DNA of 64,000 bases from a virus: positions 1 to 64,000 of IMG/VR virus record IMGVR_UViG_3300008108_000237; one strand, given 5' to 3'. Position numbers and translations under genes: made by a program. The notes beneath the pieces were generated by a model. That model worked only from the letters and a program-made list of their open reading frames with translations, ran no database searches and was not told the DNA's origin. This document shows positions 1 to 64,000 of this stretch, piece after piece. Numbering within the stretch: position 1 is the first letter of the stretch; every line of letters begins with the position of its first letter.

Positions 1-3000
1 ACTTGAAACAACATAATATACATCCAAATCATCATTTTCTGCAGCTTTGGTGAAGTAAAGATATGCGTGCCATAAACCGTTTGGAATTACGACTACTCCC
101 GGAACTCCTGGGTCTGTGATAAACCCACTATTAACCAAAACCCCTTGTTGATTTGCGGTTAAATTAACCGTAATTGTGCTACCTGAGAATAAATCTGTAA
201 ATTCACCCAACTCTTTATATGGACTTACATCTTGGGAAACTGATTGGTTGAAGAAGAAGTTTTGTCCTCCTGATATACCGTCTTGTCCTGATGTACCTGA
301 AGAGCCAGATGTTCCAGATGTACCGCTTGAGCCAGATGTTCCACTAGTTCCTGAAGAACCACTCGTACCCGATGTACCTGATGAACCACTTGTTCCTGAT
401 GTACCACTTGTACCGTCAGTTCCTGAAGAACCACTTGTACCTGATGTACCACTTGTACCAGAAGTACCTGATGTTCCATTAGTTCCTGATGTACCACTTG
501 TACCAGATGTACCAGATGTGCCAGAAGTTCCTGATGAACCACTTGTTCCTGAAGTTCCTGAAGTTCCACTTGTCCCTGAAGTTCCACTTGTACCTGAAGT
601 TCCACTTGTTCCTGAAGTTCCACTAGTACCTGATGTTCCAGAAGAACCACTTGTACCAGAAGTCCCTGATGTTCCGCTTGTTCCTGAAGAACCATCTGTT
701 CCAGAAGTACCACTTGTACCTGAAGAACCACTGGTTCCTGATGTTCCACTAGTACCTGATGTACCTGAAGAACCGCTTGTTCCTGAAGTTCCGCTTGTCC
801 CTGATGTACCAGAAGTTCCATTAGTACCCGAAGAACCACTAGTACCTGATGTTCCTGAAGAACCGCTAGTTCCTGAAGTACCTGATGTACCACTTGTTCC
901 TGAAGTACCTGATGTACCACTTATTCCAGAAGTTCCAGAAGTGCCACTTGTTCCTGAAATTCCACTAGTACCTGATGTTCCTGAAGTACCACTAATACCT
1001 GAAGTACCGCTAGTACCTGATGTTCCACTAGTTCCTGATGAACCACTTATACCTGATGTACCACTTGTTCCTGAAGAACCGCTAGTTCCCGAAGAACCGC
1101 TAGTTCCTGATGTTCCTGATGTTCCAGATGTACCACTTATACCTGAAGTACCGCTAGTTCCTGAAGAACCGCTAGTACCTGATGTTCCACTAGTTCCCGA
1201 AGAACCGCTAGTACCTGATGTTCCACTAGTTCCTGATGTACCACTTATACCTGAAGTACCGCTAGTCCCTGAAGAACCACTAGTACCTGATGTTCCTGAA
1301 GAACCACTAGTACCTGATGTTCCTGAAGTACCTGATGTACCACTTATACCTGAAGTACCACTTGTTCCTGAAGAACCACTAGTTCCTGATGTTCCAGATG
1401 TACCTGATGTACCACTAATTCCTGAAGTTCCAGATGTACCACTTGAACCTGAAGTTCCTGATGTACCACTAGTACCTGATGTTCCTGAAGTACCGCTAGT
1501 ACCGTTTGTTCCTGAAGTTCCAGATGTACCGCTAGTTCCTGAAGAACCACTCGTTCCTGAAGAACCACTCGTTCCTGAAGTTCCACTTGTTCCCGAAGAT
1601 CCACTTGAACCTGAGGTTCCACTTGTACCTGAGGTTCCACTTGTACCTGAAGTCCCGCTTGTTCCCGAAGAACCACTCAAACCACTTGTCCCTGATGATC
1701 CATTAGTTCCATTTACACCAGAAAGACCTGAAGAACCACTTGTTCCACTTGAACCTGAGGATCCGCTAGTTCCACTCGATCCCGAAGAACCACTAGTCCC
1801 CGAGGACCCACTTGACCCACTGGTTCCTGATGTACCGCTAATTCCACTAGTTCCTGAGGTTCCATTTGTCCCTGATGTGCCAGAAGTTCCATTCGTACCC
1901 GAGGATCCACTTGTACCTGATGTTCCACTAGTTCCTGATGTACCACTAGTACCTGATGTTCCGTTTGTACCTGATGTACCGCTTGTACCTGATGTGCCAG
2001 AAGTTCCATTCGTACCCGAAGAACCACTTGTTCCTGAAGTTCCACTAGTTCCCGAAGTCCCGTTAGTTCCTGAGGACCCACTTGTGCCTGAAGTACCACT
2101 AGTACCTGATGTACCATTAGTTCCACTTGAACCTGATGTACCGCTAGTACCTGAAGTACCGCTAGTTCCTGAAGTTCCACTAGTTCCTGAAGACCCACTT
2201 GTACCTGATGTACCGCTTGTCCCTGAAGTTCCATCAATTCCACTTGAACCTGATGTCCCGCTAGTACCTGAAGTACCGTTAATACCGCTAGTGCCTGATG
2301 TACCATCGATTCCACTTGACCCTGATGTACCACTAGTACCTGAAGTACCATTTATTCCACTAGTTCCTGAGGTCCCAGATATTCCACTGGTCCCTGAAGT
2401 ACCATTTATTCCACTTGTTCCTGAGGTTCCAGATATTCCACTGGTCCCTGAGGTTCCATCTATTCCACTTGTTCCTGAAGTACCACTTATTCCACTAGTT
2501 CCTGATGTACCATTAGTTCCACTTGAACCTGATGTACCACTAGTACCTGATGTACCATTTATACCACTAGTACCTGAAGTTCCAGATATTCCACTAGTCC
2601 CTGAAGTTCCAGATATTCCACTAGTCCCTGAAGTTCCGTTTATTCCACTTGTTCCTGAAGTACCACTAATACCACTAGTCCCTGAGGTTCCAGATATTCC
2701 ACTAGTCCCTGAAGTACCGCTTATACCACTTGTTCCTGATGTTCCAGATATTCCGCTCGTTCCTGAAGTACCGCTTATCCCACTTGTTCCTGAGGTTCCA
2801 GATATTCCACTAGTCCCTGAGGTTCCAGATATTCCACTGGTTCCTGAGGTTCCAGATATTCCACTGGTTCCTGAGGTTCCAGATATTCCACTAGTTCCTG
2901 AGGTTCCGTTTATACCACTAGTTCCTGAAGTGCCATTTATACCGCTAGTCCCCGATGTACCATCTATACCACTTGTTCCTGAGGTTCCAGATATTCCACT

Positions 3001-3747
3001 TGTCCCTGAAGTTCCATCAATTCCACTTGAACCTGAAGTACCACTAGTACCTGAAGTACCGTTAATACCGCTAGTTCCCGATGTACCATCTACACCACTT
3101 GTTCCTGATGTACCAGATATACCACTAGTCCCTGAGGTTCCAGATATTCCGCTAGTTCCCGAGGTGCCATTAATTCCACTAGTTCCCGAGGTGCCATTGA
3201 TTCCACTTGTCCCTGAAGTTCCGTCAATTCCACTAGTCCCCGACGTACCATCTATACCACTTGTCCCTGAAGTTCCTGATATTCCACTAGTACCTGAAGT
3301 TCCTGATAGTCCACTTGTACCAGAGGTTCCATTGATTCCACTTGTTCCTGAAGTACCGTTTGTACCTGAAGTTCCATTGATTCCACTTGTACCCGAAGTT
3401 CCAGATATTCCACTTGTACCCGAAGTTCCAGATATTCCGCTAGTTCCCGAAGTTCCAGATATTCCACTTGTTCCTGAAGTGCCATCAATACCACTAGTAC
3501 CTGAAGTTCCAGATACTCCACTTGTTCCTGATGTACCATCAATACCGCTAGTCCCTGAAGTTCCGTCGATTCCACTTGTACCTGATGATCCACTTGTAGA
3601 TCCTGTGATACTTGCTGTGAGGGATGAAAATGCGATCTGACCTGAAGTACCCGAGGTTCCTCCAGTGAAGTCAGTGACTATGTATAATATATCGTCAGGG
3701 GCGGCCGATAATACTATTGGTAAGTCCGTTATTCTAGTGTTTGACAT
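1..3747 (-). CDS. Giant collagen-like (Gly-Thr-Ser) tail fibre protein, 3' end outside window
   Basis: This is a partial gene of at least 1249 codons. It starts at the ATG at 3747-3745 and stays open to base 1, so the C-terminus is missing. The N-terminus reads MSNTRITDLPIVLSAAPDD and continues into a short beta-rich stretch, a kind of start often seen in virion-attachment domains of T4-like fibres. From about residue 49 to 1160 it is an unbroken Gly-X-Y repeat, mostly GTS, with GSS, GIS, GID, GIN and a few GLS or GVN units. A non-repetitive C-terminal domain follows (beginning GGQNFFFNQSVSQDV), which may be the tip or knob. Gly-X-Y repeats in phage fibres form collagen-like triple helices, so a long trimeric rod is inferred. 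It is the last gene of a baseplate/adhesion cluster, as expected for a host-contact fibre. The opposite strand is also open through the repeat (176-3640, Val-Pro-rich), which is a by-product of the codon pattern. Confidence 0.85.
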   Translation of the reverse strand, partial: MSNTRITDLPIVLSAAPDDILYIVTDFTGGTSGTSGQIAFSSLTASITGSTSGSSGTSGIDGTSGTSGIDGTSGTSGVSGTSGTSGIDGTSGTSGISGTSGTSGISGTSGTSGISGTSGTSGINGTSGTNGTSGTSGINGTSGTSGLSGTSGTSGISGTSGTSGIDGTSGTSGIDGTSGTSGINGTSGTSGINGTSGTSGISGTSGTSGISGTSGTSGVDGTSGTSGINGTSGTSGTSGSSGIDGTSGTSGISGTSGTSGIDGTSGTSGINGTSGTSGINGTSGTSGISGTSGTSGISGTSGTSGISGTSGTSGISGTSGTSGISGTSGTSGISGTSGTSGISGTSGTSGISGTSGTSGISGTSGTSGINGTSGTSGISGTSGTSGISGTSGTSGINGTSGTSGTSGSSGTNGTSGTSGISGTSGTSGIDGTSGTSGISGTSGTSGINGTSGTSGISGTSGTSGINGTSGTSGTSGSSGIDGTSGTSGINGTSGTSGTSGSSGIDGTSGTSGTSGTSGSSGTSGTSGTSGTSGTSGTSGSSGTNGTSGTSGTSGTSGSSGTNGTSGTSGTSGTSGSSGTNGTSGTSGTSGTSGTNGTSGTSGTSGTSGTSGTSGSSGTNGTSGTSGTNGTSGTSGISGTSGTSGSSGSSGTSGSSGSSGTSGSSGSSGTSGSSGLSGVNGTNGSSGTSGLSGSSGTSGTSGTSGTSGTSGTSGSSGSSGTSGTSGTSGSSGTSGSSGTSGTSGTSGTNGTSGTSGTSGTSGTSGTSGSSGTSGTSGISGTSGTSGTSGTSGSSGTSGTSGISGTSGTSGTSGTSGSSGTSGTSGSSGTSGTSGISGTSGTSGTSGTSGSSGTSGTSGTSGSSGTSGTSGISGTSGTSGTSGTSGSSGTSGSSGTSGTSGISGSSGTSGTSGTSGTSGISGTSGTSGTSGISGTSGTSGTSGISGTSGTSGTSGTSGTSGTSGSSGTSGTSGSSGTNGTSGTSGTSGTSGTSGSSGTSGTSGTSGTSGSSGTSGTSGTDGSSGTSGTSGTSGTSGSSGTSGTSGTSGTSGTSGTSGTSGTSGTSGTSGTSGSSGTSGTSGTSGTSGTSGTNGTSGTSGTSGTSGTSGSSGTDGTSGTSGTSGSSGTSGTSGSSGTSGTSGSSGTSGTSGSSGTSGQDGISGGQNFFFNQSVSQDVSPYKELGEFTDLFSGSTITVNLTANQQGVLVNSGFITDPGVPGVVVIPNGLWHAYLYFTKAAENDDLDVYYVVSS
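268..3602 (-). repeat. Gly-X-Y coding repeat, about 370 triplets
   Basis: This is a 9-base-periodic repeat encoding G-T-S and variants. Two zones are visible. The part nearest the N-terminus (about 2220-3600) alternates Gly-Ile-Asn/Asp/Ser with Gly-Thr-Ser, giving an 18-base period. The C-terminal part (about 270-2200) is mainly GTS and GSS. The reading frame is kept at every line I checked (near 300, 900, 1500, 1800 and 3600). Synonymous codons vary (ggt/gga, act/aca, agt/tca/tct), so the array is not a recent exact duplication. Confidence 0.9.
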
Positions 3748-3752
3748 AGATT

Positions 3753-3759
3753 ATAAATA
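3753..3759 (-). promoter_or_regulatory. TATTTAT promoter-like motif before the collagen-like fibre gene
   Basis: The coding strand reads TATTTATAATCTATG, so the motif ends 5 nt before the start codon. If it acts as a -10 element, the transcript would be nearly leaderless. It is one of a recurrent set (see findings). Confidence 0.45.
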
Positions 3760-3796
3760 TTTTTTAATTTTTTTTTATTCAGTTATTCGTTGAAAT

Positions 3797-4279
3797 TTAT
3801 GATGGTGGTATTTCCTCTTGTAATATTAAAGGATTACCATCTTGTGTAATCAAATCGAAACCATCTTGAGTTATAATTTGAATTTCGAAAACAAGTGGAG
3901 TACTACTTGGTGTTGGAGTATTTGTTGGAGTTGTAGTGTTTGTAGGTGTCAGTGATGGAGTCGCAGTATTGGTAGGTGTAATTGATGGAGTCGGTGTATT
4001 AGTAGGTGTAATTGATGGCGTTGGTGTTATGGTTGGTGTTGGAGTTGGTGTCGGAGTCGTGCATTGTATATTAACAACAACACCATTAAGCATGTCATTT
4101 CTGGTGACCGCAGAATAATAAATGTCATTGTCAACATAAACATTGAATGGTCCTAAAGCATTGGAATTCGAGGTTAGTCTGACAATATACGTGGTACACC
4201 CAGTTACATTAACTTGTTGTTCGATCTCATTATTACAACCAGGTGCAATATTTGTAACTAAAATAGTGTAAAGACTCAT
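3797..4279 (-). CDS. Small virion-associated protein with Pro-Thr-rich linker
   Basis: This 160-aa protein has three parts. Residues 1-75 look like a compact beta-rich domain with three cysteines (C15, C28, and one just before the linker). Residues about 76-128 are a low-complexity linker of TPTPTP, TPSITPTNT and similar units. The short C-terminal tail carries a tandem motif, ITQDGFDL then ITQDGNPL. I do not recognise a family. Pro/Thr linkers of this kind are typical of extracellular or virion-surface proteins that space two folded parts. Its place between the SprB-repeat genes and the collagen-like fibre suggests a tail-tip or fibre-associated role, which is inference. Confidence 0.7.
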   Translation of the reverse strand: MSLYTILVTNIAPGCNNEIEQQVNVTGCTTYIVRLTSNSNALGPFNVYVDNDIYYSAVTRNDMLNGVVVNIQCTTPTPTPTPTITPTPSITPTNTPTPSITPTNTATPSLTPTNTTTPTNTPTPSSTPLVFEIQIITQDGFDLITQDGNPLILQEEIPPS

Positions 4280-4295
4280 CTAATAGTTTTATTAA

Positions 4296-4302
4296 ATAAA
4301 TA
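4296..4302 (-). promoter_or_regulatory. TATTTAT promoter-like motif before the Pro-Thr-linker gene
   Basis: The coding strand reads GTATTTATTTAATAA, 16 nt before the ATG at 4279. Confidence 0.45.
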
Positions 4303-4335
4303 CTACGAGAAATCTATTTGAGTTCTTTACTATTC

Positions 4336-4358
4336 AAAAATATAAAATGAATATTTTT
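4336..4358 (-). terminator. Weak AT-rich hairpin after the 111-aa gene
   Basis: An 8-bp stem of AAAAATAT with ATATTTTT surrounds a 7-nt loop, just downstream of the stop at 4385. It could end the transcript coming from the baseplate cluster. The stem has no G:C pairs, so the call is weak. Confidence 0.3.
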
Positions 4359-4384
4359 CGGGTGTCGCTGAAAAAATAATCTCG

Positions 4385-4720
4385 TTACAAAGGTTCACAA
4401 ATTGAGAACAGACAACTTGATTGTTGAATGTTAATGTTGACCACACAAGACGCTAATTCGATAGTAATTTCGAATGCACAACCAAAAGTACAAGTCAATA
4501 ATTTTATGACTTCACAATTGTTCGCATCAACCAATTTCAACATAATTTCAGGGGCAGTTGAAAATATAGATGGAATTACGCTGTTGTATTGAACAACAGG
4601 AGGTACAGGACCTGAAGATATTGTTCCTAAAAGAGTTTGATTGTTTCCATATACATCAGCAATGAATACACTTATTGGAAAAGTTCCTCCTGAAATTTCG
4701 GTTATTCTTATCTGTGTCAT
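4385..4720 (-). CDS. Small hypothetical protein coupled to the SprB-repeat gene
   Basis: This 111-aa protein begins MTQIRITEISGG. I place the start at 4720, where ATGA overlaps the TGA stop of the upstream gene, an arrangement typical of translational coupling. An in-frame ATG also exists 9 nt upstream (4729). The N-terminus resembles the SprB-like repeats of its neighbour (a TEISGGTFPISVFI stretch). The C-terminal half has several cysteines (LLTCTFGCAFEI, ASCVV, SSCLFSIC). It may be a shed or accessory repeat unit of the same adhesin system. No family was recognised. Confidence 0.65.
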   Translation of the reverse strand: MTQIRITEISGGTFPISVFIADVYGNNQTLLGTISSGPVPPVVQYNSVIPSIFSTAPEIMLKLVDANNCEVIKLLTCTFGCAFEITIELASCVVNINIQQSSCLFSICEPL

Positions 4721-6852
4721 GACAAACAAATTATATCATATCCAATAATCAAATCGATTACAATTTCTTGTCCTTCCAAAGAAGTATTGTTCTTGCTAGT
4801 TTCGATTGTTATTTGATTATTTGTTGAGTCTATTGTGACTCCACCAATACCAGGAACTCCGAGTAAAAGAGTACGTATTGTATCATACCAATTATTATCC
4901 GTTGGTACTTGAACTAATGAAGTTGATGTGAAGAAACTTTGTGAAGCGACAATTCCTGATGGATTCACAGAAACTTTTGCTGTAAAGGTTGCACTTATTA
5001 ATTCACATGCTGTATTACCTGAAGTTAAATCGAAGTATCCCTCGTTCAACATTTGAAGTAATCCGAATTTAGTTGGAGACTCTATGTTAAAAATCTCAGC
5101 TCCCATCACATAAGTTTGATAAGAAGCGTAATTTGAATTACAACTGATAGTCGTATTTCTTGTTAAAGAACACCCATTTACATCAACCACCGTAAGTGAA
5201 TAAGTCCCAGCGGTAAGACCACTTACTTGTATTTGTTGTGGTTCATTTGGTACATTGTCAGACCAATTGAATGAGAATGGTGGTTCTCCCGAAGTTATGA
5301 ATGCGGTAATTTTACCACTGTTTCCACTTCCACAAGACGTACTTATTAATGAATAGTTTAGAGGTTGGCTTGAAGGAACTAATATATTTGTTGTTTGAAC
5401 ACAACCACTAGCGTCAGTCACTGTAATAATATGAGTGCCTGAAGAAAGGTTGTTGAATGTCACCGCACTTAAGTTTGTATCAATAACATTTTGTATTCCA
5501 TCTACAGAATAATCCAAAGGTAATGTTGCCCCTGATGTAGTGTAAATTGTTACACTACCATTATTCTGTCCACATTTAGTTCCACCAACTTGAGTTGAAA
5601 TTGTAAATTTATTCACAGTTAAGAGATTGACCTCTTCAACAAATGAACATCCACTATTATCCGAAACTGCAACTGTATAGGTCCCTCCACTAAGGTTTTG
5701 GAAAATTTGTGTACTTTGGGAATTTGTTATGTTGAGTTGATTACCTGTAGGATAAATTAAAGTATATGTGTATGGAGTCGTTCCCCCAACTAAATTGACT
5801 GTAATTGAACCATTGTTTGTTGAACAAGTTGAATTCTGCCCTTGTACTGTAATACTTGACAAACCTCCTGGTGTTTCAAGAGTTATACCCGCTGTCATTT
5901 GACATAAACCAGCGTCTGTTACAAGAAAATTATATTGACCTGCCGATAAACCTGAAATACTGAAAGTTCTTGAGTAAGACACCGCAACATCTCCCGTTGA
6001 AGCAGAATAATAGAATGGAGCAGTTCCCCCAGTCACGGTCATATTTATTACACCATTTGATTGAAGACAAGTTGGTGCAGTCGAAGTAAATAAGCCAAGA
6101 CCAATTGGACTAACATCAGTTACAGTTCCTGATTTTGATAAAGTACAACCATATGCGTCAGTCACTGCAACAGAATATACACCAGATGTAAGTCCCGTAA
6201 TCGTACTTCCTGTCTGACCGTTGTTCCAAAGGTATGAATATGGTGCCAATCCTGTTTGACCCGTGACAAAAATCTTTCCTATTGGGGTTCCACCACAACT
6301 TGAGTTTGGCACAACGTACAAACCAAAATCCAAAGGTTCGGAATCCTCAACTATAAACGTTTGTGTGAATGCAGTACATCCACCTAAGTCTGTTATTCCC
6401 AAATAATAAGTTCCAGCACTAAGTCCTCCGAAAACTACGGCATCTGTATTGGTTGTTGCAGATGAAAGGTAGTTGTTATTAACATCAAAAAGAGAGAAGT
6501 TAGTTGAAGAATACAATGAAGTCGATGATCCCGTCACGGACCCATTGTCCAATCCACAAGTTGTATTTTGAACCGCTGAAACTGACCCACATACACCACT
6601 TGAAATTGGTATGTTTATAAAAAACTCACTATTAACAGGTAAAGTACTATCGTTTACTCTTAATTCATAAACTCTACTAGCCAATCCCACCAATGAAGCG
6701 GGTTGAGCAACAATAGTTTGTGGCGTATATACAGGATTAACAAATTGTACTGTGTATGGCGGGGTTCCTCCACTTACATACAGATTAAATGCTCCCGAAT
6801 TGTTATTGGAACAATCACCTGTTACTGCTATGTTATAATCTAAAACCGCCAT
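4717..6852 (-). CDS. SprB-repeat virion protein (adhesin-like)
   Basis: This 711-aa protein is built from about seven tandem units of roughly 80 residues. Each unit runs from C-x(2-5)-NG/NS through (V/T)xGG(T)xPY/PF to GL(S/T)AGxYxxxVTDxxGC. Unit starts are near C14, C99, C186, C262, C343, C427 and C507. The pattern matches the SprB repeat found many times in SprB-type gliding adhesins of Flavobacteriia. Residues 575-711 are a different C-terminal domain. There is no signal peptide, which fits a virion protein rather than a secreted host protein. It lies between a gpI-like baseplate protein and the collagen-like fibre, so it is probably a tail appendage that contacts the cell surface. Family recognition is from the repeat signature; the receptor role is inference. 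Confidence 0.8.
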   Translation of the reverse strand: MAVLDYNIAVTGDCSNNNSGAFNLYVSGGTPPYTVQFVNPVYTPQTIVAQPASLVGLASRVYELRVNDSTLPVNSEFFINIPISSGVCGSVSAVQNTTCGLDNGSVTGSSTSLYSSTNFSLFDVNNNYLSSATTNTDAVVFGGLSAGTYYLGITDLGGCTAFTQTFIVEDSEPLDFGLYVVPNSSCGGTPIGKIFVTGQTGLAPYSYLWNNGQTGSTITGLTSGVYSVAVTDAYGCTLSKSGTVTDVSPIGLGLFTSTAPTCLQSNGVINMTVTGGTAPFYYSASTGDVAVSYSRTFSISGLSAGQYNFLVTDAGLCQMTAGITLETPGGLSSITVQGQNSTCSTNNGSITVNLVGGTTPYTYTLIYPTGNQLNITNSQSTQIFQNLSGGTYTVAVSDNSGCSFVEEVNLLTVNKFTISTQVGGTKCGQNNGSVTIYTTSGATLPLDYSVDGIQNVIDTNLSAVTFNNLSSGTHIITVTDASGCVQTTNILVPSSQPLNYSLISTSCGSGNSGKITAFITSGEPPFSFNWSDNVPNEPQQIQVSGLTAGTYSLTVVDVNGCSLTRNTTISCNSNYASYQTYVMGAEIFNIESPTKFGLLQMLNEGYFDLTSGNTACELISATFTAKVSVNPSGIVASQSFFTSTSLVQVPTDNNWYDTIRTLLLGVPGIGGVTIDSTNNQITIETSKNNTSLEGQEIVIDLIIGYDIICLS
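5170..6813 (-). repeat. Seven diverged SprB-like protein repeats
   Basis: The repeats span residues 14-561 of the 711-aa protein with a period of about 76-87 residues. They are conserved at the protein level (GG.PY and GLSAGTY..VTD..GC signatures) but not as exact DNA repeats, so they are old duplications. Confidence 0.75.
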
Positions 6853-9839
6853 TAGCTTTCAAGACAATTAATACTTATATTTATTCCCGAATTCAAAGAG
6901 AGAACTTCGTTGAAATTTCTTTCCGTACAAGTTAGACTTGTAATAGTCAATTCGTTTCCATTTAGGAAGAATGTAAAACCATAATCATATAGTTGTGGAA
7001 GATATTCAATAAGAGCATTTCTCCACATTGTATTTGTTGGTACATCAGTTAGTCCATACCCCTCATAGAATTGTTCTTGGATTATAATATCCCCACCAAT
7101 TCTTAAATCAACGTACCAACTACTTTGTACCGAATTTGTAATACAATCATTTAATGTCAAACCACTTTGTGCCAACATTTTATTGACTCTATTTGACAAT
7201 ATACTACTGAAGTTACTTACATCTACATCCCCATTCAACCACGGAAATATATTAAAGTCAGTGTACTCAGTTGTACAGTTATAATCAAAAATATTTGATA
7301 TTATAAAACAAGGTTCAACAGGTACAGGAAGGAATTGACAACCTCTTTGTCTTCTATATACAAATTTCTGTCTTTGGAAAATTGAGTTTTCCATTCTGAC
7401 ACCTGTATTCCAAATTGTTGTTGCTGGAAACATCTGTTCAACCAATGTCATCCAATATGGATTGATTCCATTAACGTAATCAATCAATTTCTGATAGGTA
7501 TATTTGTTATTTGGTATTCCTACGGTACTTTCAGACTCAATATATTTCCAAAATATTGATTGTAGAGTTGGATAGCCTCCCGTTTTACCATCTGTAATAT
7601 ATTGACGGTTTCTTACATTAATCATGTTCTCCCAAAAAGTCTGAGAAAACTCGAAGAATGTTTTTTTCTTTGGCTGAGGATTAACAAAGGTACTATCAAC
7701 CCCACCTGGCACAGGATAGCCGACTGTCAAACCTGACTCAGGAATTGGATAATCATATCTTCTTGATTGGTCCCACACATCATAAACTAAACCTTGAGAT
7801 GGGTTCAAAAACAAATCAACATTCTTTACATTGAGAACTAACTTCTCATTATCCACAAAGTAGTACGCATTGTAGTCAGCGTTTGTCGATACTCTGATTT
7901 TTGAATCATCTTCTAGCCAAGATTTATTATTGTCAACAACTTTTTTCAATTTGAATCCCTCATTCATATAAGGAAAATCTCTAAATCTATTCAAATATAA
8001 TTGCCCGTAAGTGAATGGTTGTAATTGAGTTTGAATATCAAAGTTTTGACCTGTATATATTTGCCCCGTGACAGTTACTTGGTCAGGACTTCTATGAGTT
8101 GGGGTAGATTCATACCACCCTGCTCCCAATTGAAAGAAATAGGTTTCAGTGTTTACGGGAGCTTTTGGGAAACCTTCAGTATCAACGGGGTAATCAACGA
8201 GTCTCGTATTAACATCTTGATAAGTTGCAGTCGAAGTGAACGCACTGAATGTTTGTCCTTTAATTTTATATGTTAAACCTGGTATAAAACTCGGAGTATT
8301 CTGAACATAAGTACCTCCCGAAATGGATGCCCATTGAGTGGTAAACTGTTCCATATTAATTTTTTGGTCAGCTAAGTAAATGTGCTCATTGTATTCAATC
8401 AATGAATCAGGAGCACCAATAAGTCTCATAAGAAATTCAACCGAACGTCTTGTACCTTTTGATTTGAATAAATAAGATGCGTTAAGAATAAGGTTACGAT
8501 AGAATGCGTAATTCAATTCTGTCGGAGTCAATGCCCTTGCATATCCAGGATAAGTTGGAGTCGAGGTATTTCCGAAAACCGAACTCAAGAAATCTTCATT
8601 CGTTATTGGAGAGAAGTTGGAAGTCCATCCCAATGTTTGTGCTAAATTCACTAACAACTGAGACGGAATATCGTTCGATGGATTATAATTGACTGAGTTC
8701 ATAAATGCTAATGCATCTATAAATTGTTTGATTTGGTCAAAACTTCTTCCGTAAATTTGGAATATCTTTTCTACCTTTCGACCCAAAGTATCGAATTCTT
8801 TCAGGGAATCTGAAACTAAAAATCTAGAAACCAAGTTGGTTTTAAAAGTATCTAAATTAACTGCAATTGATTCCAACTGAGTCAAGTAGTCCTCGAAAAG
8901 AAAAGATTTAATATCCAAGTTCCAAGGCCCCTCTTTCGGCCACGTCACTTGTTGATAATTTGTGAAAAACTGACCTGCTTCATTTTGTTGGGGCACTTGG
9001 AATACTGCAGTATATTCAGGCCTAACAAGTCTATTCAATAAAAACTTTTGAACTTCGTCAAAATTTTCTGCGAATATCCTATCTACAACAATATCATTAG
9101 GTCTTACTTGAAAATTTTCAAATATTGTGGTTGCGGTTTTCCCAAATGGTGCTCCTGAAACTATAAATTCGATATAACCTGATGAAAGTGTTGGAGATGG
9201 AATAAATGATACAACATTATATATGTTGTCATTTATTGAAATACAATAATCCAAGTAAGTATTATACAAATTTCTATATGGTGAAACCAATATCTCTCTC
9301 ACAGAGAGATTAGTTGTTGCACTGAGTGAATAATCAATATCAAAGGGATTGTTAATTCTACTTGTATCGATTCTGAACGTAGTTTCGTCTGCAGTATTAT
9401 TGTAAGATATATTATAGGCTGTTGCACCAGTCACGAAGTCTTCATTGTTGAATTGAATATTCAAAGATGCTGGAAATCTATGAATAATTTCTGTGACTGA
9501 TACTTGGAATCTCTTGCTCAAAGACCCATACATTGAGAAATTTAGTACTTGCGAAACATCATAGTTTGGATAAACCCTAAATTGTGTTGCAATAATCCTA
9601 CGACTCTCTTCTAAATTACTAATATCTAATCCATCCAAACCGATTGGGTCAGAGAAGGCTCCTATGTTGAAATCTCTGGTAGTTCTTTCTGTTACAGATG
9701 TTGTGAACTCAAAGTTTCCTTGCGTAAGTCCTCCACCTTCCACTGTTTGTAATCCAACAATGTTGTCAGAGAAAGTTGCCGCCCCACTACCTGGCCTTGG
9801 CGGATAGAAAAATTTAGTAGTCCTTTGAGTAGTAGCCAT
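6852..9839 (-). CDS. Baseplate protein with P2 gpI-like segment
   Basis: This 995-aa protein has a segment at about residues 395-480 (NLAQTLGW through YRNLILNASYLFKSKGTRRS and EFLMRLIGAP) that resembles the conserved core of tail protein I of P2-like phages. That family links wedges or fibres to the baseplate. The N-terminal 380 residues are beta-rich with an FENFQ/FAENFDEVQKFLLNRLV region. The C-terminal part is unrecognised. Its start ATG shares the A of the upstream TAA stop (TAATG), and its stop overlaps the next ATG in the same way, so the three genes are probably translated together. Length and position are compatible with a gp7-like wedge role, but I cannot demonstrate that homology. 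Confidence 0.65.
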   Translation of the reverse strand: MATTQRTTKFFYPPRPGSGAATFSDNIVGLQTVEGGGLTQGNFEFTTSVTERTTRDFNIGAFSDPIGLDGLDISNLEESRRIIATQFRVYPNYDVSQVLNFSMYGSLSKRFQVSVTEIIHRFPASLNIQFNNEDFVTGATAYNISYNNTADETTFRIDTSRINNPFDIDYSLSATTNLSVREILVSPYRNLYNTYLDYCISINDNIYNVVSFIPSPTLSSGYIEFIVSGAPFGKTATTIFENFQVRPNDIVVDRIFAENFDEVQKFLLNRLVRPEYTAVFQVPQQNEAGQFFTNYQQVTWPKEGPWNLDIKSFLFEDYLTQLESIAVNLDTFKTNLVSRFLVSDSLKEFDTLGRKVEKIFQIYGRSFDQIKQFIDALAFMNSVNYNPSNDIPSQLLVNLAQTLGWTSNFSPITNEDFLSSVFGNTSTPTYPGYARALTPTELNYAFYRNLILNASYLFKSKGTRRSVEFLMRLIGAPDSLIEYNEHIYLADQKINMEQFTTQWASISGGTYVQNTPSFIPGLTYKIKGQTFSAFTSTATYQDVNTRLVDYPVDTEGFPKAPVNTETYFFQLGAGWYESTPTHRSPDQVTVTGQIYTGQNFDIQTQLQPFTYGQLYLNRFRDFPYMNEGFKLKKVVDNNKSWLEDDSKIRVSTNADYNAYYFVDNEKLVLNVKNVDLFLNPSQGLVYDVWDQSRRYDYPIPESGLTVGYPVPGGVDSTFVNPQPKKKTFFEFSQTFWENMINVRNRQYITDGKTGGYPTLQSIFWKYIESESTVGIPNNKYTYQKLIDYVNGINPYWMTLVEQMFPATTIWNTGVRMENSIFQRQKFVYRRQRGCQFLPVPVEPCFIISNIFDYNCTTEYTDFNIFPWLNGDVDVSNFSSILSNRVNKMLAQSGLTLNDCITNSVQSSWYVDLRIGGDIIIQEQFYEGYGLTDVPTNTMWRNALIEYLPQLYDYGFTFFLNGNELTITSLTCTERNFNEVLSLNSGINISINCLES

Positions 9840-10747
9840 TAATTAGTGATATTTGTAAAGTTTTTACTGAAATCAATATTGTTTCCTCTACTTTGTCTAA
9901 CCTCATAAAGAAGAGCATTAAATTGGTCTCTAATTTCGTAAAGGTTGTATTGTCTGTATATGTTGTTATTCGCATCGTAGATGGTGTAAATTCCATCATC
10001 AATTGATTTAGTTTGATTACCATAAAGAGCAATTGCAAGAGACGAAATATCATATTCAACCATTTCAATCTCCACAGAAACAGGATTGAAAAATGTATTA
10101 GTTATGACAATATCTTGATCTGGCTGTCCAATGTATGGAGTTGAATTTGGTTTGTTTGTTGGTGATGAAGATGGTGAAAGAGTCAAGAAAATTAAATTCG
10201 AATCTCCCTCCACATACCTGTATCTTATAGCCTTTTGAGTAGTATTGACTTCGTTTGTTACGACAGGCTCGCAAAAGAAACTTGATGTTACAACTCGGAA
10301 AAAGTTGGGAATTCTCGACCCGTCAGGATTCAAATATTCTACTCTGAATCCAACTAATCCTTGTTGAACAAATTTATTTTGATATTGGGTTGGTACATCA
10401 GTAACATCAATTACAATTCCTTTCACATTTGGTAGTGCACTTAACACACCACAATCAGTTATTACAGTTCTTATTTCCGCAGGTCTTATATATAAGGTGT
10501 AAATTCCCAACGCATTAAATTGGTTTGCAGGAAGAGTCAAATTATAAAGTCCACCCAAAACTTCCACACCAGGAGTTCCACCAGTCTCAGTGTTTGCGAA
10601 GTAAGGTCGTAATATAGTCTGTGCGTCCAACTTAGTTAATACAAATTGGTCTGTCACATCCCTTGTAGGAGTATAGTTCATAATAATTTCTACATCCGCT
10701 GGTGAAACATCTGAAGGTCTTATTGTACCGTATGAGCCGATTGCCAT
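9839..10747 (-). CDS. Virion structural protein, baseplate cluster (unrecognised)
   Basis: This 302-aa protein begins MAIGSYGTIRPSDVSPADVE. It is rich in beta-strand-type sequence with no clear catalytic motif or membrane segment. A TATTTAT motif lies 17 nt upstream, and the gene opens a tightly coupled run of three genes (this one, the gpI-like protein and the SprB-repeat protein). That arrangement suggests a baseplate peripheral or fibre-connector protein. The specific function is unknown. Confidence 0.7.
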   Translation of the reverse strand: MAIGSYGTIRPSDVSPADVEIIMNYTPTRDVTDQFVLTKLDAQTILRPYFANTETGGTPGVEVLGGLYNLTLPANQFNALGIYTLYIRPAEIRTVITDCGVLSALPNVKGIVIDVTDVPTQYQNKFVQQGLVGFRVEYLNPDGSRIPNFFRVVTSSFFCEPVVTNEVNTTQKAIRYRYVEGDSNLIFLTLSPSSSPTNKPNSTPYIGQPDQDIVITNTFFNPVSVEIEMVEYDISSLAIALYGNQTKSIDDGIYTIYDANNNIYRQYNLYEIRDQFNALLYEVRQSRGNNIDFSKNFTNITN

Positions 10748-10764
10748 ATTTTCTTATTTAATTT

Positions 10765-10771
10765 ATAAATA
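10765..10771 (-). promoter_or_regulatory. TATTTAT promoter-like motif before the 302-aa gene
   Basis: The coding strand reads CTATTTATAAATTAAATAAG, with the motif ending 17 nt before the ATG at 10747. Confidence 0.5.
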
Positions 10772-10786
10772 GTTTAGTTCTTTTTT

Positions 10787-11881
10787 TCAATTGGTACTTT
10801 CTTTATTAACCACATTAAAAAATCCATACCCATAGTTAATCATATCTCCCAAATTATCTACCTCACCTAATCTCAAAACTCGTTCATAGGCACTATTTTT
10901 TCCCCTTTCCACAAAAACATTAGTTTGAATCTGTGGTTGGTCAATGACTTTGAGAAGTACCTCATCTTTCGTAATTGGTACTGCTGTAAGATTATTCGAG
11001 GTAAATCCCGATGATTGTTGGAAAAATATTGTAGTCCCGTCTTTATAATCATAATAATTGACACCTGTTATTGTGTAAGCAGTATATACAGGATTTATAT
11101 CAGATACTGCCCCCCATATTTGTCCATTACTTATTACAGGAACTCCAACTCTGAATTTCGGGCTACCATAGAACGCCAATTCATTTATTCTTGATTTAGT
11201 ATTTCCTGAGACAGTGAATGGTACTGTTACATAATTGTTCGATGTTTGTGCCGAAACTTCATTCACCGCATCTCCTGAGAAAATATAATTGTATGACACA
11301 GGTGTTCCAATCCAATTTCCAGTCGCGGGAGCAAAGAATGACTCACCTTGAGGATTGAATATTACAACATCTGAAAACGGAACATTTATAGTTTTGGAAA
11401 CCCTTGTTATTCCCCATGGATTTGTTTGCTCCAACGTGATGGTATATTGTCTTGTTGCGGTGGGATAAGTGTGAGTTATTGAATTTGGAGCATAGTTGGT
11501 AATTGTTTGTTTCGGACTTCCATCTCCCCAATCAACTCTATAAACTGATAATTCCAAAAACTTTTGAAATTCGTCCGATGTATTATACACATTCCAAACA
11601 TAAGGTTGGCTTGTTGTGGATGAAAATAAAAAGTTTGTCACCACATCTTTTTGTAACACTGCCCCATCGAAAGGACTATAATATCCCGCATCAACCGCAG
11701 TTTGTCTCAACAAAATGTTTACAGATAAACCAGTCAATATTGAAGTCCCACTTGGCCCCGAACTAGCCACTTGAGTCATTGCAGAGTAAACCCCAACAGG
11801 AGTACCCTTATAATCCACAACAGATAAATCTCCTCTGATATTCTCGGGTGAAACTATGAATCTATAAGTATCCTGTGACAT
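10787..11881 (-). CDS. Virion structural protein with PKD-like domain
   Basis: This 364-aa protein carries a PKD-type immunoglobulin-like fold at about residues 110-168. The hallmark VDWGDGSP is followed by HTYPTATRQYTITL. PKD domains are common in cell-surface proteins and in tail proteins that need rigid extracellular modules. The rest is beta-rich and unrecognised. Its ATG overlaps the preceding TAA (TAATG at 11881). A role in the baseplate periphery or as a fibre adaptor is inferred from position. Confidence 0.65.
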   Translation of the reverse strand: MSQDTYRFIVSPENIRGDLSVVDYKGTPVGVYSAMTQVASSGPSGTSILTGLSVNILLRQTAVDAGYYSPFDGAVLQKDVVTNFLFSSTTSQPYVWNVYNTSDEFQKFLELSVYRVDWGDGSPKQTITNYAPNSITHTYPTATRQYTITLEQTNPWGITRVSKTINVPFSDVVIFNPQGESFFAPATGNWIGTPVSYNYIFSGDAVNEVSAQTSNNYVTVPFTVSGNTKSRINELAFYGSPKFRVGVPVISNGQIWGAVSDINPVYTAYTITGVNYYDYKDGTTIFFQQSSGFTSNNLTAVPITKDEVLLKVIDQPQIQTNVFVERGKNSAYERVLRLGEVDNLGDMINYGYGFFNVVNKESTN

Positions 11882-12711
11882 TACTGTGGTGGATTAACGT
11901 ACTCATACCATTTTATGGGAATATTTGTTCCCAACCTTTGACCAGTTGTATTCAATACTTCGTAAGTTTGTTTTTCATAATTCAACTTTACCGTGTAATA
12001 AAAGTATTGTGTGTTATCAAAAGCATATTTGTTTCCAACCAAAAGAGCTTGTGGTCCATTTGTCAAATCAACTTGACTTGCACCTCTACCCGTCATCATT
12101 TTAGTAAACTGACCTGTTTTTGCGTTGAAAAACTTTGCTGTCATATAGAATGTATCGATGTCTAAAAAGTTTCTTTTTTTCAACCAATAAAAAAAGAACC
12201 CTTCTTTGTCCCCAACATAATCTAAAACATACTTAGGTTTTCTAATATTGACCAAAGTTCTTTGCATTTGAGTTTCCATAAACAATCCCTGTTGAGTTGG
12301 AAGAATTACAGTTACATAATTCTTTTGTTGTTTTTCATCAGGGGTGTCATAAAAATCTAACTTGAAGAAAGAGTTTGAAAAATTATTTTCATAATAATAA
12401 ACCTCCTGAGGAGTGAACCCCTCACTCAAATAATTGATTCTCCAATTGGCCAAATCATTCAATGAACCTCCAGAGTAAAAATAAAATTCATAATTGATTG
12501 CTGTAGCATCAGTCGTTCCTGTTGCAGGAGAGTGAGCAAACCTCGAAACTTCAAAGTCTCTACCTTTACCTATGACATCTTCAATTATTTTGGTTTCATA
12601 CTCGTCAATTGCCAAGTCTAAACCCAAGTAATCCCATTTGAGTTCTACAGGAATGTTGATTTGTTTATCAACAATCGCATCTTGTCTAATCACGAATTTA
12701 TTCACACTCAT
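11881..12711 (-). CDS. Virion structural protein, baseplate cluster (unrecognised)
   Basis: This 276-aa protein begins MSVNKFVIRQDAIVDKQ. I prefer the ATG at 12711 over an in-frame TTG one codon earlier. The start lies inside the end of the upstream gene (14-nt overlap). The sequence is aromatic-rich (FYFYSG, YYYENNFSNSFFKLDFYD) with no membrane segment or catalytic motif. Conserved position between wedge-type proteins suggests a baseplate component. Confidence 0.65.
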   Translation of the reverse strand: MSVNKFVIRQDAIVDKQINIPVELKWDYLGLDLAIDEYETKIIEDVIGKGRDFEVSRFAHSPATGTTDATAINYEFYFYSGGSLNDLANWRINYLSEGFTPQEVYYYENNFSNSFFKLDFYDTPDEKQQKNYVTVILPTQQGLFMETQMQRTLVNIRKPKYVLDYVGDKEGFFFYWLKKRNFLDIDTFYMTAKFFNAKTGQFTKMMTGRGASQVDLTNGPQALLVGNKYAFDNTQYFYYTVKLNYEKQTYEVLNTTGQRLGTNIPIKWYEYVNPPQ

Positions 12712-14395
12712 CAATCAACGGTTTAAGAGCAAAATCAAATCCTTCAAGATTATCATTGTAATTTATTCCTTCAGGAATCAATCTGAATATTACCTGAGTA
12801 TAAGGATAATGGGCTGAATTCAAATATGGATAATCAACTCCACGTCCTAAGTTGTCAATAAATCCATAGGTATAAATATCCCTCCATCTGAACTGTTGGT
12901 CAGCATTAGAATAAAACGCCCAACTCGGTACATTGTCAATCTGCCCCAAATTAGCGGTTTCAATATAATCTGAGAATACTTTCAGTACCATTGGGTTATG
13001 AGGGTTATAATAATAACCTGGTGAATTGGTTGAAAAATTGTTCGTAGTTTGGAATACGTCTTGATTGAATTTTACTTTGTGATAATATTTTGCGACAACC
13101 CTCTCGGTTTGTTCATAATCATTCCACTCACAGAAATCACCATCCATCGCATCACCAGCTTTCAAATCCAAATTGTAATAGAAAGTTTTTCTCACTCCAT
13201 TTGATAGAGTATATGCCGACACAGGAATTGTTGTATTTGACTTTTCATTATTTAAATCCCACCATGGATTTGTATTTTTAGATAAATTGAATTCCCATCC
13301 TTGTTTTAATCCAACCCCTCTGAATGGCTGATTGAAATACCCTGAATATCCTTTATTGATTATTGTCAAACTTATTTCATTCAATGGTCTTTTTTGGTTG
13401 TCTCGTAATCCAGCAAAGTCCAAGTCATAATTTGATGTTATGTCATAAGCATTCGAACTCGATCTCTGTGAGACCCTAGTAACATTATTTGGTGTTATGG
13501 AACTATATTCCAATTTTTTTTCTTCATCGAAAACATTTTTTTCAAATCCAGCCTTTGTGATGGCTAAGTCAGTTAGATTTGTTATGATTTTATATTTTTT
13601 TACATAGTATTTCGATTTTGTTTCAGTCAAATTACTTGGGTTTATTACCCTTCTAAAAGTTCCAATAGTTCCACTATTAAAAGTCGATCCAGTAAATCCA
13701 ATGTTAAATAAATTAAAAATGTATTCTCTACTACCAAATAATCCATTACCCAATGAGAATACCTGAAAAATATTACTTCCTCTATAACTAAAAGAAAGTT
13801 CAACATACTCCCCTATAGTTAATCCATGAGGAGCAATACATACGAACGAAACCAAACCATTACCGTTTCGGGTTGTACTCGTAATCGAAAAAGGAATTCC
13901 ACTCGAAGCAATCCAATTCACATCGTTATTTGTTCTCGAATAATATGTAAGTTGCTTGTTTCCATCATTCTCATGTGGATATGTCAAGTAATACATCCAA
14001 TTATATGTGTAAGCACTTTTCGCTTTATATTGAAAATGGTTGTCCGATACATCAGGTCTGTAAAAATCAAACTCATAATATTGTGGGAACCCTCTCCAAA
14101 TTCCACTTTCTTTTGAAGAAGATGGATTAGTATAGTATAAATTATATTGGAATGGAAGATAGTTTGTTGAACCCGTATAAGTGTTGTCGTACAAATATGT
14201 AATCTTAAATGTTGGTCTGAATATAGTATTCGCTTGTCTTTCATCATCATAAACTTGCGCTAAGTTCAATGTTGATGTACGATCATACTCAGTAATCTCC
14301 TGACTTTGCTGTTGGAGTGTTATTGACACTTCCTCATCTAAAGATGGAGCTCCCTTATATCTTTGACCACTAGGTATTATTGTATACTTATTCAT
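12698..14395 (-). CDS. Virion structural protein, baseplate cluster (unrecognised)
   Basis: This 565-aa protein begins MNKYTIIPSGQRYKGAPS. It is rich in Tyr, Asn and Phe, as tail proteins of this group often are. A region near residue 195 (CIAPHGLTIGEYVELSF) is compatible with a small beta-barrel module seen in phage tail proteins. The start codon overlaps the stop of the 1613-aa gene by 8 nt (ATGAATAA), which suggests stoichiometric co-translation. Function beyond a structural role is unknown. Confidence 0.65.
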   Translation of the reverse strand: MNKYTIIPSGQRYKGAPSLDEEVSITLQQQSQEITEYDRTSTLNLAQVYDDERQANTIFRPTFKITYLYDNTYTGSTNYLPFQYNLYYTNPSSSKESGIWRGFPQYYEFDFYRPDVSDNHFQYKAKSAYTYNWMYYLTYPHENDGNKQLTYYSRTNNDVNWIASSGIPFSITSTTRNGNGLVSFVCIAPHGLTIGEYVELSFSYRGSNIFQVFSLGNGLFGSREYIFNLFNIGFTGSTFNSGTIGTFRRVINPSNLTETKSKYYVKKYKIITNLTDLAITKAGFEKNVFDEEKKLEYSSITPNNVTRVSQRSSSNAYDITSNYDLDFAGLRDNQKRPLNEISLTIINKGYSGYFNQPFRGVGLKQGWEFNLSKNTNPWWDLNNEKSNTTIPVSAYTLSNGVRKTFYYNLDLKAGDAMDGDFCEWNDYEQTERVVAKYYHKVKFNQDVFQTTNNFSTNSPGYYYNPHNPMVLKVFSDYIETANLGQIDNVPSWAFYSNADQQFRWRDIYTYGFIDNLGRGVDYPYLNSAHYPYTQVIFRLIPEGINYNDNLEGFDFALKPLIDECE

Positions 14396-17300
14396 CTACA
14401 GAATATTTCCTTTTGAATTTATCTAAAGCTGTCTCTCCTAAAACGGTTCCGAAATAGAATTGGAATGGTGCCCCAACAACAAATTTTTGTTTTAAAGCTC
14501 CAGTCGCAGAATACGTTCCATCTCCAACTGTTCCGTTTACATTGAATATGTATCCACGTGCATTCAAATCGTTCGACTCAGAGTTGTTACTCCAAAAATA
14601 TGGTGTGTCTGGAGAATATCTGTCCAATGATTGGAATCTCGAGTTTTGAACAATATCAGAAAATGAAGTTGCCCAGTCATTATACTGATTACCAAATATT
14701 AGATTAGTATTATTCAATTTCCATTGATAAAATGGTACAATTTGAGATTTGATTCCATATGGATATGGATAATATCCTACATCATCTGTCCCTCTGAAAT
14801 TGATTCTTCCTGGAGTCAAATAATCTTTGGTTTGCAAATCCTCAGTTGTTGAAGAAAACCATACAGCAATTGTTGGATTACTTGCGGTTCCTAATATTTG
14901 TGTAGGTTGGTTGGTCGCACCAGAGACACTATCATAATATTCTGGAGAATAGTTGATATTTCCGATTTCACTATTGATAGACATAAGTTGAGCAAGGTCA
15001 CCATCAATTCTTTTTTGGCGTCTTGAGAATAACTGATTTATTCCATTGTCTCCCGAAGAAATTAAATCCCTCAAAAATTTATCATCCGTTATTCTCGAAA
15101 TCACAAATAAGTTCACCAAATCTGACGTGTCACCATAACTAGTTGGATTGATGTTAGGGATAATGTAACCTCTTGTTGATGTATCAAAAGTAATTTCAGA
15201 ATAAAAATAATCTTTCATCCCCATGTTTATTACTGTTGTAGGGAACAATAAGTTCACAGTGTTAAGAGAATTAACGTTGTTTGTCAACTTCCCGACAAAT
15301 TTGTTTGTTGTAAGATTATACGGACTACTTCTATAATAAAAATTGTTACTATCTCTATTATAATAAACTACATCTTCACAAAACCTTACTTGACTTATTT
15401 GATTTTGTTTGTTGTAAAAAGTGTCTACTTGTATTGGGAAGAAATATAATGAACCATTAATCCAATTATTCATGAAAGACTGAGATAAGACTCCTCTACA
15501 CAATCCATAGAAAAATCTGAATCTGTATGCCCACTCATTAAAATTACTTATATCTTTTGATAAGTCAGTTCCAGGTTTTCGAAGGAACATATAACATCCC
15601 TCTTCAACCGCATCTTTGGTTGTACATTCTTGGTTTATTTCGAAATCACTTCCAAACCCTGTATAACAACTTAACCCTACCATGTTTTCACAATTGAAAG
15701 AAGACAAAACTGTCAAATAATTTGGTTGACCTTCAATGTCTGGAGTCACTATTTCAGCCCCCGTGCTATATGACGCTAAATCAATTGGTTGGTCAGCATC
15801 AATAATCTGATAGAATGTAAAATTATTATTTTGTTGTAACAATGCGGGGTTTGTTTGCCATGAACTTCCATTTAGACTATCCGATGATGGTAATCTATCA
15901 GTTCTCATGACATTTATAACTTTTGATGAAATCGACATAGGATTTGCCGATAAAGAAGGATACGCATTCGGAGTGGCATATTGATAGATTACATCTCGAT
16001 AATTGAAATTAACTGCTAGTAATGTTGCAATCAACGCTCCAACTGCAAAAATACCAACAACAAATGGGAATAAAAATGGAATTGCCGCCAATGGTAATAT
16101 TGAAGCAGAAGACCCCAAAATTACCGCTGACAATGGATTCAATGAAAATGCAGTTATATTTGAAAAAATATAAGACGCACCAGATACATCCTCGGATTCA
16201 TCGTATTTTGCAGAGTTTTGATTTGGTGAATAGAAATCATTATTTGTCCTACTCACTACACCAGTCACTCCACCTATATTTTTATCGTTCAATCCTCTAA
16301 CTCCACTAGTATTTGCATCTAAGCTTCCATAATAACCGACAGTTGAAGTTGTGAATCCAGAAAAGTTGTCACCTGGAGTAAAAAAGTATGAAGGATAAAA
16401 CATACCATTCTGATTAAATGGTTGCACAGAAATATTGGTCTGTGTCAATTTTTGAATAGGAATATTCAATCTAGTTTGAGCAGTAATTGTTAAACTTGAA
16501 TCGTCTATGTTTTTTCCGAAAATTCTACCTAATGAATACTGATTGGTGTACTTAGGTGAATACGGGTCAACTCCTCGTTGGAGTATAAGAATATATTGGT
16601 TTTCAATGTCAGTGAAAGCATCCAAAGGACTGATAAGAAAATCTTTATCATTTCTACTATATCCTCTTACCGCTCTTTTTCTAGCTAAAATTAATCTTGA
16701 AGGAGCTGCGATTACATTTGGAAAACATTCCAAAGTTTCTACGTTCCATATTTTTATTGCATCCGCTACAGTAATTGCCGTAATTACTTGGAAGTATTCT
16801 CTATCTTGCGGATATATTTGTCTTGTTATAGTACTACCAGTTGGTAATGTATATAATACAGTTTGGTCAGTTGTTTGGGTTACAGCATAATCAACATTTA
16901 TTGTTGTAGCTTGTTGTATTGTAGTACCTGTTATTCCATTCACAACCCCGTTGACAGTTTCAGCAGTATATAAAAAATTTCTATCTGTCGTAGTTGCAGG
17001 ATTGACAGATGTCAACAATTGTCCCGACTCATAAAATTGATTCGAAAGAACCGTAATCGTATTATCATAGTGAAACTTTCCGAAATTGGAATTTTGTGCA
17101 AAAGTGACTTTTATTTTATTAAGGTTGTCAAAATAAGTGTTTCTTGTATTGAACACGTTAATACGTTCACCTAAAGTAAGACTTTCAGAAAATGCAAAAT
17201 GTTTTCTCTCATCAGATTCCTCTGATAAGAATCTAACAACAGATGACTTTGGTGTTTTGAATAATGAAAGGTCTGACACGGAATCATTATTTCCTGCCAA

Positions 17301-19229
17301 CGCTTGTGCAAAAATTGAAGATTTTATTTGAACATCTTCGGACGGTGTTCCATCTTGTCCAAAAATTGTTTCGAATCCTTCAAAATAACTTGGAGGAAAT
17401 GAAACATAAGACAGTACACCCCTTGTTCCTCCTAATAATGCCTGAGAATCAATTTTGGTCTCAGCACATGAACAAGATTGACATTCAGGGTAAGTAATCA
17501 TTGGAAGTCTAATAGTGAAGTTTTTGGTCTCACACCGTAAACCAGTTTCGTTACAAATAAAACCAAAAGGTCTTACCTTAATAACGGGGATTTCAACACC
17601 ACAAAGAAAACACAATGCTTGTATTACTATTGTATAGATAAACAAAAGTAAATGTGAGACAATAAGTAATACTAACCCCACAAATTGTAAAACTGTGAAT
17701 ATAATTGAAAATAGAAAAAATAACAAATCGAAATTTTTGAAGCCATCGTTGACTGGAAATTTATTTGTTGTACTATCACAACTGTTGTCATCTATCTCTT
17801 TAATCCCAATGAATCTACCCGTACCTCCTTTTTTATATTGGTCAATCAATGATGATATAGTATAAACTCTGTTGAATTGAAATTCGTAGAAAGTGTCCTC
17901 ACAATCAATTATTTCATTGAGTCTATCTATTCGTTCCGTTCCAGTAAATCCATTTGTATATCCTGTCCATGCCAATCCGAAGTAATACGAACTTTCTTGT
18001 AAGTCTCTCGCAGTTTGACTTGAATTTGTTGGGTCTAAAGTTGAACTCTGCCAACCATATTCTTTCACATTCGGAATCAAATAATTTGGTCTTCTTGTTT
18101 GAGCAGTCAAATCTCTCGACTGAGTCCATTTTACTTTGAACCTATATTTTGCTTTGGTGGGTATTCCCAACGTTGCATCATTGGACAATACTCTCTCACC
18201 AAATTCATTAGTGATTATATAGTCCAAATTCATTGGTAATTCGGTCAACCACGTACCATCCCCATCAATTACGTTTCCCGCTTGTTCTAACTCATAAACC
18301 TCCAATACAGGATTTCCATCCTCATCTTGTTGTATAGTTTGTCGAATTGCTAATATTTGTCCAGGTCCTGATGTTAAACCACAAAGGTTTCCCATGTTGT
18401 CTTTAGGTCTACAATTTCTTCTTATCCTGACATTATCAGGAGAAGAAAACATTGAACCCATGAAAACAGCTGTCGGTTGAATGTCTACATTTGCATCATC
18501 TCTCAAGTCAAAATCCAACCTGTTGATGGATATTTGACAAATCTCAGGGTCCCCCCATAAAGGAGATACTTCGAGAGTTTTTGTCAAGTTTATAATTTGA
18601 GGAAGGGAATTCAAATCAGTTGAACTTCTGAATTTATTTCCTGCAACTTGAGCTTCCGTGGCTAATCCAATTCTAACTAAATCTTGTGGAGTAAGAGAAA
18701 ATTCTCCTATGTCTGACAAGTCCACATCCATCACAACTGTTTGAGTTCCGAGAGGAACCCCCATAATCATGTAATCACCACTATCATTAGTTTTGGATGT
18801 AAATCTGTAATATTTGTCATAAATTTCAACAGTAGTACTTCCTGTCAATACATCAGGACGAGATGGTAAAGTACCTGTTGCAGCATGTTTGGAGTATGAA
18901 GGTGTGTATGGAAGTAGATTATATCTATATCCGTCTTCATTTTTATCGGTTGGAGATTTGTAGGGATATATAGATGTAATTAATGGATTAGATTCATCGA
19001 CTTGTTCAATCGGAATAAAAATAGAAACCCTTGCATTCGGTAATCCAAATCCATTGTTTGCCGTTACTCTACCAACTAACACACCATAGTCTGCACAACT
19101 TCTTGTGTAGATGTCTGTTTGTTGTATTTTGAGAGATAAAATTTCTAAGAACTCAAACTCTTGGTCTAACTGTACGTTGATTGATTTGTTTATACCAAGT
19201 TCGGTCTTAATTCTATATGAATCACCCAT
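14388..19229 (-). CDS. Very large baseplate-cluster protein with hydrophobic segments
   Basis: This 1613-aa protein begins MGDSYRIKTELGINKSINVQ. Residues about 45-180 look like carboxypeptidase-regulatory/CNA-B-type beta sandwiches (VLVGRVTANNGFGLPNARVS, then TNDSGDYMIMGVPLGTQ). Residues about 498-548 form a long, strongly hydrophobic stretch (LLFFLFSIIFTVLQFVGLVL and onward), and residues about 1043-1073 form a second one (PFLFPFVVGIFAVGALIATL). A cysteine-rich patch follows the first (ICNETGLRC, then ECQSCSCAE). It lies directly after the gp6-like wedge gene, where T4 keeps its large wedge protein gp7, but I see no sequence match to gp7. The hydrophobic segments are unusual for a soluble baseplate protein and suggest a part that inserts into, or is buried until contact with, the host membrane. 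Confidence 0.7.
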   Translation of the reverse strand: MGDSYRIKTELGINKSINVQLDQEFEFLEILSLKIQQTDIYTRSCADYGVLVGRVTANNGFGLPNARVSIFIPIEQVDESNPLITSIYPYKSPTDKNEDGYRYNLLPYTPSYSKHAATGTLPSRPDVLTGSTTVEIYDKYYRFTSKTNDSGDYMIMGVPLGTQTVVMDVDLSDIGEFSLTPQDLVRIGLATEAQVAGNKFRSSTDLNSLPQIINLTKTLEVSPLWGDPEICQISINRLDFDLRDDANVDIQPTAVFMGSMFSSPDNVRIRRNCRPKDNMGNLCGLTSGPGQILAIRQTIQQDEDGNPVLEVYELEQAGNVIDGDGTWLTELPMNLDYIITNEFGERVLSNDATLGIPTKAKYRFKVKWTQSRDLTAQTRRPNYLIPNVKEYGWQSSTLDPTNSSQTARDLQESSYYFGLAWTGYTNGFTGTERIDRLNEIIDCEDTFYEFQFNRVYTISSLIDQYKKGGTGRFIGIKEIDDNSCDSTTNKFPVNDGFKNFDLLFFLFSIIFTVLQFVGLVLLIVSHLLLFIYTIVIQALCFLCGVEIPVIKVRPFGFICNETGLRCETKNFTIRLPMITYPECQSCSCAETKIDSQALLGGTRGVLSYVSFPPSYFEGFETIFGQDGTPSEDVQIKSSIFAQALAGNNDSVSDLSLFKTPKSSVVRFLSEESDERKHFAFSESLTLGERINVFNTRNTYFDNLNKIKVTFAQNSNFGKFHYDNTITVLSNQFYESGQLLTSVNPATTTDRNFLYTAETVNGVVNGITGTTIQQATTINVDYAVTQTTDQTVLYTLPTGSTITRQIYPQDREYFQVITAITVADAIKIWNVETLECFPNVIAAPSRLILARKRAVRGYSRNDKDFLISPLDAFTDIENQYILILQRGVDPYSPKYTNQYSLGRIFGKNIDDSSLTITAQTRLNIPIQKLTQTNISVQPFNQNGMFYPSYFFTPGDNFSGFTTSTVGYYGSLDANTSGVRGLNDKNIGGVTGVVSRTNNDFYSPNQNSAKYDESEDVSGASYIFSNITAFSLNPLSAVILGSSASILPLAAIPFLFPFVVGIFAVGALIATLLAVNFNYRDVIYQYATPNAYPSLSANPMSISSKVINVMRTDRLPSSDSLNGSSWQTNPALLQQNNNFTFYQIIDADQPIDLASYSTGAEIVTPDIEGQPNYLTVLSSFNCENMVGLSCYTGFGSDFEINQECTTKDAVEEGCYMFLRKPGTDLSKDISNFNEWAYRFRFFYGLCRGVLSQSFMNNWINGSLYFFPIQVDTFYNKQNQISQVRFCEDVVYYNRDSNNFYYRSSPYNLTTNKFVGKLTNNVNSLNTVNLLFPTTVINMGMKDYFYSEITFDTSTRGYIIPNINPTSYGDTSDLVNLFVISRITDDKFLRDLISSGDNGINQLFSRRQKRIDGDLAQLMSINSEIGNINYSPEYYDSVSGATNQPTQILGTASNPTIAVWFSSTTEDLQTKDYLTPGRINFRGTDDVGYYPYPYGIKSQIVPFYQWKLNNTNLIFGNQYNDWATSFSDIVQNSRFQSLDRYSPDTPYFWSNNSESNDLNARGYIFNVNGTVGDGTYSATGALKQKFVVGAPFQFYFGTVLGETALDKFKRKYSVDE

Positions 19230-19245
19230 CTATTGTCTTTAGTTT

Positions 19246-19252
19246 ATAAATA
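19246..19252 (-). promoter_or_regulatory. TATTTAT promoter-like motif before the 1613-aa gene
   Basis: The coding strand reads GTATTTATAAACTAAAG, 16 nt before the ATG at 19229, inside a 97-base gap with no other feature seen. Confidence 0.5.
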
Positions 19253-19326
19253 CTTTATGTGTAATTTTTCAAAGTATGAATACACACATCATAAATTATA
19301 GACCAAACTGATAGATAATAAACCTA

Positions 19327-21165
19327 TTACGATAATGTTGTAGATTGGTAATTTATAACCGAAACTTTAATATCCTTATTTGGATATCGAATTTGGTAAA
19401 CTTGAGAAGGTTGTGCAAAGATTGTTGCGTTGGTAGGTGCAATTTGTCTTGTTTCAGGATCGGAATATTCCATGGAAGTTTCTGCTGATGAATATTGCCC
19501 ACCAACATTATTGAAAATCTTAATCGAAGACACACTCAATACCCCATTTTGATTTTGAACAATACTTTGTATTTCAGACAGATATACATTTTGTCCCAGT
19601 TCTCTTACTTGAGGGTTAAAATATGTAGAAATTCTGTCAACTATGTCAGCAATTACTTGCCCCGAGTTTTGTGCTGCTGTTAAGACAACTTGAACTTCGA
19701 CACTCAAATCAATTACTTCAGCTGTGAAAATTGATATATAATCATTCATCATTCTGTAGTTGGATAGATATGTTGCAATATTCTGTCTCAAAGTATTTGA
19801 AACGATATTTGTCAACTTACCCGAAGTATCGTAAGATAATAACTGAATCAATATTTTATTATTGTTTTCAGTCACAGATACTTTTGCAGGTGCTCCAAAC
19901 TCTGAAGGCATGTTTCTAATAATTGACTCATAATCTTGTACTGTCACGGCTCTCTTCTGTGCTGAGAAGTTGAACGAAACATAATTTCTTATTTCTTCAA
20001 GTGACGGTAATCCCGCTCCACCGATTGCCGCAGTAACGTTGTTACATCTCAAAGAATTGACAACTGAAGAGTTTGTAAGTTCAGATGGTCCATTAACAAA
20101 GAATGATACTGTTCCAATTTGTGTAATAACGTTAGTCCCCAAGTTTGTTCCTAATCCTCCACCAACTCTATATTGAACAAATAGTGTAGAGTTAGGACTC
20201 AAAGCTGAACCCAAAGATAAATTATTAGAATACCTTTGAAGGTCTATGGTTGCTCCTACAGTTGTGAATTGGTCCAATGCATCCTGAGCGGTGTTCGTTC
20301 CTCCTCCAAATGTTAGTTTCTTAAATCCCTCAGGAGTATATTCACTAATGAATCTGTTTGATGTTTGGATATATCTTCCTACCTTAATACCAGGTTGGTC
20401 TGAAACTTTTGTCGGGTCCTCAATGAAAACTCTGTCTTCAGCTAAGGCGTCCACTTCATACCATTTGTTAGGTGAACCCAAAAATTCTGCGACAGTTGGT
20501 ATATTTGTATATTCCGTTCCACTCTTTAATAAAACACTTGTAATACCCAGAACATTTTTTTCAGGTAAAAACAATTCGAAGAATGGCTTCACATCATTAG
20601 GAGTGATTACTCTCTTGAATACTTTGGTAATTCCATTTACAACAAGTTCTCTTTTTGTGATTGTGTAATTGATAATCACGTTGTTGGCGTTTCGATTTGG
20701 AATCTTCAATCTATTCGGAAAACCTTGTGCGTTATATGGTGAAGAAAAATCAACATCATATATGTTTTCAAACACAATACCCGCACCTGAGACTTGTGAA
20801 CCTCTTGCTAAAACTCCCAAGTATCTTTCATCTTCTTTATCACCAAATACAGGAACAGTAATCGAAAAATCTACTAAGGCTACGGATGGTCTTTGACCAG
20901 GTAATTTTAATCCATAAGTTCTTGCAATGTTATAAATTGAAGACCTTTGTTGTGCGTATTGTAATACAGTTTCTTGAATACTTCTATCAATATGATAGTG
21001 TAAGTTGTCTGCAACAGCAGCATTCAAATCCAAAAACACTGAAAATACAGATGCATCATTAAAATCCTGTATAAGTTCAGGATAATAAGTTCTTACATAG
21101 TTGAGTAACTCAGTTCTTATTCCCTGATAGTCTCTGGTGGTATATGAAATTTTACGATTTGCCAT
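19327..21165 (-). CDS. Baseplate wedge protein, gp6/Baseplate-J family
   Basis: This 612-aa protein begins MANRKISYTTRDYQGIRTEL. It matches the T4 gp6/P2 gpJ family. It has an N-terminal helical region (YPELIQDFNDASVFSVFLDL, then AAVADNLHYHIDRS) and a central beta domain. A C-terminal segment contains the conserved RAVTVQDYESIIRNMPSEFG. T4 gp6 is 660 aa and forms the iris-like inner ring of wedges. The gp25-like gene lies 5 bases upstream, the same pairing as in other contractile-tail systems. Confidence 0.9.
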   Translation of the reverse strand: MANRKISYTTRDYQGIRTELLNYVRTYYPELIQDFNDASVFSVFLDLNAAVADNLHYHIDRSIQETVLQYAQQRSSIYNIARTYGLKLPGQRPSVALVDFSITVPVFGDKEDERYLGVLARGSQVSGAGIVFENIYDVDFSSPYNAQGFPNRLKIPNRNANNVIINYTITKRELVVNGITKVFKRVITPNDVKPFFELFLPEKNVLGITSVLLKSGTEYTNIPTVAEFLGSPNKWYEVDALAEDRVFIEDPTKVSDQPGIKVGRYIQTSNRFISEYTPEGFKKLTFGGGTNTAQDALDQFTTVGATIDLQRYSNNLSLGSALSPNSTLFVQYRVGGGLGTNLGTNVITQIGTVSFFVNGPSELTNSSVVNSLRCNNVTAAIGGAGLPSLEEIRNYVSFNFSAQKRAVTVQDYESIIRNMPSEFGAPAKVSVTENNNKILIQLLSYDTSGKLTNIVSNTLRQNIATYLSNYRMMNDYISIFTAEVIDLSVEVQVVLTAAQNSGQVIADIVDRISTYFNPQVRELGQNVYLSEIQSIVQNQNGVLSVSSIKIFNNVGGQYSSAETSMEYSDPETRQIAPTNATIFAQPSQVYQIRYPNKDIKVSVINYQSTTLS

Positions 21166-21170
21166 CTATA

Positions 21171-21641
21171 TTAAATATTGATAATAACAAAATCATTTTG
21201 AGCGAAAGTCGATCTGTTATTTGAATAATCTATTCTAATTTTTGCAGTGTATTCGGATGTCCCTTTACCTGGTAATCTGTATATTGGAGATTCACTTGTT
21301 CCAATAGTATTCTCACCCAACATAGTATCAACTTCTAACTCAGGGTCTGCTGGAGTTATTGAAATCTGATTCAAGAGTAGATTTGGCATGAATGTTTGAA
21401 CCGCTTCTCTAATATCAGATTGTATTGCGTCGAATGTCAATCCATCGAAAGGTTCAAATAAGAATTCATATAATCTTGTACCAAATGTTGGTAAATAATA
21501 TCTACTTCCTTTTCTCGTTAAAAGAAGGTGAATCAGATCAGATTTTATCTGTTGGGATTCCAACTGAGTAAGCTCCAAGTAATCTCCTCGTCTAGAATCT
21601 CTGAATGGAAAATTAATACCGTATGTAACTCCGTTTGCCAT
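21171..21641 (-). CDS. Baseplate wedge protein, gp25/GPW family
   Basis: This 156-aa protein shows the GPW/gp25 signature: IKSDLIHLLLTRKGSRYYLP, then TFGTRLYEFLFEPFD and IREAVQTFMP. In contractile tails this lysozyme-like fold (without enzyme activity) joins the wedge to the sheath initiator. T4 gp25 is 132 aa. It opens the gp25-gp6 pair and is preceded by two TATTTAT motifs and the terminator of the nrd operon. Confidence 0.92.
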   Translation of the reverse strand: MANGVTYGINFPFRDSRRGDYLELTQLESQQIKSDLIHLLLTRKGSRYYLPTFGTRLYEFLFEPFDGLTFDAIQSDIREAVQTFMPNLLLNQISITPADPELEVDTMLGENTIGTSESPIYRLPGKGTSEYTAKIRIDYSNNRSTFAQNDFVIINI

Positions 21642-21672
21642 AAAGATAAATATAAGTCCCTTGTTTTTCCTT

Positions 21673-21679
21673 ATAAATA
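21673..21679 (-). promoter_or_regulatory. TATTTAT promoter-like motif before gp25-like gene
   Basis: The coding strand reads CTATTTATAAGG, 31 nt before the ATG at 21641. A second copy (ATATTTATC) lies at 21646-21652, 4 nt before the ATG. The motif sits immediately downstream of the nrdA terminator, as expected where one transcription unit ends and a late one begins. Confidence 0.5.
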
Positions 21680-21692
21680 GCCCAAAATAAAA

Positions 21693-21713
21693 AATCCCGA
21701 ATTACTCGGGATT
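21693..21713 (-). terminator. Intrinsic terminator after nrdA
   Basis: The coding strand has the stem AATCCCGA / TCGGGATT around a 5-nt loop, followed by TTTTTATTTT. It lies 11 bases after the nrdA stop and closes the replication/nucleotide operon. It is a textbook intrinsic-terminator shape. Confidence 0.85.
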
Positions 21714-21723
21714 AATTATTTAA

Positions 21724-24150
21724 TTAAGAAGAACAACCGAAACATTCAATTTCAATTCCTTCAGGTTTGGGTGGTAAATTCATACTACTATAATCAACCT
21801 TCGGAACTTCTACAACAGGTTTAGGTTTTTGAACTTTAGATACATCCAAAGCTAAATGTTTAGCACCCGTTGAAATTGCTTTTGTTCTAACATAGTAACA
21901 AAGAGTCTTCAAACCTTTTTCCCACGAATGGAAGTGAGATGAAGTAATCTTAGACAATGTAGGGTTAGACATATAGATATTCATAGATTGAGATTGGTCT
22001 ATAAATGGTGCTCTGTCCGCCGCCATATTGATAAGTTCTCTTTGTGAAATTTCCCAAATGGTTTTGTACTTTGGAATAAGATGTTCAATCCTTTTAACTT
22101 TTTTATTGTAGTTCTTGTCTTCAATATCAAGATACTGATTGAAATTAATGTTTTGAATTGAACCTTCATTCAATATAATTTCATTTTTCAAATCTTCACA
22201 CCAAATACCAATCTTCTCAAAATCATTGATTAAGTATTTGTTTACAATCATAATCTCACCACCTACAACTCTTCGGTTAAATAACGCTGAGTGTGCTGGT
22301 TCTGTCATTTCGAATGAACCAGTGATTTTTGCTGAGGAAGCTACTGGCATCTGAGCGGTGAACAATGAGTTACAAACTCCATATTCCTGAACATCTTTCT
22401 TCAACGGTTCCCAATCCAAAAACAAATCAGAATCTTTGATTCCCCACATGTCAAATTGGAAAATACCTTTTGACATCGGAGACCCTTTGAAGAACTCATA
22501 AGGTTTTCTAACTCCTCTCTTACATAAATCATTACTTTCTGTAATCGCTGCGAAATAAATTGCTTCGAAGATATTCTTATTTAATGATTGTGCTTCTTCT
22601 GAAGTAAAGATGTAATCCATAAGACAGAAAACATCAGCAAGTCCTTGAACTCCAATACCAATTGCTCTTTGTTCAAGACCACCTTTCAATCCTTTGGAGG
22701 TTGAATAGTTGTTTTTGTCAATAACATTGTTCAAAGCTCTTACTGCCTTTCTTACTTCTTGGATAAGAAGAGAGTAATCGAATTTACCATCGACAACAAA
22801 GTTCTTCAAAACAATTGATGAAAGAGTACAAATCGCCGTGGTTTGTTCGTCAGTGTATTGATAGATTTCATTACAAAGATTGGATTGTTTAATTACTCCA
22901 ATGTTTTGATGATTTGATTTCTTGTTCGCACTGTCCTTAGCACATAGATAAGGAACACCCGTCTCAACTTGAGATTCAATTACTTTGGTCCAAATCTCTT
23001 GAGCTTTAACTTTTCTTCCAAGACCAGCGTCGACAGCCATTTGGTAATTTTTCTCATATTCGTCACCAAAACATTCTTGAAGAGGTTTAATTCCCGCTTT
23101 GATAATATCGTTAGGACAGAACAAATACCAATCCTCATTGTTCTTCACCGCTCTCATAAAATTGTCAGGAATCCACAAAGCGGTAAATAAATCTCTCGCT
23201 CTCAATTCTTCTGCGCCTGTATTCTTTTTGATGTCTAACAAATCAAAAATGTCTTTATGCCATGGTTCCAAATAAATCGCCGCACTACCAGGTCTTCTAC
23301 CTTGTTGATTGAAAAATCTCAAAGACTCATTTACGATTTTCAAGTATTTTAATAATCCACCCGCAAATCCACCAGATGATTTAATTCTACTTTCTTTACT
23401 TCGGATGTTTGACATACACAATCCAATACCAGCGGCATCAGATGAATAAGTTGATATATCATTCAAAGTTTTCAAAAGTCCATCTCTTGAATCTGAATTA
23501 TTATAATGTAAAACACAAGACGCTAATTGAGGAACTTTGGTTCCTGAATTAATCATGATTGGTGTTGCCTTCGAAATACGTTGACTTGAAAGGGAATCAT
23601 AATATTCCACAGCCTCTTCGAATGAATTAGTAACCCACAAAGCAACTCTCATGTACATGTGTTGTGGTCTTTCGACCACTTTACCTTGAGGTGTTTTTAA
23701 CAAATACATTTCCTGTAAAGATCTCCAAGCAAAATAATCAAAGTTATAATCATTCTCATGATTGATTACATCATCAATTTTTTGTGGGCCATATCTTTCA
23801 ATAATCTCAATCAACTCATCGTGAACTACTCCATCAACATGTAATGAATGCATCACATTTGAGAAACTTGGGTCACTATCTTTGTGATAGGATGAAATAG
23901 CGACGGACGCTGCAAGTCTTGAATAATCATAGTGACTTCCTGTATAAGAAGCCGCAATTTCATAAACAAGTTTATCTAACTCCTTTGTAGTAATGTTTCC
24001 TTCAGTTGGTACAGATGTAATAACTTTGATGAAAATTTCATCAGAGTTCACGGTCAGACCTTTCGAAGCTCTTTTAATTCTATTGTAAATTTTTTGGGGA
24101 TTGAAAGACACATCTTCCCCACCTCTTTTTTTAATTTTTAACGACATCAT
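21724..24150 (-). CDS. nrdA: Ribonucleoside-diphosphate reductase, class Ia alpha subunit
   Basis: This 808-aa protein reduces ribonucleotides to deoxyribonucleotides for phage DNA synthesis, working with NrdB encoded just upstream. Residues 1-90 form an ATP-cone (IKKRGGEDVSFNPQKIYNRI), the usual allosteric activity site. Active-site residues are visible: Cys near 210 (QLASCVLHYNN), Cys near 424 in SNLCNEI with its Asn and Glu, and Cys near 439 (AICTLSS). The paired tyrosines of the radical path are in CYYVRTKA. The C-terminal CFGCSS carries the redox pair that is recharged by thioredoxin or glutaredoxin. Length is normal for the family. Two ATG codons are adjacent at the start; either could be used. 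Confidence 0.97.
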   Translation of the reverse strand: MMSLKIKKRGGEDVSFNPQKIYNRIKRASKGLTVNSDEIFIKVITSVPTEGNITTKELDKLVYEIAASYTGSHYDYSRLAASVAISSYHKDSDPSFSNVMHSLHVDGVVHDELIEIIERYGPQKIDDVINHENDYNFDYFAWRSLQEMYLLKTPQGKVVERPQHMYMRVALWVTNSFEEAVEYYDSLSSQRISKATPIMINSGTKVPQLASCVLHYNNSDSRDGLLKTLNDISTYSSDAAGIGLCMSNIRSKESRIKSSGGFAGGLLKYLKIVNESLRFFNQQGRRPGSAAIYLEPWHKDIFDLLDIKKNTGAEELRARDLFTALWIPDNFMRAVKNNEDWYLFCPNDIIKAGIKPLQECFGDEYEKNYQMAVDAGLGRKVKAQEIWTKVIESQVETGVPYLCAKDSANKKSNHQNIGVIKQSNLCNEIYQYTDEQTTAICTLSSIVLKNFVVDGKFDYSLLIQEVRKAVRALNNVIDKNNYSTSKGLKGGLEQRAIGIGVQGLADVFCLMDYIFTSEEAQSLNKNIFEAIYFAAITESNDLCKRGVRKPYEFFKGSPMSKGIFQFDMWGIKDSDLFLDWEPLKKDVQEYGVCNSLFTAQMPVASSAKITGSFEMTEPAHSALFNRRVVGGEIMIVNKYLINDFEKIGIWCEDLKNEIILNEGSIQNINFNQYLDIEDKNYNKKVKRIEHLIPKYKTIWEISQRELINMAADRAPFIDQSQSMNIYMSNPTLSKITSSHFHSWEKGLKTLCYYVRTKAISTGAKHLALDVSKVQKPKPVVEVPKVDYSSMNLPPKPEGIEIECFGCSS

Positions 24151-24166
24151 ATATATTAACCCTTTA

Positions 24167-25114
24167 TTAAAAGTCAGAATCGAATGTTAATGCTTCATTT
24201 AATTTAGCCTTTTGATACTCCATAGTTCTTGATTCAAAAAAGTTTCCTTTAGTTTCAACAGCAATCTGTTCCATAAACTTGAAAGGTTGTTCAACATTGA
24301 ATTCTTTTTTACAACCAAATTTAACTAAAAGTTGGTCAGTAATAAATTCCAAATATTGTTTCATGAGGTTGGAGTTCATACCAATAAGTGAAACTGGTAA
24401 TGATTCGGTAATAAATTCTTTTTCAATCTCCAAAGCTGATAATAGAATTTCTTTAATTCTTTTTTCAGATGGTTTGTTTTCCAAATGGTTGTTCACCAAA
24501 TGAATTGCAAAGTCACAATGTAAGTTTTCATCTTTGAAAATTAAACTATTTGCATTGCACAGACCTTGCATAATACCTCTCGACTTTAACCAAAAAATCG
24601 AACAGAATGACCCTGAGAAAAATATACCTTCAACTGCCGCAAAAGCAATAAGTCTCTCTTGGAAGGTAGAATTTTTAATCCAATCCAACGCCCATGCTGC
24701 TTTTTTCTGTACTGCAGGTAGATTATCCAAAGCGGTGAAACATAATTGTTTTTCTTTCTCATTAGAGATGTAAGTATCAATTAACAATGAATACATCAAA
24801 CTGTGAATGTTCTCCATCATAAGTTGAAATCCATAGAAAAACTTTGCCTCAGGATACTGAACTTCTTTTACAAAGTTTTCTGCAAGGTTTTCATTGACAA
24901 TACCATCAGAAGCCGCAAAGAATGAAAGAATATTTTTGATAAAATATTGTTCGTTCTCGGTGAGGTTATTCCAATCTCTAATATCATTTGTTAAATCGAC
25001 TTCTTCTGCGGTCCAAAACGCTGCTTGATGGGCTTTATAAAATTCCCAAATATCATTGTGTTCAATAGGAAATATTACAAACCTATTAGGATTTTCTACT
25101 AAAATTTTTTCCAT
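24167..25114 (-). CDS. nrdB: Ribonucleoside-diphosphate reductase, class Ia beta subunit
   Basis: This 315-aa protein is the diiron-tyrosyl radical subunit partnering NrdA. All six iron ligands are present (D70, E101, H104, E162, E196, H199), as is the radical tyrosine Y108 in [11 protein letters not shown]. The sequence is of the eukaryote/Bacteroidota type (SDGIVNEN, then [13 protein letters not shown]), unlike E. coli NrdB. The C-terminal [10 protein letters not shown] resembles the peptide by which such subunits dock on the alpha subunit. It lies 16 bases upstream of nrdA in the same operon. Confidence 0.96.
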
Positions 25115-25128
25115 AATTAAATTGTGTT

Positions 25129-26505
25129 TTATAATTGTTGTTGTTCTTTCTGTTTTCTTTTTTCCATCAACTCTTTGACTCTGTCTCTCTTCTTCTCTTC
25201 TTGTTGTTCTTCAAATCCTAAGAACGTAACTGAACTCTCAGTGTCGATTTCAAGTAGTTCATTATTGAATTTACAATTCTCAAAGACAACTCCGTCTTTA
25301 CCGAGACGAGACTTTGTAATCGCGATGGTCGCCAAGTTCATTTCTTTCTGTTGAAGAGTCTTAGCTACTGTGATAATCACATGACCAACTTGAGCCTTTT
25401 TGATTGACCCACCCATTTGATCTGTGGTTACAACTTCAGATGAAATTGAACTTCTGTTTCCTTGAGTTGCGGTCCATCCAACCAAATTAAGTTCATGACA
25501 CATAGCCTCGAATCCTCTCATTACAGACCCTTCAGCTTTCCACTCATCTTTGGAAGAAGACTCAGGTAGTACACAATCGATATAATCTAACATAATCATA
25601 TCAATCTTAGTACCGTCAGCAATCAATTTTCTTACTTGACCTTTGATTTGATTCATTGTCATAGTATCAGATGCCAACTTCTTCAATACAAGTTTGTTTT
25701 TCATCGTTTCTTGTATTTCAGTTATTTTTGACATAACATCTTCCTTATGTTGAGCCAATTCATCAGGTGCAATTCCTGTCCAAATTGTGAAATGTTTTCT
25801 TTGAACAATCTTCGGATTGTCTTCGAAAAATATTTGGAGAACATTGTACCCCAAATTGAATGCAGTATTTGCAATCTTAGTCAGAATAGTTGTCTTACCA
25901 ACCCCTGTTGGAGCCAATATCACACCTATCTCCCCTTTAGCTAAACCACCCTTAAGTAACTTGTCAATACCTGAAATTCCCATAGGAATTGGATGTCTAT
26001 AATCTTCTTCCAACACTGTTTCCAAGTCTGAGAAAATGTCTGATTGACCTTTCTCTATTTCACCAACTTGTAAGGCTTCTCTAACCAACCCTTCTACTTT
26101 GTCATAAGATTCAAAATCACCTTGAGTGATTATTTTCTGAGCCTTGTCCATAGCCTTTTGAAGTTCCTGTTGTTTACAGAATTTCAAGGCTTTTTCCTGA
26201 ACAAACTGAGTTCCTTCGAATGGAGCATCTTTTACTTGTTTTAGAGTATCCAAAACAATTTTTGCAACCAACTCTTGGGAAACTTCGGATTTGATTATTT
26301 GTTCGAGAGTTTCAAAGTTAGGGGTGGATTCATACTTTTTGTAGTATTCCTTAATCATCTGTAAGATGATTTTGAAATACTTGTTATCGAAATAATTAGA
26401 TTCAATAACATCGAGAATAGATGATGAAAAATCTTTATCTACCACTATTTGATTCAGTAACTGAATCTGAAAAGTGTTCCCTAAGTAATCGAAATTTTTA
26501 TTCAT
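25129..26505 (-). CDS. Replicative DNA helicase, DnaB/gp41 family
   Basis: This 458-aa protein has the RecA-type core of the DnaB superfamily. Walker A is near residue 196 (APTGVGKTT) and Walker B near 302 ([10 protein letters not shown]). A later ATQGNRSS segment with a [11 protein letters not shown] loop matches motif 3/4 regions of DnaB-type helicases. The N-terminal 170 residues resemble the primase-binding domain. The C-terminus is a charged coil ([20 protein letters not shown]). T4 gp41 is 475 aa. It should unwind DNA ahead of the family B polymerase encoded at 58-61 kb. A GGGGAG purine run about 12 nt before the ATG is one of the few Shine-Dalgarno-like sites here. Confidence 0.93.
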
Positions 26506-26540
26506 AAATTGTTATATCTCCCCTGTGTATTATTAAATAC

Positions 26541-26993
26541 TCACTTACTTAAATCAAAATCCAAATATTGAAAACTTAATCTTTGTTCTGAAAAAATGTC
26601 AGTCAAATCTCTTAAAATATTTTTCAAAAATGGTCTTACGTCCACGGTATAACGAACTTTCGGTGGAAAATATTTTCCATCAAAAATTCTATGACAAATT
26701 GTCGTGTCTCCAACTTTTACATAAATGTTGAAGATTTCAGGCCCTTCAGTATATGAAGTATCCATAATCGATGGGTCATGCATGATTGACTCACTATTGT
26801 CAGTCATGTAAATTACAGTTTTCATTTTTAGGTGATACTGTAATTCGTCTTTAACCTCATTAATTAGGTTATAGAATTCTATTGAGTTTTTTGCTTTTGG
26901 ATTGTAACCCCTAACATTGAAGTATCTCTGAACGACAATATTGTCATTGAGGGTTAGGAGGAATTCCATTTTGGTGCTTTCTTGCTCTTTCAT
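26541..26993 (-). CDS. Hypothetical protein in the replication operon
   Basis: This 150-aa protein begins MKEQESTKMEFLLTLNDNIV. It looks alpha/beta and soluble, with no cysteine cluster or nucleotide-binding motif. It sits between the FEN-type exonuclease and the helicase, so a role in replication (for example a loader or accessory factor) is possible but not shown by the sequence. I do not recognise the family. Confidence 0.7.
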   Translation of the reverse strand: MKEQESTKMEFLLTLNDNIVVQRYFNVRGYNPKAKNSIEFYNLINEVKDELQYHLKMKTVIYMTDNSESIMHDPSIMDTSYTEGPEIFNIYVKVGDTTICHRIFDGKYFPPKVRYTVDVRPFLKNILRDLTDIFSEQRLSFQYLDFDLSK

Positions 26994-27002
26994 AAAGTGT
27001 TT

Positions 27003-28004
27003 TTAATTTTTGTTTGTGTTTCTTTTTTCTTTTCTGGTAAGTTTCATAAATGGTCGGAGGAAATTTACCCACGCTTCATCGTTTTTGGGTAGATACTTGA
27101 AAAGGCCGTCCTCCATCATCATCCTCATCAAGTTTTTGTGACCACGGTCAGTTGGGTCGATTGTGTCTGTAATCATTTGCTCTACAAGTACCTTACCCTC
27201 TTCAGTGATTAAAGGGTTGTGTAAATCGACTATTTTTTTGTTTGTTTCGAAGAATTGTTCTCCAAATGTACCATTTTTAGTTTTACCAATCAAAATATTC
27301 ACCAATGCCTTTGGTTTTTTCTTTTGCTCAATATTTCGTGCATTATCTAATATTTCCTCGATAGTGCATGATTTTTCCAACATTTGAGGAAATAACTTAA
27401 CCAAAGTTTTTTCTCCCAACATTTCAATACCATCTATGTTGTCGGACTTATCTCCAGTCAAAATTTTGGTTAATAAAACATTTTGGTGGGGTATGTTGAC
27501 CTTGTTGATTGTAATCATGTCTCCATACCTATAATATTGTTTGGAGGTCGGAGAATAGATTGTAACTCGTTCTGATATGAGTTGTGTTAAATCCTTGTCA
27601 GCAGAAAATATTATTACATTCTCATTGACTGAAATTTTGGTATAATACGCAATAAGATCGTCAGCTTCATTGTTTGTCATTTCTACCTGACGAACAAATA
27701 TTTCTTCGAGATATTGTTTAACTCTCGATTTCTGTTGCAGATATGACTCGTACTTAAACTCGTTCATATCTTGCCTACGATTTGATTTGTATTGGGGATA
27801 AATTGATTTTCGTACCGAGGAATTGGAAGAACCATCCCAAAACACAACAACCTTGTCGTGATTGTGTTCTTCCAAAAACTTTCTTAAGATATTAATAAAG
27901 TGATAGATTCCACCTAAGTGGTCTCCATCACTATAAAAATCTTTTACTCCGTGAAATCCAATTTTGAACAGATTGTCTCCGTCAACTAATAACGTTTTAA
28001 TCAC
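27003..28004 (-). CDS. 5'-3' exonuclease / RNase H, FEN family
   Basis: This 333-aa protein belongs to the T4 RNase H/T5 exonuclease family that removes RNA primers. Visible motifs are LLVDGDNLF with acidic residues at 8 and 10, EADDLIAYY near 114-122, FSADKDLTQL near 135, and the helix-3-turn-helix TGDKSDNIDGIEMLGEKT near 189-206. The only in-frame start giving the full N-terminus is GTG at 28004. The GTG lies in the 3' arm of a 6-bp hairpin (AATCAC / GTGATT, 27999-28015), which may restrain initiation. It is followed by the 150-aa gene and the helicase. Confidence 0.93.
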   Translation of the reverse strand: MIKTLLVDGDNLFKIGFHGVKDFYSDGDHLGGIYHFINILRKFLEEHNHDKVVVFWDGSSNSSVRKSIYPQYKSNRRQDMNEFKYESYLQQKSRVKQYLEEIFVRQVEMTNNEADDLIAYYTKISVNENVIIFSADKDLTQLISERVTIYSPTSKQYYRYGDMITINKVNIPHQNVLLTKILTGDKSDNIDGIEMLGEKTLVKLFPQMLEKSCTIEEILDNARNIEQKKKPKALVNILIGKTKNGTFGEQFFETNKKIVDLHNPLITEEGKVLVEQMITDTIDPTDRGHKNLMRMMMEDGLFKYLPKNDEAWVNFLRPFMKLTRKEKRNTNKN

Positions 28005-28033
28005 AACTCGTGATTTAAGTGTGGAACAATAAA

Positions 28034-29035
28034 CTAATCTTCTTTTTCTTCTCTTAAGGTGAAGTCACCATCTGCACCGATTATGTCTTTCCAATAATCA
28101 GCGTATTCTTTTTTATAAGCTTCAATGGATGTCTTTTCTTCTGAAGCTTCTTTACCCGCTAAGAATCCATGAGGTGTTACAATGATTTTACCATCCTCAT
28201 ATCCCAAACCATTGATGTGGTTTTTTAACACCGATACTTTCGTTCTTGTTGCAAATTTCACACTTCGTTTGTCTTTTGTTGCGGTAATTTTATTGGTTCC
28301 CGCACCTTTTTGATTTCCAAACAAAAATACTAATGATGAGTTCAACCATATTGCTTCACCACCCTTAGCTTTAATTTTTGGTTGACCGAATGGATTATCA
28401 GGTAATTCAACCCATGGTTGATTAACTATCACTAAAGTGTTTTCATACTTCGAATCAGCTTTACGAGAACCTGAAATACGTTGATTTATTCCCATTCCGA
28501 TTTTGTCTGCTAAAGTTGATGCATTGTGTTGTTTACCACCCTTTCCTTCAAAGGTCATTTTGCAAGGGACAGAACCAACTGAATCCCACAAAAACAACAA
28601 ACTATAGTCTAACTCACCCTTTTCTTGAGCATCCAACAAACTATTGATGTAATCTGTAATCTGTTCAATGTAATCAAAATTATTATTGAAGATGTAAAAC
28701 CCATCCCAATCCAACTCACCTGTTTCCTCATCTACAACTTCTTCGCATTGGAAACCCATAAGTTTGGCATGTTCGAAACTCCACTTTTGTTCTGTGATTA
28801 TGAACACAGGAAGTATACCCTTCTTTTGAGCATCTACCGCAGTTTTTACCAAAGCTGTAGTTTTACCAGTATCTGAATGACCTAAGAACATGTTAAGATG
28901 TCCAACTGCGGGGCCAGGAAGTCCAACTGCATCTAAAAAATCAGGTCCTAAATCAAAGAATCTTTGAGGTTTATATTTTGCTGAAGTTGAAAATTTTTTC
29001 TTCAGAGTTTCGAAATCATTTTTTTTGATTGCCAT
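28034..29035 (-). CDS. uvsX: Recombinase, UvsX/RecA family
   Basis: This 333-aa protein has a RecA-type ATPase core. Walker A is at about residues 50-60 (GHSDTGKTTALVK), Walker B near 145 (LLFLWDSVGS), and the L2-type segment is KAKGGEAIWLNSSL. T4 UvsX (391 aa) drives recombination-dependent replication and strand exchange together with gp32 and gp41, whose counterparts are adjacent here. There is no TATTTAT motif before this gene; it follows the gp32 terminator by 16 bases, so it is either read through or has a promoter of another class. Confidence 0.93.
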   Translation of the reverse strand: MAIKKNDFETLKKKFSTSAKYKPQRFFDLGPDFLDAVGLPGPAVGHLNMFLGHSDTGKTTALVKTAVDAQKKGILPVFIITEQKWSFEHAKLMGFQCEEVVDEETGELDWDGFYIFNNNFDYIEQITDYINSLLDAQEKGELDYSLLFLWDSVGSVPCKMTFEGKGGKQHNASTLADKIGMGINQRISGSRKADSKYENTLVIVNQPWVELPDNPFGQPKIKAKGGEAIWLNSSLVFLFGNQKGAGTNKITATKDKRSVKFATRTKVSVLKNHINGLGYEDGKIIVTPHGFLAGKEASEEKTSIEAYKKEYADYWKDIIGADGDFTLREEKED

Positions 29036-29050
29036 AAAAGATTTGTATAA

Positions 29051-29077
29051 AACTCGGATACGAAACGTACCCGAGTT
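29051..29077 (-). terminator. Intrinsic terminator or attenuator after the gp32-type gene
   Basis: The coding strand has a 12-bp stem, AACTCGGGTACG / CGTATCCGAGTT with one G-U pair, around a TTT loop, followed by TTAT. It lies 11 bases after the ssDNA-binding protein stop and 16 bases before uvsX. It would give gp32 a higher mRNA level than the genes after it. Confidence 0.8.
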
Positions 29078-29087
29078 GAGTTAATAA

Positions 29088-29939
29088 TTAGAAAGGTAAA
29101 TCTCCATCAGGTTCGTCACCTGCTTGAGGATCTACGTAAGAAGATGATTTCTTACTTCCTCCTCCGATGAATGTTTCTTCAACAGAACTATCACCATAGA
29201 CATATCCACCTTTGTCAGAGTCCCACTTAGGAGTTTCTCCTCTTGCGATTGCTTCAAGATATTCGACAGGTTTTTTGGAATATACATCCAACCATGTCAA
29301 TTCATCTTCCATCCAAGCTTTTGCTTGTTGTGTATCTTCATGTACAGGACTTGGGTCATCGTACATAATAGTGGAAACTGTAGTATATTCTTTACCTTTT
29401 GGAGTCTTTGCCTTGGCAAGTTCAATAATCAAATCTCTACCTTTTGTTGGGTCAGTGATGTCTCCTTTGTTTCTCCAAATCGGAATAATTTTGTCAAGAA
29501 TACCATCGTTTTTGAAGTTATGTTTGAATCTCCAAAATTTTGGTCCATCCTCTTCGTGGTCTCTATCAATAACTTTTACAATGTAAAACTTACGAGACTT
29601 ATATTGTTTTGCCAACTCTTTGTCAGATTCTTTACCAGTTGACATCAATTCTTCATAAACCTCATTTAGAGGTGATCTTTCATTGTCATTTTTTCCTGGA
29701 TCGTAGAATTTCTGCCATTGTCCTCCAACTTGGATTTCGTGATACCAAGCTTCCTTGAAAGGAGAAGACCCATCTGTTGTAGGGAGAATTCTCACTTTTC
29801 TTTGTCCTGATTTCTCTTTATCTCCTAAGATTAAAGCGAAATACTTTTTCATTCTTTCGTCTTGCGACATTTTCGATTGGGCCCCGCCCCCTTGCTGATT
29901 TTTTTCGTACTGTGCCAATACGGCGTCTAATGAACTCAT
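29088..29939 (-). CDS. Single-stranded DNA-binding protein, gp32 type
   Basis: This 283-aa protein has the gp32 layout. The N-terminal basic segment is MSSLDAVLAQYEKNQQGGG. The core is an OB-type fold with aromatic and basic residues (RILPTTDGSSPFKEAWYHEI). A flexible Ser-rich region leads to the acidic tip DEPDGDLPF, the typical protein-docking tail. T4 gp32 is 301 aa. The zinc-binding Cys/His set of T4 gp32 was not seen. The leader immediately before the ATG can form a small hairpin, AACC-TCAG-GGTT (29940-29951), a possible autoregulation site by analogy with T4. A terminator follows. Confidence 0.88.
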   Translation of the reverse strand: MSSLDAVLAQYEKNQQGGGAQSKMSQDERMKKYFALILGDKEKSGQRKVRILPTTDGSSPFKEAWYHEIQVGGQWQKFYDPGKNDNERSPLNEVYEELMSTGKESDKELAKQYKSRKFYIVKVIDRDHEEDGPKFWRFKHNFKNDGILDKIIPIWRNKGDITDPTKGRDLIIELAKAKTPKGKEYTTVSTIMYDDPSPVHEDTQQAKAWMEDELTWLDVYSKKPVEYLEAIARGETPKWDSDKGGYVYGDSSVEETFIGGGSKKSSSYVDPQAGDEPDGDLPF

Positions 29940-29975
29940 AACCCTGAGGTTCCTTTCAAATTGGTTGGTTTAGAA

Positions 29976-30641
29976 TTATCTGAATGATGTCTTATATACA
30001 TCTCTCTCTAAACCTCCGTTTGGTTGGAATGAGTTTTTGATATCATTAACATTAATATCAGTCACCTCGTCGGCAGTCAAAACATAATCATTTTTTCCTG
30101 TTAATTCCATTTCTTCTTGTTTGTCGTCAAAAAATTGTGAAAGTTTTTGACTGAAAGGATATGAATCATATGTTCTCAATTCCAATTTCTCTTGTGGAGT
30201 TTTTTCTCTGTACTGTTCGATTTTATTCTCAAGTGAATTAAGTTTGTTCATAATGTTGTCCATTTCTCCCAACTTAGATTGTAAATCATTAAGTTGATTG
30301 AAAAGGTTGTTGAAGTACTCTTCTTGTTTTGTCTCAATATTTTTTTGTGAATCAACTAAGTCTGTTATTTCTAATTCCTCAGTTCCTGATTCTGTTTCTT
30401 GCGATTCTCCCTCATCATCAATTTTTTCAACATCTGGATCGGAATCAACATCTATTGGTTGAGGTTCAGTTGTTGGTGCTGGTGGAGGTGTAGCATCAGA
30501 TGGTGCTGGTGCAGGTGCCGCAGCAGGTTCAGGTGTTAAAGCCGCTAAAGCATCCTCTTCAGCTCCAGCTTGTTCCAAAATATATCGATTAATTTTGTTG
30601 TGTCTCTCGATTTCCCTGAGAATTTTTTTATCTAAACTCAT
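29976..30641 (-). CDS. Acidic coiled-coil protein with Pro-Ala-rich linker
   Basis: This 221-aa protein starts MSLDKKILREIERHNKINRY, a short basic helix. Residues about 34-65 are a Pro/Ala linker (PAAAPAPAPSDATPPPAPTT). A strongly acidic stretch follows, then a heptad-rich coiled coil at about residues 100-150 (NNLFNQLNDLQSKLGEMDNI). The C-terminal 70 residues are charged. The product is likely elongated and oligomeric. It lies between a 74-aa gene and gp32 and could be a DNA-metabolism accessory or scaffold-like protein. No family was recognised. Confidence 0.7.
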   Translation of the reverse strand: MSLDKKILREIERHNKINRYILEQAGAEEDALAALTPEPAAAPAPAPSDATPPPAPTTEPQPIDVDSDPDVEKIDDEGESQETESGTEELEITDLVDSQKNIETKQEEYFNNLFNQLNDLQSKLGEMDNIMNKLNSLENKIEQYREKTPQEKLELRTYDSYPFSQKLSQFFDDKQEEMELTGKNDYVLTADEVTDINVNDIKNSFQPNGGLERDVYKTSFR

Positions 30642-30644
30642 TTT

Positions 30645-30869
30645 TTATCCGTTTAATAATGTTTTTATTCCGTTTGCAGTCTCAACTCTAACTCGTCTGT
30701 TGGCTGTGGTTTGATGACCAGCTCTTTCAATGAGACCATCTCTTTCTCGAACTGTATAACAATCACCTGTGTCCAAATCACAAACTTGTTTTGTTCCATC
30801 TCCGTTGTCTTCCTGAGAAAATCTTACTGATTTACCAAGATAATTATCTAATGCTGATTTAATGTTCAT
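30645..30869 (-). CDS. Small hypothetical protein
   Basis: This 74-aa protein begins MNIKSALDNYLGKSVRFSQE. The start at 30869 is preferred: a longer in-frame start at 30953 would lie inside the 2583-aa gene. This ATG also has a TATTTAT motif 14 nt upstream. Two cysteines (QVCDLDTGDCYTV) form a small hairpin-like unit in a basic protein. It is the first gene of a run leading through the coiled-coil protein to gp32. Function is unknown. Confidence 0.7.
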   Translation of the reverse strand: MNIKSALDNYLGKSVRFSQEDNGDGTKQVCDLDTGDCYTVRERDGLIERAGHQTTANRRVRVETANGIKTLLNG

Positions 30870-30883
30870 AAGAATCTTTTTAT

Positions 30884-30890
30884 ATAAATA
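30884..30890 (-). promoter_or_regulatory. TATTTAT promoter-like motif before the 74-aa gene
   Basis: The coding strand reads ATATTTATATAAAAAG, 14 nt before the ATG at 30869. It is placed exactly between the end of the tail-hub operon and the DNA metabolism operon. Confidence 0.5.
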
Positions 30891-30900
30891 TGTTGTTATG

Positions 30901-33900
30901 CTATAAAGTGAATGAATTACTTGTAGCGGTAAACGTACCATTATTGTTTGCATTTACATAAACAACCGATAAAACAAGTCGTTGAGTAGAATTGACATCA
31001 ATCACGTTAGTGTATTTTGTGTCCGAATTATTTGTTATGGTTATGTTTAATGGAGTAGTTTGGTTCGTTGAAGTGGCAACAAAAACTTTAGAAATTATAC
31101 AACGTGGGCAATTGAATCTGAAAGTAACAAACCCACCATCAGGTTTTCTAATATTATAATACAGCGGACCTTGGTAAGGTGGTAATGCAACATCGTTACT
31201 TCTCTGAATAAATGATAATGAACCTTCGGGTTGTACACCCGTTTCAGAAGATGGAATTATAATTCTGAATCTTTCTGATTTATAACTATTTTTAGGATTC
31301 TTTATTTTATCCTCAGGTATTGCCGTCAGAAGAATTGAGGCGTTCATTTCTAATCTCTTTCCTTTTTCCATTTCGATTAAGTCCTTGAACTCCGCATCAA
31401 TGAATTGTTGTCTTGTGATAGAAAAAGTTTGACCGTCAGACGATACAAATCCTAAAAGTTGGGAAGATTGAGAACTTTCAATCGAGCTTCGAGTAACTGT
31501 ATTATTTGAGCCCACTTCAATTGAATCAAAAGTATAAGTGTATTCGACTTGAGGGTTTATTTTCCATACCCCACCTACATAATCATTCTGGTCAATTTTT
31601 ACAGTTAAAATTTCAGTGCCGAGCTCATTATTAATTTTTTCAGAAACAAACATAGGTGGGTTAAGCATCGTATCTTGGAGGTTTGAACTTCCTCCAATTT
31701 TCTCTTGTTCTGAAATTGGTACAACCTCCGTTTTACCAACATTTTCGTTTCCACCTGCAGATGATACAGTAACATTTTTTAATGTCGGATTGAATGTAAA
31801 ATCAACCAAACTTTCAAATGTCCCATATTCAGTTGTCACACTTATTCTTCCTGTAGCAACATCTTGCCCTTCAGGTATTTCGATATTAGGTAAGTTGAAT
31901 CTTAAAGTTTCAGAATTGAATACTGTAATATCTTTCAGTTCTACGTCTTTATTAATCACTCTGACAGATTTTACTGATTCAAAGTTTCTTCCGTTGACTT
32001 GAACAATGGTTCCTGTATATCCAGCTGCAGGTGAGAATGTTGATACAACTGGTGGTGGGCAAGTCTGACCAACTTCAGGTGGAATCGGAGATGGTGTAGG
32101 TGTCACGGATGGTGAACTGGTTTCGGTGTCAGATTCTTTGTTTGTTTTGTCTAACTCAATTGATTTATTTTTACTTATCAATCCAATTTGAGTTGCTGAC
32201 GCTAAAGCTTTAGTGAATGTATCTCTAGTTTGTTTGAACTCAGAGTAATTTGTGTTGTAATATTCTTCGGAAATATTATTTTTCGGCCAAAAACAAACAT
32301 AGTATTTTGCTAATCCGAGTCTAATTATCCTCTCTTTATTACTTAACAATCTTCCACGCATGAAATTTATGTAAGAATCTAAAGAGTCAAAATGAGCAAT
32401 AGGTTCTGATGAAGTTGTTGATGGATTAGTTCTAATATTTACGCAAGTGTAATTTCTATTTTTTGAGAATTCACTAACTGATTCCGACCAATCTATACTT
32501 AAAGATATATTTGCTAAATTATTGTTCACCGCATAAAAATTACCAAGCCCTGAGTTTGAGTCTTGTTGGTATGTTCTGATATAAGAAATACAATAAATGA
32601 TAGTTTGTAAATCAACGTCATTTGGAAGAATCCTTCTTAACGCATTGGCAAAATCAGTTGGTGTGACCCCACTAAATTGTGAAGTAACAGGAACATAACC
32701 AGGAGATGCGTTAAGGTAAACTTCACTTGTAATTTTGAGAGTACACGAGTTAGTTGTGTCCAAAGTGTTCTCAGCTTTTTGCACGACTTCTGTGGATTTT
32801 ATATTATTAGTTGTACCTGATTTTGACGGTTCATCTTTGTTAATCAGGAGCAATTCTTCCAATTGAGTAATTAAATTTTGGTTAATACTTTGTAGGAAAC
32901 TATCAATAGCAGGTAAGTCATAAATTCCTTGTCTTACCCCATCGAATGTAGTTTGGAAAGTTCCTGGTTGAATTGAATGACTTACGTCAGTAATCATGTA
33001 AGGACCATTGAACATCGGAACGTGTCTCAAATTAAAATACATTGTTGGTTGTAAAAGTGCATTACCCAAACTAACAACAGATGCTTTGTAAGACCTTTGT
33101 TTATAAAGATTATATAAACTCACATTTTGGGTTGCAACTGCACGTCCTGAACTTTGGTCAACCATATTCAGAGTTGTATTAATTACTTCTGAAGTCGCAA
33201 CTCCATTATCTTGTGAAACTGTGAAAGAATAAAATATATTTTGATTTCTCAGTCCAATGTCGACATTGAATCCAACAACTTTGTTTGATAAAGCCCAATC
33301 TTTTTTCCCTTGAATATTTTCAATCAATGGGCTCTCCGAAGCTCTCCTTAGGTCAAATCCATCATCTCTGAATTTGAAATTTCCTTTAGGTAAATCCAAA
33401 TATTGAGATGGTTTTCCAACATAGAAACATACCAATTTCGGTGAAGCATTTCTATAATCAACATCTAAAAATGTTCCCCAAAGATTATTTGCGAATTCTA
33501 ACGAACCTTCAGGTTTCGGGGTTGTAACTCCAGTAACATCTTGAGCATTGTAAAAATTCACATAAGCTGGTAGTGGCATTACCGTGAAATTATTTTTGAT
33601 TAATATTCCACTAATAAATGTAAAAACACTCATCGCTTGATTCAATGAGTTTTTATTGAACATATCTTGTAAATCGAAAATGTCTATCAAGATAGTTTCA
33701 CCAATATTTCGTGAAGCCCTATCCAAAAATAAAAAGTCTTCAAATAATGTTTTTGTTTTGTAATCTCCTCCAGCAATCCACTTATCATTCAACGCTTTGA
33801 AAACCTCATATATTTCAACTTTACCCTGTTCTCCAGTTGTGACACTATTAATTGTTCTTTCGGGTAATTGTTGTTGCTCGGGTAATCCAATCGGTGGAGG

Positions 33901-36900
33901 TTGTCTTAAACCTGTAAGAACTCCGTTCAAGAAGTTGTTTTGTAAATCTGTTTCTCGTCTCAAATAATTCTCGAGTTGATTTTGGAATTGTAGTGCCGAC
34001 AAATTTGGATTGTTCAACTTTTGAGTTGCATACATTTTGATAATCGGAGCAAGTAATGTCACATTTTGGCTTGTAAATTCTATATTATTATCAACAAAGA
34101 AATCTGTGATATACGAACCAAACTGACTATATCTAACATTACGAATGGTTGAAAACCCAACCTCAGTCTCTAAAGCAGTCCATGCAGTTGGATTTGCCGC
34201 TTGAGATTCAGCCAAAGTTACGTTTCCATTCAATGTTGGTAAAGTACCAGGTGCATAAGGTCTGAACGTGATAGGATCTACAACTTGTAGAGTATTATTA
34301 TATGACAAGTAAGAATCGAAAATTCTTCTTTGATAAAATGATGGATTTCCAAATTTAAAAATTACATCATATTCCATAAAGGCTTTGATTCCACTTTGAA
34401 AAATTGTGTATTGATTACCAATTGTATTGAAAAAATACGAATCCTCAGTTTCTCCTTCTTGTTTTCTTGGAACCGTCATCAAACTTCTGAATAATGATTG
34501 GAAATTTTTGAAATTGGAATTCACATCTACAGGTGACTGTCCAATAGCATTTGTTTGTCTTGTGAAAACATTGCCAATCGATTTACAGAAATTCAAAAAT
34601 TCCAATTCAAAAGAATCCAATATTTTCTTTTCAAAAACTGAAAATACTTCTTCAATTTTTGTGTAGTTGTCTTGTGAAAGGAAGAACAAAGGAGTTTGTG
34701 TGTTTCCTGTATTGATAAAGTTGATGTAAGAATCTGGTTGGGGAAATGCAATTTGATTAGAATCAAAGTATCCATAGTTCGGTGCCGCCCATAAACATCG
34801 GACAGAACCATTGAATACACTTGGATTATCCGTCAAGTCAACTATAGTTTCGGGAATAGTTGTTTGACCTGTGACACAAGCAATGCTTGCTTGGTTATAA
34901 GGTGTTCCAAATGAAGGTAAAACAAAATAATCAGCACCTACTGTATTATCTTCAGGCGCACACTCAATTGGAGCACTCGGAGTAACATTAGGTAATAATA
35001 ACGACCAAGTTGTGAATCTAAGATTTTTACCTTGTTGTTTTACATCAACTAAATTTGAAGAACTAAAGTTATGAATTTTTAGTCCTCCATTGAAACTATC
35101 TTGAATTTCTTTATTGGTATAATCTACATACAAATCGTATCCATTATAAAATACGTTAAAATCATTAATTAACTTCGGATAAAATCCGAGTTCCATATTT
35201 ATTGATGCAACCCCTTCACTCTGTAACTGCGTGCTTCTTGGAGCATCATCATATCTGAAATAGTATATTTGGGTTGTAGAACTTGTTGGAGGATAATAAT
35301 TTCCAGCATAGTCAAAATTTTTCCATGCCGTTTGTAAAATATCTACACTCGTTTCCTTATACTTTTTATATCTGTGCCAAATCGATCCATACTTCAAAAT
35401 CCATGCATAAGGAAGTTTATGTATTGCACCAAACTTTTTTAACGATGATGATATATAATCCAAATCAGTTGTTACTCCATTTGAATATGATTTGTATTTT
35501 TCTCTTAAAGTTGCGAGTGGTAAAGAATTCAAGAACAAATATGCCGCTTGGATATAAGGGTAGGTGTTTCCAGAGATTCGAGAATTATATACACCGTTTT
35601 GTATTGCATTTATAAAGTATGGGGTGTTCAACATCGAAGTTGTACTTCGAAAATTTATCGCCCCTGTCGGAGTTACTCCCTGAACATATCCTTCAGTTGG
35701 GGCGAACTCATTCGGTGTTCTTGATAAGTAAAAGGCATTCAATCCAACAGGTCCATATGTCACGTTTGATGACAACCCTAACAAATCCAAATTTTGTGAT
35801 GGATTTTGATTCAAAAGATATGAAAAGTTGGTTACAGGTCTGTTGAAAGTATAATTGTAAACATCATTGAAATTAGAAATTATCTTCCTTGGTTCAAAAA
35901 TTGTTAATGACCTTTTTGTATCGTAAACTTGATTACCAACTGCAGAATTACTTTGACTCAGATTATCCAAACACCAAGTTTGGTTCGTATAAGGTAGGGT
36001 GTCGACAATTAACGGGTCATTTGCCGCGTTCGAAATTAACTTTCGTAAAGCTTCAGACTTAGCAGTAGTTTGGGGTATTCTTCCCAATTCTAAAGTGTTC
36101 AAAATCGCAAAAGAATTTTCAGTTATTACTTTGATATACGGAGTAACAAAAAAATCTCTTATGTAATCTTGATATGCACGACCCGTTCCACTGTTAGAAA
36201 TATTTCTGAGAAAATCGTTGTAGTTCGAAGAATTTAAATTGAAGTTTTTAAGTTTTAATGACAAGTATGGTGAACTGATTCCCAACTTGTTTTTTATGTT
36301 ATTAACTTCGGTTTCAATGTTCAACTTAATTAGTTCATCTATTTGATTACTATTTGCTCTTACAAGCCCTGAGTAATGTGAAGTTAGAAATTGTCTTTCC
36401 CATATTTCATAGAAAAATTTTATTTCCTCTTTGTTAGAATACGCTAAACCATTTGATGGAAACTCGATTGCATTTATGTTGATTATATTCGTATCACTTT
36501 CATTATCTAAAGGGGGAGGTGCGGTCGGGTTTTGGAATTTTTGTGTCAACCCCCTCATATACTCTTCCACAAACTCAACTTCAGGCCATTTGTCATACAA
36601 ATAACCTTGTGTCAAATCTACAACCGAAGGGTCTCCAATATATTTAAGTTGAAATCTACCTTTTTTATCTTCTGGTGTTTCAACAAAGAATTGAGGCCAT
36701 GGATAGACTGGAATTTGTGAGTTCTCAGCATTCACATCTAACTCGTTTTCCCCAAACAAAGAAAGTGGGTCTCTTACAACTTGTCCTACATTTTCAGTAT
36801 TTGGTGCTGATGTAGTATTATCTAGAATTGCATTTTTCCTAACAGGATCATATTTTACGTCCCAAGCTGTGGTATGTACATCATCCATAAGACGTATGAA

Positions 36901-38652
36901 TCCTTCAGCAGATGCCATGATGACCGCAATCATGTTTCTTACTGTAGGTTTGAATCCTATTCCAGTTGCAGTGTCTTCAATTTTTCTCAACAATGAAGCT
37001 GTAATCTGACTCTCATATTCTGATAGTTTTTTATTCGCTTGTGTTTCTAACGTGGAAATTTCTTTGTCAAATCTTGCTTCACCTTCGAATATAAAGAAAT
37101 CTAATGGGATTGGATTCAACAGAGCTCCAATTGTTTGTCCAATGACCCCAAGAGGTGAAGCCGTAATTTCGAATTCTTTAGGAATGAGAAGATTTGTGAA
37201 TCTAGATATAATCTTGTTTTTATCTTCTTCTGTCGGATTAACTATACCTGTTTGAATACGTGTGGTTGCCTCCCAATCAATTGAATTTATTGTTGGAGAC
37301 TCGTACCTAACCAAATCATATTTTATCGGGTTAGGTATGGGAGTTGGACCATTTGTTCCCAAAGTTGGATTGTTTGCTAATCCATCATTTGACTCAGTAA
37401 TGATTTTTTGTAATTCAGATATTGCAGTGTCTTTAATCTCTCTAGATAGTTCTTTGAAGACATAAAGTTTCTGTTGACTATCCAATAAAATTATTGGTTT
37501 CGGGTCAAGAAATCTATTGAACCATGAATTTGCCGCTCCTCGTACTGCACTAAAATATTGAACTAATGATTGTTTGTAGTTTCTAATGTTAGTCAGAGGT
37601 TCAACTTCCGCTTTTGGAAAAGATTGTGTGATAGTGGTTTCGAATTGTTGCAACTTATTCATAAGTTGTACTAATGTCAATTCAGGAAAATCTGGTGGAA
37701 TTAAACCTTTAGCTTTGTATTCACTGTAAACCTCAACTATTTTTTGATATCCCCTTTCCGCAACAATTTGGGTGACTACCGCTTGATTTGACCCAAGATT
37801 ATTAGCACCTCGTTCTGCTTGTGTGCTTGCTTGTGATTCTGTAGCTTTATTTGGTTGTTGAGGTCCTTCGGGTGTTTGAGTTATGTCGAACCTTTGGCTG
37901 TACATGTGTGGTGCCGCCAATAAATGACCCATAGAAATTTCATTGAGAATATTAAACTTATATCCTATGAACACAAGTCGTATCTGATAATTTCCACTGA
38001 ATCCGTTGAAGGAAGCATTAAACGTTTTTAAATTTAATTGATATCTAATAGCTTGACCATAATAACCTTTGAGTGTTAAATAAAATTGAGGGTAAGGCAT
38101 GTTGAAGAAAGCGGCGTAAGGAGAATTATTCCCTAATTGGAAAAGTGCCTTCCCTTGAACATCTTCTAACAACATTTCTACAGTTGGAATGAAACTTGTA
38201 TTAGTTTTAATGTTAATCGAAGTAATTCCTAATAACCCATTATCCAAAACGCTTGTCTCATCAACTACAGAATTGATGAGGTATGGTTTGTCTCCGTTTC
38301 TTGGTATTTGTCCTATTTCAGACGGTTGGTTTTGTGCATTATACTTTGTAGAATTCTCTCCCGTAAGTTCATCGTAGTACCCTGATCCCAAAAAAGAATT
38401 TTTGGTTGGTTTGAGAAAGTTCATTTTAGCAACTGAAATAGTACCCACAGGTGCTCCCACAGCTAATTTCGTTCTTGGTAGAACGTCACACTCCAAGTTG
38501 GCATACATGACAAGATTCTCGTGGTCCACGAGTCTATCTTTGATATTTCCAAAATTATCAACCGTTTTGTTTGGGTCGACTACGATAATATTATTGTAAT
38601 CAAACTCTACTAAAATATTACCACTAGTGTCTGCTTGTATATTACCTGCCAT
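30901..38652 (-). CDS. Oversized baseplate hub candidate with IPT/TIG domain
   Basis: This 2583-aa protein begins MAGNIQADTSGNILVEFDYN and is the longest gene in the window. A region near residues 1840-1930 (PTMYFNLRHVPMFNGPYMIT, then DVSHSIQPGTFQTTFDGVRQ) resembles the end of hub proteins of the gp27/late-control-D type. A Pro-Thr linker (SVTPTPSPIPPE) leads to an IPT/TIG Ig-like domain at about residues 2205-2285 (VSTFSPAAGYTGTIVQVNGR, then NFESV). More beta modules follow. No lysozyme or peptidase motif was seen. Its start overlaps the LysM-like gp53 gene by 11 nt. In T4 the hub is made by gp27 (391 aa) and gp5 (575 aa), so here several hub functions may be fused, which is inference. Confidence 0.65.
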   Translation of the reverse strand: MAGNIQADTSGNILVEFDYNNIIVVDPNKTVDNFGNIKDRLVDHENLVMYANLECDVLPRTKLAVGAPVGTISVAKMNFLKPTKNSFLGSGYYDELTGENSTKYNAQNQPSEIGQIPRNGDKPYLINSVVDETSVLDNGLLGITSINIKTNTSFIPTVEMLLEDVQGKALFQLGNNSPYAAFFNMPYPQFYLTLKGYYGQAIRYQLNLKTFNASFNGFSGNYQIRLVFIGYKFNILNEISMGHLLAAPHMYSQRFDITQTPEGPQQPNKATESQASTQAERGANNLGSNQAVVTQIVAERGYQKIVEVYSEYKAKGLIPPDFPELTLVQLMNKLQQFETTITQSFPKAEVEPLTNIRNYKQSLVQYFSAVRGAANSWFNRFLDPKPIILLDSQQKLYVFKELSREIKDTAISELQKIITESNDGLANNPTLGTNGPTPIPNPIKYDLVRYESPTINSIDWEATTRIQTGIVNPTEEDKNKIISRFTNLLIPKEFEITASPLGVIGQTIGALLNPIPLDFFIFEGEARFDKEISTLETQANKKLSEYESQITASLLRKIEDTATGIGFKPTVRNMIAVIMASAEGFIRLMDDVHTTAWDVKYDPVRKNAILDNTTSAPNTENVGQVVRDPLSLFGENELDVNAENSQIPVYPWPQFFVETPEDKKGRFQLKYIGDPSVVDLTQGYLYDKWPEVEFVEEYMRGLTQKFQNPTAPPPLDNESDTNIININAIEFPSNGLAYSNKEEIKFFYEIWERQFLTSHYSGLVRANSNQIDELIKLNIETEVNNIKNKLGISSPYLSLKLKNFNLNSSNYNDFLRNISNSGTGRAYQDYIRDFFVTPYIKVITENSFAILNTLELGRIPQTTAKSEALRKLISNAANDPLIVDTLPYTNQTWCLDNLSQSNSAVGNQVYDTKRSLTIFEPRKIISNFNDVYNYTFNRPVTNFSYLLNQNPSQNLDLLGLSSNVTYGPVGLNAFYLSRTPNEFAPTEGYVQGVTPTGAINFRSTTSMLNTPYFINAIQNGVYNSRISGNTYPYIQAAYLFLNSLPLATLREKYKSYSNGVTTDLDYISSSLKKFGAIHKLPYAWILKYGSIWHRYKKYKETSVDILQTAWKNFDYAGNYYPPTSSTTQIYYFRYDDAPRSTQLQSEGVASINMELGFYPKLINDFNVFYNGYDLYVDYTNKEIQDSFNGGLKIHNFSSSNLVDVKQQGKNLRFTTWSLLLPNVTPSAPIECAPEDNTVGADYFVLPSFGTPYNQASIACVTGQTTIPETIVDLTDNPSVFNGSVRCLWAAPNYGYFDSNQIAFPQPDSYINFINTGNTQTPLFFLSQDNYTKIEEVFSVFEKKILDSFELEFLNFCKSIGNVFTRQTNAIGQSPVDVNSNFKNFQSLFRSLMTVPRKQEGETEDSYFFNTIGNQYTIFQSGIKAFMEYDVIFKFGNPSFYQRRIFDSYLSYNNTLQVVDPITFRPYAPGTLPTLNGNVTLAESQAANPTAWTALETEVGFSTIRNVRYSQFGSYITDFFVDNNIEFTSQNVTLLAPIIKMYATQKLNNPNLSALQFQNQLENYLRRETDLQNNFLNGVLTGLRQPPPIGLPEQQQLPERTINSVTTGEQGKVEIYEVFKALNDKWIAGGDYKTKTLFEDFLFLDRASRNIGETILIDIFDLQDMFNKNSLNQAMSVFTFISGILIKNNFTVMPLPAYVNFYNAQDVTGVTTPKPEGSLEFANNLWGTFLDVDYRNASPKLVCFYVGKPSQYLDLPKGNFKFRDDGFDLRRASESPLIENIQGKKDWALSNKVVGFNVDIGLRNQNIFYSFTVSQDNGVATSEVINTTLNMVDQSSGRAVATQNVSLYNLYKQRSYKASVVSLGNALLQPTMYFNLRHVPMFNGPYMITDVSHSIQPGTFQTTFDGVRQGIYDLPAIDSFLQSINQNLITQLEELLLINKDEPSKSGTTNNIKSTEVVQKAENTLDTTNSCTLKITSEVYLNASPGYVPVTSQFSGVTPTDFANALRRILPNDVDLQTIIYCISYIRTYQQDSNSGLGNFYAVNNNLANISLSIDWSESVSEFSKNRNYTCVNIRTNPSTTSSEPIAHFDSLDSYINFMRGRLLSNKERIIRLGLAKYYVCFWPKNNISEEYYNTNYSEFKQTRDTFTKALASATQIGLISKNKSIELDKTNKESDTETSSPSVTPTPSPIPPEVGQTCPPPVVSTFSPAAGYTGTIVQVNGRNFESVKSVRVINKDVELKDITVFNSETLRFNLPNIEIPEGQDVATGRISVTTEYGTFESLVDFTFNPTLKNVTVSSAGGNENVGKTEVVPISEQEKIGGSSNLQDTMLNPPMFVSEKINNELGTEILTVKIDQNDYVGGVWKINPQVEYTYTFDSIEVGSNNTVTRSSIESSQSSQLLGFVSSDGQTFSITRQQFIDAEFKDLIEMEKGKRLEMNASILLTAIPEDKIKNPKNSYKSERFRIIIPSSETGVQPEGSLSFIQRSNDVALPPYQGPLYYNIRKPDGGFVTFRFNCPRCIISKVFVATSTNQTTPLNITITNNSDTKYTNVIDVNSTQRLVLSVVYVNANNNGTFTATSNSFTL

Positions 38653-38965
38653 AATAATAAAAATGATTTTCTAATGCTGCCTTATAATCCTGTAATGATG
38701 GTATTAAAGGAAAAGGAATAATCAATATAGCTCCATCATATATATTATTTTCCAATCCTCCGAACTGAGGATTTGCCTGTAAAATTAACCACCCAAAGAC
38801 AGGTGAATTATAAAATTCTTGAGAAACCTTATCTAATCTACTTTTAGCAACTTTATAAATAAAAACTTTATCTGTAGGTTTTCCTGGCAGATTCACAAAG
38901 GGAACAACTGTTTGTTCCCCATTGATAATAAAATCACTATATCTATTCCAATATTGACTCGCCAT
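38642..38965 (-). CDS. LysM-like baseplate protein, gp53/gpX type
   Basis: This 107-aa protein contains a LysM-like stretch (YKVAKSRLDKVSQEFYNSPV, then FGWLILQANPQFGGLENNIY and DGAILIIPFPL). This is the pattern of P2 gpX and the LysM part of T4 gp53, small baseplate proteins that bind at the wedge/hub boundary. Its ATG overlaps the TAA of the 1655-aa gene (TAATG), and its end overlaps the hub candidate, so the three are likely co-translated. Confidence 0.75.
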   Translation of the reverse strand: MASQYWNRYSDFIINGEQTVVPFVNLPGKPTDKVFIYKVAKSRLDKVSQEFYNSPVFGWLILQANPQFGGLENNIYDGAILIIPFPLIPSLQDYKAALENHFYYYGR

Positions 38966-41900
38966 TAGTTAAGTTTCGCTTTTGATATATAAGTTTTCGG
39001 AATATCATTACCATTTACATCGTTCCAAGTCATCACATTTGTGTTCTGATTTGTCGTATTCGCCAAACCTTTTATTAAACTTTCTTTCGAACTTTTTTGA
39101 CTTGGTCCCGCGTTGTCTACTGTGGTAAAAGTAAAATTCCTTTGTTTGTTTTTATCGAATGGTGTATAAATTAAATAATCTTTCAAATCGTTTTTTTCCA
39201 AATTATCAATAAATGATTTGGTAATATTATTTTCTTCTAAAAACACAGGTTTAGCAATAGAAATCCAATATGAATCAAATATTTTTTCCAAGTCAGGTGT
39301 TGGTGTCGAACTTGACAAAACATTTCCAATCATTTGTTGTTTGAAGGTTTCATATTTTTTTTCATCTACCACATCTTCTGATACAATCATATACACTCTT
39401 CTGAATGAGTCATCACCAAATAAAGAATTTTTACTGAATGGATTGAAAACTTTTTGTACTGTAACAGAATCAGATTTTCCGTTTGTTACTTTAGGTACTA
39501 AAACACCTTCATAACTGACCCCATTATAAGAGAATGTCTTAGGACTTTGTATTTTCAGATTGAATTCTTGAATATTTTGTTGTACTTTCAAAGTATCCGC
39601 TTTCAATTCCAAAAAGGTGTTTGCAGCTGTAGATGTTGTGTGTACATCGGGTGTACCTGATGTCACATAAATTAACACGGGACCATTTTTAGCTTGAAGT
39701 CCATCAGTACCTGAATTGGCATTATCAGGGTCAAAAAGAATTGTGTTTAATCTACCCCAAGTTTGAAGATAAGTTTGTTCTTCATTAACCAAACCTTGAG
39801 TAATAGTTGAAATTGCATTTTGAAATGACCCTCGTTTTCTTGAAACAAAATTGTAATAATTTTCTTTCAATACCCTTATTATAGCTGGAGATAAATTTTT
39901 TGAAGGTTGAGAAATAAACTTAATGTATCCTTCGGTGTCATCCTTTATATTTTTGTCCAATTCCGCAAAAATTTCGTCAAACCTCTTCTCAAAATTATTT
40001 GGTTTTCCAAATAGAATTATTTCTCCATTGTCAATTGTAGAATTACCTTTGGTATAATTTCTTTCTAACATCCACTGCTGTCTCACAGCGTTGTTATATT
40101 GGTTTACACTTTCCTTGGTTTTATTGATTACGTTTGTAAAATAGTTCTGAGTGTCATCGATTACTTTGGTCATAAATCCATTGTAACTGATTACTCCCGT
40201 TGTTGTTCCTCCTGAATTAGTAACCGAACTTATTACTGTTCCAATAGTATTATTATTATCTTGACCATTGTTTGGAGGGGCACTATTGACTCCAGGTATT
40301 GGTGGTGGTTGAACGTCTCCAAAAAATTCATCGAATAATGTTTTCAAAGAATCAATGTCCGTAGCATCGGCCCTATCATCATAGATTTCCGTGTTTGCAT
40401 AATAGTTGAATGTCAATGCATTTTGCAGTTTATCGATGGATTCTTTCAATCCACTACCACCAACAAAGTCGAAACTTAAAGTTACATTTGCAATCATTGG
40501 TTGTACACCAATACCTTCAGGATTAATATCCAATCCTTCGTAATTTATTTGTAAACTTCTTGGAATAATTTTGGTGTTATAGAAATCCCCAACTCTCAAT
40601 ACTAATACAGGAGGTGCACCAAATGTTGTATTTACCGCATTGTTATATTGTAATTGGACAGGACTATCTGGTGTTGCTTGTTTTTTGGTTGGAATAGTAT
40701 CTCCTGGTCTCATACATTGTTGTAAGAATGTCAATCTCGAGTTCAAACCTTCAGGTGTCATTGAATGGAATGAAGGCTGAAAGTATTTCAATTTTTCTCT
40801 GAGGTTGTCGTATACCATTGGAGTTTGTTCTTTTATTGTTTCAAAGTAATCACATTCGGTCAATAGAGCTCTAACAACCTTCACGGTTATATTATCTTTT
40901 CTTACCCATTCTTGAGTAATTACTGGTGAAATATATGATCTTCTACATGCCATCGCACCGATTGTGAATACCTCTTTAGCACCAACTTGAATGTCCCCAC
41001 CTACATTAGCAGTATCAGTACAACCAAAAGTTTTTCCATTTGGTTCGAAATTTGCAGGAACGAATGGACCATCCGTTTTATCATCTTTTATTTTTTTTGG
41101 ATTTGAAACTGCAACTTCTCCCAAAGCTCCTGTTTGTCTATTTCTATCCAAAGGGGCTTCTTTAATTAAAAGTCTTTGTTGATTTACGAAAGTTTTAGTT
41201 GCATTATTTTCTGCAAAGAATTTAGTTGTCGCAACAACTCTTCTTTTTGCCAATTCATCATTATATGATGAGGTTTGTGGGGCGGAACAACTCGAACTAA
41301 TATAAACTGTTACGGTTCCTTCCGTGTTGGTGGTAAGTTGTTTTCCTAATTCAATAGCAAAGTTATTCATTGCTTGATAGTTAGGAGTTACAACTGTATC
41401 AAAAAAAGTTCTTGTTTCTGCAGAATTAGGCTTCGTAAGATATAAATTTTTGTCTTCTGTTGTGTACCTGTTATATTCGGTAGTATAATTTATAGTTGTG
41501 TTGGGTTTTGGGTAATCATTTCCGAAATAAAATCCAAGTTGATAATAGTCTTTAAAAAGATCATTTGTGTTTCCTCCATTACCTGATTGAGATATTGGTT
41601 GAGTTGTTGAACCTGGATCATCATTACCACTTTGAATTGTTCCTTTTATATAAACAAGTTGTTCTCTCGTTACTTCTTTCGAGGAAATAGCTTGTTGTAA
41701 CTCAAACAAATCATTCGGATTTATTGTTGTGTAAGTTTGTGCTAATTGATAAATGTCAAATTTTCTACATCCTGCAAAGAATGAGTCCAATATACTATTG
41801 ATTCTATTGTTGTCGTTCTCACCTTTCAACACTTTATTTACAATTACATTAAGCACAGACGGATGATCTACAACAATTTTCCATTGTAAAGTTCCACCTC

Positions 41901-43932
41901 TCGATGTATTTTTGTAAGTATAAATTGGTTCGGGTCTACCTAAGAAATCATTTGAATTCCAATTTGCTGTCACACTTTCATTAAATGTTAATCCATAAGG
42001 AGGAAACCACATAACTCTACCTCCATTTGGACCTCTTTCACATACAGGTAAGTCTGCAGTTGAAAAACCTGGTGTACTCGACGTTCTCCATGCCAAATTT
42101 TCCAACGAAAACATGTATTTTTTTGCAACGGCATTATCAACTGTTCCAATTAAGTTGGTTGAATCTTGGCCACCCTCCTGTTTATTCGGAACAATATTTA
42201 AGTTATAAGTTTTATCCAAAACGGAATTTGCAAATCTTCTTCCCTCAGTAGTAATACCATCTGTTTTTTGTAAATCATTATATTGTAAGTAAGGAACATC
42301 TTTAGCAAAAACTCTACAATATTCCGTTCCAGTTTCTCTACCGTCATCGTCAAACAAATATCTCAACACTCTCGACCCTTTTGTCATTTCTTTATATCCA
42401 TCATTGAAAACTTTACTGACTTGGTCTATTGCATTTCCTACGTGTTGGAGACGTCTCCCTCCTTGTGGTTGACTATCAATAAGTCTTTGTGTGTTGTCAA
42501 GTATAGAGTTTGGTCTAAACTCATTATTGACTGACTCTGTGTTTACATAAGATGAAGGTCTAAAATCTTCATCTGGTTCTGAAACTTCTCCACCTATACC
42601 TACTTTTTTTCCAGCATTCCCTTTATATTTTGGAGAGACCCATGTAAAACCCCCCTCAATACCACCTCCGTCACTATAGGTTGGTCCATTTGCACCCAAC
42701 TTAATTGATTGACTTGGTCCTTCATAAAGTTGTGCCAACTCAGAAGGTCCATATACTGGAGATTGTTGTTCGATTCCGAATTGATTTACAGGAACATCTC
42801 CTGCTGGTGAAAATACTTGAGATGGATTGGAGTTAATATTTCCAACATAAAAGTTACTGTTGTCAGAAACTGTACCCAACAAAGTTCCACCCAATCTTTG
42901 GAAAAAGTTCCTTGGAAAATTCGGTTTGTATCGGTTGAAATCTATGTTTTTGAACAATCGAGACCTTTGACCTGCTCCCATGTTATTAAACATGATTTGA
43001 GATCCAGTCTCTCCTCCACCCATTAAACGGTTAAAAAATTTCCCAACACCACTTCGTCTAAAAGCATTTGATAGTTGTTGGATAGTTGTAGGTTGACCTA
43101 AAGTGATATTTTTGTCAAAGTATGAACCAGGAATTGGAGATACAGGTAGAATACTTCCTCCAAGTCTCAAAGCAAAATTAGTTGCCGCAAGAATCGGATT
43201 AGCCGTAACAGTGATTGTGTAATTGGGTTCTATGATTGGTACAACCCCTGTAAGTATATTTACAATGTCAGTACCACTTGATACGTTCAAAATATTTGCT
43301 CTTCCGAGTGTATCTTGTCGTATTTGGGCTGCAATTCTATCCTCAAACTCTTTTCTTAAAGTTTGAGCACCGAGTCTTGCAATAAATGAGTCTTGACTCA
43401 ACAATCCATTACTACCGCTTGGATCGGGAGAAAGTAAAATAGATAGAGGACTATAGGTCGATGATACAAATGTCGTTGGATATGGTTGATTGTTAGAGGT
43501 ATTTGTCGTCAACGGACGTGACAATGAATCGAAAAATTCTGCACTGTCTAATACAGTTTCACTACCATTTGAAAAAACATTCAGTGGTTTCCACCTAAGT
43601 GATTCCTCACTACCTTGTTGTACTATGTTCGCATCTTGATAATTGTAAATACCTTCGTTTGATTTGGTATTTAACAACTGACCTGGATCGGGTACTTGTT
43701 CATATCCACCAGGATTACCGTATTGATTTAGAGGGAATAATTTATTTGCAAAAGAAGGCTCGTCAATCAATTTGTCAGGACTATCTTGTACTGAAGAATC
43801 TGATTGGATATATTCCGTATCTATTGGTTGAGTTGGTCTATTTGGTGCTTTAGCATAAGGAGTCAAATTCCTTGTCAAAAGTTTTTTTCTAAACCCTTCA
43901 GTATTTGCTAAATCTAATAACGGACTTGCCAT
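38965..43932 (-). CDS. Large tube-initiator/baseplate protein with OmpA-like insertion
   Basis: This 1655-aa protein begins MASPLLDLANTEGFRKKLLT. Residues about 640-720 (KKYMFSLENLAWRTSSTPGF, later WFPPYGLTFNESV and RGGTLQWKIVVDHPSV) and about 1110-1200 (IIPRSLQINYEGLDINPEGI, then VTLSFDFVGGSG) have the style of tail-tube initiator or tube-cap proteins of contractile tails (T4 gp48/gp54). Residues about 848-945 resemble an OmpA-family domain (VYISSSCSAPQTSSYNDELA, then KRRVVATTKFF). In OmpA the peptidoglycan-binding Asp-Arg pair is typical; here the Arg is kept, but SC replaces the usual TD. It lies between the tape measure and the LysM-like gene, as expected for the baseplate centre. Confidence 0.6.
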   Translation of the reverse strand: MASPLLDLANTEGFRKKLLTRNLTPYAKAPNRPTQPIDTEYIQSDSSVQDSPDKLIDEPSFANKLFPLNQYGNPGGYEQVPDPGQLLNTKSNEGIYNYQDANIVQQGSEESLRWKPLNVFSNGSETVLDSAEFFDSLSRPLTTNTSNNQPYPTTFVSSTYSPLSILLSPDPSGSNGLLSQDSFIARLGAQTLRKEFEDRIAAQIRQDTLGRANILNVSSGTDIVNILTGVVPIIEPNYTITVTANPILAATNFALRLGGSILPVSPIPGSYFDKNITLGQPTTIQQLSNAFRRSGVGKFFNRLMGGGETGSQIMFNNMGAGQRSRLFKNIDFNRYKPNFPRNFFQRLGGTLLGTVSDNSNFYVGNINSNPSQVFSPAGDVPVNQFGIEQQSPVYGPSELAQLYEGPSQSIKLGANGPTYSDGGGIEGGFTWVSPKYKGNAGKKVGIGGEVSEPDEDFRPSSYVNTESVNNEFRPNSILDNTQRLIDSQPQGGRRLQHVGNAIDQVSKVFNDGYKEMTKGSRVLRYLFDDDGRETGTEYCRVFAKDVPYLQYNDLQKTDGITTEGRRFANSVLDKTYNLNIVPNKQEGGQDSTNLIGTVDNAVAKKYMFSLENLAWRTSSTPGFSTADLPVCERGPNGGRVMWFPPYGLTFNESVTANWNSNDFLGRPEPIYTYKNTSRGGTLQWKIVVDHPSVLNVIVNKVLKGENDNNRINSILDSFFAGCRKFDIYQLAQTYTTINPNDLFELQQAISSKEVTREQLVYIKGTIQSGNDDPGSTTQPISQSGNGGNTNDLFKDYYQLGFYFGNDYPKPNTTINYTTEYNRYTTEDKNLYLTKPNSAETRTFFDTVVTPNYQAMNNFAIELGKQLTTNTEGTVTVYISSSCSAPQTSSYNDELAKRRVVATTKFFAENNATKTFVNQQRLLIKEAPLDRNRQTGALGEVAVSNPKKIKDDKTDGPFVPANFEPNGKTFGCTDTANVGGDIQVGAKEVFTIGAMACRRSYISPVITQEWVRKDNITVKVVRALLTECDYFETIKEQTPMVYDNLREKLKYFQPSFHSMTPEGLNSRLTFLQQCMRPGDTIPTKKQATPDSPVQLQYNNAVNTTFGAPPVLVLRVGDFYNTKIIPRSLQINYEGLDINPEGIGVQPMIANVTLSFDFVGGSGLKESIDKLQNALTFNYYANTEIYDDRADATDIDSLKTLFDEFFGDVQPPPIPGVNSAPPNNGQDNNNTIGTVISSVTNSGGTTTGVISYNGFMTKVIDDTQNYFTNVINKTKESVNQYNNAVRQQWMLERNYTKGNSTIDNGEIILFGKPNNFEKRFDEIFAELDKNIKDDTEGYIKFISQPSKNLSPAIIRVLKENYYNFVSRKRGSFQNAISTITQGLVNEEQTYLQTWGRLNTILFDPDNANSGTDGLQAKNGPVLIYVTSGTPDVHTTSTAANTFLELKADTLKVQQNIQEFNLKIQSPKTFSYNGVSYEGVLVPKVTNGKSDSVTVQKVFNPFSKNSLFGDDSFRRVYMIVSEDVVDEKKYETFKQQMIGNVLSSSTPTPDLEKIFDSYWISIAKPVFLEENNITKSFIDNLEKNDLKDYLIYTPFDKNKQRNFTFTTVDNAGPSQKSSKESLIKGLANTTNQNTNVMTWNDVNGNDIPKTYISKAKLN

Positions 43933-43946
43933 TTATATTTTTCTTA

Positions 43947-43953
43947 ATAAATA
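43947..43953 (-). promoter_or_regulatory. TATTTAT promoter-like motif before the 1655-aa gene
   Basis: The coding strand reads CTATTTATTAAG, 14 nt before the ATG at 43932. Confidence 0.5.
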
Positions 43954-43974
43954 GAATCTTAATGTTTTTTATTA

Positions 43975-45846
43975 TCAACTTGAGTAAGGTGATGCAGTTG
44001 GCTTCAATGGATTTTCTGAATCACTTATATCCATGATATAATTTCTGAAACTTTGTTCATTTACAACTTGTTGGAATATTTTCATCCAATTCTCTTTTTC
44101 TTGTGGTGTTGTATTAGCTGGTGGGTTAGTAAAATTGTGATTAATATTTAAATTTCCATTAACAGAAACATTCGAGTTTTGTTGTACGTTTTGTCTAACA
44201 GTTTTGGTCAATGATTCGTCGCCTGCCGAGATTCCTCCGACTGTGACATTAGTTCCAGTTTGACTTTGTGTTGCGTTCTGAGATTTATTTTCTATAGGTT
44301 GAATGTTTTGGTTCATTAATTTACCAGCTAAACTGTCTAAAAGTGGCCCTAAATTATCAGAAATTGCACGTCCTGTGTCCGTTGAAACATTTTTCCCAAG
44401 TTCTGCAGATATATCTCCAGCAGCTTGTTTAATGGTTCCCAAAGAAGATGATTGTAATTCACCGAAAATACCTTCAGCATTTGAAATCAATAAGTTTTCG
44501 ATATCAGTTGCACTTGCACCCGAAGCAATTTTTTCGGCTAAACCTTGTTTCAAATCTGCAGCGGATCGGTCTGTCATGTCTCTTACCTCCTCAGCTGTGA
44601 CTGCTTGACCACCAACTCTACCTATTACTTCAGCAGTTTCACGAATACCCTCACTCACATCCTGAAAAGTATCACTGGTCAATGCACCACCTACGAGAAC
44701 CCCTAATATAGCTGCAACATCATTTGCGATTATTTCATCAGTCCTAAGTTGTTCTCTTCCAATTTCCTCTAAAGTTTTTGGTCCCTCTTTCTGTTCCTGA
44801 ATGAGTTTGTCAAATTCAGGTTGTGATAATTCTGACAATTCTTTTTTCGTTCCATCTTCCAAAGTAACTTTATAAGTTCCTCCCTCCATTTTAGCAATAT
44901 TAGCCAAATATTGTTTGTCCTCTTCATTTACTATGGATAGACCCGCGGCGTCTATTGCAGATAAACGTTTATCTGCTTCAGCCGCCGCCAAACCAAGTTT
45001 AGTCATCTCACTTGCCGAAACTCCTGTTTGGTTTTGTAACTCTCTAAGTGTTAAAACCCCTTGTGGATTTATCTTAAAGGTTTTAGTTTTTTCATCGAAA
45101 TATGTAAATTGTTTTGCAACTTCAACCAAACTGTCTTGTAAACCTGAAGGGTCATTGATTGATTGATTCATCAATTGAAATGGGTCAACTAAATTTCCAG
45201 CTGAAACTCCTAATCTTTGGAATGCTGCTGCGGTTTCAATAGCACCTTCTGGTGTTAAAACTTTGTCAGCTAATCTAAAAGTTTCACCCATGTCAAATCT
45301 CAACATAGATGCTTGTGCCGCCATTTTAGTTAATCCTCTTACTCCATCTTCGAACTGAAAACGGTTCATTTGGTCCATGTTTTTTGAAACATCACCAAAA
45401 ACCTGTTTAGCATTTCCCCCTATGCTTTGTACATATTGCATAGATTCTTCGAGTGCCTTTGGTATGGATTCTATACCAATACCAACATCAAGAAAACTAT
45501 TAGCTAAAGATTCTGCACTTGTACCTAAAACTTTCGATGCCGCATATAATTTTTCAACTTCTTCTGAAGTTGCAACAACGTTCCTCCTTGAAGCTTGAGC
45601 TACATCACTTATTATTGCTGATACATCTTTTAAGTCACCACCAAGTCTTCTAACATTTGGCAGAGCATCGACTAACGATTTTTGTAACTCAAAAATCCTT
45701 TCTCTCCCTTGAGTAAAAGTTCTTAAAATATCATTACTGAATTCGGAGAGTGCCTTCTGTGATTCTAATAAATCAATTTTTTTTGCTCCCAAAGCATCTC
45801 CCGATACTCCCCCCGCCGCAGGTGTTGTTGGTGTATTTTGAAACAT
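43975..45846 (-). CDS. Tail tape measure protein candidate
   Basis: This 623-aa protein is predominantly helical. It begins MFQNTPTTPAAGGVSGDALG, with long amphipathic stretches (LSEFSNDILRTFTQGRERIF), many Ala/Ser-rich helices and a small hydrophobic segment near residue 370 (VAAILGVLVGGALT). The C-terminus has a Gly/Asn-rich beta part (NVSVNGNLNINHNFTN), common at the end of tape measure proteins. T4 gp29, which sets tail length, is 590 aa. Its position between tube/hub genes and the tube-initiator gene fits. Confidence 0.75.
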   Translation of the reverse strand: MFQNTPTTPAAGGVSGDALGAKKIDLLESQKALSEFSNDILRTFTQGRERIFELQKSLVDALPNVRRLGGDLKDVSAIISDVAQASRRNVVATSEEVEKLYAASKVLGTSAESLANSFLDVGIGIESIPKALEESMQYVQSIGGNAKQVFGDVSKNMDQMNRFQFEDGVRGLTKMAAQASMLRFDMGETFRLADKVLTPEGAIETAAAFQRLGVSAGNLVDPFQLMNQSINDPSGLQDSLVEVAKQFTYFDEKTKTFKINPQGVLTLRELQNQTGVSASEMTKLGLAAAEADKRLSAIDAAGLSIVNEEDKQYLANIAKMEGGTYKVTLEDGTKKELSELSQPEFDKLIQEQKEGPKTLEEIGREQLRTDEIIANDVAAILGVLVGGALTSDTFQDVSEGIRETAEVIGRVGGQAVTAEEVRDMTDRSAADLKQGLAEKIASGASATDIENLLISNAEGIFGELQSSSLGTIKQAAGDISAELGKNVSTDTGRAISDNLGPLLDSLAGKLMNQNIQPIENKSQNATQSQTGTNVTVGGISAGDESLTKTVRQNVQQNSNVSVNGNLNINHNFTNPPANTTPQEKENWMKIFQQVVNEQSFRNYIMDISDSENPLKPTASPYSS

Positions 45847-45863
45847 AATTTTTAACTATACAT

Positions 45864-45870
45864 ATAAATA
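45864..45870 (-). promoter_or_regulatory. TATTTAT promoter-like motif before the tape measure gene
   Basis: The coding strand reads GTATTTATATG, 17 nt before the ATG at 45846 and directly after a terminator hairpin. Confidence 0.5.
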
Positions 45871-45871
45871 C

Positions 45872-45897
45872 AAAAGGACTGAATTTTCAGTCCTTTT
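45872..45897 (-). terminator. Intrinsic terminator after the 59-aa gene
   Basis: Perfect 12-base arms, AAAAGGACTGAA / TTCAGTCCTTTT, are separated by two bases. The stop codon of the 59-aa gene is inside the stem. The next promoter-like motif follows after one base, giving a compact terminator-promoter junction. Confidence 0.75.
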
Positions 45898-46066
45898 TGT
45901 TTAACTCCATCCATTTATTCAACAAATACTTTCTTATAAAGATGGGCATTATTAAGAAATCAGAATAAGATACATTCAAAAGAGTCTTCAAAAAATAGAA
46001 TTCATCTATTTGTCCTTTTCTATAATCAGAAGAAAGGACGAAAAAAGTCAACCCCGAACCCAACAT
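45887..46066 (-). CDS. Small tail-assembly protein (59 aa), overlapping the gp26-like gene
   Basis: The start ATG at 46066 lies inside the 3' end of the gp26-like gene in the +1 frame (41-nt overlap) and follows a TAA in its own frame. The product begins MLGSGLTFFVLSSDYRKGQI and ends NKWMELNKKD. It contains YFLKTLLNVSYSDFLIMPIF, a pattern like the short assembly-factor genes that follow gp26-type genes in T4-like phages: one helix, then a Met-Pro, then an Arg-Lys-rich helix. The overlap plus the terminator at its stop indicate a genuine, translationally coupled gene. Assignment to gp51-like assembly factors is tentative; an alternative is a C-terminal extension of the gp26-like protein reached by frameshifting. 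Confidence 0.6.
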   Translation of the reverse strand: MLGSGLTFFVLSSDYRKGQIDEFYFLKTLLNVSYSDFLIMPIFIRKYLLNKWMELNKKD

Positions 46067-46769
46067 TTACTGTTAGTTTTTCTCCTGACGGGGTTGTGAC
46101 TGTTTTCTTTAAATCTAACTTCGGTTCATTATCATCCAAGAATTTTCGGATAAATTTAGAATCTGCAATCGGCATCTGATCTATAAATTTTGCTATTTCT
46201 CCTCTGTCCGTGATTCCGTTTACTTCAACAATTTGTTTGTTCAACCTCCATGTTACTTTCGGAGCGGTTCTTCCTTCGGGATACGTTGAAGACATACGTT
46301 GAATTTCCAAAATTTCTCCATATGACATAGGTTTTAATTTAACTGTACTTTGGGATTTGGGTAATATTGTTGTAAAAGTTCCGTCTTCTGAAGGTTGTTG
46401 ACCTTTGATAATATCCAACTCATCCAACAATACGGTTGTTTTAAAAGGTTTTCTTGTTACTGTATCAACTAAATTGAGTTCCATTTCGGGTCCGAAAGCA
46501 GTATTCCTTAAAAAAATCAAAATTGCTTCAACGTCACCTTCTAACAAATCTTCAACTCTTATTTCGGGTTCATAAATTTTGGAACGTAATAAAGTTTGAG
46601 TCATGTCATTACCTGCCGCCATTAAAATGTTTTCATCATTGGCTGTCAAGTATCCCACTTTTAATGATTTTTTCTTATTTTTATAAAAAAAACCTTGAGA
46701 TGGTAAAGGCACTACGTCATGTGGTAGTGAAAAATTTGATTGTCCGTATTCTTTTGCTTGATTGTCCAT
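46026..46769 (-). CDS. Baseplate hub subunit, T4 gp26-like
   Basis: This 247-aa protein has the family start LPSQGFFYKNKKKSLKVGYL followed by TANDENILMA, and a middle segment MSYGEILEIQRM. This is the pattern of the T4-type baseplate hub protein family that includes gp26 (208 aa). The end (VGFGVDFFRPFF) overlaps a downstream 59-aa gene in another frame. It lies between tail tube and tape measure genes, consistent with hub assembly. A terminator hairpin ends 6 bases before its ATG, so it may be translated from transcripts that read through, or from a start close to it. Confidence 0.75.
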   Translation of the reverse strand: MDNQAKEYGQSNFSLPHDVVPLPSQGFFYKNKKKSLKVGYLTANDENILMAAGNDMTQTLLRSKIYEPEIRVEDLLEGDVEAILIFLRNTAFGPEMELNLVDTVTRKPFKTTVLLDELDIIKGQQPSEDGTFTTILPKSQSTVKLKPMSYGEILEIQRMSSTYPEGRTAPKVTWRLNKQIVEVNGITDRGEIAKFIDQMPIADSKFIRKFLDDNEPKLDLKKTVTTPSGEKLTVNVGFGVDFFRPFF

Positions 46770-46775
46770 ATAAAA

Positions 46776-46810
46776 ATTTAACCGTAAAGTTTATTTCTTT
46801 ACGGTTAAAT
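46776..46810 (-). terminator. Intrinsic terminator after the tail tube gene
   Basis: The coding strand has a 14-bp perfect stem, ATTTAACCGTAAAG / CTTTACGGTTAAAT, around a 7-nt loop, followed by TTTTTAT. It lies between the tube stop and the gp26-like start. The tube is needed in many copies and the hub in few, so termination here would set that ratio. Confidence 0.8.
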
Positions 46811-46830
46811 ATAAATCAAAAATGTTTTTA

Positions 46831-46837
46831 ATAAATA
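46831..46837 (-). promoter_or_regulatory. TATTTAT motif between tube gene and hairpin
   Basis: The coding strand reads CTATTTATTAAAAAC, just after the tube stop and 61 nt before the gp26-like ATG, with the terminator hairpin in between. If it is a promoter, its transcript would begin upstream of the hairpin and could be attenuated. Confidence 0.35.
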
Positions 46838-46841
46838 GAAT

Positions 46842-47330
46842 TTAGTAAACAAGAACACATCTATCCATTCTTAGGGTAGTGTTGATTGTTGCCAATCCGT
46901 CTTGTCCGTAATTCAAAGTGTTGAAATTGACATCGGTTAGGAAAGTTCCGTACAATATCCATTTTTCAACGACAACACCTGTTGGGTCCAACATTTCTAA
47001 GTCGACATCTTTTTTGTAACCCGCTGCATAACCCATACGACCAGTCACAGATTCAGCATGAAGTCTAACCCACTCCATCAAAGCTTGTGCCGCAGATGGT
47101 CCAATTGGATCTCTAAATACTGCTGGTATTGTTTGCCATTCGAATCTACCAGCTACATAAGTAGATGTGTTCAAAAAAGGAATCGGAGTAGATACTATTT
47201 GTATGTGTGGTCTTGCTGATGACTCAACAAACCACTCATTTATACCAAGTGAGGAAGGAAACCTTAAGATAAAACGGTTTTGTCGTTTTGGTTCATAAGG
47301 AATCGGCATTTTCATTAATAAATCAGCCAT
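46842..47330 (-). CDS. Tail tube protein, gp19 type
   Basis: This 162-aa protein fits T4 gp19 (163 aa) in length and pattern. It has an N-terminal strand region (KRQNRFILRFPSSLGINEWF), the segment FEWQTIPAVFRDPIGPSAAQ, the conserved ALMEWVRLHAE helix, and a beta C-terminus (LYGTFLTDVNFNTLNYGQDG). Hexamers stack to form the inner tube through which DNA passes. It is preceded by a TATTTAT motif and followed by a strong terminator. Confidence 0.9.
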   Translation of the reverse strand: MADLLMKMPIPYEPKRQNRFILRFPSSLGINEWFVESSARPHIQIVSTPIPFLNTSTYVAGRFEWQTIPAVFRDPIGPSAAQALMEWVRLHAESVTGRMGYAAGYKKDVDLEMLDPTGVVVEKWILYGTFLTDVNFNTLNYGQDGLATINTTLRMDRCVLVY

Positions 47331-47365
47331 GTGTTTAAATTTTTTTTGTTTTTGTTATTTTATTG

Positions 47366-47372
47366 ATAAATA
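47366..47372 (-). promoter_or_regulatory. TATTTAT promoter-like motif before the tail tube gene
   Basis: The coding strand reads ATATTTATCAATAAAA, 35 nt before the ATG at 47330, in a 93-base AT-rich gap. Confidence 0.45.
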
Positions 47373-47423
47373 TATCCAACCTCAAAAATTTTTCTATTTA
47401 CTTTTTTTTTGGTGGAATTATCC

Positions 47424-48254
47424 TTATTTAACTTCTCGCTTTAATCCTCCAGCAGTAGAATAAGTTTTTACTATATTATCTGGTTTATTTTCAAAATGTT
47501 TTTTCATTACTTCTATGTTTTTAGGATCATCATCACTAAAACCTATAGATAATTTATGTGGATTAAATTTATTAGCAATATCTTTCTTGAGAAATGCTTT
47601 TTTGTTTAATACTGCGGCCATTCCTTTGATGTAGTTGACAAAATTTTCCATCGCTTCTACTTTTGCTTCTTCAGGGTTGACCGCTCCTTGTTCATCCCCA
47701 AAAGATACGGGGTGATATTTGTTAAGTTCTAAATATGACTTTATTAATTCCTCGTCAGACATATCCCCTTCACCAGCAAAAGATCGATATTTTCTTAAGT
47801 TTTTGACAAGTTCATCTTTATCTATTCCACCGAATCCCTCTATAATATAATTATAAATTGCTTGTTTTATTGTTTCTGGATTGTGACCTCTAGCAGTTAT
47901 AATTGCAAAAATGGACCCATTGTTAATAGCTTCTCTGAAATCATCGAAAGCTGGTCCTGTTCTTGCTCTCATAGCATCCACTAAAAAATCTTTATCTCCT
48001 TGAGTTCTGAAATTTCTGAACGGTTCTTCAGCGTAATCTACTATTGTAGTACCTTCGTAACCAAAAGGTTCTCTACCTATTATGTGTCTGAACTCGGCAA
48101 AATCATCCGTGGACATACCTACCTCTCTTCCATTAACATCTTTGAGTAATATTTTTGTAGGCATATGTACTATATTATCGTCCCAATCAAACGCATAATA
48201 TTTTAGGTCAGGTGATCCCTCCTTTACAAACCCCTCTGTAAACAATCTTTTCAT
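47424..48254 (-). CDS. HAD-superfamily phosphatase-like protein
   Basis: This 276-aa protein carries the HAD catalytic motifs: motif I FDWDDN with Asp 23 and Asp 25, motif II IITARGH near residue 117, and motif IV GFSDDDPKN near 246-254. The DWDDN and SDDDPKN forms are typical of a nucleotidase/polynucleotide-phosphatase-like HAD. The substrate is not evident: it could act on nucleic acid 3' ends, on nucleotides or on a small molecule. It lies alone between sheath and tube genes, 8 bases after the sheath terminator hairpin and without a TATTTAT motif, so expression is probably low. The catalytic residues look intact. Confidence 0.8.
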   Translation of the reverse strand: MKRLFTEGFVKEGSPDLKYYAFDWDDNIVHMPTKILLKDVNGREVGMSTDDFAEFRHIIGREPFGYEGTTIVDYAEEPFRNFRTQGDKDFLVDAMRARTGPAFDDFREAINNGSIFAIITARGHNPETIKQAIYNYIIEGFGGIDKDELVKNLRKYRSFAGEGDMSDEELIKSYLELNKYHPVSFGDEQGAVNPEEAKVEAMENFVNYIKGMAAVLNKKAFLKKDIANKFNPHKLSIGFSDDDPKNIEVMKKHFENKPDNIVKTYSTAGGLKREVK

Positions 48255-48262
48255 TTGGCTAA

Positions 48263-48283
48263 AAGGGGGACAATGTCCCCCTT
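48263..48283 (-). terminator. Strong GC hairpin after the tail sheath gene
   Basis: A 9-bp stem, AAGGGGGAC / GTCCCCCTT, surrounds a 3-nt loop, followed by TTAG. It lies 10 bases after the sheath stop and 8 bases before the HAD ATG. The T-tract is short, so it may be a partial terminator or an mRNA 3'-end stabiliser for the abundant sheath message. Confidence 0.65.
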
Positions 48284-48292
48284 ATTTTTAAT

Positions 48293-51200
48293 TTAGATAT
48301 TTTCGAACGAAGCACCTGTTGGTGTGATGAAGAATTCAATATCAATGAATTCCAAAGCTTTCGTAGGTTTCAAGTATATCTTTCCTGTTAATGTGTTTCT
48401 ATCTAAGTCTTCAGGAGAAGAAGACACTGTTACTCTGAAGTCATAAAGACCTCTGTCTCTTCTAATTGAATCTAAAATAGGATTAACGCTATCTAAGAAT
48501 TGTTGTCTAACTATTTGGTCATTTTGTTCAAACAACAATCTTACCGCTACAGCTGAAATCAACTTTCGTGCTTGAAGTAACAATCTTCTAACGTTTAATC
48601 TGTTGAGTGCAGTATCTGCGACCTGAAGAGTTTTATTACCCCAAATTACAGTTCCCACATCAGCAAAAGTTGCAATTGGGTTGATTCTTCCTTGGTATAA
48701 AGTATCTCTATCTTCTTGAGTGAGTTTCACTCTTGCTTTGATGGAGTTCACAAGACCTCTTGTGTAACCCGCTGATGCGAACCAAGGGAATGCAATATTG
48801 TCTGTCAAAGCCAAGTTTCTACAAACTTCACCAGTTGGTGGTATGTAAATTTGTGTATTGTTTACAGTATCTCTTGTTAATATCCATGGATAGTAAGTCG
48901 CTGTGTAGTTAGAATCAATTCCAGTGTTGTCCAAATTATCAACCGCTTCTTGAGGATAGATTATATCCAAAGAATTTGTTGCGTCAGGAGTATACATTTG
49001 ATAGTCAGGTGTTGTTGCAATGTACACTGAGTCAGCTCTTGAGAATTGAACCATGTCAATTGCCTCTTCAACAAGGTTAGAGTTATTTACATAATCTATA
49101 CTCGAAGTTGCAAACACGTTAATGTTTGTAGATTCAGGATTTGCAAATGTGAGAATACCTAGTAAGTATGCGTAGTAATCAGTGTTTGCAAAATCTTGAG
49201 TATTGTTTTGAACAACTATTCTCTTGAATAAACCATCTCCTGTTGCATTTGGATATCTCTGAGAAGCTGACGCTCCCGCTAAGAATCCTGTTGCACCTAA
49301 TTGGAATCTATCTTGGTTGGTTCTGAACTCTCTATAAATGTCCCATCCATCGAATCCACCAGCAAAACATACTGTATACTTTCTAGAGTAGATAAAGTAG
49401 TAAGGGTTTTCTTGAGTTTCAGGGTCACTGGTAAAATCAGCCACACCACATTCGAAAGCTGTCTGACCTGAGGTCAAATAAGAATTCGATATTGTAACAA
49501 CTGTAGCGCCTGAGTCCATATGGAAACCTTTACTAACATAGTTCCATGGTTGACCATCAACAGGTACAATTGATGTAACCCAATTCAAAGGATTTTGAGT
49601 TCCTTTGTACTGTAAGAATGATTCGTCTATTCCGAATTGAGTTGAGAAACCTAAGTAACTTCTTCTTACAATATCTCCAGCAGATTCTGTTGTGTTTGCA
49701 ATTCCACCAAAAGGAGGATTGTAAATTACTTCACCAGGAAAATAGTATTTAGTTTTGAAAATTGGAACTGGTGAAGGGTTCAGAACTGATGCGTATTCTC
49801 TTTGAGTATACCCGTTGAAACCACAAGGTAATGCGTCTATTGGAGCTTCGTCAGCCATTTCAACCATAATGTATCTCGAAATCAAAGCGTATTCACCATC
49901 ACTCGAACCGATTTTCTTCGCAACAAAGTTGTTCGAATTTGGGTCCATGTTACAGTTTGTAAACTTCTCAATCACAATTGGATTAGCATCTGTGTCGAAG
50001 AAATTTCTAACCAACACATCAAATGTCATGTTATTGAACGACAAGTTTGAAACTGATACTTTAACCTCAACGTTTGCTGCGTTTCCATCAGAGATTGAAA
50101 TAAATTTAAATAAGTTGTAAACTTTATTTCCTCTTAATTCAGAAACCAAATAAGGAGTACTTGGAGATTTATATTGTGTAACATTGTAAGCGATTGACTG
50201 AGGGTCTTGAGTTCTAGCACTAGGTAATGCAATCAAATCACAACTTAATCCTCTGATGTATCCTTGATTGTAAGCGTAAGCTAAAGTATTTCCATAAACT
50301 TCCTCAACATATACAGGTACTTCGTTTCTTGATTTACCAAAATTGTCTACCCCCAAAACTTTTGTGATGTATTTTGAAGATGATGGTAATAAAGAAGTTT
50401 CAAATGAGAAATTATCTGCATCTTTAGTAATACCTGAAATTAAGAAAGTCTCGAAAGGAGATTGAGTAACTCCTGAGTATTGATTAGTACATACTAAAGT
50501 CAAGTCAGTCAAACCACTTACCTCATAAATTGGTCCGTGGTCATCACTTGTAGCACTGTTCGTGAATAAAGAAATACCTCTTGAACGAAGAGTTGCAACA
50601 ACCATATTGTTATATTCAGGATAAGCTGTACCTGAGTAATTATAAGTCCTACCTGTTATTGTACCTGTGAAAGTTGAAGATGCTCCTGATGTTAAAGAAG
50701 TAACATAATAATAGAATGAATATCCTGTGTAAACATTACCTGATGTATTATCAAAGTTTGCGTAATACCAAGGGTCATTCAAGTCAGAAGATAAATCATT
50801 TGTAGCTAAATTAACACTGTCACTTGCGAATTGGTTTATAACATTTGAATAAGTTGCAGTAATATCATAATAGTCACTCTCAGGAATTGCTCCATAAACA
50901 ACAACGGTGTTTGCTGACAATGAAGGAGTATCCATTACATCATCAAGATTATTAGTAAAATCCAAGGACAATGTAGATGTACTTCCATCTGACATTCTAT
51001 ATTGTGTGTTAAAATTAGCAAGTACTTGTGGAGGTAATGCGCCACCTGTAAATGTTACGGTGTTTCCTGAAGATGAACCTGAAAATGTTGCAGTCCAAGG
51101 AGTACCTGATGTTGGATTTAAACCAATTGTAAGAGGATCAACATTTGCAGTAACTTTGATGCTCCATGATGGCCCCGCATCATATCCTGACAATCCTAAA

Positions 51201-51502
51201 ATTCTTGTAACGAAAAGTTGATTGGATTGTTGTAAATACGATTTCGCAATGTATGCCGCTTCATACTTTGGGATTTGTGTGTTTATAAATTTTGTGGGTT
51301 CAGTGCCCCCAAAATATGCTTGAAACTCATCGTAGTTTGTGATGAAGATAGGTTCGAATGCGGGACCTTTAATTGTTTCCCCGACTAAACCTAACGTAGT
51401 CACACCTACACTTTGAGCCACAAATGATAAGTCAGTTTCAGACGTATATACTCCAGGCGATACGTATACCTTTTGATTTACTTGTGTTGCTTGAAAAAAC
51501 AT
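48293..51502 (-). CDS. Tail sheath protein, gp18 type (enlarged)
   Basis: This 1069-aa protein has the sheath N-terminus (KVYVSPGVYTSETDLSFVAQ, then GLVGETIKGPAFEP) and the conserved C-terminal domain (RRLLLQARKLISAVAVRLLF, then IRRDRGLYDFRVTV and LTGKIYLKPTKALEFIDIEF). T4 gp18 is 659 aa. The extra 400 residues lie in the middle (about residues 110-560) and are Ser/Thr/Tyr-rich beta sequence, probably surface domains on the outside of the contractile sheath. It is followed by a strong hairpin. The 135-base gap before it (51503-51637) contains only an AT-rich TTATAAATT element about 65 nt before the ATG and no clear TATTTAT motif. Confidence 0.92.
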   Translation of the reverse strand: MFFQATQVNQKVYVSPGVYTSETDLSFVAQSVGVTTLGLVGETIKGPAFEPIFITNYDEFQAYFGGTEPTKFINTQIPKYEAAYIAKSYLQQSNQLFVTRILGLSGYDAGPSWSIKVTANVDPLTIGLNPTSGTPWTATFSGSSSGNTVTFTGGALPPQVLANFNTQYRMSDGSTSTLSLDFTNNLDDVMDTPSLSANTVVVYGAIPESDYYDITATYSNVINQFASDSVNLATNDLSSDLNDPWYYANFDNTSGNVYTGYSFYYYVTSLTSGASSTFTGTITGRTYNYSGTAYPEYNNMVVATLRSRGISLFTNSATSDDHGPIYEVSGLTDLTLVCTNQYSGVTQSPFETFLISGITKDADNFSFETSLLPSSSKYITKVLGVDNFGKSRNEVPVYVEEVYGNTLAYAYNQGYIRGLSCDLIALPSARTQDPQSIAYNVTQYKSPSTPYLVSELRGNKVYNLFKFISISDGNAANVEVKVSVSNLSFNNMTFDVLVRNFFDTDANPIVIEKFTNCNMDPNSNNFVAKKIGSSDGEYALISRYIMVEMADEAPIDALPCGFNGYTQREYASVLNPSPVPIFKTKYYFPGEVIYNPPFGGIANTTESAGDIVRRSYLGFSTQFGIDESFLQYKGTQNPLNWVTSIVPVDGQPWNYVSKGFHMDSGATVVTISNSYLTSGQTAFECGVADFTSDPETQENPYYFIYSRKYTVCFAGGFDGWDIYREFRTNQDRFQLGATGFLAGASASQRYPNATGDGLFKRIVVQNNTQDFANTDYYAYLLGILTFANPESTNINVFATSSIDYVNNSNLVEEAIDMVQFSRADSVYIATTPDYQMYTPDATNSLDIIYPQEAVDNLDNTGIDSNYTATYYPWILTRDTVNNTQIYIPPTGEVCRNLALTDNIAFPWFASAGYTRGLVNSIKARVKLTQEDRDTLYQGRINPIATFADVGTVIWGNKTLQVADTALNRLNVRRLLLQARKLISAVAVRLLFEQNDQIVRQQFLDSVNPILDSIRRDRGLYDFRVTVSSSPEDLDRNTLTGKIYLKPTKALEFIDIEFFITPTGASFENI

Positions 51503-51637
51503 AGTTCAAAATTATTGTTCTGAAGCTCATGAAACCCTAAAAAAGTACTGTGAGAAGAAAGGGATTAAAATTTATAAGTTTTTAGAAAATCTTATTTTTG
51601 AGAAGTGTAAAGAGAAAAAAGATATATATGGAGAGGA

Positions 51638-52678
51638 TTAGACAAGTTTTGAATCAAACTTGATTGTTGATTCCAATGAGTTGTTTGTTTTAACAACATC
51701 GATTCTTAAAATGTCATTGGTTGAAATCTGAATCTCATTTACATCAGTTCCAAAATAATATCCGTTTATATAAACATCAAAACTATCTACGTTGGTTGAC
51801 CCAATCAAAGACATATTTGCTCTGAATTCGACTATTTCACTCAAAGTGTTATTTCCCACGATGTATAGAAAATTGGATAAAAACTCGTTAGGATTTTCGG
51901 GAAACTTTGGTCTTCTCCTTTTAAGAGTCGTATTATCCAATTCCATAATCTGAGCAACCCTAGCAATAGCGGGTTTAACCTCAAACTCTTCTTCATCAAT
52001 CAAATAACCTAACATTGTAAAGTCATAAGTCTGAATAAAATATTTTCTTGAATCGAGTTGCATTTGTGATTCATCAGTAATGTTTTGTAACACGATGGGG
52101 ACATATTGACCTTTAATAAAAGTATATGCTTGTCTTGAAGAAAACTTTTGCATAATAATTTTATTAAGTTGGTTCAACTCTCTCATTCTATTGCAAACAA
52201 TTTTTACACTATAATTAATGTCAACTGGAACAGGTTGTGGTATTGTGTATATATCCATTCCTTGTTCATTCCCATTCCAAGTTGGAACGGAAGCATAATA
52301 GAATTGTTTTCTATTTGGTATTGTATATTGTAGTGAAGGATTTGTACCGTACTTCACTTCAGGCTGTCTAACCACAGTAATAAACGGAGGTTCAGGATTG
52401 AAATCGAGATTAGTGAATAAAGCAGTCTCTACGTATTGTGTCCAATTTTGTGTTGTGATGATGATGTCGAGCATGGGAATAATTTTCCCTGCCGTTATTA
52501 CTTGTAAATCTTCTTTAACAAAATCAAGCATACCCCTATCCAAGTCAGCATGTAATACTGACTTTGGTAAATAAGTCCCATCTTTGTTTATAAATTCAAG
52601 AAGTTGTTCTCTTCTAGCAAACAAAGTTTTTTTTGGAACTAATGGTAATGTAGGTTTTACTTGTTTTGGTAAAGGCAT
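51638..52678 (-). CDS. Tail completion/sheath-terminator protein candidate
   Basis: This 346-aa protein begins MPLPKQVKPTLPLVPKKTLF. It contains VLHADLDRGMLDFVKEDLQV, IDIITTQNW-like and IPQPVPVDINYSVKIVCNRM segments that resemble tail-completion proteins in the place of T4 gp15/gp3 in related phages. The C-terminal 90 residues form an extra beta domain (FDVYINGYYFGTDVNEIQIS). Position just upstream of the sheath gene supports a neck/tail-end role. Confidence 0.65.
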   Translation of the reverse strand: MPLPKQVKPTLPLVPKKTLFARREQLLEFINKDGTYLPKSVLHADLDRGMLDFVKEDLQVITAGKIIPMLDIIITTQNWTQYVETALFTNLDFNPEPPFITVVRQPEVKYGTNPSLQYTIPNRKQFYYASVPTWNGNEQGMDIYTIPQPVPVDINYSVKIVCNRMRELNQLNKIIMQKFSSRQAYTFIKGQYVPIVLQNITDESQMQLDSRKYFIQTYDFTMLGYLIDEEEFEVKPAIARVAQIMELDNTTLKRRRPKFPENPNEFLSNFLYIVGNNTLSEIVEFRANMSLIGSTNVDSFDVYINGYYFGTDVNEIQISTNDILRIDVVKTNNSLESTIKFDSKLV

Positions 52679-52679
52679 T

Positions 52680-52853
52680 TTATTTATCGTCTAAATCTTT
52701 AGAATTATCGTGTCCACATTTGTGACACAAGTATGGGTCATCTCCTCCATCAGATAATTCCCATGACCATCCACAACTATCACAAATAACCTCCCCGTTG
52801 GAGACTACTTCAATTATTTTTTTCAATTGTGTTTCTGTGATAATGTATTTCAT
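52680..52853 (-). CDS. Small zinc-ribbon protein (57 aa)
   Basis: The ATG at 52853 shares the A of the upstream TAA stop (TAATG) and the stop is at 52682-52680, one base before the next ATG. The protein begins MKYIITETQLKKIIEVVSNG and then has CDSCGW and YLCHKCGHDN: two CxxC knuckles 16 residues apart, a typical zinc ribbon. It could be a regulator of transcription, a nucleic-acid-binding factor, or a small structural protein. Tight coupling on both sides shows that it is a real gene. Confidence 0.8.
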   Translation of the reverse strand: MKYIITETQLKKIIEVVSNGEVICDSCGWSWELSDGGDDPYLCHKCGHDNSKDLDDK

Positions 52854-53368
52854 TATATTCCTCTAAATTCGTTTTCACTCACATAAGTGGCAACAATCGT
52901 TCTATAGAAAGGTTTGTATCCTCCATATGTATGTTTATTATCTGATTTCACATATCCATCATCACTAACAACATAATACCTAACTCGGTCTTCAGATTCA
53001 TAGTATCCTATGTAATCTCCTAAGAAAATTTCTACCTGTAAATCATCGAGAGTTTTTTGGTAAATACTGAACTGCATATTACCTGGTTCTTTTATTTCAA
53101 CTTTCGAAGTACCAATAAATTTACTTGTAGGAGCCATAACTTTTACTAATCCTTTCAATTCGACTGGTGCTAAAAATTGTATTCCATCCTCCAAAACTTC
53201 ACCATAAACATCATCTGTTTTTGTTTTTCTTCTATCAATACGGTAAAGAACAACGGTGAAATTCATATCACCGATTAACCATTCTTCTCCCATACCTATA
53301 TCTAAACCATAATCTTCCGCCCCGAAGAACTTACCTAATCTTGTGATTGGAACCAACTTTTCTGCCAT
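52853..53368 (-). CDS. Neck/tail-completion structural protein candidate
   Basis: This 171-aa protein begins MAEKLVPITRLGKFFGAEDY. It contains GLDIGMGEEWLIGDMNFTVV and ends with a conserved-looking TYGGYKPFYRTIVATYVSEN. The mix suggests a small beta-barrel protein at the head-tail joint. It is the first gene of the minus-strand tail operon (zinc ribbon, tail completion and sheath follow). No T4 counterpart could be assigned with confidence. Confidence 0.6.
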   Translation of the reverse strand: MAEKLVPITRLGKFFGAEDYGLDIGMGEEWLIGDMNFTVVLYRIDRRKTKTDDVYGEVLEDGIQFLAPVELKGLVKVMAPTSKFIGTSKVEIKEPGNMQFSIYQKTLDDLQVEIFLGDYIGYYESEDRVRYYVVSDDGYVKSDNKHTYGGYKPFYRTIVATYVSENEFRGI

Positions 53369-53394
53369 AATACTATATGATTTCCGTTATATTG

Positions 53395-53401
53395 ATAAAT
53401 A
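53395..53401 (-). promoter_or_regulatory. TATTTAT promoter-like motif at the divergent junction
   Basis: The minus strand reads GTATTTATCAATATAACG, 26 nt before the ATG at 53368. The plus-strand helicase starts at 53444, so this 75-base gap should hold both divergent promoters. No exact motif is seen for the plus side. Confidence 0.45.
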
Positions 53402-53443
53402 CTCACTTTATAACTATATTTTAACCAAATATTTTTCTTATAC

Positions 53444-55195
53444 ATGGATATAAGTTTGGAATCGAAAGCATTATCCTTATTGGAATCTTATGAAGGTGGA
53501 AATAACTATTTACTCGAACTTAAAAGAAAGTCTCAAATAAATAAAAAATTCTATCCCACAAGAAGTCAATCTGAATACATTATTAATAATCATAACAACC
53601 AACCAAAGGTTGCTAAAAAGTGGGTTATTTTAGATGCATACTTTGCTAAAAAGTTGGCGGACGACAAACTCTATACTATAATACCTGATAAGGTGTGGGT
53701 CGAAAAGTTATTGTGTGACACCGAAAAGGCTTTTCATATTTGGGGAAGAGTATTCGAAACTGAAGAGTTTCATGACTTTTGGCTTCCGAAGGCAGCAATA
53801 ATAAAAGACAATTCTGTCAAAGATGTTGTAATAGACTATGAAAAATATTCTCACAGACCACCATTGCAACATCAAAAAGAAGCAATCCAAAAACTTGTTG
53901 AAAACAAAAAATTTATATTAGCCGATGATATGGGTTTGGGTAAGACTACCTCTACTATCATAGCGGCTTTAGAAACAGGGGCAAAGAAAATTCTGATTAT
54001 CTGTCCCGCGACTTTAAAAATTAATTGGAAGAGAGAAATTGAAAATTATTCCGAAAGGTCAATATTCATATCTGAAGGTAAAAGTTTCAGTACCGAACAT
54101 GACTTTGTTATCATAAACTACGACATTATCAAAAATTTCCATGACACTAAGAAAAAAAATGAATCGCAAGTTACTTTTGCCAATTTTGATTTGGTGGTCG
54201 TTGATGAGGCACACTATATCAAGAATCCTACGGCCCAAAGAACCAAACTTATAAATGATATTGCCAAAGGGGTAGATAGACTATGGTTATTGACTGGGAC
54301 ACCTATGACCTCAAGACCTATGGATTATTTCAACTTATTACATTTGATAGAGTCTCCTGTTGCAAAGAATTGGATGGCATATGCAATTAGGTACTGTAGT
54401 GGATATCAATTTAATGTGGGAGGTAGAAAAGTTTGGAACGTTACAGGTTCATCCAATTTAGAAGAATTGAGAGATAGAACATCAGGCCTTGTTTTAAGAA
54501 GACTCAAAGAAAACGTCTTGGACTTACCTGAAAAAATAATCACTCCAGTTTATCTCCGATTGAAATCCAAAGCATATGAAGAAGTCATGGGGGAATATTA
54601 TGATTGGTACGATAAAAACCCTGAAGAATCAAAATCTCTCACAGTACAATTCACAAAACTTACCAAAGTTCGTCAAATAATTGCCGATGAAAAAATAACT
54701 CAAACTATAGAAATTGCTGAGAATATTGTTGAACAAGGTAAAAAAGTAATCATCTTCTGTAACTTTACCGATTCACTAAACAAAATTTGTGAACACTTTG
54801 GAAAAACTGCAGTAAAAGTGGATGGGTCGATGTCCAAACACGAAAGACAACATAGTGTCGATTCATTTCAAGATAATGAAAAAGTTAAAGTTTTTGTTGG
54901 AAACATCAAAGCCGCTGGTGTAGGATTAACATTGACCGCGGCCGAAGCTGTCATCATGAATGACCTTTCATTCCTTCCCTCTGACCACGCCCAAGCAGAA
55001 GATAGAGCTTATAGATACGGCCAAAAAAATAATGTACTAGTATATTATCCAATATTCGAAAATACAATAGAAGGGATAATATACGATATATTAAATAATA
55101 AAAAACAAGTTATTGCTACTGTTATGGGAGACAACTTAAACTCATCAGATATGGCAGAAGAAATTTTAAACAGAATTAATGAAATCAGAAAATAA
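53444..55195 (+). CDS. SNF2-family DNA helicase/translocase (SMARCAL1-like)
   Basis: This 583-aa protein has an SNF2 core. Motif I is near residue 160 (ADDMGLGKTT), motif II near 252 (VVDEAHYIKN), motif III near 284 (LLTGTPM), and motif VI near 515 (QAEDRAYRYGQ). RKVWNVTGSSNLEELRDRTS and RRLKENVLDLPEKI resemble the SMARCAL1/HARP type of annealing helicase. In T4 the related UvsW resolves branched DNA and controls the switch to recombination-dependent replication; a similar repair role is inferred. The N-terminal 130 residues are unrecognised. It leads a short plus-strand block. Confidence 0.9.
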   Translation: MDISLESKALSLLESYEGGNNYLLELKRKSQINKKFYPTRSQSEYIINNHNNQPKVAKKWVILDAYFAKKLADDKLYTIIPDKVWVEKLLCDTEKAFHIWGRVFETEEFHDFWLPKAAIIKDNSVKDVVIDYEKYSHRPPLQHQKEAIQKLVENKKFILADDMGLGKTTSTIIAALETGAKKILIICPATLKINWKREIENYSERSIFISEGKSFSTEHDFVIINYDIIKNFHDTKKKNESQVTFANFDLVVVDEAHYIKNPTAQRTKLINDIAKGVDRLWLLTGTPMTSRPMDYFNLLHLIESPVAKNWMAYAIRYCSGYQFNVGGRKVWNVTGSSNLEELRDRTSGLVLRRLKENVLDLPEKIITPVYLRLKSKAYEEVMGEYYDWYDKNPEESKSLTVQFTKLTKVRQIIADEKITQTIEIAENIVEQGKKVIIFCNFTDSLNKICEHFGKTAVKVDGSMSKHERQHSVDSFQDNEKVKVFVGNIKAAGVGLTLTAAEAVIMNDLSFLPSDHAQAEDRAYRYGQKNNVLVYYPIFENTIEGIIYDILNNKKQVIATVMGDNLNSSDMAEEILNRINEIRK

Positions 55196-55208
55196 AGTAT
55201 TTTAGCAT

Positions 55209-55215
55209 TATTTAT
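55209..55215 (+). promoter_or_regulatory. TATTTAT promoter-like motif before the SOD fusion gene
   Basis: The plus strand reads TTATTTATAGTAAATT, 20 nt before the ATG at 55236. On this strand it faces the plus-strand gene, so the motif orientation tracks coding direction. Confidence 0.45.
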
Positions 55216-55235
55216 AGTAAATTAAAAAGCCAACA

Positions 55236-56774
55236 ATGACTAAAATACAAGAAAAAATTCAACAACTCGAACTTAAAATTGTGGAACAAAAAGTGACGAG
55301 AGAAAAAGAGTTGTTAATTACAGAAATGAAAAAGATAGGAATAGAAAAACTACCTTACTCCTACTCAGCCCTCAAACAATTTATCGACCCTGAAACAATG
55401 GATTTCCATTACAACAAACACTACAAAGGGTATGTTGATAAATTAAATGATGCACTATCCAAGAAAAAGTATGGTGACTTGGAATTGGAACAAATCATAA
55501 AAACAATCAGTCGGTTTGATAAAACAATCAGAAACAATGCTGGTGGGGCGTTTAATCACGCACTTTTTTGGAATATGTTGTCACCTGAACCTAAAAAGTT
55601 GACAGGAGATTTATATAAAAAGATTACAAAAGAGTTTGGAAGTTTTGTTTCTTTTAAGAAAAAGTTCGAAGAAATTGCAAAAGAAAGATTCGGGTCAGGA
55701 TGGGTATGGTTGGTTTTGACAGGTAGAAACACTTTAAAAATTATGTCTACCCCAAATCAAGATAATCCTTTAATGAACATAGTCGAAAACGGTGGATTTC
55801 CACTTTTGGGTTTGGATTTATGGGAGCACGCATATTACTTAAAATACAAAAACAAGAGAGACGAATACATCGCAAATTTTTGGAAAGTTGTGAATTGGGA
55901 TTTTGTTTCGAAACTATATGAAATGAAAACCCAAACTAAACTTTTGGAATCTACCGAAATGAAGAAAGTAATTGAAAGTTCAAAACCCGCACAATTTTGT
56001 AGTAGTTCTGAAACTGAGTATTTCAAAGAGTTAATAAACAACAAGCGGATAAAACCAATTTATCAAAATGGAGTTACTGAAAGTTTGAAAGAAGTATTCA
56101 AAGATTTTTGGATTGAAAGTCAAGGAAAAGAAATGTCTGGATTTTATGGTATTGAATCCGACGAGGCAAGATCTGTCTTGAACAATCTTAACACAAATTT
56201 TAACACTTTTTGTTTATTAACAAAAGCGGTGAACAGACAAATCGATTTGATTGGACAACCAAGCAGAAAATTTGATTTTTCAATAAAAACAAAAAGAACA
56301 CCTGAAGAAGTTGAACGATTTACGAAAGCATTGAATTTTTTCAAAAATGAAATCTTTTCCAAAGACAACGAAGAATTTATTAATATTATCAAAGTTTTAC
56401 TAAAACTTTGGAAAAAAGGGGAACAGTCCGAAGACGAAGCTAGTTTAATCATAAAAAAACATTTTGGTGATAGAGTTTCTGTGACTAAAACATCTGGTGC
56501 AGGTCTAATGATAGACGCTTTTGGAGGAATTGATTTATTTATCGAACTTGATGGAAAAAAATATAGATGTCAGGTAAAACAATTTTCTTCAATTAAACAT
56601 GAAGATGGTAAAATTACTGTAGTTAATACGGGTGATGTGAAACCATATAGAGTAAATTGGATGATATTTATTAACTACAAAACAAAAAAAGTTTTAATTT
56701 TCAAAAATGACCCAATTCAAACTCAGGGCCAATATGTATTCAATGAATCCTCTTTAATTTACGAAATAAATTAA
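55236..56774 (+). CDS. Fe/Mn superoxide dismutase fused to a nuclease-like C-terminal domain
   Basis: This 512-aa protein has three parts. Residues 1-34 look like a short coiled coil. Residues about 35-225 are a full Fe/Mn superoxide dismutase. The metal ligands H58, H108, D194 and H198 are present, as are gateway Tyr 66 and the segments RNNAGGAFNHALFWNM and STPNQDNPLM. The last contains a Gln typical of manganese-type enzymes. Residues about 250-512 are a separate domain ending in FGGIDLFIELDGKKYRCQVK (about 425-448). Asp, then Glu, then Gln-Val-Lys fits a degenerate PD-(D/E)xK nuclease core, with Gln for Glu in the ExK. The first part should dismutate superoxide. The second might bind or cut DNA. 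The gene follows an SNF2 helicase and precedes a structural gene. The fusion is continuous with no frameshift. Confidence 0.85.
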   Translation: MTKIQEKIQQLELKIVEQKVTREKELLITEMKKIGIEKLPYSYSALKQFIDPETMDFHYNKHYKGYVDKLNDALSKKKYGDLELEQIIKTISRFDKTIRNNAGGAFNHALFWNMLSPEPKKLTGDLYKKITKEFGSFVSFKKKFEEIAKERFGSGWVWLVLTGRNTLKIMSTPNQDNPLMNIVENGGFPLLGLDLWEHAYYLKYKNKRDEYIANFWKVVNWDFVSKLYEMKTQTKLLESTEMKKVIESSKPAQFCSSSETEYFKELINNKRIKPIYQNGVTESLKEVFKDFWIESQGKEMSGFYGIESDEARSVLNNLNTNFNTFCLLTKAVNRQIDLIGQPSRKFDFSIKTKRTPEEVERFTKALNFFKNEIFSKDNEEFINIIKVLLKLWKKGEQSEDEASLIIKKHFGDRVSVTKTSGAGLMIDAFGGIDLFIELDGKKYRCQVKQFSSIKHEDGKITVVNTGDVKPYRVNWMIFINYKTKKVLIFKNDPIQTQGQYVFNESSLIYEIN

Positions 56775-56780
56775 TATAGA

Positions 56781-56787
56781 TATTTAT
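56781..56787 (+). promoter_or_regulatory. TATTTAT promoter-like motif before the neck-like gene
   Basis: The plus strand reads GATATTTATAAGTATG, only 4 nt before the start codon at 56792. Confidence 0.45.
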
Positions 56788-56791
56788 AAGT

Positions 56792-57919
56792 ATGTCAGTT
56801 ATACCAGAACCAGAAAGAAGTCGGATTTATACGAGAGTTAAACATCAACTTGGTGCTCCTCTTAGAAGTGTCGAGTTAGAAGATGAAATGTTAGATTCCT
56901 TAATGGAATTGGCGGTTGGAGATTATGAAGAGTATATTCTTCAATGGTTGATTGATTCCCAATGGGTCAACTTGGTAAATTTGAATATGAATGAAAGGTC
57001 TGTTGCAAGAGCCTTGGTTACAAGGACAATGGATTTCGAACAACAATTCAGTTATTCATACTCAAAAATAGTTGGTCTTCAAACTGAAGGTCCATGGGTT
57101 CTAAAGAAAGATTATTTTATCTTAAGCGCAAACACTCAAACTTATGAAATTCCTGCAGGTAGAGAAGTGAACGAGTTACTTTGGTTTTCGAACCAAGCTT
57201 GGACTGCATTCGGTTTAGGTGGTTTGGGTGGATTCGGTTTCGGTGGTATTGGTTTGGGAGCAAACGAAGCGGGTTATGCACAGATGGGCTATCAAGGTTC
57301 GTACTTCATGATGTCAGGATTTGACTATCTTATTAGAATGCAAGAAGCCAACATCTTGAATAGAATTTTAGGTGGTTCCTTAACTTACAGAATTACTGGT
57401 CTTCCTGACGGCAAGAAACTTATTCACCTTTACAATACACCTGGTGGAAAGTTCAATTGGTCAAATTATAACCTTTATGTCGGTAAAGCCGTTTGGTATT
57501 GGTATTATGATGTAGAACCAGACAGTCGAGCTGATTGTTTGAAAAATAATCCTGATATAATTAAATTACCTACAGACGTTCCAATCGAAGAATTAACTTG
57601 GACAGATTTGAACGTTCCTGGTCAACAGTGGGTTAGAAGATGGTTCACGGCTTATTGTAAAGAAACTTTAGCGAGAGTCAGAGGAAAATACAGTGGTAAT
57701 CTCAAAACTCCTGATAGTGAAATTATAATGGATTATCAGAGTTTACTGACCGAAGCTAAAGATGAAAAATCTAAATTGATTGAAGAATTAATTGGGGCTG
57801 AAGGTTGGTTGACAAGAATGAGACCTGAAAAAGTTATGGAGAGAGAGGCATTGATTGCAGAGAATCTAAATAAACAAATGAAATTTAGAGCAATGCCTCG
57901 ACAAATTTACGTTATATAA
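56792..57919 (+). CDS. Neck/virion structural protein candidate
   Basis: This 375-aa protein begins MSVIPEPERSRIYTRVKHQL. The last third (AYCKETLARVRGKYSGNLKT, then PDSEIIMDYQSLLTEAKDEK) resembles the end of T4-type neck proteins such as gp13 (309 aa), where a long helix follows a RGKYSG loop. A Gly-rich insert near residues 138-158 (FGLGGLGGFGFGGIGLG) looks flexible. T4 gp13 completes the head for tail attachment. The homology is judged by eye only; another head-tail connector is possible. Confidence 0.6.
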   Translation: MSVIPEPERSRIYTRVKHQLGAPLRSVELEDEMLDSLMELAVGDYEEYILQWLIDSQWVNLVNLNMNERSVARALVTRTMDFEQQFSYSYSKIVGLQTEGPWVLKKDYFILSANTQTYEIPAGREVNELLWFSNQAWTAFGLGGLGGFGFGGIGLGANEAGYAQMGYQGSYFMMSGFDYLIRMQEANILNRILGGSLTYRITGLPDGKKLIHLYNTPGGKFNWSNYNLYVGKAVWYWYYDVEPDSRADCLKNNPDIIKLPTDVPIEELTWTDLNVPGQQWVRRWFTAYCKETLARVRGKYSGNLKTPDSEIIMDYQSLLTEAKDEKSKLIEELIGAEGWLTRMRPEKVMEREALIAENLNKQMKFRAMPRQIYVI

Positions 57920-57922
57920 TTT

Positions 57923-58258
57923 ATGGCTATAGTTAAATCAATTCCCTCAAGAAGAATTATTAGCGGGGAAGTTATCAACACATCAGAAATTTCCGTAGTT
58001 TCGGAATCGACTTATAAAACAAATGGTGAAAGTTGCATCATCGTTAGAGGAGTATTAAACTCAGTTGTTATTTTGAATTCCTCAACTACAGACCACATTG
58101 TTGTAAAATCAATGACAAGCCTCACCATACTCCCCGATGTTGGAAAAATCGATGAAGAATATGATGAGGTTGTAGTTGATAAATTTGCTTGTATCGAATT
58201 CCGATTTGTAGGTGGTAATTGGTATATTCTATCAAGTGACGGACTTAAACAGTCATAA
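57923..58258 (+). CDS. Small beta-rich protein, probably virion-associated
   Basis: This 111-aa protein begins MAIVKSIPSRRIISGEVINT and ends FRFVGGNWYILSSDGLKQ. The even spacing of strands (IIVRGVLNSVVILNSSTTDH, then VVVDKFACIEFRFVGG) suggests a small beta sandwich or beta helix like the attachment parts of tail and head decoration proteins. It starts 3 bases after the neck-like gene. Its end overlaps the convergent DNA polymerase gene by 14 bases, with no terminator between them. Confidence 0.65.
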   Translation: MAIVKSIPSRRIISGEVINTSEISVVSESTYKTNGESCIIVRGVLNSVVILNSSTTDHIVVKSMTSLTILPDVGKIDEEYDEVVVDKFACIEFRFVGGNWYILSSDGLKQS

Positions 58259-61034
58259 GCTTGTTTTCCCAACCTTCTTCAGCCAATTCATACATATAGT
58301 AAGGACTCAATCCTCTTCTTTCCCAATATTGAAGTTCCGCTTCAGTAATATCCAAAACATCTTCTTTTAGTTTATCTTGGTCACCATCAGCTAATGGATG
58401 CCCATTAATTAACTCACATTGAGATGTTGTAAATATCCCCCTTTTATCAGGTTCATTTACAATCAATCCGTTTCTTACTTCATCTTGGAATACAACCATC
58501 AAAGGTTCAATTCTTTTATTGAAGGTCACAATTGCTCTTGGTACATTATAATCACCAGTCAATTCAGGGTTGTTGTCCAATATATCTTTATCAAGCATGT
58601 AACAATTAACAATAACACCATCTGTTACTTCTTTAACATTTGGATTCTCAAGTTTATTGAGAGCATTCAAATCTTTTAATTGTTTTACTGTCATTTTCTG
58701 AACATCTCCTTGGGAAGCTTTTGTACCATTATTCACGTACATGATTACATCTCCCAAATTGACATTGAGTTTCTCCTGAATAGCGAGTTCCATGTGAGCC
58801 ATTCTTGACATACTATTGCCTGATTTGGTTTTGGTTGTCAGTCTTTTTCTGTATTCATCAAGACTAAGTTTGACTTTAGCTCTCTGAGCAATCTTGGACA
58901 ATGGAATTTTCTTGTCATAGATTTTTTGTAGATACTCGTAATAATACTCAACAAATCCTTTCCCATCACCTTGTAACAACATTTTGATTCCTTTATCCAA
59001 AAACTCTTCGATGTATATTGGAAGTTTTTTTGATTTGATACTATTTCCTGTGAGTTTGATTTTTCCTTTAGCATCCATTACCGCATAGTTCTTACGAGCC
59101 AAGTTAATACAAGAAGGCCAAACACCATCTGTATCCAAAGCCATTTCACCTCTCATGAATATGTCGTTGTACTCAGCAACATCAGCCTCAGGTCCTTTAT
59201 ACTCTTTTCCCTCTTTAACTTTCCAATTGAGACCCCTACCAATGTAAACTCTATCTTTTGCGTCAGTCGGAGTTGAAAAGTTCACCCCGTCTGTATCCAT
59301 TACTAAGGGAACATAACCCTTCGCCATAAAAAATTTTATCATTTGTCTGAGGTACTGTCTTCCCGTACAAGTAATTTGTTCTCCCATGTACATGTCACCC
59401 CAAGCATAAACCTGAGGGGCTGACAATGCACCGAACATGGAGTTAATAAAGATTTTAATTGGAAGTTGTTTGTTTCCATATGATTCAGACTTTTTCTTGT
59501 CTGTCTCATAATATTGTTCCGCCAAGTTTTTGTATTTGATACGTGTGTCACGGAACCATTTGAGCATTCCCTTCATTGCCCCTGTTACGTCACAGTCAGG
59601 AAATACATCGTGTACCAACTGAATTGAGGGGTATAGAGAAGAGAAGTCGAGTTTGAGTACGTCCTTGCTATACCCAACTTTAAGAAGTCTTGAAAGACCT
59701 CCAACGAAGTCAGTCTTGGATTCTTTCGCAGGAATTGCAATATTATGTTTATAAGACCACGCCATCATCAACATCTTCCATAGAGTTGCAGTACCCATGG
59801 TTGAAACTCTTTCATAGGTAGTTGGAATCATCGCAGCAAGAAGAAATGAACCTTGATTGAACTCTTGGTCCACTTTCAAAGTTTCGTCCAAGTCATCATC
59901 CAAGTATCGTTCAACAATATCATCGCCTGTTGTTTTAAGATACACATCAGTTCGACTCTCACAAATCTTATCGACTTTGGGGTCGACCCCAACTTTTCTG
60001 TAATTTCCGTTCTGTGTGTTTAACCAAAACTCCTCTTTGTTACTGTATAAACTTGCTATGTCCAAATGGTCAATATACACTCGGTCTTCCGCTTGTGCGT
60101 TTATGTATTGAGTAATATACTTCAAACCCGCAGATTTGATACTTGAATTGATTGCTTGTGCTCTTCGGACAGCGTGAATAATATCAATCACGTTATACCC
60201 CCAAATTGAAGTTTGTATATATGATTCAACTTCATTTGCAAGTTTCAACATACTTTCTTTTCTCGTAAAAGAATGTTGGGGGTGTAAAGATTTACATATC
60301 TTTTTAGGGTCAAGTCCAAGTGTTTTACATCTTTCAAATATCCAATGCCAGTCAAAGTTCGCTGAATTGTATCCACCAATTATACTTGGTTTTAACTCAT
60401 CGATTATTCGAAAAAATTCTGTTATAGCACCTCGTTCTTGAGATTCATCTATACACTCGATTACTTTGTGGAATCCTTTATTTGTTTTAATTCCAATCAT
60501 GAATATACGACCGTCTTTAGGTTCAAGAGCAGTCGTTTCCAAGTCAAATACCAATCGGGTTACTTGATTATAATCTTCGAATCCTTTGAACAATCTTTTT
60601 TCTTTCTGAACTAAGTATTGTTCGACAGGAGATAGAATCATGATTTTTTCTTTGGTTCTTTCACCCCAAGGGTCACAACCACCTTCTCTAAAAAATTGTA
60701 CAAGTTCTCTGTATCCTTTCAGAGACTTGACTAAGAAAGTCATCCCTTTTTCTAATCTTTCGTTTCCATAGGTTTCTAACTTTTCTATTACAATTCCATG
60801 TTTGGTCATAGCTTCTTTCTGAGAAGCTTTAGACCCACCATAAAAATTAATATCACGTAAGTCTCCAACCCATGCGAATGGAATGAAAGTATCCTTTCGG
60901 ATTTCTTTCCCTTTACCAGGAATTTCTTTGATTTTGTAAATGGAGTTGGAAGCGTAGTCGAACTCGATGGCGACTATAAATTCTTCGGGGTCGTTTCCGT
61001 GTAGAAACGATTCAATTTCTTTTTCAGTAAACAT
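58245..61034 (-). CDS. DNA polymerase, family B (gp43-like)
   Basis: This 929-aa protein has a 3'-5' exonuclease domain and a polymerase domain. Exo I is near residue 161 (FDLETTALEP). Exo II is near 215 (IIGGYNSANFDWHW). Polymerase motif A is near 460 (LDFSSLYPSIQ), motif B near 526 (KIFINSMFGALSA) and motif C near 578 (VMDTDGVNFS). T4 gp43 is 898 aa. The catalytic Asp residues are intact in both domains. The leader has a TATTTAT motif and a small hairpin 27 nt before the ATG. T4 gp43 represses its own translation by binding such a hairpin, so the same is possible here. Confidence 0.96.
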   Translation of the reverse strand: MFTEKEIESFLHGNDPEEFIVAIEFDYASNSIYKIKEIPGKGKEIRKDTFIPFAWVGDLRDINFYGGSKASQKEAMTKHGIVIEKLETYGNERLEKGMTFLVKSLKGYRELVQFFREGGCDPWGERTKEKIMILSPVEQYLVQKEKRLFKGFEDYNQVTRLVFDLETTALEPKDGRIFMIGIKTNKGFHKVIECIDESQERGAITEFFRIIDELKPSIIGGYNSANFDWHWIFERCKTLGLDPKKICKSLHPQHSFTRKESMLKLANEVESYIQTSIWGYNVIDIIHAVRRAQAINSSIKSAGLKYITQYINAQAEDRVYIDHLDIASLYSNKEEFWLNTQNGNYRKVGVDPKVDKICESRTDVYLKTTGDDIVERYLDDDLDETLKVDQEFNQGSFLLAAMIPTTYERVSTMGTATLWKMLMMAWSYKHNIAIPAKESKTDFVGGLSRLLKVGYSKDVLKLDFSSLYPSIQLVHDVFPDCDVTGAMKGMLKWFRDTRIKYKNLAEQYYETDKKKSESYGNKQLPIKIFINSMFGALSAPQVYAWGDMYMGEQITCTGRQYLRQMIKFFMAKGYVPLVMDTDGVNFSTPTDAKDRVYIGRGLNWKVKEGKEYKGPEADVAEYNDIFMRGEMALDTDGVWPSCINLARKNYAVMDAKGKIKLTGNSIKSKKLPIYIEEFLDKGIKMLLQGDGKGFVEYYYEYLQKIYDKKIPLSKIAQRAKVKLSLDEYRKRLTTKTKSGNSMSRMAHMELAIQEKLNVNLGDVIMYVNNGTKASQGDVQKMTVKQLKDLNALNKLENPNVKEVTDGVIVNCYMLDKDILDNNPELTGDYNVPRAIVTFNKRIEPLMVVFQDEVRNGLIVNEPDKRGIFTTSQCELINGHPLADGDQDKLKEDVLDITEAELQYWERRGLSPYYMYELAEEGWENKLMTV

Positions 61035-61061
61035 ATCTATATCACGAGTGGTTTATTGGCT

Positions 61062-61077
61062 TTCACACTAACGTGAA
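61062..61077 (-). promoter_or_regulatory. Small hairpin in the DNA polymerase leader
   Basis: The coding strand has TTCAC-GTTAGT-GTGAA, a 5-bp stem with a 6-nt loop, 27 nt before the ATG at 61034. T4 gp43 represses its own mRNA through an operator hairpin, but that one overlaps the ribosome binding site. The position here is more distant, so this is a weak call. Confidence 0.25.
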
Positions 61078-61097
61078 GTTTACCTTACTCATCATGT

Positions 61098-61104
61098 ATA
61101 AATA
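61098..61104 (-). promoter_or_regulatory. TATTTAT promoter-like motif before the DNA polymerase gene
   Basis: The coding strand reads ATATTTATACATG, 63 nt before the ATG at 61034, within a 95-base leader. Confidence 0.4.
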
Positions 61105-61129
61105 TAAATGAAATTCGTGTCTTGTCAAA

Positions 61130-61507
61130 TTAACAACAAGCAGTTTCAGAGATGAAACTATCTTGAACATTGATGTACAATTGTTCTCTAATTGGAAGGA
61201 TTAGACTGCCCTCATCGTTTCTGATTAAGAATTGTCCTTCGTATCGACCTACAGTATTTGTATCTCTTGATGTAAATTTGAAATAAATATAATATTCCGT
61301 TGGAGCTCCTTCAGGAAGAATTAAACTTACTATTTGACATGGAGCAGAGACAATCTTGGGAATTCCTGTCTCAACATCAATCATAGTGAAAAATATTGTC
61401 GAGACCTCGAGGTCTTCCATTAACTCTTGAAAACCTGCTCTACCGTCCTTGACAACTTGCATTTTTAACACAGGCAATGTTGCATTCTTTTTGATATAAA
61501 ATTCCAT
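61130..61507 (-). CDS. BppU-N-like small baseplate/virion protein
   Basis: This 125-aa protein begins MEFYIKKNATLPVLKMQVVK. The pattern IKKNATLPVLKMQVVKDGRA followed by STIFFTMIDVETGIPK and VGRYEGQFLIRNDEG resembles the N-terminal beta-sandwich domain of baseplate upper proteins (BppU), which attaches fibres. It ends in two cysteines (SETACC). Its distance from the tail cluster and the glycosyltransferase-type gene 17 bases upstream make the assignment uncertain. Confidence 0.5.
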   Translation of the reverse strand: MEFYIKKNATLPVLKMQVVKDGRAGFQELMEDLEVSTIFFTMIDVETGIPKIVSAPCQIVSLILPEGAPTEYYIYFKFTSRDTNTVGRYEGQFLIRNDEGSLILPIREQLYINVQDSFISETACC

Positions 61508-61511
61508 AACA

Positions 61512-61518
61512 ATAAATA
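61512..61518 (-). promoter_or_regulatory. TATTTAT promoter-like motif before the 125-aa gene
   Basis: The coding strand reads ATATTTATTGTTATGG; the motif ends 4 nt before the ATG at 61507. Confidence 0.4.
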
Positions 61519-61523
61519 TACTG

Positions 61524-63200
61524 TTATGACTCTTTACGAAGGTCTCTGTTGTAATGTTCGAATCTATCGTGTTCTGTGGGTGTTAATAATAGTAATCCAG
61601 GTTTCAATTCATCTTTTTTAACTAACTGATACATGTGAGACATCCATGTTTGTTCGAATGGATGTGCCCAAGTTGTATCCAAAAACATTTTTTGATTACC
61701 AACTCTACTTACAATTTGAGGCCAATTACAATAGTAAATTTCTCCTTTAGCGTAAGGTAATCCTCTATGAGAAAGGATTTCAGTGAATCTTGTTTTCGGT
61801 GCATTGGGGTCTAGTCCCAATTCAGGTAATCTTGGTTTGTCGGGCCAAAATTCTGTTCTTACGTGTTGAGGGACATTGTACCAACTCCATTGAACTCCAT
61901 TATCGCCATAAAACTCAGAATAATTAAGTTTCAAAAAATCCAAGTTTTCTTTTTTTATTACCTCTAATGATTTAGTGTATAAATTTGGAACATATCTGCT
62001 GAATCCATTTCTACAAACCTTTCTTTCATTGGGGTAGAAAAACATATCATCTTCAAAAAATAAATAATAATCTAAATCAGTTTCATTCTGAAAGTGTTCT
62101 GCAATCCATTGTCTTCCCCCACAAATACCTAAGTTGTCTTTTTTGATATGTTCGAATCCAAATTCTCTACAAATTTCAGAGTATTCCTCGGTAGTTGATA
62201 AATCACTCGAATTGTCTAACAAAAATTTGTTTGTTTTATTGATATAATCTTTGTCATACGCCAACATCGAATCAATCAATGTCTTAAATTGTTTTGGACT
62301 ATTGAACGTAATAACATACAATCCAACTTTATTGGTGTCCAAATTATTAGTTACTTGAACAGAACTTTCATTCTTAACTCTAAGTTCATCATTTTTCAAA
62401 TCTTCAAAAAACTTGCCAATTAAACCATTTGATTCAATTTGGAAATAATTGAATAAATCAGAATGTTTATAACACATAATACTGAATATTGATTCTTCAG
62501 TACCCATATATCCTTCATCTAAAGTGCTTTTCAACAAACCATAATAAATTGAGTTGACATCACTTATTGTGTGTTTCGGACCACCGAAAAATCCACCCCT
62601 GGCGACTTTGTTGACTTTGTTATTAGCAATCGAATTTAATTTATTATATTCAAACCCATGAATTTCTTTTTCAGCATCATAAGGAAAACAGATAAACGAG
62701 AATTTGGAAATGTATTTTGAAAGTTTATCCAAAACTTTGTCGTGTGTAAAATATCCTGGATGGACTGTATTAGTTAGTCCACCATCAATCCAAAACAAAT
62801 ATTCGGAATCAAACCTATCCATTATTTTTGCATCATGTAATAGAAACATTTTGGACATAACCAATGGATTGTAGTTTTCCAAACGAGATTGTGTCGATTC
62901 TTTTAACCATCCTGCTTGATTATACCAATCAGGGTTTGTTCGGATTTTTTGAATCAATGGAAAAAACTCAGATGAGGTAAACCATTTCAAAGGTCTTTCT
63001 ATAAATTGTGTTTTTTCTTGAGACCTTCTTTCATTAACAAATGTTCTCAACTCCTCATCACCATAGATAATTAAATTTTCCTCAACTTTTAACAGTTGTT
63101 CAAACTTATCCAAATAATGTTGATATGACCTACTCCAACCTTCAGTTAATTCCCCTCTTCCAATATCCCAAATCCCTGTTACTAATGTAATCTTATTCAT
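61524..63200 (-). CDS. Two-domain HtrL/WlaTC-like and GT-A glycosyltransferase
   Basis: This 558-aa protein has two parts. Residues 1-275 resemble the HtrL/WlaTC family of surface-polysaccharide proteins. It begins MNKITLVTGIWDIGRGELTE, with LFWIDGGLTNT near 135, ARGGFFGGPKHTI near 200 and TEESIFSIMCY near 230. Residues 290-500 form a family-2-like GT-A domain. It begins VGLYVITFNSPKQFKTLIDS, followed by NLGICGGRQWIAEHF and the acidic metal-site segment FFEDDMFFYPNE near 390. It could add sugars to a virion protein or to modified DNA, or alter the host surface. The stop is near 61524 and its start overlaps the next gene by 8 nt (ATGAATAA). Confidence 0.75.
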   Translation of the reverse strand: MNKITLVTGIWDIGRGELTEGWSRSYQHYLDKFEQLLKVEENLIIYGDEELRTFVNERRSQEKTQFIERPLKWFTSSEFFPLIQKIRTNPDWYNQAGWLKESTQSRLENYNPLVMSKMFLLHDAKIMDRFDSEYLFWIDGGLTNTVHPGYFTHDKVLDKLSKYISKFSFICFPYDAEKEIHGFEYNKLNSIANNKVNKVARGGFFGGPKHTISDVNSIYYGLLKSTLDEGYMGTEESIFSIMCYKHSDLFNYFQIESNGLIGKFFEDLKNDELRVKNESSVQVTNNLDTNKVGLYVITFNSPKQFKTLIDSMLAYDKDYINKTNKFLLDNSSDLSTTEEYSEICREFGFEHIKKDNLGICGGRQWIAEHFQNETDLDYYLFFEDDMFFYPNERKVCRNGFSRYVPNLYTKSLEVIKKENLDFLKLNYSEFYGDNGVQWSWYNVPQHVRTEFWPDKPRLPELGLDPNAPKTRFTEILSHRGLPYAKGEIYYCNWPQIVSRVGNQKMFLDTTWAHPFEQTWMSHMYQLVKKDELKPGLLLLTPTEHDRFEHYNRDLRKES

Positions 63201-64000
63201 AAATTTCGTTTAATTCTTCAAATAATTTATTGAAACTTGTGTAGTTTAAAAAGAAACTATCTGGTATTTCTCTTGGTGCATTATCCCTACACCACCAATG
63301 GTCAAATTTCAATATTTCAAAAAGTTCTTGATTGTTGAAATACATTAGAGACATAACATTTTCTTCATGTGGAATTGTTTTATCCTCTTCGATAATATTT
63401 TTGACATATCCCTCGAAAAGATTAACAATATTTTCCCACTTATCTCTATGACCTCCAAATATACCACCAACCACATGAATACTTGAATCATATTGATTAT
63501 ACCATTTTGGATTTACAGTACCCGACCAAAAATGTCTTTGGTTGTCTTTTCCCAAGATTAAAAATTTATCTCCAGTTTTCTTTATCAAATTCGACAACAT
63601 TTGATTGTTGAAAAGACTACACTCAAACATTTGTCTGTAATAATTGTCTTTCCCTAAGTATTTGTTTGCAAACAATCCACAATGAGATAAACCAGCGTCA
63701 ATCCAATAATAATAGTCGTAGGATTTATCTTCATTCCACCAAAAATGGAATTTACTGTATTGCACCTCTATACATCTATCTCCTTGTTTTGTCTGCTCAA
63801 TGTTTTTATATTGGTTTATCAAATCTTTGAATTTGGTATTTCCAATGTCATAGACTTGAAATTTCAACTTTTCTGAAGAGACAGAGTTCTCATTATAAAA
63901 AAAATTTTTCAGTGATTCGATTTCTCTGTCTGAAGTATAACATAAAAAATCAGCGTCCGTCATTTTTAGTAATGACAATAGACTATTTCTATAATGACCT
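63193..64000 (-). CDS. HtrL/WlaTC-like protein, 5' end outside window
   Basis: The frame is open to the window end (codons read GHYRNSLLSLLKMTDADFL), so the true start lies beyond base 64000. In-frame TTG at 63978 and ATG at 63963 are less likely. At least 269 residues are visible. It is related to the first domain of the downstream gene: YYWIDAGLSHCG, then HVVGGIFGGHRDKW and PHEENVMSLMYF align with that gene's LFWIDGGL, GGFFGG and TEESIFSIM. A role in making or modifying a surface sugar is inferred, together with the adjacent two-domain gene. The pair looks like a duplication. Confidence 0.7.
   Translation of the reverse strand, partial: GHYRNSLLSLLKMTDADFLCYTSDREIESLKNFFYNENSVSSEKLKFQVYDIGNTKFKDLINQYKNIEQTKQGDRCIEVQYSKFHFWWNEDKSYDYYYWIDAGLSHCGLFANKYLGKDNYYRQMFECSLFNNQMLSNLIKKTGDKFLILGKDNQRHFWSGTVNPKWYNQYDSSIHVVGGIFGGHRDKWENIVNLFEGYVKNIIEEDKTIPHEENVMSLMYFNNQELFEILKFDHWWCRDNAPREIPDSFFLNYTSFNKLFEELNEIYE

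Follow-up and report, generated by a model that had tools for sequence, protein, structure and literature searches.

A predicted manganese-type superoxide dismutase joined to a PD-(D/E)xK nuclease-like domain in a T4-like jumbo-phage lineage

The locus and its neighbours

The window, by which we mean the whole stretch of DNA that was analysed, comprises 64 kb out of a virus record of 66,376 bases. Its source is read as a T4-related myophage because its genes encode, among other things, a tail sheath protein, wedge and hub proteins of a baseplate, the two subunits of ribonucleotide reductase, a UvsX-like recombinase and a DnaB-like helicase. A tRNA search of the window found none. Two other genes encode a 558-aa phage protein with an HtrL_YibB domain (61524-63200; 6.5e-22) and a 1154-aa protein (176-3640) in which the unnamed family phrog_31248 matches three stretches.

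The gene of interest is a single open reading frame of 512 codons, lying, as the original prediction had it, between an SNF2 helicase and a neck-like gene. The features of the locus are as follows.

53444-55195, plus strand: SNF2-type helicase, upstream neighbour (phrog_62, 1.4e-116)
55209-55216, plus strand: octamer TATTTATA, 27 nt 5' of the fusion start codon, conserved across loci
55236-56774, plus strand: SOD-nuclease fusion gene, 512 aa, one open ORF (127 distinct full-length fusions, the window's included)
55239-55334, plus strand: extra N-terminal segment, residues 2-33, a helix in the model at low confidence (pLDDT blocks 40-56)
55344-55913, plus strand: predicted Mn-type Fe/Mn SOD domain, residues 37-226 (Pfam; PDB profile match 5.7e-66; fold Z about 20; 127/127 invariance)
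55914-56369, plus strand: helical middle region, residues 227-378 (structure model; alignment; homology to part of a stand-alone phage protein)
56370-56771, plus strand: predicted PD-(D/E)xK nuclease domain, residues 379-512 (model; fold matches; invariant E399, D433, Q446 and K448)
56781-56788, plus strand: octamer TATTTATA 5' of the neck gene, exact in 31/70 relatives
56792-57919, plus strand: neck / head-tail adaptor protein, downstream neighbour (phrog_211, 1.8e-9)
57923-58258, plus strand: p111, a conserved 111-aa protein of no assigned family (synteny; no match in PHROG or Pfam)
58245-61034, minus strand: DNA polymerase, convergent neighbour (phrog_262)

The superoxide dismutase half

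Pfam profiles place Sod_Fe_N at residues 37-116 (1.6e-22) and Sod_Fe_C at residues 123-226 (4.4e-40), both far above the cut-off, and give no significant match beyond residue 226. A superoxide dismutase (SOD) had been proposed for the first 225 residues, and Pfam, fold and residues all agree with this, except that the extra N-terminal segment comes first and the SOD itself begins near residue 37. The top PDB sequence matches of this half are mostly Mn SODs. In fold comparison, the full-length model gives Z scores of 20.7 to 19.4 across the 50 entries listed, every one of them either a SOD or a SOD subunit of plastid RNA polymerase; since that model is of low confidence (low pLDDT) in the SOD half, the fold call leans more on sequence. 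The metal ligands H58, H108, D194 and H198 are present as originally claimed, as is the gateway Tyr (Y66), and all five are invariant in 127/127 distinct fusions. Indeed, all 15 of the SOD positions tested (H58, H62, Y66, G104, H108, W112, W156, W158, Q175, G192, D194, W196, E197, H198 and Y201) are invariant in the 127, while identity to the window's SOD falls as low as 69%. Three of them, H62, E197 and Y201, are presumably dimer-interface positions by known SOD numbering.

In PMC10172142, a C-terminal Gln and a Gly at D-2 are associated with Mn preference, and the assignment to the Mn type is made because the fusion has both (Q175 and G192); the same paper names a cambialistic Bacteroides SOD that also has Gly at D-2, so that the Gly is no proof of Mn preference. 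The prediction of an intact-looking Mn-type SOD is well supported by these sequence and model comparisons. The fusion resembles Mn-preferring SodFM enzymes in fold, in the four metal ligands, in the Tyr gateway, in the C-terminal Gln and in the Gly at D-2, and it differs from them in possessing a nuclease, an extra N-terminal segment and the status of a phage core gene.

Phage SODs are already known as separate genes. They are named among the ROS defences of freshwater phages in the accessible portions of PMC6802176 and PMC12542629, and a giant-virus SOD is mentioned in what is available of PMC9405923. The stand-alone SODs of Pseudomonas phage Callisto, PA5oct-like phages and Vibrio phage 2.275.O are likewise jumbo-phage Fe/Mn SODs, but they are of 182 and 189 aa, lack a nuclease and are 28-31% identical to the SOD part of the fusion. 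Among 11 lineage records, which were picked for carrying the fusion, each has exactly one Sod_Fe_C match, every time the fusion itself, and none has a separate SOD gene of about 200 aa beside it.

The nearest bacterial SODs (best 80) are 45-57% identical to the fusion's, and 68/80 are from Bacteroidota by record titles; a profile of the C-terminal part finds no match among frames of at least 120 aa in the loci of these 80. In a tree of SODs, 19 fusion SODs group together (support 0.63) and, under the rooting used, fall outside the 83 other SODs, so that no SOD donor can be named.

The middle region and the nuclease half

The original prediction had the SOD running without a break into a nuclease-like domain. 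The frame is indeed continuous, but a helical region at about residues 227-378 intervenes between the two. This middle region is mostly helical in the model, and in the window's subgroup it carries conserved FYG and LNNLNTNF motifs.

Modelled alone, residues 231-512 reach a mean pLDDT of 87.2 and a pTM of 0.80. The best solved Foldseek match to this model is the homing endonuclease I-Ssp6803I (E 2e-4, probability 1.00), with Hjc, SPARDA and NhoI ranking next, and alignment by VIA-align gives Z scores of 8.4 for I-Ssp6803I, 8.2 for NhoI, 8.1 for Hjc and 8.0 for SPARDA, covering about the last 120 residues. These fold scores are modest (Z 8), yet the top rows all come from one superfamily, PD-(D/E)xK. 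E399, D427, D433, Q446 and K448 are invariant in 127/127 fusions, with the nuclease domain down to 30% identity with the window's, and the FGGIDLF...YRCQVKQ stretch from which the nuclease was originally proposed contains D433, Q446 and K448. The core fold of PD-(D/E)xK enzymes is thus found together with the conserved acid/acid/(D,E,Q)xK residues, and the earlier proposal is borne out at the level of prediction: residues from about 379 to 512 are well supported, by model and alignment, as a predicted PD-(D/E)xK nuclease fold with an E/D/QxK active site.

A named nuclease family for this part has been harder to find. Among 35 members scanned, there was no convincing Pfam match, and the only PHROG found was the unnamed phrog_5018, in 26/35 (best 7.9e-5), which also matches the Caulobacter control and, at 1.9e-22, elsewhere in the 735-kb phage LR756501; a lacking profile match of this kind bears on the named family and not on membership of the PD-(D/E)xK superfamily. 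PDB profile matches of the C-terminus to a designed knot protein (2.3e-4), HP0242 constructs, an H2B chain and a primase (0.32) were judged to be chance matches of helical stretches. A pattern search of 84,980 bacterial and archaeal genomes returned 73 matches and no true relatives, and because the patterns were narrow this is weak evidence of absence.

I-Ssp6803I and the SPARDA DREN nuclease are among the closest structural neighbours of the C-terminus. SPARDA likewise has a D-QxK arrangement; according to the available part of PMC12205087, its catalytic residues are D41, Q60 and K62, it needs a tetramer, and it is compared with the I-Ssp6803I tetramer. The fusion differs from both in that no intron or Argonaute partner is seen, identity in fold alignments is about 14-20%, and a SOD is attached. 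Hjc shares the PD-(D/E)xK fold (Z 8.1) but differs in that its Pfam profile gives no match and in its size, about 115-125 aa against the 282-aa homologous C-terminal part of the fusion.

Family size, synteny and lineage

A scan with the window protein returned 595 relatives, of which the best 80 all align across residues 1-511/512 or 9-511, with every frame open across about 512 aa. Pooling several scans and removing identical proteins and frames of less than 480 aa leaves 127 distinct full-length fusions of 504-524 aa, the window's own included, which fall into 82 clusters at 97% identity, 59 at 90% and 33 at 80%. Interrupted frames occur in two contigs, L321 (834-2278; 356+107 aa) and L480 (5270-6813; 247+252 aa), the break in the latter coming after the SOD part.

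The setting is as constant as the protein. Among the first 71 distinct proteins, the SNF2 gene lies 5' in 70 and the neck gene directly 3' in all 71, the sole exception (L024) having other upstream genes. The last scan gave 47 distinct proteins, nine of them already in the 71, and the 38 new ones have SNF2 5' in 38/38 and the neck gene 3' in 37/38, the remaining contig ending there. With the neck gene as the only query, the fusion precedes it in 80/80 loci (best 80 of 598 relatives). Minor variations are seen. Three loci (L007:985-1647, L020:5223-5984, L068:5311-5991) have, between SNF2 and fusion, an additional gene that is 220-253 aa long and rich in CxxC at its start, perhaps, as a guess, a mobile endonuclease. 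One subgroup has a gene of 381-382 aa between fusion and neck (L465:6848-7996, L491:6846-7991), with no Pfam match for the L465 copy, and a stretch is inserted ahead of the neck gene in L465, L476 and L491. A SET-domain gene (for example L438:3124-3519 and L200:1990-2427) stands 5' of SNF2 in 43 of the 112 fusion loci whose upstream sequence is long enough to tell, but not in the window.

The longest contigs of the lineage measure 317,210, 317,259, 321,139, 321,283 and 326,291 bases, and because related contigs reach this size the window probably belongs to a genome of the 317-326 kb class. A T4-type portal profile matches 8/11 lineage records. By comparison of sequences, there is good support for the fusion as a core gene, in conserved synteny, of a T4-like jumbo-phage lineage. 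The expectation that the same fusion might occur in other phages has fared less evenly: it recurs in viral contigs of this one lineage, but in a collection of 50,697 phage records no match spans 80% of the fusion query, and the 29 records that match do so in the SOD part only. Those at 38-49% identity (e.g. H1-H14) look for the most part like contigs from bacteria or like short pieces lacking annotation; in the freshwater record MW462191 the SOD is a gene of its own, of 199 aa, surrounded by bacterial-type genes.

The fusion has very probably been deposited already, since the 501-aa UniProt entry A0A6J5L953, a 'superoxide dismutase' of an uncultured Caudovirales phage, aligns along 483 columns at 46% identity (Foldseek); its nuclease half carries no name in the UniProt listing. 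The C-terminal model also matches A0A8D9CCA0, an entry of 1113 aa from an uncultured marine phage, with a TM score of 0.73 by query length. A description of the SOD-nuclease fusion was not found in the open-licence literature.

A Bacteroidota host for the lineage is only suggested, on the grounds of the nearest SODs, of the few Shine-Dalgarno-like words (3/36 window genes) and of neck gene matches, four of seven records of which are Flavobacterium phages.

A stand-alone homologue and the resolvase question

The phage LR756501 encodes a stand-alone 290-aa protein that is homologous to most of the C-terminal part of the fusion (hhalign probability 97.4, E 9.5e-12, 228 columns) and keeps its acidic and QxK residues. 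There is no Sod_Fe_C match in that record, and a search seeded with the 290-aa protein returned no viral relatives. A SET-domain gene directly adjoins this homologue. As the nuclease part exists alone in LR756501, the SOD was either joined to it or lost from it, and joining onto a pre-existing nuclease seems the simpler course.

Profiles for Endonuclease_7, RuvC, RusA, Hjc and Phage_endo_I gave no match in 11/11 lineage records, four of which are of 317-326 kb and most of which are fragments; RecU lies outside these five families. In positive controls, Endonuclease_7 was recovered in T4 (gp49) and RuvC, RusA and Hjc in control genomes, with no strong control for Phage_endo_I. The Hjc profile gave a match in 0/13 records, G000 included. 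LR756501 itself has no Endonuclease_7, RuvC, RusA or Hjc match and one weak Phage_endo_I match under the cut-off. The absence of resolvases may reflect diverged families or families outside the five.

The gp4 profile phrog_218 matches T4, RAS14 and LR756501 and none of the 11 fusion-bearing records, and it is absent among the 20 PHROG families listed for fusion members. With neither a gp4 match nor a known resolvase match in the lineage, a resolvase-like or a gp4-like job is available for the fusion.

The leader octamer

The octamer TATTTATA is found 5' of the fusion in 63/71 loci, mostly at -25 to -29, and in 31/37 further divergent loci. Counted from the gene starts of longest frames, it occurs exactly before the neck gene in 31/70 loci, before SNF2 in 1/55, before the polymerase in 0/48 and before p111 in 0/67, against a random background of 1.5%. 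A tie between fusion and neck is drawn because the octamer is common to both and almost absent before SNF2, polymerase and p111. Within the window, it also occurs at -23 or -24 of three genes without a family match (9839-10747, 14388-19229 and 43975-45846) and at -38 of a baseplate wedge gene.

In many relatives a hairpin encloses the octamer, with its 3' arm close to the fusion start codon (e.g. L030, L049, L449). Stems of at least 7 Watson-Crick pairs occur in 6% of shuffles but in 49% of the 73 leaders, figures that are indicative only given related leaders and shuffles made without dinucleotide preservation, and the stem sequences differ while staying complementary. The window's own leader (55160-55238) has no clear hairpin. 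The hairpin with its octamer is possibly a regulatory element; a plain late promoter was not accepted as a reading of the octamer, which in many relatives sits in a hairpin adjacent to the start codon.

Two halves evolving at different speeds

Ten window-versus-relative comparisons, hand-picked for spread, set the two halves of the fusion clearly apart. Synonymous differences are near saturation in both (pS 0.57-0.88), so that neither half has been homogenised recently. The dN of the SOD is 0.05-0.10, compared with 0.03-0.14 for SNF2, 0.03-0.10 for the neck gene and 0.06-0.15 for the polymerase, and because it is on a par with these the SOD is taken to be a core function. By contrast, dN reaches 0.28-0.52 in the middle region and 0.31-0.71 in the nuclease, the latter being 4.6-9.4 times that of the SOD and 2.8-6.2 times that of the DNA polymerase. 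The dN of p111 is intermediate (0.12-0.29), above its neighbours. As far as the alignments tell, the nuclease half holds its catalytic residues fixed while the remainder changes fast.

A proposed role and its alternatives

We propose, with a probability of about 0.4, that the fusion is a bifunctional phage enzyme, a Mn-type SOD with a PD-(D/E)xK nuclease, that would act in late DNA processing, perhaps as a junction resolvase. The halves stay joined in all but two of the copies analysed, which suggests that the two predicted activities may work as one machine on DNA. The SOD would form its usual dimer or tetramer and would thereby bring the nuclease domains together in twos or fours, as the nearest structural relatives require, while the nuclease would keep the SOD at the DNA, where superoxide could be cleared locally. 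Acting late, along with head-tail joining, the fusion would serve as a DNA-processing nuclease, and our preferred guess is that it would resolve Holliday junctions or other branched DNA ahead of packaging or in its course, the task that gp49 performs in T4. This guess is made because a UvsX-like recombinase is present in the window while five known resolvase families gave no match in the lineage, and it is preferred over a gp4-like role because gp4 and the stand-alone homologue occur together in LR756501 and because the fold is Hjc-like. A DNA-processing function would fit the neck linkage, the nuclease fold, the recombinase and the core status, and the evidence, drawn from sequence and models, leans to a late role of this kind. 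In the original prediction the protein could guard phage DNA from oxidative defence or deliver a DNA-acting enzyme. It is also conceivable, if rather improbable, that the SOD oligomer is the obligate platform of a structure-specific nuclease, that superoxide chemistry and cutting are coupled, for example if the state of the oligomer or the supply of metal gates the cutting of DNA, and that the enzyme is the junction resolvase of the lineage.

The main rival is an effector, in which the nuclease would cut the host chromosome, plasmids, satellites or rival phages and would change fast in order to follow or avoid its targets, while the SOD would shield the infected cell or the DNA as it enters. 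We regard this as possible though on balance unlikely. It is favoured by the fast change at frozen catalytic residues described above, which suits an effector no less well than it suits a resolvase, and by a precedent in jumbo phages, where, in the available text of PMC7824862, fusions of restriction endonuclease (REase) and DNA-modification (Mom) domains are interpreted as an attack on host or superinfecting DNA. However, the fusion is single-copy, sits beside the neck gene in every one of the 80 loci and is constant in architecture, which gives it the look of a core gene, and no immunity or modification partner has been recognised among its neighbours.

An improbable alternative is that the fusion replaces T4 gp4, a phage nuclease tied to head-tail joining, as a virion nuclease that trims packaged DNA. 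The adjoining neck gene and the shared octamer would fit such a role, as would the lack of phrog_218 matches in records where the T4-type portal is found in 8/11, and gp4 homologues are nucleases of REase fold, as far as the accessible portion of PMC7824862 goes. Against this, two hhalign comparisons with T4 gp4 detect no sequence relation (E 0.29 and 0.46), gp4, by our reading, has ExK where the fusion has QxK, gp4 and the stand-alone homologue coexist in LR756501, and Mel-JY01, which lacks a gp4 match, has no SOD either.

Still less probable is a tether, in which a catalytically dead C-terminus would only bind DNA and bring the SOD to the phage genome. The SOD is far better conserved than the C-terminus, and chloroplast RNA-polymerase complexes, among the top fold matches, include SOD-fold subunits (8w9z, 8xzv, 9epc), but a pure tether would hardly keep E399, D433, Q446 and K448 in every fusion despite identity as low as 30%. 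Finally, the interrupted frames of L321 and L480 notwithstanding, the chance that sequencing or assembly joined two genes in error is negligible in view of the 512-aa open frame, the 127 distinct fusions in 33 clusters at 80% identity and the viral UniProt entry aligned along 483 columns, and the gene is a single one, as originally claimed.

Biological significance

Phage SODs are usually seen as loose metabolic add-ons; here the SOD is part of an apparent core gene and is constrained like a DNA polymerase. The lineage that carries it is found in many metagenomes. With this protein, a link between antioxidant chemistry and the handling of phage DNA can be put directly to the test, and the fusion is a candidate for a missing resolvase or packaging nuclease.
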